A DNA stretch of 64,000 bases, taken from NCBI RefSeq assembly GCF_009765875.1, contig NZ_LMUP01000007.1, forward strand, positions 186,001 to 250,000. Reading direction: 5' to 3'. The position numbers were made by a program, and so were the translations under genes. The DNA is from Pedobacter sp. L105 (lineage in GTDB: Bacteria; Bacteroidota; Bacteroidia; Sphingobacteriales; Sphingobacteriaceae). Positions 1-64,000 of this stretch are shown here, in pieces (the first letter of the stretch is position 1; each line of letters begins with the position of its first letter). The notes beneath the pieces are model-generated. The model was not told the DNA's origin, did not search any database, and worked only from the letters and a program-made list of their open reading frames with translations.

Positions 1-2
1 GA

Positions 3-1205
3 AAAACCGACCTGAGTTTTATAGCTAACCAAAGTGCACCCATAGGTGGAAACATAAGCAATGATGGAATTGTAAACTGGAGTTTAAAAAGTATAACTTT
101 TAAGACCTTTGTAAGGTTTGCCCAAACAGGACCAATAAGGGCTTCGCTTACACTCAAGGTTCCTACAGGAAAAAGTGAAATAGAAGTTATCGCAGCAGGG
201 AAATCATTGAAATTAAAAGTTGAGGGAGATACAGCGAAGGTATATGATTTAGGAAAGTGGAATGTAAGGGATACCGGGTATTACAGCTTCAAAATTAAAG
301 GGCTTTCTAAAACAGGGAAGAGTTTCGCCGAGATTTCCAACCTGACCATTAAGGATATGGACGGCAATAAACTTTCTTATGTTCAAAATAATGAGGGCAA
401 CTATTTCCATTGGGGAAGACGTGGGCCATCGGTACACCTGAGTTATAAAGTACCAGCAAACCTAAAGGCAGAGTGGTTTTATAATGAAGTCACTGTACCT
501 GTCCATCAGGATATTATTGGTTCATATTTTATGGCCGATGGTTTTGGAGAAGGGTATTTTGGTATGCAGGTAAATTCTCCAACAGAACGGAGAGTCCTTT
601 TTTCTGTGTGGAGCCCTTTTAAAACGGATGATCCGGGTAAAATACCAGACAATCAGCAAATTCGTCTGATCAGTAAAGGTAAGGACGTACATGCCGGATC
701 TTTTGGAGATGAAGGCTCAGGCGGACAAAGCTATTTGAACTATCTATGGCAGGCTGGTGTTACTTACCGCTTTTTATTACACGGGGAACCTCTGGCAGAT
801 AATTATACCCGATATACCGCTTATTTTTATGACCCTAAATTGAGCAAGTGGTTACTGATTGCCAGTTTCAGCAGGCCCGCCACACAAACGTATTTAACAC
901 ACCTGCATTCTTTCCTGGAGAATTTTGAACCAGAAGCCGGTAATGTACAAAGAAGTGTTGATTTCACTTCCCAATGGGTAAGAAGTAAGGAAGGTGAATG
1001 GATAGAATTAAATACTGCCATGCTTACCGGAGATGCTACAGCGCATAAAAAGTTCAGAATGGATTATGGCGGAGGATTAAGAAATGGTTCTTTTTATCTT
1101 CATAATGGCGGTTTTTTTAATGATTATACCCCATTGAATACAATTTATAAAAGGTCAAAAACAGGTAAAAAACCTGATATTGACCTTTCTGCTTTGCCAG
1201 AGTAA
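3..1205 (+). CDS. DUF3472 domain protein, 5' end cut off by the window
   Basis: The reading frame is open from base 3, so the gene starts before the window; a TTG at 207 is unlikely to be the true start. About 400 residues are visible. The first ~100 look like a beta-sandwich of the DUF5077 type (alternating strands around VYDLGKWNV and GYYSFKIKG). The rest matches the DUF3472 family, with the stretches FGMQVNSPTERRVLFSVWSP and HAGSFGDEGSGGQSYLNYLW and the LHGEP segment. Family members are usually secreted or surface proteins of Bacteroidota, often in carbohydrate loci; the biochemical role is unknown. The signal peptide, if any, lies outside the window. It converges with the SDR gene, leaving 17 bp between stops. 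Confidence 0.8.
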   Translation, partial: KTDLSFIANQSAPIGGNISNDGIVNWSLKSITFKTFVRFAQTGPIRASLTLKVPTGKSEIEVIAAGKSLKLKVEGDTAKVYDLGKWNVRDTGYYSFKIKGLSKTGKSFAEISNLTIKDMDGNKLSYVQNNEGNYFHWGRRGPSVHLSYKVPANLKAEWFYNEVTVPVHQDIIGSYFMADGFGEGYFGMQVNSPTERRVLFSVWSPFKTDDPGKIPDNQQIRLISKGKDVHAGSFGDEGSGGQSYLNYLWQAGVTYRFLLHGEPLADNYTRYTAYFYDPKLSKWLLIASFSRPATQTYLTHLHSFLENFEPEAGNVQRSVDFTSQWVRSKEGEWIELNTAMLTGDATAHKKFRMDYGGGLRNGSFYLHNGGFFNDYTPLNTIYKRSKTGKKPDIDLSALPE

Positions 1206-1222
1206 AATCAATCGATGATAAA

Positions 1223-1990
1223 TTACCAGGGGTTTGTTGCGGTGTGCTCAAGTCTGTGTGTAAAGAAGCAGCCTGTGGGCCCATCAGCATCCAGGCAAGC
1301 CAGCCAAACAGCAGGTTTAGCCCCTTGCGCTACCGTATTCGGTGCAGTAGGACCGCCCGCATCTGTCTGCGTCAATCCTGGATCAGCACTATTCACTTTG
1401 ATTGAGGTACCAGCCAGTTCTTTTGCAAGCTGGACAGTAAACATATTTAAAGCAGCTTTTGAAGCCGCATAAGCCAGGAAAGGAGGTTTTGGGCCATTTT
1501 CATGTAAATGTTCGCTTGCTATGGTAACTGAACCTATAGAGGAAGACATATTGACAATTCTTCCTGCTTGGCTTTTTTTAATCAATGGAAGAAAAGCCTG
1601 GGTAACTGCTACCTGCGCCATAAAGTTGGTATTTATATAACCATAAAGCAATTCGGCACTGATATCAGATGGTAAAAATTTTTGACTTTCTGCCTCTTTT
1701 CGATTCGGCAAGCGGGCTGCGTTATTGACCAGAATATCCAAACGTCCAAACTGTTCTTCTACCAGAGCAGCAGCATTTCTAATGCTTTCCTGCTGAAGGA
1801 TATCCAGCTGAACAAAATGGACTTCGATATTTTGTGTGCTTAATTGGCTTACAGCAGCTTTACCAGCGTCTGCATTACGCGCACCTAAAATGACAACCAT
1901 ATCTTTTTCGCCAAGCTGCCTGGCGATCTCATACCCCAAACCACGGTTTGCACCAGTGATTAGGACAATTTTCTTTTCTGTGTTTTTCAT
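1223..1990 (-). CDS. SDR family NAD(P)-dependent oxidoreductase
   Basis: A classical short-chain dehydrogenase/reductase of 255 residues. The dinucleotide-binding motif TGANRGLG is at residues 12-19, NNA at 90-92, the catalytic serine region NMSSS at 147-151, and YxxxK is Y174/K178. The arginine at 38 (GARN) after the second strand suggests NADPH preference. It resembles carbonyl-reductase-like SDRs; the substrate cannot be told. The C-terminus (GPTGCFFTHRLEH) matches the usual end of this subgroup. The Crp-like regulator gene ends 56 bp upstream on the same strand, so the two may be co-transcribed. Confidence 0.88.
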   Translation of the reverse strand: MKNTEKKIVLITGANRGLGYEIARQLGEKDMVVILGARNADAGKAAVSQLSTQNIEVHFVQLDILQQESIRNAAALVEEQFGRLDILVNNAARLPNRKEAESQKFLPSDISAELLYGYINTNFMAQVAVTQAFLPLIKKSQAGRIVNMSSSIGSVTIASEHLHENGPKPPFLAYAASKAALNMFTVQLAKELAGTSIKVNSADPGLTQTDAGGPTAPNTVAQGAKPAVWLACLDADGPTGCFFTHRLEHTATNPW

Positions 1991-2046
1991 ATCCCAAAGT
2001 TAAAGCAGCTCTGGTTATGGACACTTGATAAAAGGCAAGAAATCTT

Positions 2047-2661
2047 CTATTGCGGGAGATGACTTATTTTTCTCCTTACCCTGCTCAGGGTACTATCTGT
2101 AATATTAAGATAAGAAGCCAGATATTTAAGCGGTACCCGCTGTATCAGAGACGGGCGTTTTTCCAGAAGATATAAATAACGGTCGGTTGCACTCAATTGT
2201 ACACGAAATAACATTTGTGCTTTAGCCTGCGCAAACCGGTCTTCATATAGTTTACGGGCAAATTTTTCAAATATAGGGAACCGGGAGTAGACCTTTTGCA
2301 ACTCCTTATGGGAAAGGAAAACCAGTTTAGTGTCTTCCAGTGCATGCACATTGACGGAACTTGGTTTCCTGCTTTGAAAACTGAGAAACTGACAGATAAA
2401 ATCATTTTCCATGATGAAGCCGTTGGTATATTCTTCTCCCCTATCATTAGGCGTGTAAGACCGGACAATACCCTGATAAATAAAACCCCAGAAATCACAA
2501 ACCTCGCCCTCTTTTAATAAAAACTGGCTTTTATTAATTGTCCTGCTTTCAAAACAATCGCTAATAGACATTAAGTCATCAGGATTGATCTCTACTAACT
2601 TCGATATGGTTTCAATGATGAAACGAATCTCCTGTTCACATGGCTTCATAGTACGAATCAT
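2047..2661 (-). CDS. Crp/Fnr-family transcriptional regulator (cNMP-binding-like)
   Basis: A 204-residue protein with an N-terminal cyclic-nucleotide-binding-like beta-roll (about residues 30-130; FLLKEGEVCDFWGFIYQGIV and a FICQF segment) and a C-terminal helix-turn-helix (LKYLASYLNITDSTLSRVRR, about 177-196). This is the short Crp-like type common in Bacteroidota, which often lacks the phosphate-binding arginine and so may not bind cAMP. The start could be the first ATG or the ATG four codons later. It lies just upstream of the SDR gene on the same strand, so local regulation is plausible. Confidence 0.85.
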   Translation of the reverse strand: MIRTMKPCEQEIRFIIETISKLVEINPDDLMSISDCFESRTINKSQFLLKEGEVCDFWGFIYQGIVRSYTPNDRGEEYTNGFIMENDFICQFLSFQSRKPSSVNVHALEDTKLVFLSHKELQKVYSRFPIFEKFARKLYEDRFAQAKAQMLFRVQLSATDRYLYLLEKRPSLIQRVPLKYLASYLNITDSTLSRVRRKISHLPQ

Positions 2662-2687
2662 TTTTACAAAGAAAGTATTTTTAAATC

Positions 2688-2720
2688 GATCAGGTGAGAT
2701 ATATTTTATCTGACCTGATC
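2688..2720 (-). terminator. Hairpin downstream of the M1 aminopeptidase gene
   Basis: An inverted repeat has 14-base arms (gatcaggtgagata / tatctgacctgatc, 13 of 14 paired) around a 5-base loop. It sits between the aminopeptidase stop and the regulator start. It could terminate the aminopeptidase transcript or act as an operator for the adjacent regulator gene; there is no strong T-tract. Confidence 0.45.
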
Positions 2721-2802
2721 AATTGATTTCACCACAAGCTAAAATGTACTTTCGACTTATTTATTCCTCCAGGTAGCAGGATGGTTATCTGGTATTATCC
2801 TC

Positions 2803-5298
2803 TTACTCTTTACTGTCGTTGATTCGCTTGATCGCATCTTCCGCTAAGTTCGCAGATTCCTTGTCATCAATATTTTTGCGTTCCTTTTTGATGTCCTCTA
2901 AAGAAGCAATCAATTTAGGGCCAACACCATATTTTTTATAGGTAACTGCGAGATCGCTGATGGTACGGATACCTTCTGCTACATAGGTACGGTTGGTCAT
3001 CCTTCCAATCATGCCTGGCATCAGCTTTACCGCATTATCAATCTTAACCTGTACAGAGGCTTTTTTAAATGCTGCCATTACGTAAGGCCATTCTGCATCA
3101 GCGCCGTTCGTTTCATAAACACCAACAATTGCCTGAGAAACTGGCCCCTCTGCAGCTTGTTGTAATTCCTTTGCTGTTTTAAAAGCCTGGGCAGGAGCTA
3201 CCACGTTCAATGCTGTTAACGCCGCGCCACGTACAGTGTAAGATGGACTTGTTAAGGCTGTCTGATAAAGATCCTGATAAGCCGCATTTTTAGTTTTGCC
3301 CAGCAAGGTTATTGCGGCAGCACGTACCGGATAGTTGGGATCGTTTTTAGCCAGGTCGGCAATAATGGGAAGAAACTCTGCCAGTAAACTTTGATCATCT
3401 GTTTTAATTGCCTTAACAGCCTTGATGCGCAAGCCATGGTATTTATCTTTTAATGCTGCTTTTAGTATTTCCTTGCCTTCTGCAGTTGTTTGCTGATCGG
3501 CAGCTGCCTGGAAAGCCTCAAAGCGATCCATATAAAGTGGGGCATGCTGATATTGGTAAAGCAATTCGGTTAAGGTTTTATGATCTGTTTTCTTAGTCAG
3601 CAGTATCTTCTCTGCATCAACATTCACCAGGTCTGGCCTGGCAGATAAATTAAAACTAAGCGTATCTTTTGCATGGCCTAACCAGATCTGGTGCCTTTCA
3701 GTTTTTCCACCAGCATATACATCAACAGCCACTGGCAACTGGAAGATCTGGCCCGACTGATTTTGGGCAATAAAAACCTGTTCTGTTTTTGTAGATTCGT
3801 TCCATTTATAGGTAATATCCAATATAGGATGACCCGCACCGTAATACCATTGGTTGAAGAACCAGTTCAGGTCCCTTCCGGATACTTCTTCCATAGCGAG
3901 GCGCAGATCCTGTACTTCGGCACTTTTAAAGGAACGATTTTTAAGATAAACACCTAAGCCTTTAAAAAAGGCTTCATCACCCAGGTAATTACGCAGCATG
4001 GTAAGTACCAATCCACCTTTATCATAAATATTTGAACCATTGATACCTTCACTATCAGAAAAATAGAACGGCACCAGGTTTTGATCTGCAGCTGTCTTAT
4101 TCCTCAGATAAGCCTGCAATTCATCATAGCGTTTATCGTCACCATCATCTTTACCATATTTCTTTTCGTTCCAGTATTTTTCACCAAACACCGCAAAAGA
4201 CTCATTTAGCGTTTCATTACTCCAGCTTTCGCAGGTAGCAAGGTCGCCAAACCATTGATGGAAAAGCTCATGCGCTATAGTAGTACCACCAGTACCATTT
4301 GGATCATCTATCAGTTCCCATGGGCTTTTTTGTACGTAGTCGCCAAGCAGGGTTGCCGAGGAATTTTCCATTGCACCAAGCGGGTAATCCCTCACCACCA
4401 CCTGCGAATATTTTTCCCAGGCGAAATCAACACCAAGTGCTTTAGAAAAAAACTCCATCATCTCCGGGGTTTGGCCGAATACCGCTTTTGCATAAGGGAA
4501 ATATTTAGGCTCCAGGTAATAGTTGACCTCTATATTGCGCCATTTATCTTTGTAGATCTTGAAGTCGCCAATGGCCATCATGAACAGATAAGGCGAGTGT
4601 GGCAATTTTTGTTTCCAGGTATCCGTACGGGTACCATCAGCATTAATTTTCTGACTGATCAGCAATCCGTTAGACAGTGTGGTGTATTTAGCGGGCACGG
4701 TCATGCTTAATTGCTGGGTAGTTTTTTGCTGTGGCTGATCAATGGTAGGGAACCAGCAGGATGAACTTACAGCTTCGCCCTGTGTCCATATCTGGGTCGG
4801 TTTATCTTTTTCGGTACCTTTTGGATTAACAAAATATAAACCCTTACCGTCTAATTTCTGACCAGGTTTATCGTGCAGCAGGTTAGGCTTTGAGGTATAT
4901 TCGATATATACCACGTATTGCTCGCTGCCTTTATATTTTCTATCCAGTTTGATATGGAGTAAAAGGCTGTCTTCATAGTTGTATTGAAGTGATTTGAGCT
5001 TACCGTCTTTTAGGATAGCAATTTGCTGAATATCCATTCCTTTTGCATCCAGCGTCAGTGAATCTGTTGTATAAAAATGGGGCTTTAGCGTCACCCATTC
5101 TTTACCGTACAGGTAGGATTTCTGGTAATCAAACCTGACATCAAGCCGGGTATCAACCAAATCATTTATTTTAACTGGCGTTTCGCGGTAGCCTTTACCG
5201 TCTTTAGGGTTGATATTCGGCTGAGCGAAAGCAGCAGCAGAAATGACCGAGAAGAGTATAATCAGAAAAAAGGGCAGGTAGCGTTGTTTCATTATCAA
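2803..5298 (-). CDS. M1-family zinc aminopeptidase with C-terminal HEAT-like repeats
   Basis: An 831-residue secreted metallopeptidase that should remove N-terminal residues from peptides in the periplasm or at the surface. A signal peptide is visible (hydrophobic stretch at residues 9-24, then AFAQ). The family hallmarks are present: GAMEN at 308-312 and HELFH at 343-347 with the third zinc ligand E366 in NETLNESFA, the expected HExxH-x18-E spacing. The C-terminal third contains HEAT-like repeats (YPVRAAAITLLG, YTVRGAALTAL). The start could be M1 or M3. It stands alone on the minus strand. Confidence 0.93.
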   Translation of the reverse strand: MIMKQRYLPFFLIILFSVISAAAFAQPNINPKDGKGYRETPVKINDLVDTRLDVRFDYQKSYLYGKEWVTLKPHFYTTDSLTLDAKGMDIQQIAILKDGKLKSLQYNYEDSLLLHIKLDRKYKGSEQYVVYIEYTSKPNLLHDKPGQKLDGKGLYFVNPKGTEKDKPTQIWTQGEAVSSSCWFPTIDQPQQKTTQQLSMTVPAKYTTLSNGLLISQKINADGTRTDTWKQKLPHSPYLFMMAIGDFKIYKDKWRNIEVNYYLEPKYFPYAKAVFGQTPEMMEFFSKALGVDFAWEKYSQVVVRDYPLGAMENSSATLLGDYVQKSPWELIDDPNGTGGTTIAHELFHQWFGDLATCESWSNETLNESFAVFGEKYWNEKKYGKDDGDDKRYDELQAYLRNKTAADQNLVPFYFSDSEGINGSNIYDKGGLVLTMLRNYLGDEAFFKGLGVYLKNRSFKSAEVQDLRLAMEEVSGRDLNWFFNQWYYGAGHPILDITYKWNESTKTEQVFIAQNQSGQIFQLPVAVDVYAGGKTERHQIWLGHAKDTLSFNLSARPDLVNVDAEKILLTKKTDHKTLTELLYQYQHAPLYMDRFEAFQAAADQQTTAEGKEILKAALKDKYHGLRIKAVKAIKTDDQSLLAEFLPIIADLAKNDPNYPVRAAAITLLGKTKNAAYQDLYQTALTSPSYTVRGAALTALNVVAPAQAFKTAKELQQAAEGPVSQAIVGVYETNGADAEWPYVMAAFKKASVQVKIDNAVKLMPGMIGRMTNRTYVAEGIRTISDLAVTYKKYGVGPKLIASLEDIKKERKNIDDKESANLAEDAIKRINDSKE

Positions 5299-5590
5299 AG
5301 TAATAATTTTAGGTGTAATTAACTGTTTTTATTAAGGCAAAAGCAGGTCATTTTCCAAACCACGGCTTTAGTGGGCGGAAGATAGAAAACAATTTTTCCA
5401 AACGCAAGATTAATCGGTTTAGCAACTTATATAATACATATAACGATCTTCCACTTGACCCGCCACAGTGATCTTAAAAAATAAAAAAGATTTCCGCAAG
5501 CCAGCTTACCTGGTGATACAAATTCAAGTGAGTAAGAGTGAAAAATAGATGATGCTTTTAAAATGCTATTGTGCTTTTCACAAGATATAG

Positions 5591-7039
5591 CTACTCGATT
5601 TTAATGACATAGCTATACCTGGTTTTAATTTTACCCGGAATAAACTCAGGAAATTTAACCTCTGAATTTCCCCCGGTAACAATATAAGGTAATACCTCTC
5701 CGGTTTCCAGCAGGCTTACCTTTTTACCTTTTAAATTCATATCTCTTAAAAGCACTTTGTGATTTGCAGGCCACACTGGAACAATCGCAAATACGGTGTT
5801 GCCTTTTTGGGTAAAGAACACTTCTTTTATCGCATAACCGGGATCCGGATCTTCAGTCAATTTTAACATGATGTCTCCACCAACATGGTCGCCGTTGTCT
5901 TCAGATTTTGGCTGATAATCTCTTTTACCGGGCCCCCACTGAATCGTGTTTTTATACTTGGTAGTGCCGTAAATAGCCTCACCATTTATTTTAAGCCATT
6001 GACCAATTTCCAATAAGCGTTCTTGCATGATAGGCGGTATTTTTCCATCTGCATCCGGACCAATGTCTAAAAGGAAATTGCCACCCCTGCTTACTTTATC
6101 AAGCAAATGAAGAATCAGCACCTTGGCAGAGTTATAATCCCAGGCATCCTCCATTCTGTTATACCCATAGGAGAATCCCATACCACGGCTTTCCTCAAAA
6201 TAGTGGTTTTTAAAATCCATGTTAGGTTGGTATTCAGGGCTGTAAAAACCTCCGTGTTTGTAACGGGTGTCTTTACCCCAGCGGTCGTTCACCACAATTT
6301 TATCTTTGACTTTACTGTCGTTAAACATCCAACTGAGTATTTCTGTTGAGTGCCATAAAGTATCTGGCTGCTCCCACTCCCCATCAGTCCAGAAAACATC
6401 TGGTTTATAGGTATCGATCACATCCTTAATCTGCGGGATCATGTGTTTCTGAACGTACAACTGTTTATTATTTAGCCATAAAGGATTATACCATTCATAC
6501 AAAGAATAATAAATACCAGGATGTACAGACGTTTTTCTTACCGCCTTAAACAGGTCACCCAATAAATCTCTTTTGGGTCCTACATCTACTGCGTTCCAGG
6601 CAAAACCACGACTTTCTGAAGCTTGTTTACTTGGCCATAAGGCAAAGCCATCATGGTGTTTGGAAGTAAGTACAATGTATTTGGCACCAGACTGTTCAAA
6701 GAGTTTGGCCCAGGCTTCAGGATCAAATAAATCAGCTTTAAAAAGCGGGGCAAATTGGTAATAACTAAAATCAGCGCCATATTTTTTATTGTGATATGCT
6801 ACCGCTTGCCCCTTAAAACCATTTGATTGCAAATTTTCCTGGTACCATTCAGCATACTGCCCTTTTGGGGCCCATGCCGGTACGGAATAAACTCCCCAAT
6901 GGATAAATATTCCAAATTTGGCATCCTTGTACCATTCAGGAATGGGTCTGGAATCTATTGATTTCCAGTTTGGCTGGTAGGTTTGTGCAAACATAGATTG
7001 ACTAACAAGCAGTAACAGGTACAATAAGTATTTCTTCAT
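5591..7039 (-). CDS. Alpha-L-fucosidase, GH29 family, secreted
   Basis: A 482-residue glycoside hydrolase releasing alpha-linked L-fucose from glycans. It has an N-terminal signal peptide (MKKYLLYLLLLVSQSMFAQ). GH29 signatures are FGIFIHWGVYSVPAW (42-56), SKHHDGFALW (126-135) and the nucleophile region DVFWTDGEWE, with D219 as the likely nucleophile. The C-terminal part (from about 390) is a beta-sandwich. Length is normal for the family. It is not in a visible polysaccharide-utilisation locus; the SusCD pair is 27 kb away. The 292-bp gap upstream of the aminopeptidase gene holds no recognised feature. Confidence 0.93.
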   Translation of the reverse strand: MKKYLLYLLLLVSQSMFAQTYQPNWKSIDSRPIPEWYKDAKFGIFIHWGVYSVPAWAPKGQYAEWYQENLQSNGFKGQAVAYHNKKYGADFSYYQFAPLFKADLFDPEAWAKLFEQSGAKYIVLTSKHHDGFALWPSKQASESRGFAWNAVDVGPKRDLLGDLFKAVRKTSVHPGIYYSLYEWYNPLWLNNKQLYVQKHMIPQIKDVIDTYKPDVFWTDGEWEQPDTLWHSTEILSWMFNDSKVKDKIVVNDRWGKDTRYKHGGFYSPEYQPNMDFKNHYFEESRGMGFSYGYNRMEDAWDYNSAKVLILHLLDKVSRGGNFLLDIGPDADGKIPPIMQERLLEIGQWLKINGEAIYGTTKYKNTIQWGPGKRDYQPKSEDNGDHVGGDIMLKLTEDPDPGYAIKEVFFTQKGNTVFAIVPVWPANHKVLLRDMNLKGKKVSLLETGEVLPYIVTGGNSEVKFPEFIPGKIKTRYSYVIKIE

Positions 7040-7160
7040 CTTAGTTCATTGGGAGTTGACAGTTTAAGGGGTAGCACAAAAGAGATTAGAAAATCTATGA
7101 TGTAACGCCCTTAAAGATAGTAAAATCTGAAAGGTATAAACAGATGGAGAGAAAAACTTG

Positions 7161-8705
7161 TTACAGCTCCTCCAGATGCTTCAAATAATAATTTGCGCGG
7201 AGTAAAATAGCTTCCCGATCGTGAGGAGCCATTTTATTCCATAAACGATAGACCATAGTGAGCCGGTAGTTAAGACTCAGCTTGTTGCGGTGGCGGTCGT
7301 GAAAATCCCAGTAGAGACTGTTAAAGGGGCAGGAATTTTCTTCGGTTTTTGTAGTGTGGTCATAGTGGCATTTTTCACAGTAGTTACTTTGCTTATGGAT
7401 ATAATTGGCACTTCCAGTATAAGGTTTTGATCCAATTATTCCTCCATCAGCAAACTGGCTCATTCCTCTGGTATTGGTAATCTCTACCCACTGGATGGCA
7501 TCAATGTAAATTCCGAGATACCAAAAGTCTACATCGTCGGGTTTGATCCCTGCCAGTAAGGCAAAATTTCCAGTAATCATCAATCGCTGGATATGGTGCG
7601 CATAAGCATGTTCGAGTGATTGGCCAATACTATGTTTGAGGCAATTCATTTTTGTTTTTCCGGTCCAATACCAATCCGGCAGTTTTCTCTGGTGATCAAA
7701 GTAATTTAGGGTCTCAAATTCCGGCATTTTTAGCCAGTAGATGCCTCGCATATATTCGCGCCAACCCAGGATCTGCCTGATAAATCCTTCAAGCTGATTG
7801 ATGGAAATGGATTTTTTATCCTGCTTCCAGGCTAAAAGTGCAGCGGTGATCACTTCCTTTGGGGATAGCATCTTTGTGTTCATCGCGAAAGACAAGCGCG
7901 AGTGATAAACTGACCATTCGTCCGTGTGCATCGCGTCCTGAAAAGTACCGAACAGCGGCAAACAGTAGTCAGTAAAATAATGCAAAAGTTCCAGCGCTTG
8001 GTGGCGGTTGATTGGCCAATAGAACTTTTCAGGATCTATGTAGCCGATAGTTGTTATTCCTGCTTCTCTAATACGTTCATATTGAGAGCTTATATTATTA
8101 TCAAACAATAGCGGTGCATAGGGCTTATGGTTCTTTGGTAGCTTCTTGCGGTTCTCTTCGTCAAAATTCCATTTCCCGCCTACAGGCTCCTGCCCTTCCA
8201 TCAATACTTTATGTTTTTTACGCATTTCCCGGTAAAAATTCTCCATCAGCAAAGCCTTTTTACCTGAAAAAAATGTGCCCAGTTCATCACGGGTAGTATA
8301 AAAGTGTTCGGTATCGCAGGCCTTACCAGCGATAAGTAATTTGCTGCAATAGGCTTTCAGTTCTTCATCCAGCCGGTATTCATCGGGCAATTGATATTCA
8401 AATCTTTCGATCTCATATTTTTTGATCAGTAAATCGCAGTTCGTGGCAAAGCGCTGTTTGTTTGAAGGATCATCAATTTTGAGGTATAAGGTATCATGAC
8501 CACTCTTGTTCAGCGCTTCAACGAAACCTTCCATGGCCGCGAAAAATGCACAGACTTTTTGGATATGGTGCCATATGTAATCCGTTTCCGTACGTATTTC
8601 CATCATCACATATAAGACTGATGGATCTTGATGCGCAAACCAGGAATGCTGCAGGTTGAGCTGGTCGCCCAATAGCAGTCGTAATACTTTATACTTTTTT
8701 TCCAT
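7161..8705 (-). CDS. Cryptochrome/photolyase-related protein with Fe-S cluster (FeS-BCP type)
   Basis: A 514-residue deoxyribodipyrimidine photolyase-related protein of the prokaryotic (6-4) photolyase / FeS-BCP group. It should bind FAD and a 4Fe-4S cluster and may repair (6-4) photoproducts. The N-terminal Rossmann-like part starts RLLLGDQLN; the FAD-binding helical part includes GWREYMRGIYW, MITGNFALLAGI and GMSQFADGGIIGSKPY. The four likely cluster ligands are C354, C443, C446 and C459, spaced 89, 3 and 13, almost as in Agrobacterium PhrB. The C-terminal NSLYWDF block is conserved in the family. It is divergent from the TetR gene. A TIGR03643/DUF2805 gene, often near photolyases, lies 17 kb away. 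Confidence 0.92.
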   Translation of the reverse strand: MEKKYKVLRLLLGDQLNLQHSWFAHQDPSVLYVMMEIRTETDYIWHHIQKVCAFFAAMEGFVEALNKSGHDTLYLKIDDPSNKQRFATNCDLLIKKYEIERFEYQLPDEYRLDEELKAYCSKLLIAGKACDTEHFYTTRDELGTFFSGKKALLMENFYREMRKKHKVLMEGQEPVGGKWNFDEENRKKLPKNHKPYAPLLFDNNISSQYERIREAGITTIGYIDPEKFYWPINRHQALELLHYFTDYCLPLFGTFQDAMHTDEWSVYHSRLSFAMNTKMLSPKEVITAALLAWKQDKKSISINQLEGFIRQILGWREYMRGIYWLKMPEFETLNYFDHQRKLPDWYWTGKTKMNCLKHSIGQSLEHAYAHHIQRLMITGNFALLAGIKPDDVDFWYLGIYIDAIQWVEITNTRGMSQFADGGIIGSKPYTGSANYIHKQSNYCEKCHYDHTTKTEENSCPFNSLYWDFHDRHRNKLSLNYRLTMVYRLWNKMAPHDREAILLRANYYLKHLEEL

Positions 8706-8923
8706 GTTTGTCTAGCTCATATCCTTAACACAGTTTGATCCGTAGTGTTTCCGATAGCTTTGATTATTTATCGAAATCTACCGGACCAGGAAGCCGCCAT
8801 CAATTGATTATCGCATTTATCTTTTAAATGGAGTTGAAATTATTCAGCATTTAATGTTTTTCATAAAATGCAACTCCAACTTTCACTAGATACAAACCCA
8901 ACGAACTGGCCGAATGAAAACAT

Positions 8924-8948
8924 CTGACAAAAAATAATATTTTGTCAG
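8924..8948. promoter_or_regulatory. Palindromic operator and TAnnTTTG promoter ahead of the tetR gene
   Basis: A perfect inverted repeat CTGACAAAA / TTTTGTCAG (9-base arms, 7-base spacer) lies 35 bp before the TetR start. A Bacteroidota -7 type element TATATTTG is at 8959-8966. A weaker match to the half-site (TTTCGTCAG) occurs at about 9617-9627 before the MFS gene. This fits autoregulation by the TetR protein; that is inference. A second, looser inverted repeat (ggagttg...caactcc, 8830-8877) lies further upstream with no assigned role. Confidence 0.6.
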
Positions 8949-8982
8949 AAAATACAATTATATTTGAGCATCAGATCAACTC

Positions 8983-9588
8983 ATGACAAACCCGGACGAT
9001 ATTATTCAACAGGAAATTTTGCAGTCTGCCCTGCAGCTTTATCGTAAAGCCGGCCCCAGAAAGGTAACCATGGATAATTTAGCCAGAGCTACAGGCCGCA
9101 GCAGGAGTTCTCTTTATTATTATTTCAAAAATCGCGATGAGATTTTCCAGGCGGTACTCAGCAGAATTGCGGAGGATGTTGCGTCAGAGATTCGGGTTGC
9201 AGTAGCTGCAGCGAAAAGTTTAAACGAAAGGATATTCGCATTTTGCTTCACCAAGATCAAAACCTCTCAGGAATGGAAACGGGTTTTTAATGCCATTGAT
9301 CAGCTAATGAGTGCCGAAGAACAGTCAAAGCATGCGAAATTTTTAGATGCTTTACATAGCAAACTTATTTACCTGGAAAGGGGTATATTGATGGAAGTAC
9401 TTTCCACTCAGGATTTACAGGTTAACGCCCGTATCCATAACAATGCTGAATTGGATATACTGACTTTTTTGATTTCAAGCAGTGTACGTGGCGTAAGACG
9501 CGAAATCTATGACCATAATGACCCGCATGATGCAAAAGATGCAGCGCAATTATTGAGCGATATGGTTACCCAATGGCTGAGGTCATAA
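8983..9588 (+). CDS. TetR/AcrR-family transcriptional regulator
   Basis: A 201-residue repressor with an N-terminal TetR helix-turn-helix (KVTMDNLARATGRSRSSLYY, about residues 27-46, then YFKNRDEIF). The C-terminal ligand-binding domain is family-typical in length but not recognisable by ligand. The MFS transporter gene follows 44 bp later on the same strand, the usual repressor-exporter arrangement. A palindrome in front of the gene is the likely operator. Confidence 0.9.
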   Translation: MTNPDDIIQQEILQSALQLYRKAGPRKVTMDNLARATGRSRSSLYYYFKNRDEIFQAVLSRIAEDVASEIRVAVAAAKSLNERIFAFCFTKIKTSQEWKRVFNAIDQLMSAEEQSKHAKFLDALHSKLIYLERGILMEVLSTQDLQVNARIHNNAELDILTFLISSSVRGVRREIYDHNDPHDAKDAAQLLSDMVTQWLRS

Positions 9589-9632
9589 TTTTTTATCCAT
9601 TTTTCGACATTATTTAAAATTTCGTCAGTTAC

Positions 9633-10877
9633 ATGAAGCAAATAAGTGAGTATAATATATTTAGAGCATTTGCGAGCCGCAACTTTATGCTCTATTTTTT
9701 CGGCAGGGCTGTTTCTCAATTCGGTACCTGGATGCAGCGAACGGCTGTGGTATGGGTAGTATATGCTATGACGCATTCTGCATTTCTGCTCGGCGTAACC
9801 ATTTTTGCAGAGCAATTCCCATCCTTTCTTTTTTCCATACTTGGCGGCGTGGTTGCCGACCGCTTTAACCGATACACCGTGATCAAGATCACCCAGATTA
9901 CCTCTATGATTCAGGCTGTGTTGCTGGCCTTACTGGTGATTACCGGCCACACCACAGTGTGGGCCATCCTCTTGCTGAGTGTGATTCTGGGTATCATTAA
10001 TGCCTTCGACGTTCCTGCCCGGCAATCTTTGATCAATGATGTGGTTGCCAGGCCGGAAGATTTACCCAATGCACTCTCCCTCTCTACAGCAACAGCCAGT
10101 CTGGCACAATTGCTGGGTCCTGCCCTATCAGGCATTGTGCTGAGCGCTTATGGAGCTGGTGTGTGTTTTCTCCTGAATGCAGCAAGCTTTGGCGGCGTTA
10201 TCCTGTCGCTATTGCTGATGAAATTACCGGCTTATCTTCCCAAAAAAACGGATAAAAAGGTGATGACTGATTTTGCTGAAGGTTTTGCTTATATTAAAAA
10301 CACTCCTGAAATTGGCCTCATCGCAGTTATGCTGGCGCTAGTTAGTTTACTGGTTCTTCCTTATAATACCCTATTGCCTGTATTTGCGAAAGTGGTTTTT
10401 AAAGGGGATGCGTCGACCTTTGGTTATATCAATAGTTTTGTAGGTATTGGTGCAGTAATGGGAACGATCTTTCTGGCCTCCCGCAAGTCTGGCGCAAATT
10501 TGAAACGTATTTTATTCTTCAGTACTGTGCTTTTGGGCATAGGGCTGATTTCTTTTTCACAGATCAGGAATTTCCCCGCAGCTATGTTTTTTGCCGCTAT
10601 AGCCGGCTATGGGTCAATAGCACAGTTTACCATCAGCAATATTCTGGTGCAGTCGGGCGCTACCCCTGCTATGCGTGGCAGGGCGCTCGGCATTTTGCTG
10701 ATGGCAACTTTTGGTATGCTACCTGTTGGCAGTTTGCTGATTGGCGCCATTTCTGAACATATCGGCGCACAGACAACTGTTTTGGCCCAGGGTATTTTAA
10801 CGCTGGTCATTGCATTATTGTTCGTTAAGTTTTTAACCCGGCCTGCAAATAAGCTGAACATGCAACCAACTCAATGA
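9633..10877 (+). CDS. MFS transporter, DHA3/EntS-like exporter
   Basis: A 414-residue inner-membrane protein with about 12 hydrophobic segments. The region between TM2 and TM3 has the MFS motif GGVVADRFNRYTVIK, and DVPARQSLINDVV after TM4 is typical of the MFS_3 / enterobactin-exporter-like group. It probably exports a small molecule by proton antiport. It forms a unit with the preceding tetR gene and converges with the FAD monooxygenase gene, 21 bp away. Confidence 0.9.
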   Translation: MKQISEYNIFRAFASRNFMLYFFGRAVSQFGTWMQRTAVVWVVYAMTHSAFLLGVTIFAEQFPSFLFSILGGVVADRFNRYTVIKITQITSMIQAVLLALLVITGHTTVWAILLLSVILGIINAFDVPARQSLINDVVARPEDLPNALSLSTATASLAQLLGPALSGIVLSAYGAGVCFLLNAASFGGVILSLLLMKLPAYLPKKTDKKVMTDFAEGFAYIKNTPEIGLIAVMLALVSLLVLPYNTLLPVFAKVVFKGDASTFGYINSFVGIGAVMGTIFLASRKSGANLKRILFFSTVLLGIGLISFSQIRNFPAAMFFAAIAGYGSIAQFTISNILVQSGATPAMRGRALGILLMATFGMLPVGSLLIGAISEHIGAQTTVLAQGILTLVIALLFVKFLTRPANKLNMQPTQ

Positions 10878-10898
10878 TAAATGCTGGTATTTCTAATC

Positions 10899-12476
10899 TT
10901 AAACTAACCATTGACCCAACCAGTCTTCTAAAACACTAAGATTCTCCATGGTATCGCAGGCGGCTACATAGCTGTCAGGTCTTACCAGGATAAAACCTGG
11001 GTGGCGGCCAAATACGTTTTCATAATCTGTTTCTTTTCCTGTCACGCTGGCAATGATTTGTACAGGAATCTGCTGTTTAGTCTTTAAAAGTGTGCCTGGC
11101 ACCTGATCTGCATCCTGGTTGACCAGCAAAATAGTAAAGGCTGAGGGGTTCAGCAAATCGTAAACAAAGCTTGTATGGCCGTCTTTTAAAACGACCTTCA
11201 CCTGCAATAGTGTGTCGGGAACCCTCATACCGGCGTTTAAACTACCCATTGAACGACCTTTTGCTGAAAGCCTGCTTTCTTTATATTCGTTTGCAACTTC
11301 GCTGATTATAGAAGTCCCTTTTTTCTGGATAAATTTAAAGCTTAATAGAGGGGGAATAAAAGCTGACATTAAGGAATAAATTACCGGATTTAACGAGTTA
11401 AACATATCTGTTGCTTTTTCAGTCGTGTTGAGCAGGCCTTTAATAATTGGAACACGTTCTTCCTCATAACTTTCTAAAAGTTCAGATTTAGCCAATCCTT
11501 TAATTACAAATGCCATTTTCCAGGAAAGGTTGATCATGTCCTGTATGCCTGTGTTCATTCCCTGACCACCAGCAGGACTATGAATATGGGCAGAATCACC
11601 ACCAAAAAATACATTCCCTACTTTTAAAGTCTTCATCATACGACTATTGATACCATAACGTGATCCCCAGTTCATATCAAACAACCTTCCGGGAAGATGT
11701 ACCACGTTATTATACAGATTTTGCAATTCCTCAATTGTTGGTGGCGCATCTGCTTTAGTATGATTTTCAGGATCAGTAACCATCATCCTAAACCGCTTTC
11801 CTGTCATTGGAAATAAAGCTACAAAGCCTTTTTTACTGATAAATACAGACATTTCGTCTTCAGGAATTTCCCCATCAATATGCAGGTCGCCCAGCGCGTA
11901 ATTCTGCCCCATAGTTTTACCTTCAAAATGTAACCCCAGCTTTGTACGGGCGATGCTATGGGCACCTTCAGCACTAATCAGATAGGATGCGCCAAATTGT
12001 TCAGTTTTGCCATCGGGCTTTTTTATAGCAGCAGTGATGCCATTATCTTCCGCCAATTGCGTAAAATCAGTCATTTCTGTAGCCCATTCAATCACAATTC
12101 CCTGTCTGGCAACCTGATCACGCAATAGGCCCTCTGTTTCCGCTTGAGAAATCAATAAGCAAAAGTTATAGCGGCTTTGGATTAAAGCCAGGTTTACCTT
12201 TCCCAAAATTCTTTTTTCATTGTAGATGGTAGTATGATGAACCGGGTTACCTTTTGCGAGCATGTCTTTAGCAAGACCACGTTGCCCCATCAATTCAATT
12301 GTGCGTGACTGAACAGCCAGTGCCCTGGATGTTTTAGATGGCCCCTGAGCTTTATCAATTATTCTGACCGGTATGCCCATACGGCTCAATTCCATTGCAG
12401 CAGTTAATCCTGTAGGACCTGCACCGGCAATCAATACCGGCAAGGTTGTTTTTTCCTGTTTCTGTTGATTATTCAT
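10899..12476 (-). CDS. FAD-dependent aromatic hydroxylase-like monooxygenase
   Basis: A 525-residue class A flavoprotein monooxygenase (PheA/TfdB/MhpA-like). The FAD-binding Rossmann motif GAGPTGL is at 18-24 and is followed by MELSRMGIPVRIIDK. The second FAD motif is GGDSAHIHSPAGGQGMNTG (near residue 290). A C-terminal thioredoxin-like domain (about 400-525, ending near LVRPDSYVAA) is as in phenol hydroxylases. It should hydroxylate an aromatic or polyketide-like substrate with NAD(P)H and O2. The AraC-type gene lies 125 bp upstream on the same strand and may control it. Confidence 0.88.
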   Translation of the reverse strand: MNNQQKQEKTTLPVLIAGAGPTGLTAAMELSRMGIPVRIIDKAQGPSKTSRALAVQSRTIELMGQRGLAKDMLAKGNPVHHTTIYNEKRILGKVNLALIQSRYNFCLLISQAETEGLLRDQVARQGIVIEWATEMTDFTQLAEDNGITAAIKKPDGKTEQFGASYLISAEGAHSIARTKLGLHFEGKTMGQNYALGDLHIDGEIPEDEMSVFISKKGFVALFPMTGKRFRMMVTDPENHTKADAPPTIEELQNLYNNVVHLPGRLFDMNWGSRYGINSRMMKTLKVGNVFFGGDSAHIHSPAGGQGMNTGIQDMINLSWKMAFVIKGLAKSELLESYEEERVPIIKGLLNTTEKATDMFNSLNPVIYSLMSAFIPPLLSFKFIQKKGTSIISEVANEYKESRLSAKGRSMGSLNAGMRVPDTLLQVKVVLKDGHTSFVYDLLNPSAFTILLVNQDADQVPGTLLKTKQQIPVQIIASVTGKETDYENVFGRHPGFILVRPDSYVAACDTMENLSVLEDWLGQWLV

Positions 12477-12601
12477 CTGATTATATTTATGACCGCGATC
12501 ACTACAGTAAAATTAAGCTGGTGAAAATGGACATCACAAAAATCCGGTATTGAACAGCAAAGCACAAGGTTGAAAGGATTGTAAAAAAGGTAAAAAAGTC
12601 G

Positions 12602-13480
12602 CTATTTTGAAATAAGCTTTCGGTAAGCCATTGGTGAATCACCGGTCAGGTTCTTGAAATATTTCCCAAAATTGGACACATCGTCGAAACTCAAAAGGCC
12701 TGAAATTTCGCTTACTGTTAAACTTTTGTTTTGAAGCAATGCTTTTGCTTCGAGTATAACCCGTTCGTCGATCATCTCTCCAGCTGTTTTTCCAGCGTGA
12801 CGCTGTACAATACCCGAAAAATATTTATTGCTTAAATTTTGTAAGGAGGCAAAAAAGCCTACTTTTCGTGCATTTCTGAAATGTTTTTCCAAATTATCTT
12901 TAAAGATGGACATGATGACTTCGGTGTGAGAATAATCAGCTGCAATGTTGTTCTCCTTGCTATTAATCTCAGCAATTTCAAACAGCAGAATTTGCAGGAT
13001 GCTCCTTATCATATCCGCTCTATAAACGCCAGACTTTTTCACCTGTCTTTTGATGAGGTTAAAATACGTGCGGATAATTTTATTTTGACTTTTATTTAAC
13101 AGGAGATTATGGTCATTTTTGTGGTAGAAAAAACTATAATGGTCAAGTTTACTGGTATCAGACAGGTTTTGAAGGAAAAATGATTTATCGAAAAAAATCA
13201 CTTCGCTTTCAAAATCTGAACTGCTATGTATAAACTTACGGATGACGGCGGGGGCCATAGCAAAAATAGCTGGGGCCTTTACCTTTTGAGACAGCAAATC
13301 TGACTCGACCAGCAGTTCCCCTTTTTGAAGAAATGCAATAAAATACACCTCCATCCGACAGGGTTCCCACTTGGGTTCATTTTCGCGGTCAAACCGGTGA
13401 ATGATAAATTGATCACTTGATTCACATTTTCCAAACCTGTTTTTTAAGGTTTCAATGTTGACAATATTTATTAATGACAT
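12602..13480 (-). CDS. AraC-family transcriptional regulator
   Basis: A 292-residue regulator. The C-terminal ~95 residues form the AraC double helix-turn-helix (LTVSEISGLLSFDDVSNFGK, then YFKNLTGDSPMAYRK). The N-terminal cupin-like part begins with IHRFDRENEPKWEPCRMEVY, as in many Bacteroidota regulators of oxidoreductase genes. It is adjacent to, and on the same strand as, the flavin monooxygenase gene, its most likely target. Confidence 0.9.
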   Translation of the reverse strand: MSLINIVNIETLKNRFGKCESSDQFIIHRFDRENEPKWEPCRMEVYFIAFLQKGELLVESDLLSQKVKAPAIFAMAPAVIRKFIHSSSDFESEVIFFDKSFFLQNLSDTSKLDHYSFFYHKNDHNLLLNKSQNKIIRTYFNLIKRQVKKSGVYRADMIRSILQILLFEIAEINSKENNIAADYSHTEVIMSIFKDNLEKHFRNARKVGFFASLQNLSNKYFSGIVQRHAGKTAGEMIDERVILEAKALLQNKSLTVSEISGLLSFDDVSNFGKYFKNLTGDSPMAYRKLISK

Positions 13481-13552
13481 ATCATATGGTCAGTTTACCC
13501 TGAAGATAAGGATAATCAATTTAGCACGAACGACCAAACTAGTGCAATCCCT

Positions 13553-13798
13553 CTAGTTTAGACTGAAAATAACAGTCTCCTTAAACTCATCATCAGCACT
13601 TTTATCGTCTTTGATCTCTGTTAACAATTTGCTGAATTCGATTTTTTTACTGGTGAGGCTCAATTGAGCAGTCTTAATCGTTCTAAGCAGTTCTTTATCA
13701 TCAGGATTTTGAGTAAGTTTTGATTCAAGATGATACAGGTATTTCTGTGCAGAGAGCGCTACTGATTTAAGTTCAATTAATTTCTCTGAATTTGTCAT
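13553..13798 (-). CDS. Small hypothetical protein, helical
   Basis: An 81-residue protein starting at the ATG MTNSEKLIEL; an upstream in-frame ATG would add 17 residues that look non-coding. It is rich in Lys, Leu, Glu and Ser with heptad-like spacing, so probably a helical hairpin or coiled coil. No family is recognised. It sits alone between the AraC gene and the NTF2-like gene. Confidence 0.5.
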   Translation of the reverse strand: MTNSEKLIELKSVALSAQKYLYHLESKLTQNPDDKELLRTIKTAQLSLTSKKIEFSKLLTEIKDDKSADDEFKETVIFSLN

Positions 13799-13910
13799 AA
13801 GCCATGATTTGAAGGGAAGGTCGTAAATAGTTTGATCAAGACAAAACAATTTAGAACAAAGTTTTTCATCAATTTGGCTAAGAAATCAAATAATTGCTAT
13901 AAAAAGATCA

Positions 13911-14276
13911 TCAACTTAGCTCGATATCCATCTGTTGCAACAGACCATCATTGATGATGTAAACATGTATTACTTTACCATCAAATAAGATATTGCCCTC
14001 TAAATCCTTCACCAATTGGTCAACTTCAACCGCTAAAGTTCCATTCTCTCTTTCATGGAAACCAACCGGTATTACCTTCGGGTCAATCTCTTTCCATTGG
14101 CGTTCCCAATAAGCGCTAACTTCATCATGACCGTTTGCATAGTCACCTTCCCAGGCTTTTGACCATTTTACTTCAGGATGCATTACCTGTAGTATGGCAT
14201 TAATATCCCTGGCGTTAAAAGCCGTATAAGCATTTTTTATTAACTCTTGATTTTTAAGCATTTTTTCTTTGTTCAT
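13911..14276 (-). CDS. NTF2-like / SnoaL-type small protein
   Basis: A 121-residue NTF2-like fold protein. The start (ELIKNAYTAFNARDINAILQ) and MHPEVKWSKAWEGDYANGHDE are typical of SnoaL-like proteins, followed by the strands LAVEVDQLVKDLEGNILFDG and VIHVYII. Such proteins may bind or isomerise small molecules, but this family member has no known substrate. It starts 36 bp after the clpP stop on the same strand and may be part of that transcript. Confidence 0.78.
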   Translation of the reverse strand: MNKEKMLKNQELIKNAYTAFNARDINAILQVMHPEVKWSKAWEGDYANGHDEVSAYWERQWKEIDPKVIPVGFHERENGTLAVEVDQLVKDLEGNILFDGKVIHVYIINDGLLQQMDIELS

Positions 14277-14312
14277 GAAATTATGTTTTTAATTGGAATT
14301 GTGTAGGGAGAT

Positions 14313-14999
14313 CTAATCTGTATCACCCAAAACTTCATCTACCATACCCTGTGCTTTAGCTTCCGGGCCTGTCATCCAATAATCCCGGTCAGAAGCATTC
14401 TGTACCCAGTCATAGGTTTGACCGCTATGTTTAGCGATAATGTTATACAGATCTTGCTTTACCTTTATGATTTGTTGCGCAGTAATTTCGATATCAGCTG
14501 AAACGCCCTGCACGCCACCTGAAGGCTGGTGGATCATGATGCGCGAATGCTGTAGCGCTGCTCGTTTTCCTGCTTTGCCTGCGCAAAGTAAAATGGCGCT
14601 CATAGAACAAGCCATGCCAATACACACGGTGCCCACATCAGGTGTGATCAATTGCATAGTATCATAAATCCCCATACCCGAATACACATCACCGCCGGGA
14701 GAATTGATATAGATCTGGATATCTTTTTTAGCATCTACAGATTGCAGAAAAAGCAATTGCGCCTGGATAATATTTGCCATCCTGTCTGCAACAGGTTCGC
14801 CTAAAAATATGATCCGATCCATCATTAAACGTGAAAAAACATCCATTTGTGCTACATTCAGCTGGCGCTCTTCAGTGATATAAGGCGTCATGTTTGTCGG
14901 GATATTGATTGCACGGTTCAGGTAGCTATCCACATACTGGCTCCCTATGCGGTGGTGTTTAACTGCATATTTTCTAAATTCATTATGGTCGATATTCAT
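14313..14999 (-). CDS. clpP: ClpP-type serine protease, probably an accessory paralogue
   Basis: A 228-residue ClpP peptidase subunit. The catalytic triad is S132 (GMACSM), H157 (RIMIHQPSGG) and D206 (SDRDYWM). YINSPGGDVYSGMGIYDTM is the family signature. It would assemble into a barrel that degrades unfolded substrates handed over by a Clp ATPase in the cytoplasm. No clpX or tig gene is adjacent, unlike the usual housekeeping locus. Instead the ATG lies 2 bp after the stop of a small gene that overlaps an ECF sigma factor gene. This suggests a second, regulated ClpP linked to that sigma factor. Confidence 0.9.
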   Translation of the reverse strand: MNIDHNEFRKYAVKHHRIGSQYVDSYLNRAINIPTNMTPYITEERQLNVAQMDVFSRLMMDRIIFLGEPVADRMANIIQAQLLFLQSVDAKKDIQIYINSPGGDVYSGMGIYDTMQLITPDVGTVCIGMACSMSAILLCAGKAGKRAALQHSRIMIHQPSGGVQGVSADIEITAQQIIKVKQDLYNIIAKHSGQTYDWVQNASDRDYWMTGPEAKAQGMVDEVLGDTD

Positions 15000-15001
15000 G
15001 A

Positions 15002-15274
15002 TTAATCTTTTTTGAACAGGTTTGTGATACGCTTCATAAAGCCGCTGTGTTGTGGTGCAGTAGCCAATATTTTTTGTACGGCGATAATCTCGTCTTTTAG
15101 CTTTTGGCGGCTATATTGCCTGACCAACGCATAAGTGTTTTGCTGATGCTGTATATCGTTTATCAGATCTTTGTTCAGCAATGTGTTAGCCTCGAACAAA
15201 AGCATGTCGCCAGGGGCCAGCCGGCCAGAAAGATAATCTTCGATAGCTTTGATATTATTCAATGAAGTCCGCAT
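15002..15274 (-). CDS. Small cytoplasmic protein, possible anti-sigma-like partner
   Basis: A 90-residue protein overlapping the end of the sigma factor gene by 20 bp and ending 2 bp before clpP. The first half (AIEDYLSGRLAPGDMLLFEA) resembles the N-terminal domain of anti-sigma factors, while the rest is a charged helix. It has no transmembrane segment and no zinc-binding cysteines. The position strongly suggests it regulates the sigma factor; this is inference. Codon coupling implies joint translation with both neighbours. Confidence 0.65.
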   Translation of the reverse strand: MRTSLNNIKAIEDYLSGRLAPGDMLLFEANTLLNKDLINDIQHQQNTYALVRQYSRQKLKDEIIAVQKILATAPQHSGFMKRITNLFKKD

Positions 15275-15797
15275 AGTTCAATGAGTTTTGTTTAACAGTT
15301 TCCCTGACTTTTTCGAGGCATTTATATTTTGCTACTGTTGCTGTATGTACGCTTGAGTAGTCAAATAGCGTTGCTACATTTGCAACCGGCAAACGATCAT
15401 AATAATAAGCTTTAAGCAGTTCCATACATTTTTTACCTGCAGTTTCGAGGTAGTACAGTATTTTGTCGGTGGCAAGTTGTTCATCAGGTACAACTGCGGT
15501 GTCAAAATCATTTAATGGCTCGTTTTTACAACTGGCCCTATAACGTTGCAGCCATATTTTTTTGGCAATACCTACCAGATACGCTTTCTCGTTTATAATG
15601 ATCTCAGCCTGTGTTGAGGTAACTTTCTCATAGTAGATGACCAGCGTATCCTGGAAAATATCCTGTGCTTCTTCAAGGCTGCCTCCCATTCGTGCAACAT
15701 AACGGGCAACAGGGGAGAAAGCCTTTTGATATAGTGTTATAAAAAAAGCTTCTCGCAGTTCGACCTTTAAAAATCTGTTGTTATTTTTTGCTGTCAT
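15255..15797 (-). CDS. ECF-type RNA polymerase sigma factor
   Basis: A 180-residue sigma-70 family protein with region 2 (ARYVARMGGSLEEAQDIFQD, about 33-52) and region 4 (LLKAYYYDRLPVANVATLFD, about 127-146, then YSSVHTATVAKYKCLEKVR). There is no region 3, as expected for ECF sigma factors. Genes for a 90-aa protein and a ClpP follow in a packed cluster. It probably directs transcription of a small stress regulon, possibly including its own operon. Confidence 0.87.
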   Translation of the reverse strand: MTAKNNNRFLKVELREAFFITLYQKAFSPVARYVARMGGSLEEAQDIFQDTLVIYYEKVTSTQAEIIINEKAYLVGIAKKIWLQRYRASCKNEPLNDFDTAVVPDEQLATDKILYYLETAGKKCMELLKAYYYDRLPVANVATLFDYSSVHTATVAKYKCLEKVRETVKQNSLNYADFIE

Positions 15798-15928
15798 GAG
15801 TGTTTATTAGTAGGTGTAACCTATACGCCAAATATCACCCATGAAATTGCAAAATATTTTAAAAAGAATATTGTATCAAAACTATGATGATTTATAATAA
15901 ATCTAAGGTATGGCTATTAAATAGCTAT

Positions 15929-16162
15929 TTAGTCTTGTTTATCAGCTAATTGCTGATCCCGATTGCGTACATGATCTGCAAGCTGGTAGCTGGTTCCTTT
16001 ATCTTCACTTTTATCTTCCATTCTTAGCAGAATGAATAGCGAAATAATAGGAATCAGGAAGGAGATGAAAAACCAGAACCAAAAACTGTATCCCCTGCTT
16101 TTCGCAAGTACTCCAGCTGCAGTTTGAGGAAAGAAGATTAAACCGAATAATAATGCTTCCAT
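15929..16162 (-). CDS. Small two-TM membrane protein
   Basis: A 77-residue protein with two hydrophobic segments (about 3-20 and 27-47) separated by LAKSRGYS, then a charged tail of ~30 residues. No family is recognised beyond small PLDc_N or DUF-like two-helix proteins. An operator-like inverted repeat 44 bp upstream matches the one near the MFS gene, so it may belong to the same TetR regulon. Confidence 0.6.
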   Translation of the reverse strand: MEALLFGLIFFPQTAAGVLAKSRGYSFWFWFFISFLIPIISLFILLRMEDKSEDKGTSYQLADHVRNRDQQLADKQD

Positions 16163-16205
16163 TATATGATGTTTAAGTTGCAGGTTTCAATAGCGATTCA
16201 AAAAT

Positions 16206-16234
16206 AATCAATCATTTGATTAAAACGATTGATT
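16206..16234. promoter_or_regulatory. Second TetR-type operator
   Basis: The repeat aatcaatcattt / aaacgattgatt (12-base arms, one mismatch, 5-base spacer) lies after the tetR stop and 44 bp before the small membrane protein gene. The arm AATCAATCATTT is identical to the arm of the large palindrome at 18531-18578, so the same repressor probably binds both. Confidence 0.6.
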
Positions 16235-16272
16235 AAAATCAATAGATTCACTTTGTTACCTTTTTATGACCA

Positions 16273-16890
16273 TTAGCCTTTAATCATTTCTTTCATCCAC
16301 ATGGGGATTAATTTCTTGCGCTCCTGCATCAATCCTTTAAATTCATCAGAGGTAAAATATCCGGAGTCCAGCATTCTGGGGCGGGTTAAAAATGGAAAAA
16401 AAATCATTCCTGAAACATTCCAAAAAAGATTAACCGGGTGATAACTAATCTGTCCTCTGGTATTCATATCCTTTAATTGGCTGGAAAAGTGCGATTTTTC
16501 CAGTGATTTCATCCTACTGGTCATGTTTGGCGAGTTTAGGTTTCCACTCATCACCTCACTTACGGTAAAAAAAACGAAATCAGGAGTTTCCACTATAGTG
16601 TCAATATAATAACCTACGCAAAGCTCAATTTTTTCACTGACTGTCATTTTTTGATTGTTCAAAACCGGCTCAATTTGATTAAAAAGCTTATCTATGGTTT
16701 CGTCCATTATAAATTCAAAAAGCTTTTCCTTGCTCCTGAAATAATAATTTATAGAGGCTATATTGATGTCAGCTTCTGCAGCAATATCCCTTGTAGTGGT
16801 GGCCAGGAATCCCTTTTTTGTAAAGATCCTCCTTGCAGCATCCTTTATCTTTTCTTCTGTTGAAGTCTCGGTATCTGAAGACATAATCAA
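16273..16890 (-). CDS. TetR/AcrR-family regulator with CerR-like C-terminal domain
   Basis: A 205-residue repressor. The helix-turn-helix is at about residues 25-50 (ATTTRDIAAEADINIASINY, then YFRSKEKLFEF). The C-terminal part resembles the domain found in regulators of multidrug efflux. It lies 53 bp after the DHA2 exporter gene on the same strand, so exporter and repressor are probably one transcript controlled from the palindrome at 18531-18578. Confidence 0.9.
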   Translation of the reverse strand: MIMSSDTETSTEEKIKDAARRIFTKKGFLATTTRDIAAEADINIASINYYFRSKEKLFEFIMDETIDKLFNQIEPVLNNQKMTVSEKIELCVGYYIDTIVETPDFVFFTVSEVMSGNLNSPNMTSRMKSLEKSHFSSQLKDMNTRGQISYHPVNLFWNVSGMIFFPFLTRPRMLDSGYFTSDEFKGLMQERKKLIPMWMKEMIKG

Positions 16891-16943
16891 TTTTAAATTT
16901 ATCTGTAAAGCTAACCAATGCCTTACAGATAAATTAATAAAAA

Positions 16944-18527
16944 TTAGTGTGAATCGGTAATGGCTTTCTGTCCTTTAACAAAGGGCGCCAAAAAAACCAG
17001 GGGAATAGCGCATAACATGGCAATACCAACTACCCAGTAAGAATCAATATAACTTAGGAGGGTGCTTTGCTTTTGTACTGCTCCATCAATAGCAGCGTAA
17101 GCCATTTTGGTAGCATCAAGAACGGATTTTCCTTTGAACATGAACGTTTGGGTTAAGCTATTCAACCTGTCGGTAAAGGAGGCGTTATAAGGATTGATGT
17201 TTGTCAATAGGTTATTCCGGTGAACGGCTTCCCTGATGTGGAGTAATGTATTTAACCCGGCTATACCGAAGGAACCACCCAATTGGCGCATCATGTTATT
17301 TAATCCAGTTCCCTGCCCTATTTCTTGTCCTTTTAAGCCGCCAATAGCTAAAGTAGTGAGTGGAACAAAAAGCAACGCTAGTCCAATTCCTCTGATTGCC
17401 AGGGGCCAGAAGAAATCACCTGCACCAGATGATAATGTTGAATTACTAAGCATCATTGAAAATATAAAAAATAAGACCATACCAACTATGGCCATAAATT
17501 GCGCAGGCACTCCTTTATTTAGCATAATACCAACAAAAGGCATAGTTAATAAGGTAAATAACCCACCTGGGAAGAGAATCTCGCCACTCTGTTGCGGCGA
17601 AAATCCTAAAAGGTTTTGTGTAAACAACGGGAAAACATAATTAGAACCATACAAACCTACACCCAAAATAAATGAGAGGAGCATTCCTGAAGAAAAACTC
17701 CGGTGCCGCATGATCTTAAAATTAACGATGGGATGATCGGTGCTCAACTCGCGCCATATAAAAAATAAGAGACCAAATATTGCAGTCACCGTTAACACCG
17801 TTATATAAGTGGTGGAAAACCAATCTTCATCCTCGCCTTTTTCCAGTATTGTTTGTAAGCTACCCACTGCTACTGCCAGCAGTGCAATGCCCCACCAGTC
17901 TATCGGTTTACCTTTGCCGGTGGCCGGTGTTGAATTTATATACATCAACGTACAAACTGCGGCCAGGCAGCCGATAGGGATGTTTACATAAAAAATCCAT
18001 TGCCATGAAGCATGGTCATTAATAAAACCGCCAATTGTTGGGCCAACGGTTGGGCCAAATACAGCACCGAAACCGAATATCGCCGTCGCAGTTCCGGCCT
18101 GGCTTGCAGGCCACGCTTCCAAAAGTATAGCCTGAGCTGTTGATATTAAACCTGCTCCAGCAAGTCCCTGCAATATGCGAAAGCAAACCAGTTCGGTAAG
18201 GCTATGTGAATTCCCACATAAGAAAGAAGCGATAGTAAAAACTATGATCGACGTCAAAAAGTAATTCTTGCGTCCGAAAAAACTGCTTAGCCAGCCTGAC
18301 ATAGGCAGAATAATCACATTGGCGACACTATAACCTGTAATTACCCAGGCCGTGTCTGTGATGGTGCTCCCCAAATTCCCCTGTATCTGGGGAATGGAAA
18401 CGTTAACAATTGTTGTATCTATCAGTTCCAGTAACGACGCGGTTACTACAGTGATCGTAATGATCCATTTTTTAAAACCTGTTTCTGCCATTTTTGATGA
18501 TATTGATTGTGCAATTACAGGGGACAA
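16944..18527 (-). CDS. DHA2-family MFS drug exporter (EmrB/QacA-like)
   Basis: A 527-residue inner-membrane protein with about 14 hydrophobic segments. It has the family marks LIDTTIVNVSIPQIQGNLG in TM1, motif A-like GWLSSFFGRKNYF, and motif C-like GAVFGPTVGPTIGGF in TM5. Such proteins export hydrophobic compounds by proton antiport; no membrane-fusion or outer-membrane partner is adjacent. It is divergent from an SDR gene across a 48-bp palindrome and followed by a TetR gene. Confidence 0.92.
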   Translation of the reverse strand: MSPVIAQSISSKMAETGFKKWIITITVVTASLLELIDTTIVNVSIPQIQGNLGSTITDTAWVITGYSVANVIILPMSGWLSSFFGRKNYFLTSIIVFTIASFLCGNSHSLTELVCFRILQGLAGAGLISTAQAILLEAWPASQAGTATAIFGFGAVFGPTVGPTIGGFINDHASWQWIFYVNIPIGCLAAVCTLMYINSTPATGKGKPIDWWGIALLAVAVGSLQTILEKGEDEDWFSTTYITVLTVTAIFGLLFFIWRELSTDHPIVNFKIMRHRSFSSGMLLSFILGVGLYGSNYVFPLFTQNLLGFSPQQSGEILFPGGLFTLLTMPFVGIMLNKGVPAQFMAIVGMVLFFIFSMMLSNSTLSSGAGDFFWPLAIRGIGLALLFVPLTTLAIGGLKGQEIGQGTGLNNMMRQLGGSFGIAGLNTLLHIREAVHRNNLLTNINPYNASFTDRLNSLTQTFMFKGKSVLDATKMAYAAIDGAVQKQSTLLSYIDSYWVVGIAMLCAIPLVFLAPFVKGQKAITDSH

Positions 18528-18530
18528 AAC

Positions 18531-18578
18531 TAATCAATCATTTGATTTAATCAATTGATTAAATCAAATGATTGATTA
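18531..18578. promoter_or_regulatory. 48-bp perfect palindrome between divergent exporter and SDR genes
   Basis: Bases 18531-18578 read the same on both strands for all 48 positions (centre at 18554/18555, caa|ttg). It contains repeated AATCAATCATTT and TTGATT elements and can be read as two overlapping copies of the operator seen at 16206-16234. It starts 4 bp from the MFS start codon and 54 bp from the SDR start, so repressor binding should shut both divergent genes. Confidence 0.75.
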
Positions 18579-18632
18579 TATTGCAGTTTGTTGACGGAGC
18601 AGTCAAAATCAATAAAAAAAAGAAAATAAACT

Positions 18633-19355
18633 ATGAAATTATCAAATAACAAAATCCTGATTACAGGCGGCGCCACAGGTATAGGTCTGGGACTTACCGA
18701 AAGATTTTTCCAGGAAAACAATACCGTTATTATTTGCGGTAGAAATGAAGCTGCACTTCATGCAGTGTCTGAAAAACATCCTGGTGTAATTGGCAAAGTA
18801 TGCGATATATCAAATGAAAAAGAACGCATTGACCTATATAATTGGGTTGCTGAAAACCATCCTGACCTGAATGTATTGGTTAACAATGCAGGTATTCAAA
18901 ACTGGATGACCATACAGGACGATGACTTTTACGAGAAGACTAACAATGAAATTAACACTAATATTATTGCGCCTGTTCATTTGACCAGGCTTTTCCTGAA
19001 CCTTAAATCTTTAAAAACAATCATCAATGTGACATCGGGTTTTGCTTTTGTACCATTTTCAAAAGTCCCTGTATATTGTAGTACGAAAGCATTTATGCGT
19101 TCATTCACACTTTCATTAAGGCACCAATTGAAGTCAGCGAATACGGAGGTCATTGAAATTATACCGCCAGCATTGAATACTGATTTGGGAGGAAAAGGCA
19201 TTCATGACGAGCATCCGCCTGTAGGTGAATTTATAAAATCGATATTTGAGCAGTTAAAAGAAGGTAAAATTGAATTGACATTCGATACTACTGTAGCTAT
19301 AACAGCAGCAACCAACGAAGTGATCGCCGGTTATTTTAATAAAATGAACCCATAA
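18633..19355 (+). CDS. SDR family oxidoreductase (DltE-like)
   Basis: A 240-residue short-chain dehydrogenase. TGGATGIG at residues 10-17, NNAG near 86-89, NVTSG near 130 and Y-x3-K (YCSTKAF) mark the active site. Overall it resembles DltE/YvaG-like SDRs. It is divergent from the DHA2 exporter and shares its palindromic operator region, so it may modify a compound related to the exporter substrate. Confidence 0.87.
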   Translation: MKLSNNKILITGGATGIGLGLTERFFQENNTVIICGRNEAALHAVSEKHPGVIGKVCDISNEKERIDLYNWVAENHPDLNVLVNNAGIQNWMTIQDDDFYEKTNNEINTNIIAPVHLTRLFLNLKSLKTIINVTSGFAFVPFSKVPVYCSTKAFMRSFTLSLRHQLKSANTEVIEIIPPALNTDLGGKGIHDEHPPVGEFIKSIFEQLKEGKIELTFDTTVAITAATNEVIAGYFNKMNP

Positions 19356-19429
19356 TTGCTTAATCTTCAAACCAGAAGTATTGTATCTTCTGTCAAAGTT
19401 GAAACAGCAATGGTTATTTAGAAAACAGG

Positions 19430-19487
19430 AAACACGGCAGATAAATTAGTTTGAATTACTTTCATAACTATTTTATCTGCCGTGTTT
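19430..19487. terminator. Bidirectional terminator between convergent SDR genes
   Basis: The 16-base arms aaacacggcagataaa / tttatctgccgtgttt are perfectly complementary with a 26-base loop. The hairpin lies between the stops of the two convergent SDR genes, with A- and T-rich flanks on both sides. Confidence 0.75.
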
Positions 19488-19490
19488 TCA

Positions 19491-20243
19491 TTATTTTGCC
19501 AGCCAGCCTCCATCAACAGCTAACGATGTGCCATTTATATAGGAAGCTCCGTCAGAACAAAGAAAGATAACGGCGTTTGCTATTTCCTGCGGTTCTCCTA
19601 AACGTCCCATGACCAGCGAGCTCTCGATTTTATCTTTAGCCGTTTTACTATTTCCCATCGTTCCTTCGAGCATAGGTGTTTTTATAGGGCCAGGGATCAC
19701 GGCATTCACCCGTATGCCCTGCTTACCATAATCAATGGCGGCAACTTGTGTAAGTCCTATAATTCCATGTTTAGAAGCCGTGTAAGCCGACAAGGAAGGT
19801 ACCCCGGTAATTCCTGCTGTTGATGAGGTATTCACGATAACGCCTTTTCCTTGTTTTAACATTTGGGGAATCTGATATTTTAAACCCAGCCAAACCCCTT
19901 TCATGTTAATACCAATGACCTTGTCAAATTCTTCTTCATCCACGTCAGCCGTGAGTTTTCCACCCAATTCAATACCTGCATTGTTAAATGCATAGTCCAG
20001 CGAACCATAAGTAGATACTGCCTTTTCTACCAAAGCTTTAACATCTGCACTTTTTGAAACATCCGTCTTTACGTAAATAGCTTCGCCTCCGGCTGATGTA
20101 ATCGCATCGACCGTTTCTTTTGCATCAACTATATCTGCTACAACTACTTTTGCGCCGTTTTTAGCAAATTCAATTGCTGTTGCTCTTCCTATGCCTGTTG
20201 CCCCGCCAGTAACCAGGGCGACTTTGTTTTCAAACTGTCCCAT
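19491..20243 (-). CDS. SDR family oxidoreductase, glucose-1-dehydrogenase-like
   Basis: A 250-residue classical SDR; the ATG giving MGQFENKVALVTGG is preferred to one 18 codons upstream. TGGATGIG is at about 12-19, FNNAG near 90, NTSSTAG near 140, YTASKHG (Y-x3-K) near 157, and the C-terminal SYINGTSLAVDGGW is the standard cofactor-domain end. The D-x-V after strand 2 (VVADIVD) suggests NAD+ preference. The product is not predictable. It is monocistronic as seen here. Confidence 0.88.
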   Translation of the reverse strand: MGQFENKVALVTGGATGIGRATAIEFAKNGAKVVVADIVDAKETVDAITSAGGEAIYVKTDVSKSADVKALVEKAVSTYGSLDYAFNNAGIELGGKLTADVDEEEFDKVIGINMKGVWLGLKYQIPQMLKQGKGVIVNTSSTAGITGVPSLSAYTASKHGIIGLTQVAAIDYGKQGIRVNAVIPGPIKTPMLEGTMGNSKTAKDKIESSLVMGRLGEPQEIANAVIFLCSDGASYINGTSLAVDGGWLAK

Positions 20244-20830
20244 TGTTTTTATAATTATATATCCGATTATATCAAATTTATTGTAAAATGTTACCACTGA
20301 CCATGTCAGAAAACTGGATTTACATGTCAGTTTTCATTGGATCACTTAAAGCGCCGGCGTGTTAGATAATCCCGCTCATACTTTCACAACTTTCAGTTGC
20401 CGCGCCAGCAATCTCATAGTCCGGCACAATTGGGATATAATTGACCACTGATAATTGTGCTCAGGGCATAAATCCAGAATTTGCTGGTTAATCTGTATAA
20501 GATAAATACGTATTTAGACAATCAACTTACCGAATCAATCATTCTCTAACAATTTATTTCATTAAACAGGAAACAAACAAACCCAATCCACACCATATAC
20601 AAAGCGGTAACATACTAATAGTTAATTTTTATACAAATAAATTTGTATTTCTGATAAGAATTTCATTAATTTTAGTTCAGACAGACACTTGTATAACCAC
20701 ATTTAACAGTTTAGCTAAAACGTTTAATTTACTCCACGAAGTTTCGATCCACCATTTCAATTAATCCTCAATCTCGATCATTTTATGATATAACTATATA
20801 ATTAATCAAAAACCACTAAACAATTCTCTC
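20244..20830. other. AT-rich intergenic region, no gene seen
   Basis: These 587 bases between the SDR start and the lipoprotein start have stop codons in all frames and no clear RNA gene. They presumably hold the divergent promoters; the last 250 bases are very AT-rich. Confidence 0.5.
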
Positions 20831-22234
20831 ATGAAAACTAAATTAATTCTTCTCCTCACGTTACTTATTGCAGTGACAATTTCGTGTAAAAAACAGGAAG
20901 AGAAACAGCCGGAGTTATCCCCATCAACTCTTTCTATGGTCAATAAAGCCCGCGCATTAGCAGAACCCCCAGCCACCTGGCAGGAACATTGGTTTGAACA
21001 TGTACAACTGCTTAATAAGGTATTCAGTGATACCAGTGTTGCCGTGTATTTTGACAACGATGTAAGCCGTACGATCACCTGGCCTAATACTTACCTGGCA
21101 CAGGTATGGAATTATACTAAACAGAAATATGGGTCTTTTGGTACTGATTCGCGCCTTTTTGTGATCCTGCATACGGGAAGATATGGCGGCGGACACCCAA
21201 GTACTTATATGGATGCCAGCCATGACTACAGAAATGTTATTGACTGCGGATCTAACAGCACCACTGCATGGCTATCCGGAACAGGCAATGACCTCGATCT
21301 GACCACTCATGAGGTAGGCCATATTGTGGAATTGGCCTCTAAAAATATTCAGGGTTCTCCGGCTTTTAATATCTGGCACGACAGTAAGTTTATGGAATTG
21401 TACATTTATGATGTATACCAGGGACTCGGCCGTACAGCTGATGCACAGCGCTGGTATAACCTTGTGCTGGGTAATTCAGATACTTATCCCCGGGCAAACA
21501 GTCATTGGTTTAAAGACTTCTGGTACCCAATCTACACTCAGCAGGGAAATCCCGCTTCTATCAACAATTACTTCACTTTATTGTCACTTTACTTCCCAAC
21601 ACAAACAGTATCCAATGGGATAACTAATATCAGTAAATATAGCAGGGACCTTAATTTTGGGGAGTTTGTCCATTTCTGGAGTGGCGCCACCGGTATAGAC
21701 CTTACACCGCTTGCACTGACCGCTTTTGGAAACCTCGACGAACAGGGAAATGACTGGCTGGCACAACTGCAACAGGCAAAACTGACTTTCCCCGCTTTAG
21801 TTTATAGTAAAGATATTACTTCTCAGGGTGCTGTTACCGTTAGTAATGAAAACTCGGGAGGCGCATCAGCGACTGAAGGTTCCTCAAAACTCATTGACCG
21901 TTTGTATAATACCAAGTTCTTCTTAGCCGCTTTCCCAACCAGTTTCTGGGCAGAGGTAACTTTCCCGGGGGCGATGGTATCGCGTAAATACACCATTACC
22001 TCTGGTAATGATTCACCGGATAGGGACCCAAAGAACTGGAAGCTCCTGGGTTCTAACGATGGCAGCAATTTTGTGCAGCTGGACCTGAGATCAGGTGAGA
22101 CCTTCGCGGCAAGAAATCAAACTAAAATATACACTTTTAACAATTCTACGGCTTACAAATATTACAGATTATCTATCACGGCAAGTAATGGAAGCGCCGA
22201 TCTGCAATTAAGTGAATGGAGGTTACTGCAGTAA
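20831..22234 (+). CDS. Lipoprotein with HExxH-type motif and C-terminal discoidin-like domain
   Basis: A 467-residue protein with a lipoprotein signal (hydrophobic 4-17, C19 in VTISC, then KK). Residues 160-164 are HEVGH in TTHEVGHIVELAS, a zinc-metallopeptidase-like motif. The region HTGRYGGGHPSTYMDASHDY precedes it, as in Bacteroidota DUF4953/basic-secretory-like proteins, but the exact family is uncertain. The C-terminal ~130 residues look like an F5/8 type C (discoidin) domain, with the segments SRKYTITSGNDSPDRDPKNW and YKYYRLSITASNGSADLQLS. It is probably a surface hydrolase that binds glycans. It ends at a strong terminator. Confidence 0.75.
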   Translation: MKTKLILLLTLLIAVTISCKKQEEKQPELSPSTLSMVNKARALAEPPATWQEHWFEHVQLLNKVFSDTSVAVYFDNDVSRTITWPNTYLAQVWNYTKQKYGSFGTDSRLFVILHTGRYGGGHPSTYMDASHDYRNVIDCGSNSTTAWLSGTGNDLDLTTHEVGHIVELASKNIQGSPAFNIWHDSKFMELYIYDVYQGLGRTADAQRWYNLVLGNSDTYPRANSHWFKDFWYPIYTQQGNPASINNYFTLLSLYFPTQTVSNGITNISKYSRDLNFGEFVHFWSGATGIDLTPLALTAFGNLDEQGNDWLAQLQQAKLTFPALVYSKDITSQGAVTVSNENSGGASATEGSSKLIDRLYNTKFFLAAFPTSFWAEVTFPGAMVSRKYTITSGNDSPDRDPKNWKLLGSNDGSNFVQLDLRSGETFAARNQTKIYTFNNSTAYKYYRLSITASNGSADLQLSEWRLLQ

Positions 22235-22245
22235 AGTTTATAAAT

Positions 22246-22282
22246 AATAAAGCCGTATCGCAATGATTGATACGGCTTTATT
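22246..22282 (+). terminator. Rho-independent terminator after the lipoprotein gene
   Basis: The 14-base perfect arms aataaagccgtatc / gatacggctttatt with a 9-base loop are followed by TT and lie 12 bases after the stop codon. Confidence 0.85.
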
Positions 22283-22331
22283 TTAAGAAAGTGGATACGC
22301 TTTATATTAAGAGATCTTTTTTATCTAAAGA

Positions 22332-23270
22332 TTATTCATAAATAGCAACAAAACGGCCATTTAACCCACCTTTTTTCAATTGATCCAAACTGTCAGGAAT
22401 ATCATCAAACGTGATCTTTATAATCTTTGATTTGATATTACCAGAAGCCATTAGCTTTAATACTTCATCAGCTTCAAGTTTCTCTCCATTAGAAGCACCT
22501 ACATAGGTAATTTCTTTCATGGTTACTTTTTGTGCAGAAATTGTTGCCATTTCTTTGGCCAGTCCAATTTGAACTACGCGCCCTCTTGGTTTGATCGCAT
22601 CAATAGCTGAAGCTGTAGTTGTACCGAAACCCGCAAAATCAACAATCACATCTAAACCAACCGACTCAAAATCGCGAATATCTGCTGACACGCCAATGGC
22701 GCCCATTTCTTTTACTTCATCCCATACTTTTTCATTCACTTCAGCTACATATACCTTAGCACCTAATTCATTTGCGATTTGTACACCTAATGAACCTAGT
22801 CCGCCAGAACCTATCACACCAATATTCATTCCTTTTTGAACCTGGCCTATTGTTACAATTGCTCTGTAAGCTGTCCTTGCCGCATCCATTGCCGGTGCCG
22901 CCTGTTCAAAAGGTACTTCGTCAGGAACATGAACACATAGTTCGGCCAACACCACTACACTATCGGCAAAACCACCGTTTGTAGCCGTACCCGGGCCTTC
23001 TGTCGTTGCCGGAACACCAACTCTCTGGCCAACTTTAAAATCATCTACACCCTCACCAACTTCGCTAACCACGCCTGCAATTTCGTGACCTAACACCGTT
23101 GGAATGTGTTTTAAAAGAGAGGTAATCGTCCCATCCATGAAACTCACATCACTATGGCATAGTCCTGCAGCTTTAATAGTCACCACAATTTCTCCTTTCC
23201 CTGCTTTTGGAGTAGGTATTTCGACTCTTATCAAAGGTTCATCGATTCCTGTAAACTGCCATGCTTTCAT
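22332..23270 (-). CDS. Zinc-type alcohol dehydrogenase, short form
   Basis: A 312-residue MDR-family dehydrogenase. The catalytic-zinc side is seen in GLCHSD (Cys near 37) and LGHEIAGVV (His-Glu near 61-62). The nucleotide-binding GSGGLGSLG is near 153-161. The usual four-cysteine structural zinc loop is missing: between GQRVGVP and FADSVV stands a short TTEGPGTATNGG segment, making the protein about 30 residues shorter than normal. It would oxidise alcohols with NAD(P)+; the substrate is unknown. An AraC regulator gene lies 159 bp upstream on the same strand. Confidence 0.88.
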   Translation of the reverse strand: MKAWQFTGIDEPLIRVEIPTPKAGKGEIVVTIKAAGLCHSDVSFMDGTITSLLKHIPTVLGHEIAGVVSEVGEGVDDFKVGQRVGVPATTEGPGTATNGGFADSVVVLAELCVHVPDEVPFEQAAPAMDAARTAYRAIVTIGQVQKGMNIGVIGSGGLGSLGVQIANELGAKVYVAEVNEKVWDEVKEMGAIGVSADIRDFESVGLDVIVDFAGFGTTTASAIDAIKPRGRVVQIGLAKEMATISAQKVTMKEITYVGASNGEKLEADEVLKLMASGNIKSKIIKITFDDIPDSLDQLKKGGLNGRFVAIYE

Positions 23271-23429
23271 ATATTGCTTGTTTTATTTACGATTTTAAAA
23301 TTCTCTAAGGTAGATAGGATATTCAAAATTTAACCTGTCCAAATCATGACTTTTCATGTCCATTTCAATACTATTAATTGTTCAAAATAAGAAGCCTGAA
23401 TTTGACTGGAGACATTCCAGTTTAGGCAA

Positions 23430-24347
23430 TCAATTAAAAGCCGATCTGAATTGCACAGGAGAAACCCTTGTTTTAATCTTGAACAATCTGCTGAAAGACT
23501 GTGGATGTTCAAAGCCCAACCTGTAAGCCACTTCACTGATAGTCAGGTTAGTGGCAGACAATAATTCTTTTGATCTTTCGATCAGTTTTTGGTGAATATG
23601 CTGTTGTGCATTCAATCCGGTGAGCGAACGTAACATATCACTTAAGTAATTGGGCGTATAATTCAACTGCTCTGCCAGGTACTGGACTGTCGGTATGCCA
23701 TGAACAATCGGTTTTTCTTCATTAAAATAACCATTCAGCAATTCTTCCAGCTGCTGAAGCAGCTCATTGTTAATCACTTGCCGGGTTAAAAACTGGCGCT
23801 TATAAAAGCGCTTGGCATAACTCAATAACAATTCGATCTGCGCAATAATAACTTCGTGGCTGAAGTCATCTATACGACTGTTTAGCTCCTTTTGAACGAT
23901 GGAAAATATGGACAATATGGTTGTCCATTCCTGCTCGGAAAGGTGTAATGCTTCATTGCTTGCATACGAGAAGAAACCATAACTTTTAATTTTTCCAGCC
24001 AATGGATAACCTTGCAGAAAATCCGGATGGATGATCAGTGAATAACCTGCATTGTCCTCATATTTTTCTGTACCACCCATAATCTGGTTGGGAGCCGTGA
24101 ATAATAAGCTTCCTTCATCAAAATCGTAATAACCCTGACCATACTTAAACTTTCCGCCTAGTTTGGTAATGAAAGAGATTTTATAGAAACTTGTCACATA
24201 ACTAACAGGAAGTCTGCACATGTCGATTTGCCCTTCCGTAGCATCCATCAAGCTGATTAATGGATGGACAGGCCCCGGAAGCCCCAGCATACGGTGAATT
24301 TCTGATATAGATTCCAACTTACTGACTTTCGGTATTTCAGTTTTCAT
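23430..24347 (-). CDS. AraC-family transcriptional regulator
   Basis: A 305-residue regulator, starting at MKTEIPKVSK rather than an ATG 14 codons upstream. The N-terminal cupin-like domain contains FDEGSLLFTAPNQIMGGTEK. The C-terminal AraC domain includes TVQYLAEQLNYTPNYLSDML and NLTISEVAYRLGFEHPQSFS with RLFK following. It lies between the alcohol dehydrogenase gene and an SDR gene, all on the minus strand; these are its likely targets. Confidence 0.9.
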   Translation of the reverse strand: MKTEIPKVSKLESISEIHRMLGLPGPVHPLISLMDATEGQIDMCRLPVSYVTSFYKISFITKLGGKFKYGQGYYDFDEGSLLFTAPNQIMGGTEKYEDNAGYSLIIHPDFLQGYPLAGKIKSYGFFSYASNEALHLSEQEWTTILSIFSIVQKELNSRIDDFSHEVIIAQIELLLSYAKRFYKRQFLTRQVINNELLQQLEELLNGYFNEEKPIVHGIPTVQYLAEQLNYTPNYLSDMLRSLTGLNAQQHIHQKLIERSKELLSATNLTISEVAYRLGFEHPQSFSRLFKIKTRVSPVQFRSAFN

Positions 24348-24428
24348 GTTTAAAGATAATAAATTATAACCGAGGGCGATTGAGGCCATCGGTCATAAAT
24401 AAGGTTGCATTTAAGTATTGACCTGTGA

Positions 24429-25202
24429 TTACCAGGGAAACGGTCCTTCAGGCCCCGTAAAAGTAGCGGTTGGACCATCTGTTTCCAGTGCCACACGGAT
24501 AGGTTCACGTGAGCCTACCTCAACCGTATCGGTACCCTGGAAGTTATTCAGTGCTGTGGCCGTAAAACCCGGGCTGACTGCGTTCACCTTGATATTTTCC
24601 TTTTCCAGCTCTATAGCAAAGGCAACGGTTACGGCATTAAGTGCCGTTTTGGAGGCGGCATAAACAATGCCGAAATGTTCCTTTGCCCAGCAAGCAGGAT
24701 CAGTTATCCAGGTTAAAGAGCCCAGGCCGCTTGATACATTAACAATACGGGCTGCCTTTGATTTGCGAAGCAAAGGCAATGTTGCCTGGGTCACCGCAAT
24801 CACTCCGAATACATTCGTTTCCCAAACGGTCCGTACCTCTTCAAGCGATGCAGTGGAAGCTTTGCCGTCCTCCGTTGTTTCTTCTAAGGTGCGGCCAGGT
24901 TTGCCGGCATGTGATACAGCTGCATTGTTTACCAGCACGTCCAGGCGTCCGGATGCTGCCTCGATATGTGCCACCGCTGCGCTGATGGTTGATTGCTGGG
25001 TTACATCCAGCTGGATCGCATGTGCTGTACCACCGATCTCAGCCGCAGCCTTTTCTCCGTTGCTCAGCTTACGCGAACCGACATAAACAAGATAACCATT
25101 GTCTGCAAGCGCTTTGGCGATCTGAAAACCTACGCCCTGGTTGGCACCAGTGACCAGCGCAACAGGCTGGTTATTTGATGATGATTCAATCTGACTTTCC
25201 AT
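24429..25202 (-). CDS. SDR family NAD(P)-dependent oxidoreductase
   Basis: A 257-residue SDR; the ATG giving MESQIESSSNN is chosen. TGANQGVG lies near residues 18-25, NNAA near 93, NVSSGLG near 155 and YAASKTAL (Y-x3-K) near 180. The C-terminal end (FTGPEGPFPW) resembles that of the first SDR in the window (ending TATNPW), so the two are subfamily relatives. It lies 81 bp upstream of the AraC gene on the same strand. Confidence 0.87.
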   Translation of the reverse strand: MESQIESSSNNQPVALVTGANQGVGFQIAKALADNGYLVYVGSRKLSNGEKAAAEIGGTAHAIQLDVTQQSTISAAVAHIEAASGRLDVLVNNAAVSHAGKPGRTLEETTEDGKASTASLEEVRTVWETNVFGVIAVTQATLPLLRKSKAARIVNVSSGLGSLTWITDPACWAKEHFGIVYAASKTALNAVTVAFAIELEKENIKVNAVSPGFTATALNNFQGTDTVEVGSREPIRVALETDGPTATFTGPEGPFPW

Positions 25203-25474
25203 AAAATTATGTTTAATGATTGAACAAAAGTGGGCATTCAACATACGGTAGTCATAACCAAATCAAGGACATCCGTAACCAAAATAAAAAAATGCGAGCG
25301 GTCAATTGGGATGACTATTGACCTGCTTTATTGAAATTTACTGATAAATGATTACTATCCTATTTATTCTTAAAGTTTGAAATATTGTGGCGCCATATTT
25401 GTTTAAAGGTCACAGATTTGGATGACGGGATCATCCTGCAAATCTCAAAATCTGACTCTAAATTAACCAGCTTT

Positions 25475-25759
25475 ATGAACGAACCTAAGATATTCGACGC
25501 CGTAGCAACAGATCGAATTATAGAAATGGCCTGGGAAGACCGAACTTCATTTGATGTCATTAAACTTCAATTTGGAATTGGCGAACAGCAGGTCATTGGA
25601 CTAATGCGCAGGGAAATGAAAGCATCAAGTTTTAGATTGTGGCGTGAGCGCGTACAAGGTCGAAAAACTAAACATAGGAAACCCGATGAAAGTTTGCCCA
25701 ACAGATTCAGGTGTAGCAGACAGAGACAAATCAGCTCCAATAAAATCAGTAAAAGGTAA
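25475..25759 (+). CDS. TIGR03643/DUF2805 family small protein
   Basis: A 94-residue protein. It starts at MNEPKIFDAV, because the preceding open residues are unlike the family. The motif DRIIEMAWEDRTSFDVIKLQ followed by FGI and LMRREMKASSFRLWRERVQG is the family signature, with a helix-turn-helix-like look; the C-terminus is basic. The function is unknown. Members often sit near photolyase/cryptochrome genes; here the photolyase-like gene is 17 kb away. Its stop codon directly abuts the stop of the convergent receptor gene. Confidence 0.8.
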   Translation: MNEPKIFDAVATDRIIEMAWEDRTSFDVIKLQFGIGEQQVIGLMRREMKASSFRLWRERVQGRKTKHRKPDESLPNRFRCSRQRQISSNKISKR

Positions 25760-28003
25760 TTAATTCCCTATCCGCTGACGTTCATCTTTTGCACCGCTAT
25801 CTGATCTTCTTTCGTTCTTTACGCCATTAGAACCAAACGAACGGGAATAGACCAGCCTGAAAACAGGAAACCTGCTTGTTTCACTGCTATAGCTCAGATT
25901 AACATTGGAATCGAAGGCATCCCTGGTTAGCCTTCCAATATAACTTCTGTAGGTGAGCGACCTGAATACATCAGCTACCGATAGCTGAAAGCTTCCCTTA
26001 TTATTCCCTAGTTCTTTTTTGATCCCCATATTTACTGTACCCATTCCCTTGATTTCCTGAGCGCCATAATAAGATAAAGAGTTGTAATAACCAGAAAGTT
26101 CAAGGGAGAAAAGCCTGGGAAGGGCAAATGATTGATTGTAATTCAGCGTGTAACTGTAATAAGACTTTTCAACCGGCACTAAAGTATAATCAAGCCTGAA
26201 CTTTCTCCATCCTCCTGCAAAGCTATAGCTCATTTTCCACCAGTCAGTTATTCTGAAGGGTAAATTGGCTTGAAGAATAATATTATTTTGCCATGATATA
26301 TTCTGCGGGGAAATATAAACCAGCTGTTTGGAAGGCCCGCTGACCACCTGCCCTTGTGCAATCGGATCGCTGTCCCTGCTGGCAAGAAGAGAAAAAGAGT
26401 AAGCGCGGTAATTATAAGCAAATTTCACGTTATCGGTAAGCCCTGGTTTTAGTAATGGATTACCCGTAAAAACAGAAACGGGATCATTGTAGTTAATATA
26501 TGAGGCAAGGTCATTATAGGAAGGCCTGCTGATCCGCCTGGTGTAGGATAATTGCAGTTCTGTATTGCCATCTAGTTTCCTGCTAAAGAAAATATTCGGG
26601 AACAGTTTTGACAGATTGCGGTTGAGCGTATTGCTGTGGTTCACCTCATTCTCTGCCCGGTTATTCGAATATTCGTACCTTGCACCAACAATCAGACTCG
26701 TTACGCTATCCGGTTGTATATTAACGGATAGATAAGCAGCTGCGATAGTTTCCCTGATCAACAGATTGCCGGATTCCGGCAAAGGGTTTACCCATTGATC
26801 ACCAACGAGATTTTCTATCCCTGATACCCCGTTATTACTGGTATACGTCCCTTTTATACCGCTTTCTAATTTCCAATCAGGGCTAAACTGTTTCGAGTAA
26901 TCCAGCTTGGCAACTTTTACATTAATGTCTGTGTTGGCAAAGTTTCTCTGCAAAGGTGCATACAAACTATCCGTTGTTCCTGCCGGGTTTCCATGATTAT
27001 CTACGAAAGAACTTTGCACAGCAGTGTTCCCATTACTTTTATAAACAATATAATCAAGTCCCAAACTAATCTTCTCTCCCTTTTCAATGATCTTCTCCAT
27101 ACTTAAACTACCGGTTACATTTTGTCCACTGCTCCTTCCATTGATAATAGAATTAAATAACAAGACTGAATCTGGTTTCATCATATAGGTACCCCGGTTA
27201 AGATGGTGACTGTAGTTAAGGCTATTTGTATAATTGACACTGCCATCTATCGTAATTTGAGGAGAAAGGATAGCATTAAAACCCGCAATTGCATTGTGGT
27301 AATTAGTTACAGGTTTGCTTGTTCCGAGATAGCTAAACCTGGTTTGTCCACCTATAGCAAGTACATTCTCTGTTCCTTCGGCCAGCATTTCACCAAAAGT
27401 TTTTTCGTGGGTATAGACGTAGGAACCATACCAGTTAACCTTAGTCCTGTTATAGTTTAAACTCATGCTCAGACCGGCCTTTTCTCCTTTGCCATAACCG
27501 CTATTCATACTTAAAGAACCACTTGTACCTTTTTGTTTATTTTTCCTGGTTACGATATTGATCAGTCCGGCATTCCCGTCAGCATCATAATTAGCAGGAG
27601 GAGTAGAAAGCAACTCTATCTGAGCAATGTTATCTGCATTCATGTTATTTAGCAAATCAACAACCTGCGCAATGGAAAGCCTGATCAGTTTACCATCCAG
27701 CATAACCATTACACCGGTTTTCCCGTTTAAGGCTATGGTATTGTTCCTCGGATCGATCACTACTCCCGGCGAACGTTCCAAAACCTGCAGCACTGAACTT
27801 CCTTTAGTCAACAGGCTGTTTTGCACATTCACGACTACGCCACCCGCACGTTGCTGAAACAAGGGTTTACTACCTCGAATAACAACCTGCCCCAATTGCT
27901 TTGAGGCTGGAACCTGCAGGCTATCGGCAACTTTTCCTGTTACCTGTCCAGAAGCATTCTGACAAAAACAATATAGACTCAGGGAAATAATGATGGCTCT
28001 CAT
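25760..28003 (-). CDS. TonB-dependent receptor-like outer-membrane beta-barrel protein
   Basis: A 747-residue outer-membrane protein; MRAIIISLSLYCFCQNASGQ gives a signal peptide. The N-terminal plug domain is visible (LGQVVIRGSKPLFQQRAGGV, then NMNADNIAQIELLSTPPANY and ADGNAGLINIVTRKNK). The rest is a 22-strand-type barrel of the OMP_b-brl_3 group, which lacks the CarboxypepD_reg domain of SusC. It likely imports a ligand or acts as a signal-receiving porin. It is divergent from a LytS/LytTR two-component pair and may be controlled by it. Confidence 0.87.
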   Translation of the reverse strand: MRAIIISLSLYCFCQNASGQVTGKVADSLQVPASKQLGQVVIRGSKPLFQQRAGGVVVNVQNSLLTKGSSVLQVLERSPGVVIDPRNNTIALNGKTGVMVMLDGKLIRLSIAQVVDLLNNMNADNIAQIELLSTPPANYDADGNAGLINIVTRKNKQKGTSGSLSMNSGYGKGEKAGLSMSLNYNRTKVNWYGSYVYTHEKTFGEMLAEGTENVLAIGGQTRFSYLGTSKPVTNYHNAIAGFNAILSPQITIDGSVNYTNSLNYSHHLNRGTYMMKPDSVLLFNSIINGRSSGQNVTGSLSMEKIIEKGEKISLGLDYIVYKSNGNTAVQSSFVDNHGNPAGTTDSLYAPLQRNFANTDINVKVAKLDYSKQFSPDWKLESGIKGTYTSNNGVSGIENLVGDQWVNPLPESGNLLIRETIAAAYLSVNIQPDSVTSLIVGARYEYSNNRAENEVNHSNTLNRNLSKLFPNIFFSRKLDGNTELQLSYTRRISRPSYNDLASYINYNDPVSVFTGNPLLKPGLTDNVKFAYNYRAYSFSLLASRDSDPIAQGQVVSGPSKQLVYISPQNISWQNNIILQANLPFRITDWWKMSYSFAGGWRKFRLDYTLVPVEKSYYSYTLNYNQSFALPRLFSLELSGYYNSLSYYGAQEIKGMGTVNMGIKKELGNNKGSFQLSVADVFRSLTYRSYIGRLTRDAFDSNVNLSYSSETSRFPVFRLVYSRSFGSNGVKNERRSDSGAKDERQRIGN

Positions 28004-28175
28004 AATAATGATTTTGCACCAAAAGAATGTTTTACAGCTATCCCTCAAAAATTGGATTGACCATGGGAGACGTATAACTGATCAAATGCAATAAACGGGA
28101 ATTAACCGGCTAGAAAACTATAAAAAAGAGCCACTTTCCTGTTATACGCCAGTAAATGCATTTGGTCAATTATTT

Positions 28176-29339
28176 ATGCCTATTGATCTACATACTGCAA
28201 AATTTATGCAATTAGCTGTATCTTTAACTATGCCCACCACTCAATTAAACCGGAACTGGCTGATCAGAAATAAGTTGTACCATATTCCATTTTGGTGCAT
28301 TTACCATTTTACCTGGTGGTCAATTGCTATAGGCAACCCCTTAAAAGCAGCTGGTATCTTACTTTTCTCTGCATCAATTATTAAATTCTCCTTCTATGTT
28401 GTTTTCCAGGCGATAGCGGTTTACTTCAATTTATATTTTCTGATTCCGCGCTACCTGGAAAAAAGCAGGTTTGCCTTATATATTCTCTTTCTTTTGATAA
28501 CTATAGCGGGCACTTCTTTGCTCATCACTCCCGGCTATTATTTAAGCGCTTCTTTTTTTGACAAAACCTTTGCGCAGACCTACGGCAGCTTTTACAATTG
28601 CCTTGGCGAGGCTATCCCTTCAACTATAGCCAGTATCACGCTGGCCATGAGTATCAAACTGACAAAAAATTGGCTGCAAACCGAAAGAAGGAAGCAACTG
28701 CTTGAAAAGGAAAAACTGGAGACTGAACTTAAATTCTTAAAACACCAGTTCAATCCGCATTTTCTCTTTAACAGTATCAATTCTATCTTCTTCCTGATTC
28801 ATAAAAATCCGGATATGGCCTCTGCATCGCTGGCCAAATTCTCCGAATTATTACGTCATCAGCTTTATGAATGCAATGATCATCAGATTCCTTTACATAA
28901 GGAGATCAGTTATCTGGAAAATTTTATCGAACTGGAAAAACTAAGGCATAACACACAGATAGAGACTAATATCCATTTGGAGACTTTTTATACCGATCAG
29001 CTAGGTATCGCTCCATTTATATTAATGACTTTTGTTGAAAATGCCTTTAAGCACGTATCGGCTCATGCCGCCAAGCCGAACTGGATCAGCATCAAACTAA
29101 CGCAGCATCAACAGCAATTGGACCTTTATATTGCAAACAGCACTTCAGAATATACAGGCAATGATGTAGTAAAGTATGGCGGTATCGGTTTAAACAATGT
29201 AAAAAGAAGACTGGACCTACTCTATGCGGGCGCATATGAGCTGGATATTAAAAATGAAGGTGAAAAATTTGAGGTCAGGCTTAAACTTTCACTTGAAATG
29301 CTTCAATTTTCACCGGCAATGCAAATGACCTCCATATGA
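28176..29339 (+). CDS. LytS-type sensor histidine kinase
   Basis: A 387-residue membrane kinase with four hydrophobic segments (about 40-150), a short linker and the His_kinase domain. The phospho-acceptor is in KHQFNPHFLFNSINSIFFL, the N-box is FVENAFKHVSAH, and the G-box is YGGIGLNNVKRRLDLLY. ATG codons at 28206 and 28230 are alternative starts. The end overlaps the response-regulator start by 4 bp (ATGA), so the two are translationally coupled. Confidence 0.92.
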   Translation: MPIDLHTAKFMQLAVSLTMPTTQLNRNWLIRNKLYHIPFWCIYHFTWWSIAIGNPLKAAGILLFSASIIKFSFYVVFQAIAVYFNLYFLIPRYLEKSRFALYILFLLITIAGTSLLITPGYYLSASFFDKTFAQTYGSFYNCLGEAIPSTIASITLAMSIKLTKNWLQTERRKQLLEKEKLETELKFLKHQFNPHFLFNSINSIFFLIHKNPDMASASLAKFSELLRHQLYECNDHQIPLHKEISYLENFIELEKLRHNTQIETNIHLETFYTDQLGIAPFILMTFVENAFKHVSAHAAKPNWISIKLTQHQQQLDLYIANSTSEYTGNDVVKYGGIGLNNVKRRLDLLYAGAYELDIKNEGEKFEVRLKLSLEMLQFSPAMQMTSI

Positions 29340-30076
29340 ATAATGCTATAATTAACTGTGTGATTGTTGATGACGAACCCCTGGCCCGGGAAGGCTTGTC
29401 CAACTATGTGAGGGAGGTTGATTTTCTGCATCTGACAGCAACCTGTGAAAACCCACTTGAACTGTTAGATTTACTGGACCAAACTCCGGTAGATTTGATT
29501 TTCCTGGACATACAAATGCCAAAAATGAATGGGCTCGATTTTCTAAAAATAGCACAAAAAACACCAATGGTGATCATCACAACAGCTTTTCCTTCTTATG
29601 CGCTGGAAGGTTTCCAGTTAGATGTACTGGATTACCTGCTCAAACCTATCACCTTTGAACGATTTTTTAAAGCAGCAAGAAAAGCGAGAGACTATCACCT
29701 TCTGCTAATGAAGCCCGGTGTAACTGATCTTAACAAAACTGAAAAACAGGATTATTTCTTTATAAAATGTGGCAGTAAGTATGAAAAGATCCCATTAGAA
29801 GATATTCTGTACGTTGAGGGGATGCAGAATTATGTGATTATCTATACCCTAAAAGGCAAATATCTAACCATTCTTTCTTTAAAAAACCTGGAAGAAAATC
29901 TTTCAGAACAATCCTTTATCCGCGTTCACAAATCCTATATTGTAGCAATTGGCAAAATTGACAGCATAGAAGGTAATGAGATCTGTATTCAAAACAGTAA
30001 AATACCAATCAGCCGAAATTATAGGGAAAAAGTAATCGGCCAGGTGATTACCAAGAGGCTTTGGGACAAAAAATGA
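29336..30076 (+). CDS. LytTR-type response regulator
   Basis: A 246-residue regulator: receiver domain (1-125) with the acidic pair D12/D13 and phospho-acceptor D58 in LIFLDIQMPKMNG, then a LytTR DNA-binding domain (about 140-240; YFFIKCGSKYEKIPLEDILY and FIRVHKSYIVAIGKID). It pairs with the upstream kinase. The divergent receptor gene is the best guess for a target. The gap to the cupin gene (about 175 bases) holds nothing recognised. Confidence 0.92.
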   Translation: MNNAIINCVIVDDEPLAREGLSNYVREVDFLHLTATCENPLELLDLLDQTPVDLIFLDIQMPKMNGLDFLKIAQKTPMVIITTAFPSYALEGFQLDVLDYLLKPITFERFFKAARKARDYHLLLMKPGVTDLNKTEKQDYFFIKCGSKYEKIPLEDILYVEGMQNYVIIYTLKGKYLTILSLKNLEENLSEQSFIRVHKSYIVAIGKIDSIEGNEICIQNSKIPISRNYREKVIGQVITKRLWDKK

Positions 30077-30251
30077 TTAGAAGTTGGCAGAATGTTAAAA
30101 TAGTTCAACAAATATTCTAACACTCTTAATTACTTTCCGATACAAAATATTATAATCAGATAATTGCCTGGTTAGGGGTACAAATAAATTTGAAAAGAAG
30201 CGAACTAAATTCCCTTCTTTTCAATGATGCAATATTGCCTAAATCTATCTC

Positions 30252-30761
30252 TCAAAAATATTTAAGTTCCAGTTCTTTCAAACGTCCTTTTTTAATAGCT
30301 CTTGCTGCAAGGAAATTAAAAAGAGGTTCCGCAATTTTTTGCAGTCCAACCATTTTTGAATTGTTTAAATAAACGAACAAAGCAAGGTCAGTTAATTTTT
30401 TCGGTGTTCCTGCAGCACTTGCCAGGCCATCTCTTGCAAGACCTTTGGATATTAGAAGCGCGTTTTCAAAATTTTCATTACCCGGGCTTATGGTCACCAA
30501 AATTAAACATTCGTCTTTTGAAATGTTATTGAAGTAATGTTTCTCGTTGGGTTTGATGGTTACCCTGTCGCCTTTTACCAATTGATGAACCTGGTTATTT
30601 ACCCCAACTTCCAATGTACCTTCCAGTATTTCAAAGGTCTCTGAAAAAAGTGTGTGGTAATGCCAGGGTGTCTTTTCATTTGGAACGATATTAAACTCAA
30701 TAACACTTTCTTTACTGGTTTTTGCTGAACTCGTCAGTTTAATGTTTCCCTGCGTTTTCAT
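30252..30761 (-). CDS. Cupin-domain protein
   Basis: A 169-residue protein with an N-terminal cupin barrel. Metal-binding-like residues are in WHYHTLFSETFEILEGTLEV and the second motif is DRVTIKPNEKHYFNN. The C-terminal 70 residues are helical. No enzyme activity can be assigned. The start overlaps the stop of the upstream DUF4267 gene by 4 bp (ATGA), so they form an operon. Confidence 0.82.
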   Translation of the reverse strand: MKTQGNIKLTSSAKTSKESVIEFNIVPNEKTPWHYHTLFSETFEILEGTLEVGVNNQVHQLVKGDRVTIKPNEKHYFNNISKDECLILVTISPGNENFENALLISKGLARDGLASAAGTPKKLTDLALFVYLNNSKMVGLQKIAEPLFNFLAARAIKKGRLKELELKYF

Positions 30762-31150
30762 ATCGCTTTGTTTGAGGTTTTATAGGTTAATAAAATCGTT
30801 CCGACTGCGGCGCAAATGATAATTGCAGTGATATGAGGGATAGCTTGTGCGATGCCATTATAATCTTTGTTTAAAACAATCAGCATATCGGTGGTCGGAA
30901 TAATTGTTCCCACTGCCAGCGTAATCCCCAATGCTTTTGTTTGTCTAGTCAGGACGAAGATGCACATCAGTAGACCCGAAAACACATCACGAATGCCTTT
31001 AATATAATCAAAGGAGTAATCGCCATGTGCATTAAAATGTATGCCGTAACCGGCTGTTGCTATTTCGGGTGCCAGAAGGAACCTGGTCCCGATGAAGATC
31101 ATTCCCAACCCAGTCAGGAAAGCGATTGCAATAGAAATTTTCTGTGTCAT
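30758..31150 (-). CDS. DUF4267-family membrane protein
   Basis: A 130-residue protein with four hydrophobic segments (about 5-27, 55-70, 73-90, 100-122). The sequence DYIKGIRDVFSGLLMCIFVL and TIIPTTDMLIVL are typical of DUF4267. The function is unknown. It is the first gene of a two-gene unit with the cupin gene; the Crp-like gene ends 73 bp upstream on the same strand. Confidence 0.82.
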   Translation of the reverse strand: MTQKISIAIAFLTGLGMIFIGTRFLLAPEIATAGYGIHFNAHGDYSFDYIKGIRDVFSGLLMCIFVLTRQTKALGITLAVGTIIPTTDMLIVLNKDYNGIAQAIPHITAIIICAAVGTILLTYKTSNKAI

Positions 31151-31223
31151 AAAATCTTTGTTTTAAATGATGACACAAATATCCATCCCCTCAATGCAGG
31201 ATTCATGCACCTGGGTTAACAAA

Positions 31224-31811
31224 TCATTTTTCAGCAGAAATTCTTTTGCGGATACGGCTCAGTGATTGCGGCTTTACGCCTACATAGGATGCAATATGGT
31301 ATTGGGAAACTCTTTGCAGCAAGTCAGGATGTTCCTTTAATAGTTTTTTATAGCGATATTCAGGGATATCCGTGTATAACGAACTAAGGGCTTGTAACAA
31401 CTGTACAAACACCTGTTCAATGACCAGCCTGCCAAAGCGTTCTCCCCCTCTGACAGATTGATAAAATACCTGTAGGTCGGAATAGGAGATCTGCAATATT
31501 TCACAATCCTCTAAGGCCTGAATAATCTTTGTTGATGGTGTTTGCGGCAGAAAACTTTCGTAGTTGCAAACAAAATTATTTTCTTGTCCAAAGTCGTATG
31601 TTTTTTCTTCCCCATCGTGATTAATATAATATCGTATCAGTCCCTTTACAATAAAGCCCGCATGCTTACAAACCTGACCATCTGCCAAAAAGAAGTCACC
31701 TTTTTTAATCTCCTTTAATTTAAAGAGCCGCTTAATGGACTCTTCCTCTTCCTGGGTTAAGTCAATTAAATATCGGATGCTGTTGATCAATTTTTCTACC
31801 ATAATTAACAA
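31224..31811 (-). CDS. Crp/Fnr-family transcriptional regulator
   Basis: A 195-residue regulator with a cNMP-binding-like roll (FFLADGQVCKHAGFIVKGLI, FVCNYESF) and a C-terminal helix-turn-helix (YHIASYVGVKPQSLSRIRKR). It resembles the regulator at 2047-2661 in size and class. An inverted repeat lies just upstream. The downstream DUF4267-cupin unit on the same strand is a plausible target. Confidence 0.87.
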   Translation of the reverse strand: MLIMVEKLINSIRYLIDLTQEEEESIKRLFKLKEIKKGDFFLADGQVCKHAGFIVKGLIRYYINHDGEEKTYDFGQENNFVCNYESFLPQTPSTKIIQALEDCEILQISYSDLQVFYQSVRGGERFGRLVIEQVFVQLLQALSSLYTDIPEYRYKKLLKEHPDLLQRVSQYHIASYVGVKPQSLSRIRKRISAEK

Positions 31812-31824
31812 GCTATATTATTAA

Positions 31825-31867
31825 CATAATTACCATCAAAACATCCGACTTTTTAATGGTAATTATG
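31825..31867. promoter_or_regulatory. Inverted repeat between the LLM oxidoreductase and Crp-like genes
   Basis: The 12-base perfect arms cataattaccat / atggtaattatg are separated by 19 bases. The site lies 13 bp upstream of the regulator start and after the oxidoreductase stop, so it may be an autoregulatory operator or a terminator. Confidence 0.45.
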
Positions 31868-31880
31868 GTGGCAAGCTTAT

Positions 31881-32906
31881 TTATCGCCAGCCAAGTGCGG
31901 GGGCAACATGCTCCAGGATTGAAGATAGAACATGGATATTGTAGTCAACACCTAAAGTGTTCGGTATGGTTAAGAGTAACGTATCTGCTTCTTGTATTGC
32001 TTCGTCCTGAACCAGGTCCCTGATGAGCTGATCGGGTTCTGCTGCATAACTCTTTCCGAAGACTGCCCGCTGATCAGCTTCAATGTAACCAAAGCTATCG
32101 CTGCCTTTTCCTTGCTGTCCAAAGTAACGTCTGTCCTGCTCAGTTATCAGTGCAAAAATGGAGCGGCTTACCGAAACTCTTGGTTCGCGTTGGTGACCGG
32201 CTTTTGCCCAGGCTTCTTTATACAATCTGATTTGTTCTGCCTGCTGGATATGAAAAGGTTTGCCGCTTTCATCCATTTTTAAAGTAGAACTTTGCAGGTT
32301 CATGCCGTTCTCGGCCGCCCAAACCGCAGTTGCATTAGAAGCAGCTCCCCACCAGATACGTTCCCGCAATCCATCGGAATGCGGCTCCAGGCGTAACAAG
32401 CCTGGCGGGTTGGGAAACATTGGTTGAGGGTTAGGCTGAGCAAATCCTACACCTTTTAATTTATCTAAAAACTGTAAAGCCTTTTGTCGTCCCATATCGG
32501 CGTCAGTTTCACCCTCGGCAGGGCCATAACCGAAATAGCGCCACCCTTCGATAACCTGCTCGGGTGAACCACGGCTGAGGCCTAATTGTAAACGTCCGCC
32601 AGAGATCAGGTCAGCAGAGCCGGCATCTTCCACCATATACATCGGGTTCTCATAACGCATATCGATGACGCCTGTACCGATCTCTATTTTGCTGGTCCTG
32701 GCGCCAATTGCAGAAAGTAAAGGAAATGGCGAAGCTAATTGTCGCGCAAAATGGTGAACCCGAAAATAGGCACCATCCAAACCTATTTCTTCCGCAGCAA
32801 CAGCCAGATCGATGGACTGCAGCAAGGTGTCGCCCGCGGTACGAGCATCGTATGCGGGATGGTCAGACCAATGCCCGAATGATAAAAATCCTATTTTCTT
32901 CATCAA
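31881..32906 (-). CDS. LLM-class flavin-dependent oxidoreductase
   Basis: A 341-residue luciferase-like monooxygenase of the TIM-barrel flavin family. It has DGAYFRVHHFARQLASPFPL, GARTSKIEIGTGVIDMRYEN and LISGGRLQLGLSRGSPEQVI. It uses reduced flavin and O2; the substrate is unknown. The 158-bp gap upstream contains no clear promoter motif. Confidence 0.87.
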   Translation of the reverse strand: MMKKIGFLSFGHWSDHPAYDARTAGDTLLQSIDLAVAAEEIGLDGAYFRVHHFARQLASPFPLLSAIGARTSKIEIGTGVIDMRYENPMYMVEDAGSADLISGGRLQLGLSRGSPEQVIEGWRYFGYGPAEGETDADMGRQKALQFLDKLKGVGFAQPNPQPMFPNPPGLLRLEPHSDGLRERIWWGAASNATAVWAAENGMNLQSSTLKMDESGKPFHIQQAEQIRLYKEAWAKAGHQREPRVSVSRSIFALITEQDRRYFGQQGKGSDSFGYIEADQRAVFGKSYAAEPDQLIRDLVQDEAIQEADTLLLTIPNTLGVDYNIHVLSSILEHVAPALGWR

Positions 32907-33064
32907 TAGATCAATTGTTTACTTGTAAAGATAAGTATCATGGAAGTCCGTGCAGGTCACGGATTAGTAATAATGATTGTCTATGCAGCATATCAGTATG
33001 TTCTTACTTTATTTTTTGCCTACTCTTGCACCCGGCTAAACCTCAGTAAACAACTTTTAGTTAT

Positions 33065-33366
33065 TTACCTATATGCCTCATATAGAGGTTTTTTAGTCTG
33101 TCTATTTTGAATGTATACTGTAACGATAGTATTAACGATAAAGATCATAAGCGTTAAAATTAAAATATCACCAAATAAATTATAATAGAAAAAGTTTTCC
33201 CGTTGAATATTCGGGTCGAAAGATTGTCCTGTAAAAGTTTCCTGGATTGGAAATGGAAAGCCAAATCGAATAATGTCCGGAGAAGTATTAGACCCATCGC
33301 CATATATAGTGTAGCTAAAACAAATAAAAGGATAATGATTGAGCTAACTATAACTTTTCGCCTCAT
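33065..33366 (-). pseudogene. Frameshifted two-TM small membrane protein
   Basis: The 5' part from 33366 encodes a basic start and a clean TM helix (MRRKVIVSSIIILLFVLATL). After about residue 25, near base 33291-33297 (a GGG run), that frame becomes implausible and ends at 33160. The neighbouring frame continues sensibly from GSNTSPDIIRFGFPFPIQET through a second TM segment (ILILTLMIFIVNTIVTVYI) to a stop at 33065. The two pieces together give a ~103-residue protein, so a single indel or an assembly error splits it. No family is recognised. Confidence 0.55.
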
Positions 33367-33568
33367 TCTTGATTATTATAGGGTGCCCTATACCGATACT
33401 GGAAAGAAAGTAAAAGTCCTATATATCTCCGGGATGATCCAGATCTATCATCAACATTTTTAACTGTCGTTAAGAATAAACTTCACAAGAAAGGTTAAAC
33501 AATTTAGCATGCAAACAAAAAAACCCCCAATAATTAACCTAAAAGACACTATGGTACTATTTTACCAA

Positions 33569-33820
33569 AGTGTATCATACACACTATAGTGAAACGGCTT
33601 AATAATGTGTCTTACACACTAATAAAAGCATTTAAAAACAACGGTCAAAAAAACATAATAAAAAGCCAAAAAAGAATCATCTATAATTTACTAAAAATTT
33701 TAATACTTTATATATCAAATGGTTATAAATTATATTAACGTTTTTTAACATTTTATGTACAAGCGATTAATTTAAATAATAGATTTGGGTTAGTGTAAAA
33801 AAAATGTTACACTTCTAACC
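33569..33820. promoter_or_regulatory. Cluster of GTGTA...TACAC palindromes upstream of susC
   Basis: In the 800-bp AT-rich gap before susC three related palindromic sites occur: GTGTATCATACAC (33570-33582), GTGTCTTACAC (33607-33617) and GGTTAGTGTAA...TTACACTTCTAACC (33788-33820). They share the GTGTA/TACAC core. They could bind a regulator of the susCD locus; the rest of the gap holds no gene except the decayed leader at 33920-34072. Confidence 0.45.
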
Positions 33821-33919
33821 AAATAGAAAAAACTGTATGACCATTAACCTCTCCAGGTAAACGATATTAGTTTACCCTCTCACGAAATTAACTAACCAAA
33901 TATTTACTCAAAAATCAAA

Positions 33920-34072
33920 ATGTATGAAATGAAGATTATTCTTATTTCTTTATTTTCTGCATATTCTTTTTTCCTACCACAAGTTTGCACAAGACATTAA
34001 GGCATCATGTCATTTGAGTTTATTGATCGCGATATCCCTTTAGAAATGGTTAAGAGCTACGTTCCAAGTTGA
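33920..34072 (+). pseudogene. Decayed 5' remnant of a SusC/STN-type receptor gene
   Basis: An ATG with a leader like that of susC (a taaccaaatat segment) begins a signal-peptide-like reading frame (MKIILISLFSAYSFF). After one base shift it gives FAQDIKAS, and after another MSFEFIDRDIPLEMV, which resembles the STN domain start of receptors (hydrophobic-x-F-x-D-x-PLE). It stops within 150 bases. Interpretation as a relic is tentative. Confidence 0.35.
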
Positions 34073-34169
34073 GATCCGACATATATTAATTAACCACTGA
34101 TCAAACTATTATAACAATTCTGTTCGCAATTAAATAAACCAAATATATAACCAACTAAATCTCAAATTC

Positions 34170-37100
34170 ATGTTTAAAAGTTTACTCCTAAAAAGAAGTT
34201 TTCTGGGCGTGCTCTTATGCTGCCTGGTATCTTCGCTGGCAGTTACAGCGCAAACAAAGTACAAGGGGAAAGTTATCGGAAGCGATGATAAATTGCCCAT
34301 TCTGGGTGCTTCTGTACGAGTCAAAGGCGCTGCATCCGGAACGGTAACGGACGTTAACGGTAATTTTAGCCTCAGTTTAAGCCCAGGTAGTACACTGGTG
34401 GTATCCTACATCGGCTACCTGACCCAGGATGTACCTGTAGGTAGCGAGCCCTTATTGATGATCACTTTAAAAGCGGGCAATAATTCATTAAATGAAATAG
34501 TTGTTACAGGTTACGGCAGCCAGCGCAAGAAGGATCTGGTTGGTGCGGTAGCTGTAGTTGACATGGCCGTCGCTAGCAGGCAGCCAACATCCTCTGTTGA
34601 AAATCAGTTACAAGGACAGGCTGCAGGTGTTACGGTTATTTCATCCGGTCAGCCAGGTGAAAACCCATCTGTGAAGATCAGAGGAGCTAATACTTTTGGG
34701 AATAACCAGCCATTATATGTAGTTGACGGCGTACCTACAACCAATGTAAGCGATCTTAATCCAAACGATGTAGCCAGTATGCAGGTATTGAAGGATGCAA
34801 GTTCAGCGTCTATTTATGGTGCGCGGGCTGCAAATGGTGTAATTGTGATCACCACGAAAAAAGGTACAGGTAAAGTAAGTATTTCCTATGATGCCTACTA
34901 TGGTGTCCAGGTGCCTAAAGGAGGCAATGTATACAATTTGCTGAATCCACAGGAGATGACCAGCTTAAGAACATTGGCGCTTACTAATACAGCTGCGTTA
35001 AAAGGTATTCCTGTTGACCTGAGCAGTAATCTTTATGGTCCTAATGGTAACGTGTTACCAGACTATATCAGTGCAGGGCCAAATAATCCTTACGGAATCC
35101 ATGCCGGTGATGCCGCAGTTGATCCGTCTAAGTATAACGTTAATCCATTTTATACTTCCGGCGACCCCTCAGGATTTTACCGTATCGCACAATCGAACAA
35201 AGCCGGTACCGACTGGTATCACCAGATCTTTAAATCTGCCCCTATACAAAGTCATAATGTTTCTTTAAGCGGCAATTCTGACGTGGCTTCGTATTTGTTC
35301 TCTATGAACTACTACAATCAAAAAGGTACCCTAATTGACACTTACGATAAGCGTTACACCGTTAGAGCCAATACCAGCTTCAATATTAACAAGCATATCA
35401 GGGTAGGTGAAAACTTATCGTATTCCCTAACCGAGAACCCGCTGATCAATGAGAATGACGAAGGTTCAGGCATAGGCATGTCCTTTCGCGAGCAACCTAT
35501 TATCCCGGTATATGACATCGCTGGAAATTACGCAGGTTCAAATACCGCGAACTTAGGTAACGCGCGTAATCCGGTAGCCATACAGCAACGTACTGCCAAT
35601 AACTATGGAGCCAATACCAGGCTATTTGGTAATGTATTTGCAGAAGTAGACCTCCTGCAACACTTTACATTACGGACCCAGTTTGGCGGCGAATCTTATT
35701 CAGATTACAATCATAACTTCACCTATCCGGAATATGAAAACTCTGAAAACAATACTACCAATACTTACGGTGAAAACTCTTATAACGGCTATAATTACAC
35801 CTGGACAAACACCCTGACCTATCACCAGATCATCGGTAAACACGATGTAAAATTATTAGTAGGTACGGAGAGTTACAAAAACAGGTATGAAACATTAGGC
35901 GCAACTAATACAGGTTATTTCACTTTCGATCCTAACTATACAACCATATCTACTGGTACCGGCACACCAACTGCCTATAGCACTATTGAAAGAGATAAAA
36001 TACAATCGCTTATTGCCCGTCTGGATTATACATATAATAACAAGTTTCTTTTGAATGCGACGTTGCGCAGGGATGGTTCTTCCAGGTTCCTTACGTATCA
36101 GTATGGATGGTTCCCGGCTGTCAGTGCCGGTTACCGCATATCGCAGGAAAACTTTATGAAAAGCATCAGCTGGATAAACGATTTCAAAATCCGCGGTGGT
36201 TATGGAGTATTGGGTAACCAGATCAACGTTGACCCTTCCAACGCATTCACAACTTTTGGTGCCAGTAAACTAAACTCCTATTATGACATTGCAGGTACCT
36301 CTACCAGTACAGTTGCCGGTTTTGCTCAAAGCCGCATCGGTAATCCCGATGCCAAATGGGAGCTGGATAAAAACCTGAATGTTGGTTTTGACGCTTCCTT
36401 TTTCGATCAGAAATGGGACATTTCCGCCGATTATTATAAAAAAATTATCACCGGTTTGCTGTATAACCCAAATCTTCCCGGTACCGCAGGCTCTGCTACC
36501 CAGCCCTACAGTAACGTAGGCGCCATGAATAATACAGGTCTGGATATCTCTATCGGTACACATCAATCCCTGGGTCATGACCTGAAAATGAATGCATCGT
36601 TAACTTTTACCACTTATCATAATATTATTAAAGCGGTAACCGTGGGTCAGCCGTATTTCGACCAAAACTCCGGTCGTTTTAACGGTAGTTCAATCATCCG
36701 TAACCAGGTAGGTGGCCCAGTTGGCGCATTCTTCGGCTACAAAACCGATGGTTTCTGGGATTCGCAGGCGGAAATTAATGCTGCTAATGCCAAAGCTGGG
36801 GGCAATTACCAAACGGATGCCGCCGTAGGCCGCTTTAAATACGCCGATGTCAATGGTGATGGAAAAATTGACGCTAACGACCGTACAATGCTTGGTAACC
36901 CTAATCCTAAATTTACAGGTGGCTTGAATCTCGATTTTACTTATAAAAATTTTGATTTCAACATGTTCTGGTACGGTTCATATGGTAACAAAATATGGAA
37001 TGATGTAAAATGGTATACTGATTTTTATGCCAACTTTGCCGGTGCAAAAAGTGAAACAGCACTGTATGATTCCTGGACACCAACCCACATGAATGCTAAA

Positions 37101-37430
37101 GCGCCGATACAGGAAATTGACGGCTCATTCAGTACTAATACCGTCCCTAACTCCTACTATGTAGAAAACGGCTCATATCTACGGTTAAAGAACGCTCAAA
37201 TCGGTTACACCTTTAAGCCGGAACTATTGAAATCAATTGGTGTCGACAGGTTAAGAGTTTACGTTTCCGGAGCGAATTTGATCACAATAACCAAGTACAC
37301 CGGTGTTGATCCGGAAATTGTGGGTGGCGGTACCAGCAGCAATACCAGCAGCAGTACCAACTTTGGTGTTGACAGGGGTAACTATTCGCCAAGCCGTACT
37401 TATCTATTAGGTGTACAACTTAAATTCTAA
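34170..37430 (+). CDS. SusC/RagA-family TonB-linked outer-membrane transporter
   Basis: A 1086-residue outer-membrane transporter that imports oligosaccharides or peptides delivered by its SusD partner. A signal peptide (FLGVLLCCLVSSLAVTAQ) is followed by a CarboxypepD_reg-like domain (about 30-105), the LNEIVVTGYGSQRKKDLVGA TonB box region, a plug (QPLYVVDGVPTTNVSDLNPN, YGARAANGVIVITTKKG) and a 22-strand barrel. It ends with YLLGVQLKF, an aromatic-terminated last strand. No STN domain or anti-sigma gene is linked. The substrate cannot be told from sequence. Confidence 0.95.
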   Translation: MFKSLLLKRSFLGVLLCCLVSSLAVTAQTKYKGKVIGSDDKLPILGASVRVKGAASGTVTDVNGNFSLSLSPGSTLVVSYIGYLTQDVPVGSEPLLMITLKAGNNSLNEIVVTGYGSQRKKDLVGAVAVVDMAVASRQPTSSVENQLQGQAAGVTVISSGQPGENPSVKIRGANTFGNNQPLYVVDGVPTTNVSDLNPNDVASMQVLKDASSASIYGARAANGVIVITTKKGTGKVSISYDAYYGVQVPKGGNVYNLLNPQEMTSLRTLALTNTAALKGIPVDLSSNLYGPNGNVLPDYISAGPNNPYGIHAGDAAVDPSKYNVNPFYTSGDPSGFYRIAQSNKAGTDWYHQIFKSAPIQSHNVSLSGNSDVASYLFSMNYYNQKGTLIDTYDKRYTVRANTSFNINKHIRVGENLSYSLTENPLINENDEGSGIGMSFREQPIIPVYDIAGNYAGSNTANLGNARNPVAIQQRTANNYGANTRLFGNVFAEVDLLQHFTLRTQFGGESYSDYNHNFTYPEYENSENNTTNTYGENSYNGYNYTWTNTLTYHQIIGKHDVKLLVGTESYKNRYETLGATNTGYFTFDPNYTTISTGTGTPTAYSTIERDKIQSLIARLDYTYNNKFLLNATLRRDGSSRFLTYQYGWFPAVSAGYRISQENFMKSISWINDFKIRGGYGVLGNQINVDPSNAFTTFGASKLNSYYDIAGTSTSTVAGFAQSRIGNPDAKWELDKNLNVGFDASFFDQKWDISADYYKKIITGLLYNPNLPGTAGSATQPYSNVGAMNNTGLDISIGTHQSLGHDLKMNASLTFTTYHNIIKAVTVGQPYFDQNSGRFNGSSIIRNQVGGPVGAFFGYKTDGFWDSQAEINAANAKAGGNYQTDAAVGRFKYADVNGDGKIDANDRTMLGNPNPKFTGGLNLDFTYKNFDFNMFWYGSYGNKIWNDVKWYTDFYANFAGAKSETALYDSWTPTHMNAKAPIQEIDGSFSTNTVPNSYYVENGSYLRLKNAQIGYTFKPELLKSIGVDRLRVYVSGANLITITKYTGVDPEIVGGGTSSNTSSSTNFGVDRGNYSPSRTYLLGVQLKF

Positions 37431-37440
37431 TTCAAACATT

Positions 37441-39216
37441 ATGAAAAATATAACACGTTTATCAGTTTGCGCGTTAATAGCAGCTGGTATAGTTCAAAGT
37501 TCCTGTAAAAAGTCTGAGCTTGATCAACCCGCCCTGGGAGCTTTAAGTACTACCCAGATCACTTCGGCATCAGGCGTCGATGGGCTATTGATTGGCGCCT
37601 ATTCGGCTTTAGATGGTCAGTCTGGCACCAATACCGCTTTTGGAGGCGGTTCAGCATGGGAAGCATCACCGGATAACTGGATCTATGGTAGTGTTGCCGG
37701 TGGCGATGCACACAAGGGCAGTTCAGGTATTGATCAACCTGCAATTAATTCCATCGCAACATTCACTGTTGACGCCAGCAATGGTTTCCTGAACAGTAAG
37801 TGGAAGGCCGACTATGAAGGTATCACAAGAGCTAATAATGTGCTGAAGGCGGTAGGCAACGTTACCAGTATTTCCCCTTCAGATAAAGCTAATATTATCG
37901 GCCAGGCCAGGTTTTTACGCGGCCATTATTATTTTGATCTGAAGAAAATGTTTGGTAATGTACCCTACGTAGACGAAACAACCACTAATTTTGTACAACC
38001 CAATACCGCTGACATCTGGCCTAAGATTGTGGCTGATTTCGCATTTGCTTACGCGAACTTACCAGCAACGCAATCACAGGTTGGCAGGGTTAACAAATGG
38101 GCAGCAGGTGCTTACCTTGCTAAAACTTACCTCTATCAAAAGGATTACACCAATGCCGATAAAACATTTACGGAGGTTATTACCAGCGGTAAAAACACAG
38201 CAGGCGTACCATATGGCTTAACTGACAACTATTTCGATAATTTTAATGCATCTACCAAAAACAATAAAGAAACCGTTTTTGCTATCCAACAGGCAGCGAA
38301 TGACGGTACCAATACCATTAGTGAGGCGAATAACGGTGACATGTTGAACTATCCATATAACAGCCCGTTTGGATGCTGCGGATTTTTCCAGCCATCAGAA
38401 GATCTGGCCAACTCTTTCCGTACAGATGGTTCGGGCCTTCCTTACCTGGATGATTATAATACGCATCCTTTAGTAAATGATCAGGGAATCGCTTCAAACG
38501 TTGCGTTCACGCTTGATGCCGGCAATCTTGATCCCCGTTTGGACTGGACCGTTGGCCGTCGTGGCATCCCGTATCTGGATTGGGGCAATCATCCAGGTCA
38601 GAACTGGATTCGTGAACAAAGCTCAGCAGGTCCGTATTCCCCCAAAAAGAACGTGTATTTCCAGGCAACAAAAGGCACTGTAGCTGATGCACATGCCTGG
38701 GCACCGGGTAATGCCAATCAGGTCAACATCATCCGTTTTGCCGACGTTCTGTTGATGGCTGCTGAAGCTAAAGCACAATTAGCTACCGGCGATCTGGGAT
38801 TATCTTATGTGAATATGGTGAGAGCGAGAGCGGCTAAACCTGCTGGTTTTGTTTATTCCTATATAGATCCGGCAAACCCGATGAGCGGATATACCGCAGC
38901 TCCGGCTGCCAAATACGTGGTAAGCACATACCCGTCCGGTTATTTTAGCAACAAGGGCCTTGCGTTAAAAGCTATCTATTTTGAGCGGAAGCTGGAGTTA
39001 GCTATGGAAGGCGGGCGTTTCTTCGATATCGTTCGCTGGGGCATCGCCCAACAGTCTCTAGCCACTTATTTTGGATATGATGGTAAAACCATCAGCGATG
39101 TGGCCGGTGCACATTTTACACCCAATAAGAATGAAGTTTACCCATTGCCGCAAGCGCAGATCGACCTGGAATCTACCGGATCGGCTTCAGCTTTGAAACA
39201 AAATACAGGCTATTAA
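37441..39216 (+). CDS. SusD/RagB-family surface lipoprotein
   Basis: A 591-residue nutrient-binding lipoprotein. The ATG at 37441 gives MKNITRLSVCALIAAGIVQS and a lipobox cysteine (SSCKK); an ATG 10 codons earlier lies inside susC. SusD features are EGITRANNVLKAV, GQARFLRGHYYFDLKKMFG, the TPR-like helices and the C-terminal FERKLELAMEGGRFFDIVRW. It starts 10 bp after the susC stop, forming the usual SusCD operon. No linked glycoside hydrolase is present. Confidence 0.95.
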   Translation: MKNITRLSVCALIAAGIVQSSCKKSELDQPALGALSTTQITSASGVDGLLIGAYSALDGQSGTNTAFGGGSAWEASPDNWIYGSVAGGDAHKGSSGIDQPAINSIATFTVDASNGFLNSKWKADYEGITRANNVLKAVGNVTSISPSDKANIIGQARFLRGHYYFDLKKMFGNVPYVDETTTNFVQPNTADIWPKIVADFAFAYANLPATQSQVGRVNKWAAGAYLAKTYLYQKDYTNADKTFTEVITSGKNTAGVPYGLTDNYFDNFNASTKNNKETVFAIQQAANDGTNTISEANNGDMLNYPYNSPFGCCGFFQPSEDLANSFRTDGSGLPYLDDYNTHPLVNDQGIASNVAFTLDAGNLDPRLDWTVGRRGIPYLDWGNHPGQNWIREQSSAGPYSPKKNVYFQATKGTVADAHAWAPGNANQVNIIRFADVLLMAAEAKAQLATGDLGLSYVNMVRARAAKPAGFVYSYIDPANPMSGYTAAPAAKYVVSTYPSGYFSNKGLALKAIYFERKLELAMEGGRFFDIVRWGIAQQSLATYFGYDGKTISDVAGAHFTPNKNEVYPLPQAQIDLESTGSASALKQNTGY

Positions 39217-39240
39217 TATTCTACATAGTTGATTTTACAA

Positions 39241-39307
39241 GAGGCTGATCTGAAGTGAACCCCAAAAGTTAGACAGAAACTTTTGGGGTTCACTTCAGAT
39301 CAGCCTC
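39241..39307 (+). terminator. Long perfect hairpin after susD, with IS-end-like sequence
   Basis: Arms of 30 bases (39241-39270 and 39278-39307) pair perfectly around a 7-base loop, followed by a TTTTCTT tract. This is much longer than needed for a terminator. Each arm contains ACCCCAAAAGTT, and the left arm runs on into AGACAG, reminiscent of IS3/IS150-group terminal repeats. It may be a MITE-like relic that now ends the susCD transcript. Confidence 0.6.
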
Positions 39308-39395
39308 TTTTCTTAACGGATGTTTGTTGTTATTTAAGGTCTACTTCCCGATACAGCATATTCAATATGCTTATTTACAGTTACTTATGCCAAAC

Positions 39396-39417
39396 GAGGT
39401 ACAAATAAGGTACAAAA
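39396..39417. repeat. Left direct repeat of the island (attL candidate)
   Basis: The 22-base sequence, made of two tandem ggtacaaa units, matches 21 of 22 bases with the copy at 59599-59620 in the same orientation. The two copies bracket the integrase-bearing region, so this is the likely left junction. Confidence 0.65.
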
Positions 39418-39467
39418 TCAGAACTTTTTTTAGTCACTTTATGTATGTGTAGATCCTACCGAAGCAA

Positions 39468-40115
39468 TTATTTAACTTTGAAGTCTTTAAGGTGAATATA
39501 TAATAAAGGTAATCCCTTTTTGATCCATGTTTTCTTTAGTGCTTTGAGAGACAAATATTCAACGATATTATTATCCAAACTACAAAGCAATGTTGGCACT
39601 AACATTCCGTCATAGAGTTCTATCCTTTGAAAACTTTGGTACTGACTATTGATATGCATCAAATTATCATTAAATACACCTTTGATTGTATCTGGTCTAA
39701 CAAGATGCCCACCTTCAAGAACTCTTTGTTCGACCCGACCAATACAATCCCCTACCTTATCCAGACAGAGATAATTAAGCTGTACCTGATATCCAGCTGA
39801 CTCAAACATATCTATGTATTTCCAGTAATCTGGATGTGACAATGGTGTCTCTAATACGAAATGTTCCTTGTTCGATATTGCCTTTTTCATTTCCAAAAAA
39901 AGCTTTTCCTCCATCATGCGAGTAGCGCGGGGTACTATTTCTATTTCCAGAACTCCTGCCGCCTTTAGCTCTAGTTCGAAAGATACACGAGTCTGATCCC
40001 TGTCAAAAGAAAATATTCCTTCAAATGGATCAGGTAGCATGGTCTGAATATGAGTTGATTTTCCAGCACCATTAGGGCCGGATATAACTAAAAGAGTTGG
40101 CTTAGAGTAATCCAT
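39468..40115 (-). CDS. Zeta-toxin-like P-loop kinase
   Basis: A 215-residue protein with a Walker A motif GPNGAGKST (14-22), followed by FEGIFSFDRDQTRVSFE and EKLFLEMKKAISNKEHFVLE, as in zeta-toxin-family kinases that phosphorylate UDP-N-acetylglucosamine. LVRPDTIKGVFNDNLMHI and the C-terminal LYDGMLVPTLL match standalone zeta-like ATPases of Bacteroidota. The upstream gene overlaps it by 14 bp, an arrangement seen in toxin-antitoxin pairs. It could also be a nucleic-acid or sugar kinase. Confidence 0.75.
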   Translation of the reverse strand: MDYSKPTLLVISGPNGAGKSTHIQTMLPDPFEGIFSFDRDQTRVSFELELKAAGVLEIEIVPRATRMMEEKLFLEMKKAISNKEHFVLETPLSHPDYWKYIDMFESAGYQVQLNYLCLDKVGDCIGRVEQRVLEGGHLVRPDTIKGVFNDNLMHINSQYQSFQRIELYDGMLVPTLLCSLDNNIVEYLSLKALKKTWIKKGLPLLYIHLKDFKVK

Positions 40116-40365
40116 AAGTTTTACGGATGCTATCTGCCTGCATTCCTTTAAGAACTTTAATCACACGGGTACTGAATTTTTTTCCGGCAGACACTACTTC
40201 CTGGATTTCGATACGACCATCAGCAAATTCTTTGTAGACCTGCCCTTCTGGGAGACTTTCTGAAAGAATAAGGAATGGTAGGTCTTTACTGAAATTATTT
40301 GCCCTCAGATTTCTGATGGTAATCAAATATTTTTCATGCTTATTTTCAAGCTCTAAATCTGACAT
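40102..40365 (-). CDS. Small partner of the zeta-like kinase, possible antitoxin
   Basis: An 87-residue protein starting at MSDLELENKH; an in-frame ATG 24 codons upstream looks non-coding. It is mixed alpha/beta and charged (FADGRIEIQEVVSAGKKFST) with no recognised domain. It overlaps the following kinase gene by 14 bp, so the two are co-translated. A role as antitoxin is inferred from position only. Confidence 0.55.
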   Translation of the reverse strand: MSDLELENKHEKYLITIRNLRANNFSKDLPFLILSESLPEGQVYKEFADGRIEIQEVVSAGKKFSTRVIKVLKGMQADSIRKTYGLL

Positions 40366-41086
40366 ATTATTAAGCAGCTGATACAATGTAAAAATACAAA
40401 ACTTACGACGAAAATTGAAATATAAAGCTTTCGTCATATCAGACTGTTAAGATCCTTCAATAAAATTGCAAACAATACTTAGTAAACCGATATCACTCCC
40501 TGAATTATTTTCCAGAAATTAGTGGGCAATTTTACCGAAATCTACAATCAATATAGATTATAAAAACTTTTGAACACTCATTATCAATTACTTATAACAC
40601 CTATTTTCCAATACAGAACTTTAAATTCATTGATTATCAGATAGTTACATCGACACGAGTACAATATGAGTACATTTATTTTACTTCCAATTGACAACAT
40701 TAAATAAACAAATTTAAGCTTCAAATAACAACAACAATTCCTTGTAAATCAACACCTTATTAATCATACCTCAATATAGTCAAAACACAAGGATGTGATT
40801 TCATTCCTCATAATATCGAATTCAAAAGCTGATAAACCTACTAATTTAGCGCTATCGAACAAAAGATTATGAGTCTTTTAACCTAACCGCCTTATTATGA
40901 AGCAAAATGTGCTTTTTTGACTTACAGAAGCAATTTATGAACTATTTTTGAAACCACAAAATTTTGCTCCGTTACGTATTTGTTATGGTTTCTGGAGAGT
41001 GTAACTTTAATTAGTGGATAATAAAAAGGCTAGTCAACCGAAGACTTATTTTCTAAAGCCAAAACCTGCGCTTATAGTTATGTCGC
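40366..41086. other. AT-rich non-coding gap with att-like scars
   Basis: About 700 bases without a gene. At 40657-40677 lies a degenerate version of the island end repeat (gagtacaatatgagtacattt). From 40848 on lies a tRNA-like/att-like scar listed separately. Nothing else is recognisable. Confidence 0.5.
40848..41000 (-). repeat. Degenerate tRNA-half plus core-site scar, left copy
   Basis: Read on the minus strand, 40862-40878 forms an anticodon-arm-like hairpin (AAAGA CTCATAA TCTTT, CAT in the loop) next to a damaged TTCGA sequence. Upstream stands a core-like GTAAC/GTTAC-type sequence (ataacaaatacgtaac). The stretch aligns, with gaps, over ~140 bases with 50887-51020: both share atcga-caaaagatt, tcacagaag-like and acgtatttgt blocks in the same order and orientation. 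Confidence 0.45.
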
Positions 41087-41572
41087 TTAAAAATCGAAAC
41101 CGAACAAGGTACCTTGGGGCCCTTGGTCATCTAGTCGCAAAACTACTTCGTCAACCGGGAAAAAGATAAGTTGATCTGCTTTATCCATCGACAAATCAGA
41201 TTTGATCACAGAAAGGATATATTGCAAATCGTACTTCTGACATAAGTCATGGATCAACGCTAGCAAACGATGCTTTACTCCTGGATCCTGTTGGGAAAGC
41301 ACATCATCATGGTATACAAAATGGTAATCCGATTGGTCGCTATAACTGGTCAGTACAGCGGCGAGATCGAAAGCAACACACAATAACTTTTTATAGGTAT
41401 TTCCTATATCCTTAGCAGTAGTCCGCTGATCGCCGCCCTTTTCATGAACCTTTGGTTGAGGAAAATCGACATTGTCATTGCTGTTGATGCTCCAGAACAT
41501 CCGAGCATCTTCATCCATTATTTTTTTATAATAGCTGTTGAACTTGGCACGGATATCCGCATACCTCTGCCT
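41087..41572 (-). pseudogene. 3' stump of a DUF2326 (ABC-3C-type) ATPase gene
   Basis: The frame is open from 41572 to the stop at 41087 and encodes the C-terminal ~160 residues of a DUF2326 protein: FNSYYKKIMDEDARMFWSIN, TTAKDIGNTYKKLLCVAFDL, FVYHDDVLSQQD, and the normal family end TLFGFDF. DUF2326 proteins are SMC-like ATPases usually over 500 residues long, seen in three-component ABC defence loci. Only the C-terminal part is left; a stop codon at 41573 precedes it and the YobI-type gene starts 105 bp further on the other strand. An ATG at 41518 could only make a fragment. Confidence 0.75.
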
Positions 41573-41676
41573 TTAGAGAATAAATACGACTTTTTGTCTT
41601 TGATAAATGCGATATGTATATAGGATTGCTTAACTTCAACGATATTAAATTTTCCAAGTTAATTAACGCTATTTAA

Positions 41677-44600
41677 ATGAATCATCCATCCAACGAGCAT
41701 GCTATCCCAAAGCCGAAAATCCATCCTGCAAGACCTAGCAACATTCGTAGAAGATTAAAAATTTTTCGGGCCGGGATTAATCGTGAATACCGTTCTGCAC
41801 AGGCAACAATAACCGCAGTTCCGCAAAAACTACGTAACTCGACAAGCAAAAGGTTTATCAAAGCCATCATCTTTTTGGACAGCAAGATCACGGGCTTTGC
41901 TTTTAATCCTAATACAAGCAGCTATCGTGATCTTGCCCCTATTGAAGACGCCGATCAAAACAAACTTTATACAAACATGCTGCTTTGGGGGATCAAAAAT
42001 CCAAATGTCAGCAACATAGCTATTACTGGGCCTTATGGCTCTGGAAAAAGCAGCATCATCAGAACTTTTCAGAAACGCCATCTAGAATTCCGAAGTGTCA
42101 ACCTATCATTAGCATCATTTGATGAAGAGAAAGATGATAAAGGCGAATGGAGGAATAAAGTTGAGCTCAGCGTATTACAACAACTTATCTATCATGAACG
42201 CAGCCATGATCTACCGGATTCTCGATTCGTTAAGATCAGGCCCATTCGTTGGTATAGTCGACTATTCGGCACCTTGCTCCTTTCCATTTTTGCACTGTCA
42301 TACTTCTATGTAACACAAGGGGATTATTTCAAGCGCTTCAAATTTATCACCGAAGAAGTGAAACCTTTTTTAGACCTTGGCTTTTTAACCCTGTTGGTGT
42401 TGGGTAGTATTTATCTTCTTTACCGCCTTTATCGCAACATTCGAAATTTGCGTTTCACTAAACTCTCGGTTGTAACGGCAGGCGCGGAATTTTCGGAAGG
42501 CGAAACCCGCTCAATATTTAACAAGCACCTCGATGAGATCATTTACTTTTTCGAAGAAACCAATACCTCTTTGATAATTATAGAAGATCTTGACCGCTTC
42601 AATGATACTGAGATATTTACCAAGTTGCGTGAAATTAACATTCTGATTAACAATTCACGCCAGATAAACCATAAGGTTAATTTTATTTACGCTGTTCGGG
42701 ACAATATATTTACCCAAAACAACCGGACTAAGTTTTTTGACCTACTTATCCCCGTTATACCGATAATCAGTGTGGCCAATGCCGGAGATGCCCTTGCGGT
42801 CAGATTGGATACGATTATTCCAAACCGGAAGATGCCGCGTGAACTTCTTAGGACAGTTACTTTGTATATCCAGGATATGCGGATGTTGCTAAACATTGTC
42901 AACGAATTTAGCCTGTATTATGCCACTCTGTCCAAAGATTTAGATCCTGAAAAATTACTTTCCCTTATCATTTTTAAAAATCTTCATCCTGGAGATTTTG
43001 CAAAACTACATCATGGTAAGGGTATGATTATCCGTGTACTAGACAAAAAGAAATTATATGTTGGTGCTCAGAAAGAATCTATAGATCAGCAAATAAATTC
43101 GCTTCAATCCCATATCCGGGAGCTGGAAGCCCTTAAAATCAAAGACATTGAAGAACTCCGATCACTTTATGTTTACAAAGCGATAGCCGCACTACCTGCC
43201 CAGGCAAATCTGACTTTCAACGGAGAAACACGCCCCAGCGAATTCATCAAAGAGACTGCTTTTGACTGGTGGCGCAACGGTGGTGCGCTAATAGCAAACG
43301 GATTTAATCGTAATTACGGTTCTTATCAACCCATTAGTTTTAGCTACCCTTTTTCAACGGCTGAAAAAGAAGTAGATCAAAACCAGACTTATCTCCAAAG
43401 ATTGGAGAACATTGAAACCTATACCAAAGATGGTATCAGCAAAGCAAAGCTAAAGATAGAAACCCTCGGTCACGAACGTGCTTTGCTTTCAAGACAGAGC
43501 CTTAAAGAAATCTTAGATAACGGCGGACAGTTCGATTTTCCAACAGAAAAGCCCACCTCGTCTATCTTGATTTACCTCATGAGCAATGGCTATATCGATG
43601 AATATTATCATCCATATATATCCTATTTTATAGAAGGTAGCTTAAAACAGGAAGACATGAACTTTGTGATGAGCATTTTAAATCGGCAACCGCTAGCTTA
43701 TAATTACTCACTAGCAAATATAGATGTTATAGTTCGTGACTGGATAAGCATCGGCCAATATTCAAACACTGCCGTTCTGAACTTTAACCTACTAAGCTGG
43801 TTGCTAGAACAACCTGACCGCAATCAGGAGATATCCCTCTTAATAAATATGCTTAAAACAAATCAGGACGTTTCTTTTATTGATGCGTTCCTAGGTGAGC
43901 AAAAGAATCAGGATACGTTTATTCCTGCACTGGTAGCGAATTGGCCAGAAATTTGGGATTATCTTTTTGAAGAATCTTTTTATGATGACTCAACAATGGC
44001 TGTTTATGCTGCGCTTTTTATTCGCCACCTCTCCACCGATATTTTAGAAAAATCCATCAACGCAACCTCTAAATTTAGTGGATTTTTATCTTACAATACG
44101 GACGTCTATAACACTAATTTACTGACAGATAAACAGGAAGCTTTAGCTCGAGTCCTCAGTGATTTGAAAGTTTCATTCTTAAAAGTTGATGTCCTAGAAA
44201 TGCTTCCCAAAACTCTCGAAGCTGTTTATGAACAACACCTTTATCAACTAACGGGAGATAACCTCAGATACATCATGGTTAAATTTGGTGGTCAGGATCC
44301 TTTTCCAGAAACAGAATGGGACAACGCCAATTTTAGTACTATACTTGCTTCAGATGCAAGATTTTTAAAAACCAACTTGGAAAAAGAAATGCCCGTTTAT
44401 CTGGAGCTGATAAGCAAAAATGAGAAAAATACGAAAGAGAATGCAGAAACCCTCGTCAAGCTACTAAACACTACTGGACTTGATCAAGAGAAAACAAAAG
44501 CGTTTGTGAAAAAGCAAACCACTATCCTACCAGATTTAGAGGCGGTACCGGAAGAATACAGAGAATTTCTTATATCAGGGCGCCAGGTTACGCCATCCTG

Positions 44601-45462
44601 GAAAAACGTGTCTACTTATTTTCTACAACAGCAATCATTAGACGAAACACTTACCAGCTACCTAAATGATCCTAAGGTTTACTCCAACTTGGTTCTTGAG
44701 TCTTATCCAGCACGCACGCAAACTACAGAAACCGAGACCCTTGATTTGTCACAAGAAGTACTCTACAGGATAGAACTTTCAATCGAAAGTTACAAAGCAT
44801 TGTTAGATCACCTTTCTCCAAGTATGGAAGGACTGGATGTGGAGCAACTGGACGAAGAAAAAGTACGCTACTTAATTGATAGTGATCGAATAATCTTTGA
44901 TAACGAAATGTTCAGCGACCTGCAAACACATTATCCCGGCGTGATGCAGCAATATTTAGTAAAATACTTTGACAATTTTCTGGAGGCTTTTAACGAACTT
45001 TCTATAGCGGATAAAACACTACTGGATGTCCTTGCGTCCTTTGTACTCTCTGATGCTCAGAAGGCTAACTTAATTGAACACATTCTTACTCACCAACAGC
45101 CAGGTCAAAATGCTCTTGGCACAGCCGTCATCTCTTTTTTATTACAATATCCATCATGGCCAGAGACCGTCCAGCAAAGCAATGTCATTCCGTTGCTAAA
45201 ACTACCTTTTTCAACTTCAGAACGCATAAAAATATTAACGCCCATTATTTCAGAGATCGGAATGGAAACCTACAAGGAAATTGAAACCACGTTGGATGAG
45301 CCCTTTAACCATCTTTCAATTAATGACACATCCCAGCGGAGCTTTCCTAAATTTGCAGGCACTCATACCTTTATAGAATTAATCAAAGTACGGCTACCCG
45401 GAATACTGGGTACCATTAAAGAAAACAATGACAACATAACCGTTTATTATAAAGGTGTTTGA
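41677..45462 (+). CDS. YobI-family P-loop NTPase, membrane-anchored
   Basis: A 1261-residue protein. The Walker A is GPYGSGKSS (118-126) and Walker B LIIIEDLDRF (299-308). Between them lie two TM helices (about 196-212 and 232-250), the KAP/YobI arrangement in which the NTPase is split by a membrane hairpin. NHKVNFIYAVRDNIF (sensor region) follows. The remaining ~850 residues are helical repeats. YobI-like NTPases are found in phage-defence and mobile loci and are thought to act as membrane-linked sensors; the role here is inferred from that. It is divergent from the DUF2326 stump. Confidence 0.8.
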   Translation: MNHPSNEHAIPKPKIHPARPSNIRRRLKIFRAGINREYRSAQATITAVPQKLRNSTSKRFIKAIIFLDSKITGFAFNPNTSSYRDLAPIEDADQNKLYTNMLLWGIKNPNVSNIAITGPYGSGKSSIIRTFQKRHLEFRSVNLSLASFDEEKDDKGEWRNKVELSVLQQLIYHERSHDLPDSRFVKIRPIRWYSRLFGTLLLSIFALSYFYVTQGDYFKRFKFITEEVKPFLDLGFLTLLVLGSIYLLYRLYRNIRNLRFTKLSVVTAGAEFSEGETRSIFNKHLDEIIYFFEETNTSLIIIEDLDRFNDTEIFTKLREINILINNSRQINHKVNFIYAVRDNIFTQNNRTKFFDLLIPVIPIISVANAGDALAVRLDTIIPNRKMPRELLRTVTLYIQDMRMLLNIVNEFSLYYATLSKDLDPEKLLSLIIFKNLHPGDFAKLHHGKGMIIRVLDKKKLYVGAQKESIDQQINSLQSHIRELEALKIKDIEELRSLYVYKAIAALPAQANLTFNGETRPSEFIKETAFDWWRNGGALIANGFNRNYGSYQPISFSYPFSTAEKEVDQNQTYLQRLENIETYTKDGISKAKLKIETLGHERALLSRQSLKEILDNGGQFDFPTEKPTSSILIYLMSNGYIDEYYHPYISYFIEGSLKQEDMNFVMSILNRQPLAYNYSLANIDVIVRDWISIGQYSNTAVLNFNLLSWLLEQPDRNQEISLLINMLKTNQDVSFIDAFLGEQKNQDTFIPALVANWPEIWDYLFEESFYDDSTMAVYAALFIRHLSTDILEKSINATSKFSGFLSYNTDVYNTNLLTDKQEALARVLSDLKVSFLKVDVLEMLPKTLEAVYEQHLYQLTGDNLRYIMVKFGGQDPFPETEWDNANFSTILASDARFLKTNLEKEMPVYLELISKNEKNTKENAETLVKLLNTTGLDQEKTKAFVKKQTTILPDLEAVPEEYREFLISGRQVTPSWKNVSTYFLQQQSLDETLTSYLNDPKVYSNLVLESYPARTQTTETETLDLSQEVLYRIELSIESYKALLDHLSPSMEGLDVEQLDEEKVRYLIDSDRIIFDNEMFSDLQTHYPGVMQQYLVKYFDNFLEAFNELSIADKTLLDVLASFVLSDAQKANLIEHILTHQQPGQNALGTAVISFLLQYPSWPETVQQSNVIPLLKLPFSTSERIKILTPIISEIGMETYKEIETTLDEPFNHLSINDTSQRSFPKFAGTHTFIELIKVRLPGILGTIKENNDNITVYYKGV

Positions 45463-45882
45463 GGTAATAATATCTCCCATTTAGTATCCAGAAAGACTAT
45501 ATTTGGCATTTGAGCTCATTGACAGTTCAATCACTAATCAGAAACATATTGACGTTTTGCACAATAGGAATGTGTGATTATGTTGATTTATTAAATTAAA
45601 TAAATCAAATCCTTTGCTAAAGAATTCCTCAACCGTAATACTGAAGCACGATCACTTTCAGCAAACAGGAATAGCAAAGATCTTTCCCCCTTTCATACCT
45701 TTACCTTCCAAAATAAGAACGCAAGTTTTTCACCTTTATTAGCACCATAAGCATAATTGGTAAATCCGCTTTGATTGTAAGCGCTTTGATATGGTTATAC
45801 ACCAAGCATGGTAATAACCAAAGTATAATTACAAAAACACCATTTAAGTAAAAATGAATACCTTAGTTAAAACGAACAAGCG
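45463..45882. other. Gap with remnant of an XRE-type gene
   Basis: These 420 bases have no intact gene. On the minus strand 45604-45645 encodes FSITVEEFFSKGFD, the type of C-terminus found in small XRE-family regulators. A near-copy occurs at 50817-50861 (FGITVEEFFSEGFD plus stop). The rest is AT-rich with no signal; the promoter of the following operon must lie here. Confidence 0.5.
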
Positions 45883-46524
45883 ATGGAATACAACTCAATA
45901 CCCTATCCAAATTTCAGCATCAGTGAATTGATTAACCGGAAGGCGAAGGACTTTTGTAACCAACGTATACGTGATGCTGGAAACATTAGTTTAAAATACA
46001 ATATAGATCAGTTGGAAACCGAACTGTATAAGCTTCACAATGAAAAAGACAAAATACAATTCGTAGCTTATGTCATCAACCACATCAACGAGATTGTAGC
46101 CGAACACATAGCAAAATGTAGAACTCCAAACTGCAGAATTGAACCAGAAAGCCAGGAATTGTTATATTTCCTATACGGCCAGCTGGAAGAAAATGATTTG
46201 AATGTTGACGTAGACAGCTTCTCCCGTGACGAGACGTATGCAAACAACGACAAGATTAACCAAATCATTCAAAAGCTCAAAGAATTAAAAGCTGGCCAGG
46301 AAATTATTTTCGAAGAAGTTGACCTGCTCACTATTGACTCGGCCATTGCTGAGGCAGAAGAGCTCAAAGGATTACAGATACTGGGTAAAAAGAAATGGTT
46401 TAAGCTGATAGCTGGCTTTGCCGCAGAATATGGAGCAACCAAAGTTTTAGACGAGTTTTTCAAAGGATCTATCATGCCTATCATCGCCTCCTTAGGTAGT
46501 TTTATTACCGGTTTACTGAAATAA
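45883..46524 (+). CDS. Unrecognised 213-aa protein, first gene of a three-gene defence-like operon
   Basis: The protein is helical and charged for the first 165 residues (coiled-coil-like around QIIQKLKELKAGQEIIFEEV). It ends with an amphipathic or hydrophobic segment (KWFKLIAGFAAEYGATKV and IMPIIASLGSFITGLLK), which could insert in a membrane. Two cysteines (CRTPNC) are close together near residue 80. No family is recognised. It is followed after 127 bp by a small two-TM protein gene and then by a large ATPase gene, all on the plus strand. It may be a sensor, adaptor or effector. Confidence 0.65.
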   Translation: MEYNSIPYPNFSISELINRKAKDFCNQRIRDAGNISLKYNIDQLETELYKLHNEKDKIQFVAYVINHINEIVAEHIAKCRTPNCRIEPESQELLYFLYGQLEENDLNVDVDSFSRDETYANNDKINQIIQKLKELKAGQEIIFEEVDLLTIDSAIAEAEELKGLQILGKKKWFKLIAGFAAEYGATKVLDEFFKGSIMPIIASLGSFITGLLK

Positions 46525-46651
46525 CACCATCAGCTAATCAATTTAAACTTAGGAATTTGCTTCTAATGAGCTTCAGGGCCAGTATTCCCGTTGCGTGGTT
46601 ATTATGTTATATTTAGTAACTTTACTAAAACCAATTCAAACCAATTTCTAA

Positions 46652-46924
46652 ATGAACATTACTCTCAAAACCATCCTTCTTATTCTAAATCTCCTTATGT
46701 TGGGCGTAGGTGCCTACTGGCTATATAAAGATCGCACATCTGAGCCTCTAATCGTTGTTATCGGCCAGGCTTGTGTATTGTTAACGCTCTTATTAGAGAA
46801 GCAGATCTCAAACGTCTCCTCCAATCGAATAGAGAATAGTGAATTTGACTTTGACCTTAAATCCGGAGGTAGTGTGAAGTCATCGAAAGTTAAAGATTCA
46901 AATATTAAAATTAAAATTAGATAA
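46652..46924 (+). CDS. Unrecognised 90-aa protein with two TM segments
   Basis: Two TM helices (about 6-24 and 32-48) are joined by KDRTSE, followed by a short hydrophilic tail of alternating polar/hydrophobic residues (ENSEFDFDLKSGGSVKSSKV, then KDSNIKIKIR) that looks like beta strands or a short repeat. No family is recognised. The stop is 4 bp before the TTG start of the large ATPase gene, so the pair is probably co-translated. A two-helix membrane protein beside a STAND-like ATPase would fit a membrane-disrupting effector; this is inference. Confidence 0.65.
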   Translation: MNITLKTILLILNLLMLGVGAYWLYKDRTSEPLIVVIGQACVLLTLLLEKQISNVSSNRIENSEFDFDLKSGGSVKSSKVKDSNIKIKIR

Positions 46925-46928
46925 TATC

Positions 46929-49900
46929 TTGAATTTCTCTTTCAAAAGTATTTGTAAACTTTTCAGTTTCAAAAGGAATGCTATTTCTTTTAAAGACATC
47001 AACAATTCGAAGCTGAAGATCGATATATATAATGATCCTGTGGTCAAAGCACGTGCAAACTTTGACATTTCCGAAGCTTGGCTAGATAAGATCTTAAATC
47101 TGCATTATGATGATGAGATAAAAAGTAAATACATCCCGGAATTACATCAAATCAGCGAATTTGAAAGAGATAGTTTAAATGACCTGCTCGAATATAATGA
47201 ATGGAAGTCAATCCATTCGAACCAAATCCGTGTATGTGAGGATTATCTTAGCAGATTTGAGAAAAGTTATATTGAATTTTATGAAGCGCTAAGTAACGAG
47301 AATATAAAAATTACCCAACCAGCTTCAAATTACGTCACAGCACCGATTGAGTTGTTTAATCAACTAGAGAGCATCAGGACTTTGTTGTCAGATTTAAATG
47401 ATGTTTTTGCAAAAACAGATCTCAATCTGGTTGAGGATTTAACAGGCTTTTCGCCTTTACCAACGACAAATGAAAAAATAAGCTCACGAATTTCATCTAT
47501 ATGGAACAGATTTCTCGATAAAAAGCCCAAAGATGAGTACGTAGTACGATACCTGTTTCAACATTATCAACAAGTATATTATTACCTTGCAGACATGCAG
47601 GCTATGCTCAAAAATATCATCGAGCAAGGAAATTGCAAGATCATAGCAGGGAATGCCGGAACTGGAAAGACTCATATTTCTGCTCATATTATTAAAGAAT
47701 TGAAAGCAAAAGACCAATACGTACTTTTCTTCAAGCCAAAATTATTTAATGGTGACAACCTCAATTTTGAAGAAAAAATGCTGGAGCTTTTAGAAGCTCC
47801 TAGAGACTACACTTTTACAGAAATTTTAGAGTCTCTGGATGCGTTCAGCTTTAACGCAAAAAAGAGATGTGTGTTGATATTTGATGCTTTAAATGAAACG
47901 ACGAAATCTAATATTGGTTTTAGTAATATATGGAAAACAAGCCTTCAGAGCTTCATCAATAAAATAAAGCATTACCCTAATCTTTATGTAATCTGCACTT
48001 TGAGAACTTCCTACATCGATAACATTTGGGAGACAAAGCCTTCAAGGATTTTTGAACTTAAAGGATTAGGAACAGATAGCGATGTCAAAGCAGCTTGTCA
48101 AAATTATTTCAGCTATTACAATATAAAACCAAAGAATTTCGACCAAGCAGATCTGTCTTATTTCAATATCCCTTTATTACTGGACCTTTACTGCAAACTA
48201 ACTAACGAAAATAGGACAAATGAGGTTTCAGTAAGCCTTGACATCAATTCTTACCTAAGTATTTTTGAAGACTATATTTCAAGGCTGACCTATGAAGTAA
48301 AAAGAAAGCTAACACTTCAAAAAGACACACTTATAAAAAGTGGCTTTGAAAAAAGCTCCGAAGCATTTTTAGAAAACAATGAAGCCATTATATCTTTAAA
48401 TGCCTTTAGTGATGCTTTTAATGACAGAGATCATACCACAATAGATCATTCTATCGCCCAGGCTGTTTTAGAAGGGTATCTTATTTTCATCAAGGACTTT
48501 ACTGGAGGTGCGAATGAGATAATCAAACATACACAACAGGAAGTAGGCGGCTATCTAATAGCTGCAGAATTAATGCGACAATATCCAATATTACAAGACC
48601 TTATCAATTCTGCAGTGTTTCAGGAAAAGCTGGTTGGAAGTGATCCTGCAAATCATCATCAACTACGTCTAGATATACTTAAGTTCCTGATAGCAATGCA
48701 ACCGGATTTAATTAAAGCCTTAACGGACAATGACGGAATTAATTTGTCCTGGTGGTATCTGTTTAATGGATCTCAACAAAATATAGATGAAAGTATTCCT
48801 AATTATCTATTGAACTTGGATGATAAGTTAATTGTTAAAGACATACTGGATATTAGCAGCAGACAGTGGGTAAATCCGAATCATCAATTTAATTTTGATT
48901 TTATTTCAAAGGTTTTACTAAAGCAAAACTTGTGGGACTTTAGTTTGGAATGGGACTATTTAATTTACAAAGATGCCGACTACTTTTGGACGTTTGTAAA
49001 AGAAAATCAAGGTTTTTTAAAAGACTTTACAACACATGATTTAAGATACCATCTTACTGCGGCTAAATTTATAAGCTATATAAGTTCAACAACCATAACC
49101 GAACTTCGGAATGAGGCTACAATCTACCTCATTGAATTCGGTAAAATCTTACCTCTCTCACTTCTAAAATTAACAGTAGAAGCATCAAAGTTAAAAGACA
49201 CTTACATTTATGAACGCCTTGCAGGATGTTGTTACGGCGTAGCATTAAACCTTCAGAATGACCCTTACTTTGTATCTCAGCAATTACCTCATATAGCTGA
49301 AGAATTGTTTAATCTACAATTTGCAGAAAACGCTGCTGCTCCCGTATATAATTATATTGTTGTAGATTCAATTAAACATTTACTGGATCTAGCGATTCTT
49401 AAAGAACGTATAACTTTCAGCGAAGTTGATCTAGAACGAATAGCAAATTATGAGTTTACAGCCCCAGTAACATGGACAGCTCCGGATGAAGAGCAAGTTG
49501 AGGCTGTAATGAAAAGCCGTGAAACAGATTGGCCGGCTCCAATAGGCATGGATTTTGGAATTTATACTATTCCAAGGTTATTAAAAGAAGAAGATATCTC
49601 ACAGCGTGAAGCAATTAGTCATGTATTCAAAAGAATCTACGAATTGGGTTACAAAAATCTCGACCTAAATAAAGACGATGACGAAACGTTTAATGGCTTT
49701 TATTGGGGACAAAATCTTTTTAGAAGAGATTGGTCTATAGAACGGTTAGGTAAGAAGTATTCCTGGATGGCATTTTATGACTATGCCGGGTATCTATTAC
49801 TAAACAAACACCTAAATGTGTACGAAAGAGGCTCGGAAACAACCTATTACAATCGTCTAAGTGACGTCAGTATCGATTTTTCACTACCGTTAACCGATTA

Positions 49901-50759
49901 TAAAATTGATAAAAGACTTTTTAACGGAAATTTGCTGCAAGATCAAACTAAAGATCCAAATTGGGCTAAAGCGGTTAACCTAGATTCGTTAAATGAATTT
50001 TTCCAGCAGTCAATCAATGGAAATAATTCAACAATGCTATATGGAAAAGTTGACCAAGGTGTAGACGATCGTTTCAAAGTGAGGTCATTTATATTAGTGG
50101 AGTCATTCTTTATAAAAAATGATGAGGATCTGCCAGCACTTCTTGAGGCAACAGATATTATCTATGACGAATGGAAACACGATATTCACATTTCAAGGGA
50201 TGCCATAAGACATACTTACTTTGGTGAATTATATTGGGCGGACACCATGCCATCCACTTCCCCAGATACCATTACCATCCCAATAGGAAAGATGGTGAAA
50301 TACTTAAGAACGATTACAGCTATGATGGCAATCCAAGAGGGATATGGCCATGAGCGAATTGGTGAAAAAATTGAAGAAGAAGGAATGGGCAGGATACAAT
50401 TCGACTCAGAACCTTCATTATCAGAATACTTATGGGAATCTGACAGTGCTATATTAAAGGGTTTTAGTGAATACCTACCTTCAGTAAAAATGGGAAAATA
50501 TCTGGAACTGAAATCAGACCCAAAGACTTGTCAAATACTCGACGATCAGCTTAATCCAGCTTTTTACTGTGTTCATTTTAAAGACGATTCGCATTTCAGT
50601 AATGATTTTAACTATATGAGAAATGATTTGCTAAAAAAATACATGATGGATCATGATCTTTCACTTGTCTATCAGATCAAACAACATTCTTATGATGACA
50701 ATTCCCAGAACCGGATGATGAAGTTCTTTGTAATAAACCATGCAGATATTACTGTATAG
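46929..50759 (+). CDS. NACHT/STAND-like ATPase, 1276 aa, TTG start
   Basis: A P-loop ATPase with Walker A GNAGTGKT (241-248), Walker B VLIFDALNET (314-323) and a sensor-like ICTLRTSY (355-362), in the order of NACHT/STAND ATPases. Residues 1-220 are a helical N-terminal region without a recognised effector domain. The ~900 C-terminal residues are helical and repeat-like and may be the sensing part. TTG at 46929 is taken as start because no ATG occurs nearby and it lies 4 bp after the previous stop; the N-terminus contains KDINNSKLKIDIYND, similar to the tail of the 90-aa protein. The gene is visibly AT-rich compared with the nuclease-STAND gene. It does not match an Avs subtype I can name. 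Confidence 0.72.
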   Translation: MNFSFKSICKLFSFKRNAISFKDINNSKLKIDIYNDPVVKARANFDISEAWLDKILNLHYDDEIKSKYIPELHQISEFERDSLNDLLEYNEWKSIHSNQIRVCEDYLSRFEKSYIEFYEALSNENIKITQPASNYVTAPIELFNQLESIRTLLSDLNDVFAKTDLNLVEDLTGFSPLPTTNEKISSRISSIWNRFLDKKPKDEYVVRYLFQHYQQVYYYLADMQAMLKNIIEQGNCKIIAGNAGTGKTHISAHIIKELKAKDQYVLFFKPKLFNGDNLNFEEKMLELLEAPRDYTFTEILESLDAFSFNAKKRCVLIFDALNETTKSNIGFSNIWKTSLQSFINKIKHYPNLYVICTLRTSYIDNIWETKPSRIFELKGLGTDSDVKAACQNYFSYYNIKPKNFDQADLSYFNIPLLLDLYCKLTNENRTNEVSVSLDINSYLSIFEDYISRLTYEVKRKLTLQKDTLIKSGFEKSSEAFLENNEAIISLNAFSDAFNDRDHTTIDHSIAQAVLEGYLIFIKDFTGGANEIIKHTQQEVGGYLIAAELMRQYPILQDLINSAVFQEKLVGSDPANHHQLRLDILKFLIAMQPDLIKALTDNDGINLSWWYLFNGSQQNIDESIPNYLLNLDDKLIVKDILDISSRQWVNPNHQFNFDFISKVLLKQNLWDFSLEWDYLIYKDADYFWTFVKENQGFLKDFTTHDLRYHLTAAKFISYISSTTITELRNEATIYLIEFGKILPLSLLKLTVEASKLKDTYIYERLAGCCYGVALNLQNDPYFVSQQLPHIAEELFNLQFAENAAAPVYNYIVVDSIKHLLDLAILKERITFSEVDLERIANYEFTAPVTWTAPDEEQVEAVMKSRETDWPAPIGMDFGIYTIPRLLKEEDISQREAISHVFKRIYELGYKNLDLNKDDDETFNGFYWGQNLFRRDWSIERLGKKYSWMAFYDYAGYLLLNKHLNVYERGSETTYYNRLSDVSIDFSLPLTDYKIDKRLFNGNLLQDQTKDPNWAKAVNLDSLNEFFQQSINGNNSTMLYGKVDQGVDDRFKVRSFILVESFFIKNDEDLPALLEATDIIYDEWKHDIHISRDAIRHTYFGELYWADTMPSTSPDTITIPIGKMVKYLRTITAMMAIQEGYGHERIGEKIEEEGMGRIQFDSEPSLSEYLWESDSAILKGFSEYLPSVKMGKYLELKSDPKTCQILDDQLNPAFYCVHFKDDSHFSNDFNYMRNDLLKKYMMDHDLSLVYQIKQHSYDDNSQNRMMKFFVINHADITV

Positions 50760-50816
50760 CCATCTAGTCGAGGTCCCTGAATGGATTTGATTAGATGAAT
50801 CTTGAAAGAAATATCT

Positions 50817-50861
50817 TTAATCAAATCCTTCGCTAAAAAATTCTTCAACGGTAATCCCGAA
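50817..50861 (-). pseudogene. Remnant of an XRE-type gene, right copy
   Basis: On the minus strand this encodes FGITVEEFFSEGFD and a stop, as in the C-terminus of XRE-family regulators. The bases agree at most positions with 45604-45645. The upstream part of the gene is absent and is replaced by tRNA-like sequence. Confidence 0.45.
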
Positions 50862-50864
50862 AGT

Positions 50865-51015
50865 GGGCCAAGATGGGCTCGAACCATCGACAAAAGATTC
50901 TAAGTCTTCTAGTCTGACCGTCATATATGGGACATATATCTTCTTTTCTGACTCACAGAAGTAATTTAATCACTTTTTTTGAAATCAAAAAATTTGCTCT
51001 GTAACGTATTTGTAA
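50865..51015 (-). repeat. tRNA 3'-half plus core-site scar, right copy
   Basis: On the minus strand 50909-50865 folds as a tRNA 3' half. The anticodon arm GAAGA CTTAGAA TCTTT has TAG at the anticodon position. It is followed by a 4-base variable loop, the T arm GATGG TTCGAGC CCATC, and the acceptor strand TTGGCCC. No D arm or 5' acceptor strand exists, so it is not a functional tRNA gene. At 51001-51016 lies a GTAAC/GTTAC-type core sequence. The stretch aligns with 40848-41000 and resembles the product of integrase recombination at a tRNA gene. Confidence 0.5.
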
Positions 51016-51098
51016 CGCTTTATCTAAGCTTCCGTGATCGGCCAAGCCCGTTCAGTGCAAATTTCTATATGCCTCTCGATACCGCCAGAACACGGGAA

Positions 51099-54000
51099 TT
51101 ATATAAATATCATTTCATAAAGACTATGGGTTTTGGCAATCGTGCGGTAACTGCTGCCCTTTTCCCGGACATTTAGCCGGCACACATATCCAAGTTTTAA
51201 CTGATTTTCGTCCAGCTTATTTTGCAAGTAAGCTCTATCGATCTTCAGATAATTTCCGGAAGGGATAATATCTCCTTGTTCAATAGTCTCCCGCATACCA
51301 AGTGCGAAATCGTTCACAGTACAAATAACTGTTTTTCCATCGGTATAGGTAATTTGGTCACCATCTGTACTCAGATTTAGGCTGCCTTGTAGGATAGGAT
51401 TAAGCAAGGCTGGCTGGTGGACCATTCGATAATATTGCCATATCATCCCCGTATCAAGGATTATAGTACCCACCAAGTCCGTAACCTCCAGATCCAGTAG
51501 CTGATGGGCTGTCAATCCCTGACCGGAATGCATCAACTCATGGTCAAAAAAACCCAGATCCTGCGGACTTTCCGCTTTTGAGATCCAGCAGCTCCGGGCA
51601 CGAGACAACGCTTCAAAAATGATTTCGGCTTCTGGCATCCGATTTCCTTTCAAACGATAAGCAAAAGGCAATAGAATTAATTCGCCCTGGCGCTTGCTCA
51701 CAAAATAATTAATGCCGGTACGGACAGCACCCTTTAAGCTGAGCAGTTGGTCTTTATCATTGGCCGCAATAAGGCTCCTGATCGGAACTTCCAATAAATT
51801 CCGTAGATCGCCAGCTTGTCCCTTTTTAAAAGTCGGCCACCAATCAGGTACTTTACCTGGTTTGATCCGCCAAAACGAAATATCAGCGGGGAGGTTCTTC
51901 TTTGTATTACTATCGAATTCGTAATAACTGATCAGCTTCGCATCATACAGGTAGTCCAGTAGATTGAAAAAGGAAGATTTAAAGATTTCGCTGATGACGT
52001 TTGAACGGCCAATCATCAATTCACCGGCGGTATTGGCGTAACGTGGGTCATCCCAGGTTTCTTCGATACCCAATGCCTCGATTTTTTCTATAAATAGATA
52101 GTACCATAGTCGCCAGACTGGTACCCGAGCTTTTCGCTGGAGCTCGATAATAGTTTCGTGGTAAAATTGCGTCAGGTAGGCATCCATATTACTGAAAAAT
52201 TTTTCTTCCATCATTTCGTCACGCCGGGAACTCAATACAATAACCCTTGGTATGGGCGCAAAGAATTTAGTCCTCGTTTTCTTTGCGATGGCCTGCAAAA
52301 ACAGGTCAGTAGCCATGCAACGGAGGCCTATCGGGTAGGTTTTATCAAAGTTAATATACATATAACTGGCGCTTCCCGGGCGATCCAACGATTTCAGCAC
52401 AATGGTCAAGCCGTAACATGCATAAGTTTCCAGTTTAACTTCTAAGAGCCATTTTATAAACCGAGTATGCAAAACTCCTGCTGTATCATCGGCGAGCATT
52501 TCGGCCAACAAATAAGCTGCCCGTTCACGGGTGAGCGGACTTAGCCATTCGACCCTTTTGAGCAGAACATCGATCGGCAGAATCTGCTCCTCATTTAAGG
52601 CAAAAGCCGGTTGGTTGAGTTTCACACCTGGGAAAAGGTTTGGTAGCAGGGCAATATTAGCACTAGTTAATTCCTCGGCCCGGTCAGTCATACCTACATA
52701 GCTAAAAAAATGGGTGACGCGAGGCACGGGTAGGTAATATGTTCCACCTTTGCCCCGATTTCTACCGGAATATATGATCGTTTTGTCGAGAAAATCTAAT
52801 ACCCTTGCAGGAAAATCGCGTATCAACAGCTTCCATTTCTGCTTTGCCGATTCCAAGTGAGTGCTCAGGTCACTCCAATCGCTATTATTAGCATAAGACC
52901 AGCACAAACAGTCGAAAGCAAACTTAGGGTCTGAAGCGAGTACATGCGGATAAAGCAAGTCCAGCACCTCCGCTGGTATGTGTGTAAAATCACGAACTGT
53001 CAGTGTTTTTAATGCGGTGATGACATCGAACGTTCCCTCCTCATTTTCGGGCAACCAAACCGTACACCATTCCTTAAGAAAGTTTTGCTGCACATAATTC
53101 TTACGACTATAGTTTTCATGACCCAAGTTATCGTAATAACCTATCAGTTCAGTAGAAGAGATACCAGTGATTTTGGAAATATCGACTTCATGGGTATGGG
53201 AACCATAATCCTGCTGTGGTTCCCGCTCATCGTCATAATTGACGGGGCCAAACATTGCGTCGATCTTCCCTAACGCCCTCTGTGCCTCCGGACTGGTTTT
53301 TGCCAGGAAGCTCAGGCTGTTATGTGCGCTGTGCGATACAGCAGTTTCTGCGATCGCTGCACCTATAGGTTCACCCAAGTCCAGACAGGCAAGGCAATCA
53401 CCAAATAAAGATTCCGACAGGCCATAATTTCTTTTTTCCAACGCATCAAAATACAGGTTGAACAATAGGTTAGGATCGTAAATGCTCAGCAGACCGGCCC
53501 AGGTATAAATGAAAGCTCCTGTCTCATCACCGTCGGTATAGGCTTCCATATCATAGACATAAGGTGCGATCTGACGCAAATAATCCTTCGTCTTTTTAGA
53601 ACCGGCAGTTCCGCACACCTGGATGTTTTCGATAACATATGCTAGGGTCATGTCCTTATGGTTGCCGTAGCTGATAAGGATATCGGCGGCTTTTGTCAGA
53701 AGTGCATCTGCTTCAGCTTGGCGACCTAAGCGTTCTGCCTGCCGGATCAGGGCTACATACCGTTCTGCACGTTGGTCGAATTGCACGATAGTACTTTCCA
53801 GCCCGGCGATGACGCGATTTTGGTAGGCATCATAGGCAACATCACTGAATCCAAAAGATGAAGAATCGAATAATTCGTGCCGGGTCGTATCGTTCAGCCA
53901 CTTGCAATCAAACAGAGCAATTACATCATCTTTGGAGAGTTCATTGAGAATATTCAACTGCGCATTCAGAATCGCACCGGTGCGAAACAGGGTCGCAAAA

Positions 54001-56969
54001 AGATGGGGAATTATAGTACGTTTAAGTTCGAATATCTCATGATTGGCGTAAAAATCCAAGTCGGGCAAAGATTGAAAACTGCTAATCAATTCGGCAATCC
54101 GAAATGCATGTTTGCTTTGATAATCATCAGCCATACGCAGTGAGTTTTTCAGAACAGTTTTCATTAGAAGCACCGGCCAATGGTCTACTGGCTGTGCGAT
54201 CCATTTCCGGACGGTTTCGGCTGAGCCGGAAAGACATAGGTAAAGCCCGGAAAAAAAATTACCTGTGTAAAGTTCATTTGCTTTACCTGACCGGGCAGAT
54301 TGGTAATCGAGTGCATCCGGGAAAGCCTTTGCTGCATCCAGTCGGATATGTTTAGGTGTCGTACGTTCTTTGAAAAAGTAATATAGCTCAGAAAATTGGT
54401 CAGGCTGGGCCTTGCGACACCAGATATCAATCTCCGGCACCCAGTCTCGCTTCCCGGTAAGCAGGTGGTGGACGAGCAGGCGCTGATATACGACATTCCT
54501 TTCTTCGGTCTGTAGCGTCTGTTTTAGTAGTTGGCCAATCAGTTCTTCTCGTTTCATCCGCAGAAGCAATTGGATAAAAAGGTTGAAATAGGCGACCGAG
54601 CGGTTAGTCCCCTTGAACTGGAGTAAAAAGGTATAGATCTTTTTAAACGGTTCGTTATTGAAATGCAGTAAAACCTCAAATATGCTTTCTATCACTTCAT
54701 CTTGTTCGTAATCATGGGTACGCAACAAATCGTCAAAGCGCAGAAGCGCTTCTGACGGTACAGCCTGGAGGATGCCTTCATCATAGAGGTTTAACAGATA
54801 GTTTTTGAGTGCGAAATGGCTCAATTGCCCATAATCAAGGAACCGTTTGCTTCCTTTCTTTTTGCGACTGTAAGCAAAATCTCCCAGCGCTGGTAGCACC
54901 TTAGATAAATTGTATTGTTTATTTTCAAAATAGACTTCCAGATAACGAAATTCGAGCACCTTGCTGTACAAACGCTTTTTGAAGGCTGCCTCAACCGCTA
55001 GTTCCAATATCCTTATGATTTGAATTTCATCCCTGCAATCCAGGTAAGCGTTTATGATCCAGGGTTTATCTACTTTCAGTAGTGGCTTATCATTGCCCAA
55101 TGCGTACTCGACCTTGAGCAATTCAGCCCAAGCCAGGTCTTTATTTTTCGGTTTTTTCAACCAGTTACGGAGCTGTTTGTAAAGTAGCATCTGCTGCTCT
55201 GCAAGTTCGGGTTGGTCACCAATAAAGACGGCAAAACTATTGTGATAAACGGAAATGCCAGGTAGTTCAATACGGATCAGGTGCCGGATTTGCTTGTAAG
55301 CCTCGCTGATTTCTTGCGGTTTACTGGCTAAATGCGCGGCCAGGTCGAAGAGTTGTTCTTCCTGAAGTTTAAAATCCAAGCGGGTTATGGCCAAAGCAAA
55401 GGTCTTGGACAGTGGGGCAAGCTGCTGCCAAAGGGCCGAATAATAATCGCTGATCTCGCCTGTATAGGGTAATACAGCAGCAATGCTGTCGGCGGAAACG
55501 ACATCATTTCCCAGTTCAAGTTGTTTCAGGACATACTTTAAGTGCAGTGGATTGCCTTGGGTCTTGGCGTATAAAGCCGGTATTAGTTGGTCCGCGATGT
55601 CCTCGTGCTGATGGACGCACGCACGTACGGGGTGTTTTTCAAAAATATGCCTGACGGCCTGACGACTTAATCCCTTGATCTCGATCCTTTTTTCTGGGAG
55701 GACAAGGCGGCTGATTACATTGGGTAAAAAAGGTAGCGCCATTTCCTGAGTACCCAACACAAGCCAAAAGCCCTTTTGTGGGTAAAGCACCTGTTCTATA
55801 AATTCGCCTAACTCCCGTTCATCAAAGCTTTCTCGGATTACGTGGTCTAGCCCGTCAATAATCAGCACGAACGTTTTACCCCTATCACTGTAATATTTAG
55901 CAACAGCAGCTATAAAATCTTTTAAGGGGGTGTGTTCCGTGTTATGTATGGCGAGTTGGCCAAGAACATCTTCCTTTTGCTTTTTAAATTCGGCTTTGAG
56001 GGCTTCCTTTACTCGGTCGGAATTGAGCCGGTCGCGGTAAGAAGTATCTTTCGGATTTAAATGGTAATGGTGTCGTATGACAAACAAACCAACCTTTTCC
56101 TGAAGCAGTTGATAGAGTTTAGACAGGTAGGTGCTTTTTCCGCTACCAGGCTTACCTGTAAAAAGCTTAATACCTCCACAAGTATCCCGCAGTTCTTGAA
56201 CGGTCAATGCATGTTTGTGTTTATCAAAAAACTCAAAGTCGGCTGGCACCTCAAAGTCTTGGTTGAGTGGCCGAGGATCATCCCACGACAACTGGTCACG
56301 AATACTAGATAAAGTAAAAACGAGCGGGTATTTCGCAGAACCCTGTTGTCCTATATGGAGCAGCAAGCGATCCGCACCGGCTTGAGTCACCTTAAGTTCA
56401 TAATATAAGATTTCTCTTAGTTCCCCCTCCAACTTATCCCTACCTGGCATGTCAAAGGTAAATACAAAATTATCGCAGAATTGCCGGAGCGCGTCTTCGC
56501 CATGAATTACGTTCAAGCTCTGAAGGAGTTTTGGTTGATGTCTGACCAGTTTTTCATAATTAATCCGATCCTCTTGGAGACAATCGGCGACCTCGGAGTC
56601 TGCCGTGCCGTTAGTTATTAACGCGCCTGTACCTGGTATACCTGCATTTATCAAACTAGCGTAAGAACTGATCCAGTTATTCCAACCCTTTTCCAACAAA
56701 CGATCAAAGGTCCATAGATCGGTCGATGGATTTTGCAGATGTTTAAGCTGGTGAAATTCCAGGAAACCGTTTTGATCTTTTGCAACAATATCATCAATAG
56801 CAAAACGGAATGCCTTTATTTCAGATGGTACATATTGAATTTTTAATTCACTGTATCGACGAGGATTTTTCAACCATTTAACACACAACTGTAGTACATA
56901 GAGGTCTTCGAAGTCATATCCACTTCTTATGGAACTGTTGGGATTTATTCTGGTTGTATCGGTTTTCAT
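51099..56969 (-). CDS. Predicted PD-(D/E)XK nuclease - STAND ATPase fusion, 1956 aa
   Basis: The N-terminal ~110 residues resemble DUF4297/Cap4-type nucleases: GYDFEDLYVLQLC, then D60 in FAIDDIV and E71-x2-Q74-x-K76 in FLEFHQLKH. A STAND ATPase follows with Walker A GKPGSGKST (272-280) and Walker B VLIIDGLDHV (368-377). Residues ~500-1956 are a very long helical-repeat region ending in a beta-rich tail. This nuclease-ATPase-repeat order is that of Avs-type antiphage sensors, in which the C-terminal part recognises a phage protein and the nuclease destroys DNA. The length is at the high end for such proteins. It is monocistronic, oriented towards the tRNA-like scar. Confidence 0.78.
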   Translation of the reverse strand: MKTDTTRINPNSSIRSGYDFEDLYVLQLCVKWLKNPRRYSELKIQYVPSEIKAFRFAIDDIVAKDQNGFLEFHQLKHLQNPSTDLWTFDRLLEKGWNNWISSYASLINAGIPGTGALITNGTADSEVADCLQEDRINYEKLVRHQPKLLQSLNVIHGEDALRQFCDNFVFTFDMPGRDKLEGELREILYYELKVTQAGADRLLLHIGQQGSAKYPLVFTLSSIRDQLSWDDPRPLNQDFEVPADFEFFDKHKHALTVQELRDTCGGIKLFTGKPGSGKSTYLSKLYQLLQEKVGLFVIRHHYHLNPKDTSYRDRLNSDRVKEALKAEFKKQKEDVLGQLAIHNTEHTPLKDFIAAVAKYYSDRGKTFVLIIDGLDHVIRESFDERELGEFIEQVLYPQKGFWLVLGTQEMALPFLPNVISRLVLPEKRIEIKGLSRQAVRHIFEKHPVRACVHQHEDIADQLIPALYAKTQGNPLHLKYVLKQLELGNDVVSADSIAAVLPYTGEISDYYSALWQQLAPLSKTFALAITRLDFKLQEEQLFDLAAHLASKPQEISEAYKQIRHLIRIELPGISVYHNSFAVFIGDQPELAEQQMLLYKQLRNWLKKPKNKDLAWAELLKVEYALGNDKPLLKVDKPWIINAYLDCRDEIQIIRILELAVEAAFKKRLYSKVLEFRYLEVYFENKQYNLSKVLPALGDFAYSRKKKGSKRFLDYGQLSHFALKNYLLNLYDEGILQAVPSEALLRFDDLLRTHDYEQDEVIESIFEVLLHFNNEPFKKIYTFLLQFKGTNRSVAYFNLFIQLLLRMKREELIGQLLKQTLQTEERNVVYQRLLVHHLLTGKRDWVPEIDIWCRKAQPDQFSELYYFFKERTTPKHIRLDAAKAFPDALDYQSARSGKANELYTGNFFSGLYLCLSGSAETVRKWIAQPVDHWPVLLMKTVLKNSLRMADDYQSKHAFRIAELISSFQSLPDLDFYANHEIFELKRTIIPHLFATLFRTGAILNAQLNILNELSKDDVIALFDCKWLNDTTRHELFDSSSFGFSDVAYDAYQNRVIAGLESTIVQFDQRAERYVALIRQAERLGRQAEADALLTKAADILISYGNHKDMTLAYVIENIQVCGTAGSKKTKDYLRQIAPYVYDMEAYTDGDETGAFIYTWAGLLSIYDPNLLFNLYFDALEKRNYGLSESLFGDCLACLDLGEPIGAAIAETAVSHSAHNSLSFLAKTSPEAQRALGKIDAMFGPVNYDDEREPQQDYGSHTHEVDISKITGISSTELIGYYDNLGHENYSRKNYVQQNFLKEWCTVWLPENEEGTFDVITALKTLTVRDFTHIPAEVLDLLYPHVLASDPKFAFDCLCWSYANNSDWSDLSTHLESAKQKWKLLIRDFPARVLDFLDKTIIYSGRNRGKGGTYYLPVPRVTHFFSYVGMTDRAEELTSANIALLPNLFPGVKLNQPAFALNEEQILPIDVLLKRVEWLSPLTRERAAYLLAEMLADDTAGVLHTRFIKWLLEVKLETYACYGLTIVLKSLDRPGSASYMYINFDKTYPIGLRCMATDLFLQAIAKKTRTKFFAPIPRVIVLSSRRDEMMEEKFFSNMDAYLTQFYHETIIELQRKARVPVWRLWYYLFIEKIEALGIEETWDDPRYANTAGELMIGRSNVISEIFKSSFFNLLDYLYDAKLISYYEFDSNTKKNLPADISFWRIKPGKVPDWWPTFKKGQAGDLRNLLEVPIRSLIAANDKDQLLSLKGAVRTGINYFVSKRQGELILLPFAYRLKGNRMPEAEIIFEALSRARSCWISKAESPQDLGFFDHELMHSGQGLTAHQLLDLEVTDLVGTIILDTGMIWQYYRMVHQPALLNPILQGSLNLSTDGDQITYTDGKTVICTVNDFALGMRETIEQGDIIPSGNYLKIDRAYLQNKLDENQLKLGYVCRLNVREKGSSYRTIAKTHSLYEMIFI

Positions 56970-57296
56970 GTAACCCTAAAGTTAGCTTAAAAATCATTAC
57001 GATTGTTGGGATGTATGGTATCGGTTCACCAATGATTACTTTTACGAGCAACAATATTCTGGGAGAAAAGTAAACGTTCTAACCCGCTAATTAAACTTAG
57101 AATTCTTTCCTTTGGCTACGTTTGTGCGATGCCGTCAAACGTTTTTAAACACAACACTAAAGCTGCAAACTCAAAATTATCCTGCATAATTAGCCCAATG
57201 TCCACCTAGGACATAAATTAACATAGCAATACTGCTCTGACTTAAATCATGAATTTAGAACTAATCACATTAAAGATCTAAACTAGATAGTTATCA
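56970..57296. other. Gap between integrase and nuclease-STAND genes
   Basis: These 327 bases contain no gene I can support. It must hold the promoter of the nuclease-STAND gene; no attachment-like repeat was recognised here. Confidence 0.4.
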
Positions 57297-58418
57297 CTAA
57301 AAGTACTCCAAATCAAGAACTATTCTCTCTGCCGCTTCAGTTTTTTTCTTGTCAACAATTTTAGCATACACTTGAGTGCTTTTTAGACTTTTATGTCCGA
57401 GCAATTTAGATAATGTAAAAATATCCGTTCCATACTCCAATTGTAAAGTTGCATAAGTATGCCTAAAACTGTGAAAAGTAATATTTTTATACACTCTCGC
57501 TCTATGTAACCAGGCAACAAAAAACGGTTTTAAGGACGAATATTTTAAGTTGTCAAAGACTATCTCATTCGGCTCTCCCCTTTTTCCAATAAGCTGTACA
57601 GCTTGATCAGAGATTGGTAATACTTCAGCATTTCCTGTTTTATCTTGAATATACTGCAAATAGTATTTACCAGGTACTCCTTTAATATTTGAATAAGTCA
57701 GTGCCTGCACATCAGAAAATCGTAGGCCAGTGAGTCCCGAAAAAAGAGCCGCTCTTTTCATCAAATCAGATGATGAAGGTGTAGACGCCAATCGCTGAAA
57801 TTCTTCGATTTCCAAACGATCCCGATGTGTTTCCTGGAGCTTAATAGGCAGAACAATTTTATACAAATCAACATCAATCAATCCTCTTTTAAATACCTCC
57901 TTAAGAACTGAACGAAATTTAGCAAAGTAATTAACTGCGGTGTTCTTACTTATCGCTTTCTCTCTGCTATTTAACCCAGGCCCACTTAACAAGAAGTTTT
58001 TGTAATCTTCACAGAGAAAGTCATTTAAATCACTCAACTTAATATCTTCCTCAGCGAAAGCTATAAAGTAACGAAGCGCCATCGCATGATTATCAGAGTC
58101 AGACCTTTGCTTCTTAATCGTAAACGCCCTGAAATGTTCTATAAAACTAGAATCTCTGATAGCATCAGACAAAAATCCAAATCTTCTATTTTGAATATCA
58201 ATCTGACGACTAGCACGTATAAATTCAACCAGATTTGATGTTTCCTTATTATGCAACCTTTCTGCGACATTAGATGGCTTATCAAAGGTAAATAGCTTTA
58301 GATACTCTGTTCGCTGCAACTTTCCCGTATAGGGGTTATAAATTGGCGGATAGTGATCCAGATAGATGGTATGCCTGGCTTTGGAAATGGCTTTACGTCG
58401 TATGGTAACCTTGGACAT
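57297..58418 (-). CDS. Tyrosine recombinase (phage-type integrase)
   Basis: A 373-residue site-specific recombinase with an N-terminal Arm-like region, a SAM-like core-binding domain (about 85-175) and the catalytic domain. Catalytic residues: R233 (GLTGLRFSD), H316 and R319 (HSFRHTYA), H342 (LLGHKS) and nucleophile Y351 (TQVYAK). It should integrate and excise the island using the direct repeats at 39396 and 59599. It follows the zinc-finger/helix-turn-helix gene with a 1-bp overlap. Confidence 0.93.
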   Translation of the reverse strand: MSKVTIRRKAISKARHTIYLDHYPPIYNPYTGKLQRTEYLKLFTFDKPSNVAERLHNKETSNLVEFIRASRQIDIQNRRFGFLSDAIRDSSFIEHFRAFTIKKQRSDSDNHAMALRYFIAFAEEDIKLSDLNDFLCEDYKNFLLSGPGLNSREKAISKNTAVNYFAKFRSVLKEVFKRGLIDVDLYKIVLPIKLQETHRDRLEIEEFQRLASTPSSSDLMKRAALFSGLTGLRFSDVQALTYSNIKGVPGKYYLQYIQDKTGNAEVLPISDQAVQLIGKRGEPNEIVFDNLKYSSLKPFFVAWLHRARVYKNITFHSFRHTYATLQLEYGTDIFTLSKLLGHKSLKSTQVYAKIVDKKKTEAAERIVLDLEYF

Positions 58419-58987
58419 TATTTTATATCGTTATTAAAAATTACATCAAGTTCTTTTTTTGCAACATAAGTATACCACCCATTTTTAAATTTTGATATCT
58501 TATGTCGTTTAATCAGCTGATACAAACCAGCCTCTGAAATTTTAAATTTCTTTTGTGCTTCTGCTATAGAATAGCTATCCCTTATCTTGGGCCTAACCAC
58601 GAGCTTCTCTTCAGGGAATTTAATCTGTTCTTTAATTTCAAACAATCGATCGATCTCCTTACGAGATATAACAGTTTTACGCACAGAGAGATTTACAGCA
58701 GCTAATTTCCCGTCTGCAATCATTCTATAGATCATTTTTGTTGATGTACTTAAAAGTTTAGCCGCGTTACTCACACTCAAAAAATATTTTCCCTGTAAAC
58801 TCTTAATCGGTTTATCTAGGATGGTTTGTACTTCCTGATCTGTGTCTTTCATTGCATTAACACGCAATCTTAGCTTATAACTTCTCTTATTGCATATTGC
58901 GCTACAAAACCGCATTACTGTTGTTTTAGCATCAAATATTCCTTTGCAATGCTCACAAATCCTCTTCACTGTAAAATTCGAACTCAT
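58418..58987 (-). CDS. Zinc-finger and excisionase-like helix-turn-helix protein
   Basis: A 189-residue protein. Residues 11-32 form a CxxC...CxxxC zinc-binding pattern (C11, C14, C28, C32). Two MerR/excisionase-type helix-turn-helix segments follow: [20 protein letters not shown] (about 68-87) and [20 protein letters not shown] (about 140-159). It overlaps the integrase gene by one base (TAATG), so they are co-expressed. It most likely acts as a recombination directionality factor or regulator for the integrase. Confidence 0.8.
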
Positions 58988-59220
58988 ATTCTAAATAAAA
59001 TTTGGTATTCGCATAGTAACCTACACGAGCCATTAAATCATATCGTGATAAATACTAAAATGCTTTATTCATCGATACAATGAGATATAAGAACACTTGA
59101 AATTACAGCGGAATTCCATAATAAAAGCTTCTAATCTTCCGCAAACGTAAAAAAAACATTCCAATTACAACGCATCCGTTGTACAACATCTAAGTTGTTT
59201 ACCCTTCTTTTACGCTTCCA

Positions 59221-59457
59221 ATGGAAAAGGAAACCCTACTTAAAGATCTTGGTGCCAGGATACGTGAAATACGTAATAAGAAGGGTATTTCTCAAAAACA
59301 ACTTGCCTATTCCATTGGCAAAGACCAACAATCTGTGCAAAGATTAGAAGCTGGCAATATAAACCCAACCTATTATTATCTCTATGAAATAGCTGATGGT
59401 CTGGAAGTCGATCTTGAGGTTTTAATCAAAAGAGAAGGTGCTGACTCCACTGAATAG
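59221..59457 (+). CDS. XRE-family transcriptional regulator
   Basis: A 78-residue helix-turn-helix protein (GARIREIRNKKGISQKQLAY, then SIGKDQQSVQRLEAGNINPT). Length is that of a single-domain XRE regulator. It is divergent from the excisionase-like gene and near the right island end, so it likely controls integration genes. Its C-terminus differs from the XRE remnants at 45604 and 50817. Confidence 0.88.
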   Translation: MEKETLLKDLGARIREIRNKKGISQKQLAYSIGKDQQSVQRLEAGNINPTYYYLYEIADGLEVDLEVLIKREGADSTE

Positions 59458-59598
59458 AACCTTTGCGATGTAAAACCTCTCAAATCATCTTTTGTTATTT
59501 ACCCTTATTTTGATCAAATAAGCATTAATAAGTATATATAAGCATCGATAAGAGACGATAACTAACTATAAAATTTGGCGATATTAGATAAGCTGTCT

Positions 59599-59620
59599 GA
59601 GGTACAAATGAGGTACAAAA
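59599..59620. repeat. Right direct repeat of the island (attR candidate)
   Basis: The 22-base sequence gaggtacaaat, then g, then aggtacaaaa matches the left copy except for one base. It lies 139 bp past the mnmE stop, so integration was downstream of, not inside, mnmE. Confidence 0.65.
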
Positions 59621-59686
59621 AATTCTAACAACACGATAAAAATCATTTTACGATCGCAAATTTAACTTTAAAAGTATTAAAATAAT

Positions 59687-59749
59687 AAATAAGACTTTTT
59701 ATTTTCATAAATAAGTCTTATTTTTAAATAAAAAAGACATTTTTTATTT
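59687..59749 (-). terminator. Two hairpins downstream of mnmE
   Basis: Next to the mnmE stop, 59726-59749 has perfect 10-base arms (aaataaaaaa / ttttttattt, 4-base loop). Beyond it, 59687-59723 has arms aaataagact / agtcttattt. Both are AT-rich and suit transcription termination of mnmE. Confidence 0.6.
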
Positions 59750-59758
59750 AAAAATAAA

Positions 59759-61129
59759 CTATTTCCCAATGCAAAACTTACTGAATATATTCTCCAGCAA
59801 ATCGTCAGTAGTAACCTTCCCTGTAATCTCACCTAAATAATACAGTGCCTGCTTAATATCAATCGCCAAAAAATCTGAAGTAACCGGATTAATCAACCCT
59901 TCAGAAACACTATTCAATGAATCCTGAGTCCTTCTCAATGCCTCCACATGCCTGATATTCGTCACCATAGTATGGCTTTCCGATAACTTATCCCCTACTG
60001 CTGTTTCATACAGCAAATCTTTCAGTTCTTCTATCTTTTGGTTCTCCCTTGCAGAAATTGCGATAAACTGGATATCCGAAGGTAAATTCAATTCCTTGAT
60101 CCTGTCACTGTAAGTCAGGTCCATCTTATTCGCTACTGCGATAAAAGCCACTCCTGGCTGATGCAAACGGGCGATATCTTCATGTATTTCTTTTGCAGTA
60201 AGGTTAACCACATCAAACAAATAAACCAAAACGGCCGACTGGCTGATTTTCTGCATGGTCTTCTCCACACCAATAGCCTCAATCGTATCTGTAGCTTCGC
60301 GTATGCCCGCCGTATCGATCAAACGAAAGTTTATACCTTTGATATTTAAAACTTCCTCAATCGTGTCCCTTGTCGTTCCTGCGATCTCACTGACAATCGC
60401 ACGGTCGTCATTTAATAAAGCGTTCAGCAAAGTCGACTTTCCTGCATTAGGCCTGCCGGCAATCACTGTATTGATCCCCTCTTTGATCACATTTCCCAAT
60501 TCAAAAGAACGGATCAGCTTATTCAACACAAGGGTGATCTTATTGATCAGCGCCTGTAACTGATCTCTATTCGCAAACTCCACATCTTCTTCAGAGAAAT
60601 CCAATTCCAGTTCTATCATCGAAGCAAAATGGATCAGTTGTTCCCGCAACACATTCAACTCTGTGCTGAAACCTCCGCGCAACTGGTTCATCGCTACACT
60701 ATGTGCTGCCTGTGAATCTGAAGAAATCAGATCTGCCACCGCTTCTGCCTGTGAAAGATCCATTGCGCCATTTAAAAAAGCACGTAAGGTAAACTCACCT
60801 GGCTTAGCTGCCGAAGCCCCTTTCCTGATCAATAAATTAATAATCTGCTGGATGATATAATTGGAACCATGGCACGAGATTTCTACCACATTCTCTTTGG
60901 TGTACGATTTAGGGCCTACAAAAAGACTGACCACTACTTCATCAATCACGATGTCGCCATCTTTGATCAATCCGAAATGAAGTGTATGTGTAGGCTGCAC
61001 CAATAGATCTTTACCACTGAAAACGGAATTGGTGATTGCAATTGCATCTTTCCCTGACAAGCGGATCACTCCGATAGCACCCGATCCGGTCGGGGTTGAT
61101 AAAGCAACTATTGTTTCATTTGTGATCAT
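59759..61129 (-). CDS. mnmE: tRNA modification GTPase MnmE
   Basis: A 456-residue GTPase that with MnmG adds the (carboxymethyl)aminomethyl group to U34 of certain tRNAs. The ATG giving MITNETIVALSTPTG is the correct start; an upstream ATG adds ten residues. It shows the N-terminal folate-binding domain, the G domain with GRPNAGKSTLLN, GTTRDTIEE, DTAGIRE and NKMD, and the C-terminal FCIGK with the catalytic cysteine. The gene is intact, so the neighbouring island did not disrupt it. Confidence 0.97.
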   Translation of the reverse strand: MITNETIVALSTPTGSGAIGVIRLSGKDAIAITNSVFSGKDLLVQPTHTLHFGLIKDGDIVIDEVVVSLFVGPKSYTKENVVEISCHGSNYIIQQIINLLIRKGASAAKPGEFTLRAFLNGAMDLSQAEAVADLISSDSQAAHSVAMNQLRGGFSTELNVLREQLIHFASMIELELDFSEEDVEFANRDQLQALINKITLVLNKLIRSFELGNVIKEGINTVIAGRPNAGKSTLLNALLNDDRAIVSEIAGTTRDTIEEVLNIKGINFRLIDTAGIREATDTIEAIGVEKTMQKISQSAVLVYLFDVVNLTAKEIHEDIARLHQPGVAFIAVANKMDLTYSDRIKELNLPSDIQFIAISARENQKIEELKDLLYETAVGDKLSESHTMVTNIRHVEALRRTQDSLNSVSEGLINPVTSDFLAIDIKQALYYLGEITGKVTTDDLLENIFSKFCIGK

Positions 61130-61385
61130 ACGGCAGAGCTTAAGTGGAATAAGCCGCAAATGTACCCAAATAGAATAACCTTTCTTTGATTACCAGGCGA
61201 AATTAACACCGCAATTACATTTATACGGAAGCAGTAAAAGGAGTTCCAGACAATCTTTTGACGGGCTTTAGACGTAGTAAAAGCTGTCCGGCGCAGCAAG
61301 AAACTATTGGTAACTGCTGGTGCTTGAATTTCGCTAAACACCAGCAGTAACGAGTATAATTTTTAAAGTATCATTCCAAAAACAG

Positions 61386-63167
61386 TTACATCCTTTCCGG
61401 AACTGCTATCCCAAGGATGCGCATCCCTGCTTTCAGTATATTCGCAGTTACCCAGCTCAGGTTTAGCCTGTGCTGTTTTAACTGTTCATCTTCTTCTTTA
61501 ACGATCGGTGGAATTTCATGATAAAACTTATTGAACATCTTGGCCACTTCGTAAATGTAATTGGCTAAACTTGCCGGGCTAAATGACTTCGCCGCAGCAG
61601 CGATTTCCGATGGATATTTTGCCAGTAAGATGATCATTTCCAGCTCAGTCTCTGATAAGGAAATGTAATTATCTACCTGTACGCCTTGTTTAAATTCAGC
61701 TTTGCTCAACAACGATTTGATACGTGCATGGGTATACTGAATAAAAGGACCTGTATTGCCCTGGAAATCTATAGATTCTGCCGGATCAAATAACAAACGT
61801 TTCTTAGGCTCAACTTTCAGCAGAAAGTACTTCAAAGCACCCATCCCGATGTTATAATACAGCTGCTCTTTTTCTTCCTCACTAAAATTATCTACCTTGC
61901 CTAAGGCTTCGGTTTTCTGCCTTGCCGTCAACACCATTTCGGCGATCAGGTCGTCTGCATCAACCACTGTACCTTCACGGGATTTCATTTTTCCGCTTGG
62001 CAGATCTACCATACCATAAGATAAATGATACAATCCCTTCGACCAGCTTTTGCCCAGTTTATCCAGGATCAGGAACAATACCTTAAAATGATAATCCTGT
62101 TCGTTACCTACCACATAGATCGACTCATCCATACCAAAGTCATCATATTTCATTTGGGCAGTACCCAGATCCTGTGTGATATACACAGAAGTCCCATCGG
62201 CACGCAAAACCAGCTTCTGATCAAGGCCATCGGCAGTCAGGTCTATCCAAACAGACCCGTCTTCCTTTTTAAAGAAAACACCCTTTGCCAGTCCTTCTTC
62301 TACGGTATCTTTTCCTAACAGATAGGTGTTGCTCTCGTAATAATATTTATCAAAATCTACACCCAGGTTTTTGTAGGTTACGTCGAAACCTTCATATACC
62401 CAGCCGTTCATTGTTTTCCAGAGGTCAATTACTTCAGCATCGCCAGATTCCCAGGCTAAAAGCATGGCCTGCGCCTGTTTGATCAGCGGAGCATTCTTTT
62501 TAGCTTCATCTTCTGTTTGTCCCTGAAGTTTAAGGGTTTCGATCTCTTTTTTATATTCTTTATCAAAGATCACATAATACTTACCTACCAGGTGATCTCC
62601 TTTTAATCCTGAGCTCAGTGGAGTTTCTCCGTTTCCCCATTTCTGCCAGGCCAGCATCGACTTACAGATATGAATACCCCTGTCGTTCACCAGGTTTACT
62701 TTAAACACTTCCGAACCATTTGCTTTTAGCAACTCCGAAACGGAATAGCCGAGCAGGTTATTACGCACATGCCCCAGGTGAAGCGGTTTATTGGTATTTG
62801 GAGAAGAATATTCTACCATTACTTTTTTGCCATTAGCCGCGATGGTACCAAATTCTGGTTTCAACAATTCGGTATTCAGCAGGCTTACCCAATAAGAATT
62901 ATTAATACTCAGGTTTAAAAATCCTTTCACTACATTAAAGGCAACTACATCCTCTACATGCTCCAGCAGGTATTCACCCAGATCGCTGGCCGTTACTTCT
63001 GGTGATTTTTTAGAAAAGCGCACTACAGGAAATACAACGATAGTAATTTGTCCTTCAAACTCGCTACGCGTGTCCTGCAGACTGATTTGTGCTTCAGGAA
63101 GATCCTGATGGTATAGTTTTTTAACTGCTTCAATGGTTGCAGTTACAATATGTTGTTCGATATTCAT
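61386..63167 (-). CDS. argS: Arginyl-tRNA synthetase
   Basis: A 593-residue class I synthetase charging tRNA-Arg. It has the HIGH-like KPLHLGHVRNN near residue 132 and the KMSK region as SGKMKSREGT near 395. QNTGPFIQYTHARIKSLL (with F for the usual L) and the C-terminal anticodon-binding DALR domain ending GIAVPERM are typical. It starts 5 bp after the stop of the arginase-family gene, so the two form an operon. Confidence 0.97.
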   Translation of the reverse strand: MNIEQHIVTATIEAVKKLYHQDLPEAQISLQDTRSEFEGQITIVVFPVVRFSKKSPEVTASDLGEYLLEHVEDVVAFNVVKGFLNLSINNSYWVSLLNTELLKPEFGTIAANGKKVMVEYSSPNTNKPLHLGHVRNNLLGYSVSELLKANGSEVFKVNLVNDRGIHICKSMLAWQKWGNGETPLSSGLKGDHLVGKYYVIFDKEYKKEIETLKLQGQTEDEAKKNAPLIKQAQAMLLAWESGDAEVIDLWKTMNGWVYEGFDVTYKNLGVDFDKYYYESNTYLLGKDTVEEGLAKGVFFKKEDGSVWIDLTADGLDQKLVLRADGTSVYITQDLGTAQMKYDDFGMDESIYVVGNEQDYHFKVLFLILDKLGKSWSKGLYHLSYGMVDLPSGKMKSREGTVVDADDLIAEMVLTARQKTEALGKVDNFSEEEKEQLYYNIGMGALKYFLLKVEPKKRLLFDPAESIDFQGNTGPFIQYTHARIKSLLSKAEFKQGVQVDNYISLSETELEMIILLAKYPSEIAAAAKSFSPASLANYIYEVAKMFNKFYHEIPPIVKEEDEQLKQHRLNLSWVTANILKAGMRILGIAVPERM

Positions 63168-63172
63168 AATTC

Positions 63173-64000
63173 TTATTCGTTTCTAAAGGCATTGGTAGCC
63201 TTAATTAAAATCTCAAAGGCATGTTCTGCCATTTGATTTTCGCGGTCGAGCGTAGGGTTTACTTCTACGATCTCAAAACAACATACTTTATGGTATGCCA
63301 GGAACCGCGACATCAGGTTACCAGCTTCACGCTCTGTAAGCCCCTGTGCTACAGGGGTGCCCGTTCCTCTTGAAGCTGTAGGATCCAGGGAATCTACATC
63401 AAAAGAAATATAGATCAGGTCGCAGTGGTCGAGGTATTGTAAAGTATCGATCACTACCCTTTCTACCCCTCTTTTTCTTAATTCCGCGGTGGTAAAGTTC
63501 TTGACTTTATTTTTCTTAATCAAAGATTCTTCAGGTTTTTCCATATCTCTGGCAGAAATCAGTACCAGATCACGATAATTGATCTTCGGTGCTATTTTAC
63601 CTACATTTTTCAGCTGGTACCAATAATTCAATGTTTCCTGGTCCAGGTTGTTCACTTTCGACTCCAGATTATCCTCATCCAGCACCATCGCCAATGGCAT
63701 TCCGTGCATATTTCCGGAGGGTGTAGTATAGGGAGAATGCAGATCTGCGTGGGCATCGATCCAGATTACCCCGAGTTTAGCTTTAGGATTGGCTTTTTTT
63801 ATTCCTGTAATCGTTCCCGCAGCTGTACTATGGTCGCCGGCCAGTACTACAGGAAATTCATGTTTACCCAGAGTTTCTTCCACCTGCTCTGCCACTCTTT
63901 CCACCATGGTTAAAATACCTGAAATCCGCTTGGCATAAGGGCTGCCGCTGCTTTCAAGCAATAAATGGTTCTCATTGGGCACTTCTACAGACTTGTGCGT
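63173..64000 (-). CDS. Arginase/agmatinase-family protein, 5' end outside the window
   Basis: The frame is open to the window edge, so the start is missing; about 275 residues are visible. The manganese-binding motifs are VLAGDHSTAAG, VIWIDAHADLHSP and YISFDVDSLDPTASRGTG, and the end shows CFEIVEVNPTLD. This is typical of arginases (RocF-like), which hydrolyse arginine to ornithine and urea. An agmatinase or formiminoglutamase cannot be fully excluded. It precedes argS with a 5-bp gap. Confidence 0.88.
   Translation of the reverse strand, partial: THKSVEVPNENHLLLESSGSPYAKRISGILTMVERVAEQVEETLGKHEFPVVLAGDHSTAAGTITGIKKANPKAKLGVIWIDAHADLHSPYTTPSGNMHGMPLAMVLDEDNLESKVNNLDQETLNYWYQLKNVGKIAPKINYRDLVLISARDMEKPEESLIKKNKVKNFTTAELRKRGVERVVIDTLQYLDHCDLIYISFDVDSLDPTASRGTGTPVAQGLTEREAGNLMSRFLAYHKVCCFEIVEVNPTLDRENQMAEHAFEILIKATNAFRNE

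Follow-up and report, generated by a model that had tools for sequence, protein, structure and literature searches.

The dissection of Avs receptors is hampered by their build, in which a single chain of up to 2000 residues contains the effector, the switch, and the sensor. In Avs3, as described in PMC11291478, PMC10952240, and PMC12198126, binding of the ligand to the sensor leads to a tetramer in which the nuclease domains are paired and DNA is cleaved. Avs1 is defined in PMC12799240 by the N-terminal trypsin-like protease of Avs1b together with an upstream MBL-fold pro-nuclease, Avs1a, and the same account describes a system that senses the phage terminase and in which the Avs1b protease releases the gated Avs1a nuclease. 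Terminase and portal are given as the triggers of Avs1–4 in PMC12931631, where an unrelated jumbo-phage protein is described as the trigger of Avs5, illustrating that Avs receptors can use quite different triggers.

The window analyzed here is the whole 64,000-nucleotide stretch of Pedobacter sp. L105 DNA, and its minus strand carries at positions 51099–56969 a single, uninterrupted frame of 1956 amino acids for which full-length relatives exist. The arrangement from the N to the C terminus appears to be that of an Avs-type receptor without an existing name, with a nuclease followed by a STAND ATPase and a sensor. The original prediction of an Avs-like nuclease-STAND fusion is thus backed by profile, fold, and neighborhood evidence, and its description of the C terminus as unusually long does not hold, as proteins of this length are usual for Avs1b and Avs3 (1924 positions in the Avs1b model, 2090 in the Avs3a model, and 2028 residues in the solved Avs3 chain 8dgc_A).

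The nuclease-STAND family is widespread. Of 400 genomes from the order to which the window belongs, 13 match, six of them (its own included) over the whole length and seven in part, the latter including Avs1b genes. The nuclease-STAND signal is far beyond chance because the five other genomes of the order carry full-length relatives at 36–50% identity and the catalytic residues are retained in relatives from other phyla that are about 20% identical. With the single window protein as query, a genome scan returned zero relatives, and the scan with an alignment returned 240 stretches with 132 relatives, of which 80 were kept. These relatives are distributed over Bacteroidota, Pseudomonadota, Chloroflexota, Bacillota, Campylobacterota, Kiritimatiellota, Gemmatimonadota, and other phyla. 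Relatives also occur on two archaeal MAG contigs; L069 is nearly identical to Chloroflexi copies and may therefore be misbinned. Forty-seven plasmid records match, some over the ATPase alone, and the phage records contain no match to the family. Five viral contigs match, one of which (L117) spans residues 56–1524, and in the other four the match starts within the ATPase or shortly ahead of it and ends by residue 810.

The N-terminal domain (about residues 1–250, positions 56220–56969, minus strand) is assigned by alignment and predicted model to the Cap4/DUF4297-type PD-(D/E)xK nuclease fold with a D...QxK motif. The motif set Asp-60, Glu-71, Gln-74, and Lys-76 had been proposed from the sequence, and all four residues are at these positions. 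Asp-60, Gln-74, and Lys-76 are invariant in all 58 aligned N termini (the window protein and 57 of 78 loci, with rows more than 80% alike removed and 7 of 85 loci excluded beforehand as distant or lacking the N terminus), and Asp-59 is present in 57. Glu-71 is the one member of the set that is not invariant, the position being acidic in 46 of the 58 (25 Glu and 21 Asp). Asp-59, Asp-60, Gln-74, and Lys-76 are invariant as well in a 12-sequence alignment of the window protein with 11 relatives 18–50% identical to it, in which the window row lacks the first methionine and its residue numbers are one lower. The predicted model of residues 1–260 has a mean pLDDT of 94.3, and its top Foldseek match in the PDB is 8dgc_A, which is Avs3 bound to the PhiV-1 terminase (E 1.2e-7, TM 0.61 by query length), followed by LmuA (1.7e-5), Cap4 (2.2e-5), and then a Hachiman chain. 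The comparison therefore returned a nuclease fold where a non-nuclease fold would have spoken against the original prediction. The N-terminal alignment profile searched against PDB sequences matches Cap4 (7yib, E 4e-4), and Pfam Cap4_nuclease matches 4 of 12 members with a best E of 8.7e-4; it is absent among the window protein's own Pfam matches.

These same matches raise the question of whether the protein is instead an effector of Lamassu (LmuA) or CBASS (Cap4), as PADLOC LmuA also matches it (E 2.6e-4) and the N termini of relatives match CBASS nuclease models. What the protein shares with these systems is, however, confined to the nuclease domain, and the other approximately 1700 residues form the STAND and C-terminal parts. 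Scans of the protein and its eight neighbors gave no weighty match to LmuB (SMC-type), CD-NTase, or SAVED, the only LmuB signal among the neighbors being a chance-level match (0.049) of a zeta-toxin-like gene, and the Lamassu or CBASS assignment, which is considered highly improbable, was rejected for lack of such a partner.

The nuclease domain is followed by the STAND/NACHT ATPase core (about residues 265–600, positions 55170–56177, minus strand). The original prediction had placed a complete P-loop ATPase here, and Lys-278 is indeed at the position given; across the 12-sequence alignment, window protein included, most of the P-loop with Lys-278 and the DGLDH sequence of the Walker B region show no variation. 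Pfam AAA_22 is above its cut-off in the window protein, NACHT scores 24.2 bits against a cut-off of 26.7, and all 12 members examined match NACHT at E values of 1 or below, the best being 9.6e-11. The PADLOC Avs1b model matches the window protein over the ATPase only (residues 349–594, E 9.5e-21). On these motifs and profiles the region is assigned as a STAND ATPase core. Profile-profile alignment (hhalign) of 32 fused members extends over residues 254–1148 against Avs1b (3 rows, E 1.4e-23) and over residues 13–828 against Avs3a (7 rows, E 7e-12). The middle region (about residues 601–1455, positions 52605–55169, minus strand) is therefore reached by the Avs1b match as far as residue 1148, and it is considered helical by analogy only. 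More than 1400 residues of repeats had been proposed for the remainder of the chain. This was not confirmed, as no repeat family is present among the Pfam matches listed (for 12 members, the best 25 of 44 families) and the last 220 or so residues are β-rich in the predicted model.

The genes surrounding the receptor are consistent with a role in defense. Two large genes on the plus strand lie to one side: an Avs2-like STAND gene (46929–50759, 1276 amino acids; PADLOC Avs2 E 1.9e-58, NCBIfam Avs2 138 bits against a cut-off of 1000), the product of which has no match among PDB sequences at 0.01, and a Tmn (YobI-like ATPase) defense gene (41677–45462, 1261 amino acids; PADLOC Tmn E 6e-75, Pfam YobI-ATPase 1.8e-114). 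Tmn is not supported as a constant partner, and its pairing with the receptor is local, because the frames of loci L037–L121 contain no homologue of the window Tmn at 1e-10. Defense genes adjoin the homologues also. The 80 neighbors lying within 6 kb of 13 Bacteroidota relatives match 134 PADLOC models at 1e-15, Septu and Hachiman parts being among the models listed, compared with 34 for 80 control proteins (from 100 in 13 regions at round coordinates of five genomes and the window's own), both figures being counts of redundant models rather than proteins and some of the 13 loci being near-copies. The homologues thus lie in the defense context whose absence would have counted against the original prediction.

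On the other side of the receptor gene are a tyrosine integrase (57297–58418, minus strand; Pfam Phage_integrase 1.4e-17), an excisionase-type HTH gene (58418–58987, minus strand; Pfam HTH_17 3e-17 and TIGR01764), and mnmE. A 22-nucleotide direct repeat is present at 39396–39417 and, beside the 3' end of mnmE, at 59599–59620, the copies being 95% identical and 20.2 kb apart, and the left copy is a possible island end. The receptor gene is probably carried on a mobile island. The ends of the island are putative, as no empty site was seen in three close relatives, where the left flank was not found beside mnmE, and the mnmE 3' end itself has no repeat of 13 or more bases elsewhere in the window. 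Of these three relatives, L177 contains two similar copies (at about 463 and 17833, each with four or fewer mismatches) that enclose a different stretch of 17 kb next to mnmE, and in L175 an integrase-like match lies at 16309–16917, also beside mnmE. The 3' side of mnmE may be an integration hotspot. Several smaller features were observed in the same area. A 43-nucleotide direct repeat (45603–45645 and 50819–50861, 86% identical, 5.2 kb apart) flanks the Avs2-like gene and the small genes preceding it. A zeta-toxin-like kinase gene (39468–40437, minus strand) lies close to the left repeat with an overlapping 111-amino acid gene upstream, the two possibly forming a toxin-antitoxin pair. The 143-amino acid frame at 41087–41518 (minus strand) matches only the last 101 of 581 positions of a PADLOC candidate family together with Pfam DUF2326 and is probably a gene remnant, and a 78-amino acid frame between the excisionase-type gene and mnmE (59221–59457, plus strand) has an XRE-like HTH by eye.

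An unexpected feature of the family is that the last 490 or so residues are a distinct module, which among relatives is repeatedly its own gene. In the window protein the module comprises residues 1456–1956 (positions 51102–52604, minus strand) and is the putative ligand-sensing tip. In the four plasmids examined the main gene stops around residue 1455, with a gene of about 460–480 amino acids directly downstream. Plasmid pMOL28 of Cupriavidus metallidurans CH34 (L020) is one carrier of a natural split pair. The chain is naturally cut, repeatedly and at one site, with the far end as a separate gene. The state of the module was assigned in 73 loci (85 less 12 fragments, broken or distant loci). 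Of these, 34 have the module fused, and in 28 it is an intact downstream gene overlapping the main stop; the other 11 fall outside this rule. The overlap in the 28 split loci is 1–43 bases, counted from the first possible start codon of the downstream frame, and points to translational coupling, which would keep body and tip at a fixed ratio. A module HMM matches 34 of 34 fused and 28 of 28 split loci, which is no test because most of those sequences built the HMM. None of the 11 unclassified loci contributed to it, and it detects the module in 10 of them: whole in one downstream frame in five (L059, L072, L081, L083, and L093, which count as split under a less strict criterion), truncated at the contig end in L063, and broken or partly lost in L088, L104, L108, and L096. 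The sole miss is L089, where the main gene ends 103 bases before the contig end. The module is thus found in 38 of the 39 loci that are not fused, four of which have it broken or partly lost. The C terminus of the window's clade (15 rows) aligned by hhalign with the 28 stand-alone genes gives a Prob of 100 and an E of 1.1e-40, compared with an E of 0.84 for a middle-region control, and by this profile comparison the two are homologous.

On the tree the fused or split state changes at least 8 times (5 changes being forced by starred branches) compared with 23 in shuffles, a rough count as the tree was made by a quick method and has several long branches (69 rows over the columns of residues 1–700, with 5 broken or short rows dropped and L063 scored as split). 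Every member of the window's clade of 15 is fused. The Herminiimonas copy L098 is fused, although its nearest relatives on the tree are split; provided that the assembly is correct, this represents a recent re-fusion. With the module alone as query, 3 of 398 and 6 of 400 genomes (9 of 798) proved to contain it, and in all nine it accompanies the body, eight times in one frame and once as the next gene. Several of the nine supplied rows of the model or underlie the earlier loci, and the informative part of this search is that no orphan module was found in the 798 genomes. One genome with a partial match (G045) was also searched for the module and has none. The stand-alone gene was considered as a candidate Avs1c and rejected, the PADLOC Avs1c model having only 86 positions. 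Three stand-alone genes have zero matches in PADLOC at E 1, and a fourth has zero matches in NCBIfam at 0.001. Nothing relevant on a split Avs or an Avs6 was found in searches of open-access papers.

The predicted model of the module has a mean pLDDT of 88.1 and is helical to about module residue 250 and β-rich beyond. Below E 0.001 its PDB matches are confined to the two Avs3 chains of 8dgc (1.4e-7 and 2.0e-7), with TM scores of 0.49 (query length) and 0.48 and an rmsd of 11–12, representing a partial fold match, and there is nothing below 0.001 among predicted viral structures. At the level of sequence profiles the module is colinear with the Avs3a C terminus, the match being too weak to confirm the fold similarity (Prob 8.5, E 0.004), and has no detectable relation to that of Avs1b (Prob 2.7). 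A terminase-like trigger is taken as the default because both ends of the protein, folded apart, match terminase-bound Avs3 best. The trigger may be the large terminase subunit or a similarly shaped protein, an assignment held with somewhat less than even confidence. A shared trigger and a shared C terminus need not coincide, as Avs1 also senses terminase and the Avs1b C terminus is unrelated to the module by profile. The part of the module that matches 8dgc may be the part contacting the ligand, and to regard the module as what touches the ligand is a guess from fold similarity.

Two other readings of the module have to be weighed against this. The first keeps the same receptor with a trigger that is neither terminase nor portal, the module having been remodeled for another phage protein. 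The module is less conserved (44% identity to the nearest relative, 24–31% within the clade, 11–21% outside it) than the nuclease domain (57% to the nearest relative and 47–49% for most of the clade), the Avs3a and Avs1b profiles do not reach it, and Avs5 provides a described case of recognition of an unrelated jumbo-phage protein (PMC12931631). Against this, the only PDB neighbors of the module below E 0.001 are Avs3 in complex with terminase, and the length of the receptor, from which a trigger other than terminase or portal had been argued in the original prediction, is no argument for a different trigger because Avs1b and Avs3a are equally long. A trigger of this other kind is given less than even confidence. 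In the second reading the module is a regulatory or assembly part, for example an inhibitor or a part holding the complex together, and the middle region reads the ligand. Its retention in 38 of 39 non-fused loci, even where split off in many lineages, agrees with this and is what any kind of essential partner would show, whereas the module fold matches a receptor solved with its ligand, and this second reading is considered unlikely.

The reading of the module as a sensing tip fits a mechanism in which the window protein is probably an Avs-type antiphage receptor, with a phage protein sensed by the C-terminal part, oligomerization through STAND, and cutting of DNA by the nuclease. The resting chain would be inactive until its long C-terminal part captures a phage protein, for which the large terminase subunit or one of similar shape is the likeliest candidate; within this part the last 490 or so residues would act as a distinct, separable sensing module. 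Ligand binding would cause the STAND ATPase to oligomerize (to a tetramer in Avs3), the oligomer would pair the N-terminal Cap4-like nuclease domains, and the paired nucleases would cut DNA, such that the infected cell is stopped. By analogy with Avs3 the predicted anatomy of the window protein fits this at each step; activation by oligomerization, DNA cleavage, and cell death are inferred for it from Avs3 and Avs1.

The family could tentatively be regarded as an Avs type without a name, positioned between Avs1 and Avs3, in which a constant nuclease-ATPase body carries an exchangeable sensing tip, either fused or as a translationally coupled subunit, and the tip alone sets which phage protein is recognized. 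If this is true, new specificities could emerge through the replacement of one small gene. The natural split supplies ready-made constructs for finding the part that reads the phage and for learning whether specificity is exchangeable. Beyond the nuclease or the ATPase domain, the family is covered by none of the PADLOC and NCBIfam models searched. The PADLOC matches of five further members are confined to the nuclease domain (CBASS, LmuA, and HamA effector models) or to the ATPase (Avs1b, in three of the five), bar one weak, chance-like match, and NCBIfam Avs1b gives 25–61 bits in four of the five and none in one, with a cut-off of 1500. Genome surveys built on these collections likely miss the family because its coverage is only domain by domain. 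Further Avs-like families without names are perhaps represented by STAND proteins of 1885–2023 amino acids in L030 (8118–13799), L031 (7528–13185), L152, and L153, the N termini of which are Cap4-like by eye; the L030 protein has no PADLOC match below 0.01.

Comparison with the known systems places the window protein, by sequence in the ATPase and middle regions, nearest to Avs1b (PDLC02159, NF041810), which is of nearly equal length. Differences occur at both ends of the chain and in the gene order. Avs1b has an N-terminal trypsin-like protease, whereas the window protein has no protease match and a Cap4-like nuclease in its place; the C-terminal part of Avs1b is unrelated by profile to the window module; and Avs1 has the MBL-fold pro-nuclease Avs1a upstream, whereas the window gene has the integrase upstream and no Avs1a among eight neighbors. 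A true Avs1a-Avs1b pair is present in the window's bacterial family (L028 from G016, Avs1a E 6e-108). With no N-terminal protease, no Avs1a, and a score of 53.3 bits against the NCBIfam Avs1b cut-off of 1500, membership of Avs1 was rejected. A phmmer search of the whole window protein against PDB sequences gave one chance-level match only. The neighboring Avs2-like protein, encoded on the same stretch, is likewise an Avs-type STAND receptor, of a separate family, and the window protein has no match to PADLOC Avs2 at E 1. Cap4 of CBASS, LmuA of Lamassu, and DUF4297 of DUF4297-HerA have the same nuclease fold and motif, overlapping with the window protein in the first 250 or so residues only and having different sensing parts. 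The Avs3a profile finds members in 9 of 395 genomes, with no split form seen (seven in one frame and two cut by contig ends), and has no match to the window protein at E 1 nor in its genome at 0.001. Common to Avs3 (PDLC02167, 8dgc) and the window protein are the N-terminal Cap4-like nuclease, the STAND core, a partly similar predicted fold of the C-terminal module, and a length of about 2000 residues, and in place of the Avs1 arrangement, in which a nuclease is freed by the protease, the window protein has its nuclease joined directly to the STAND switch.
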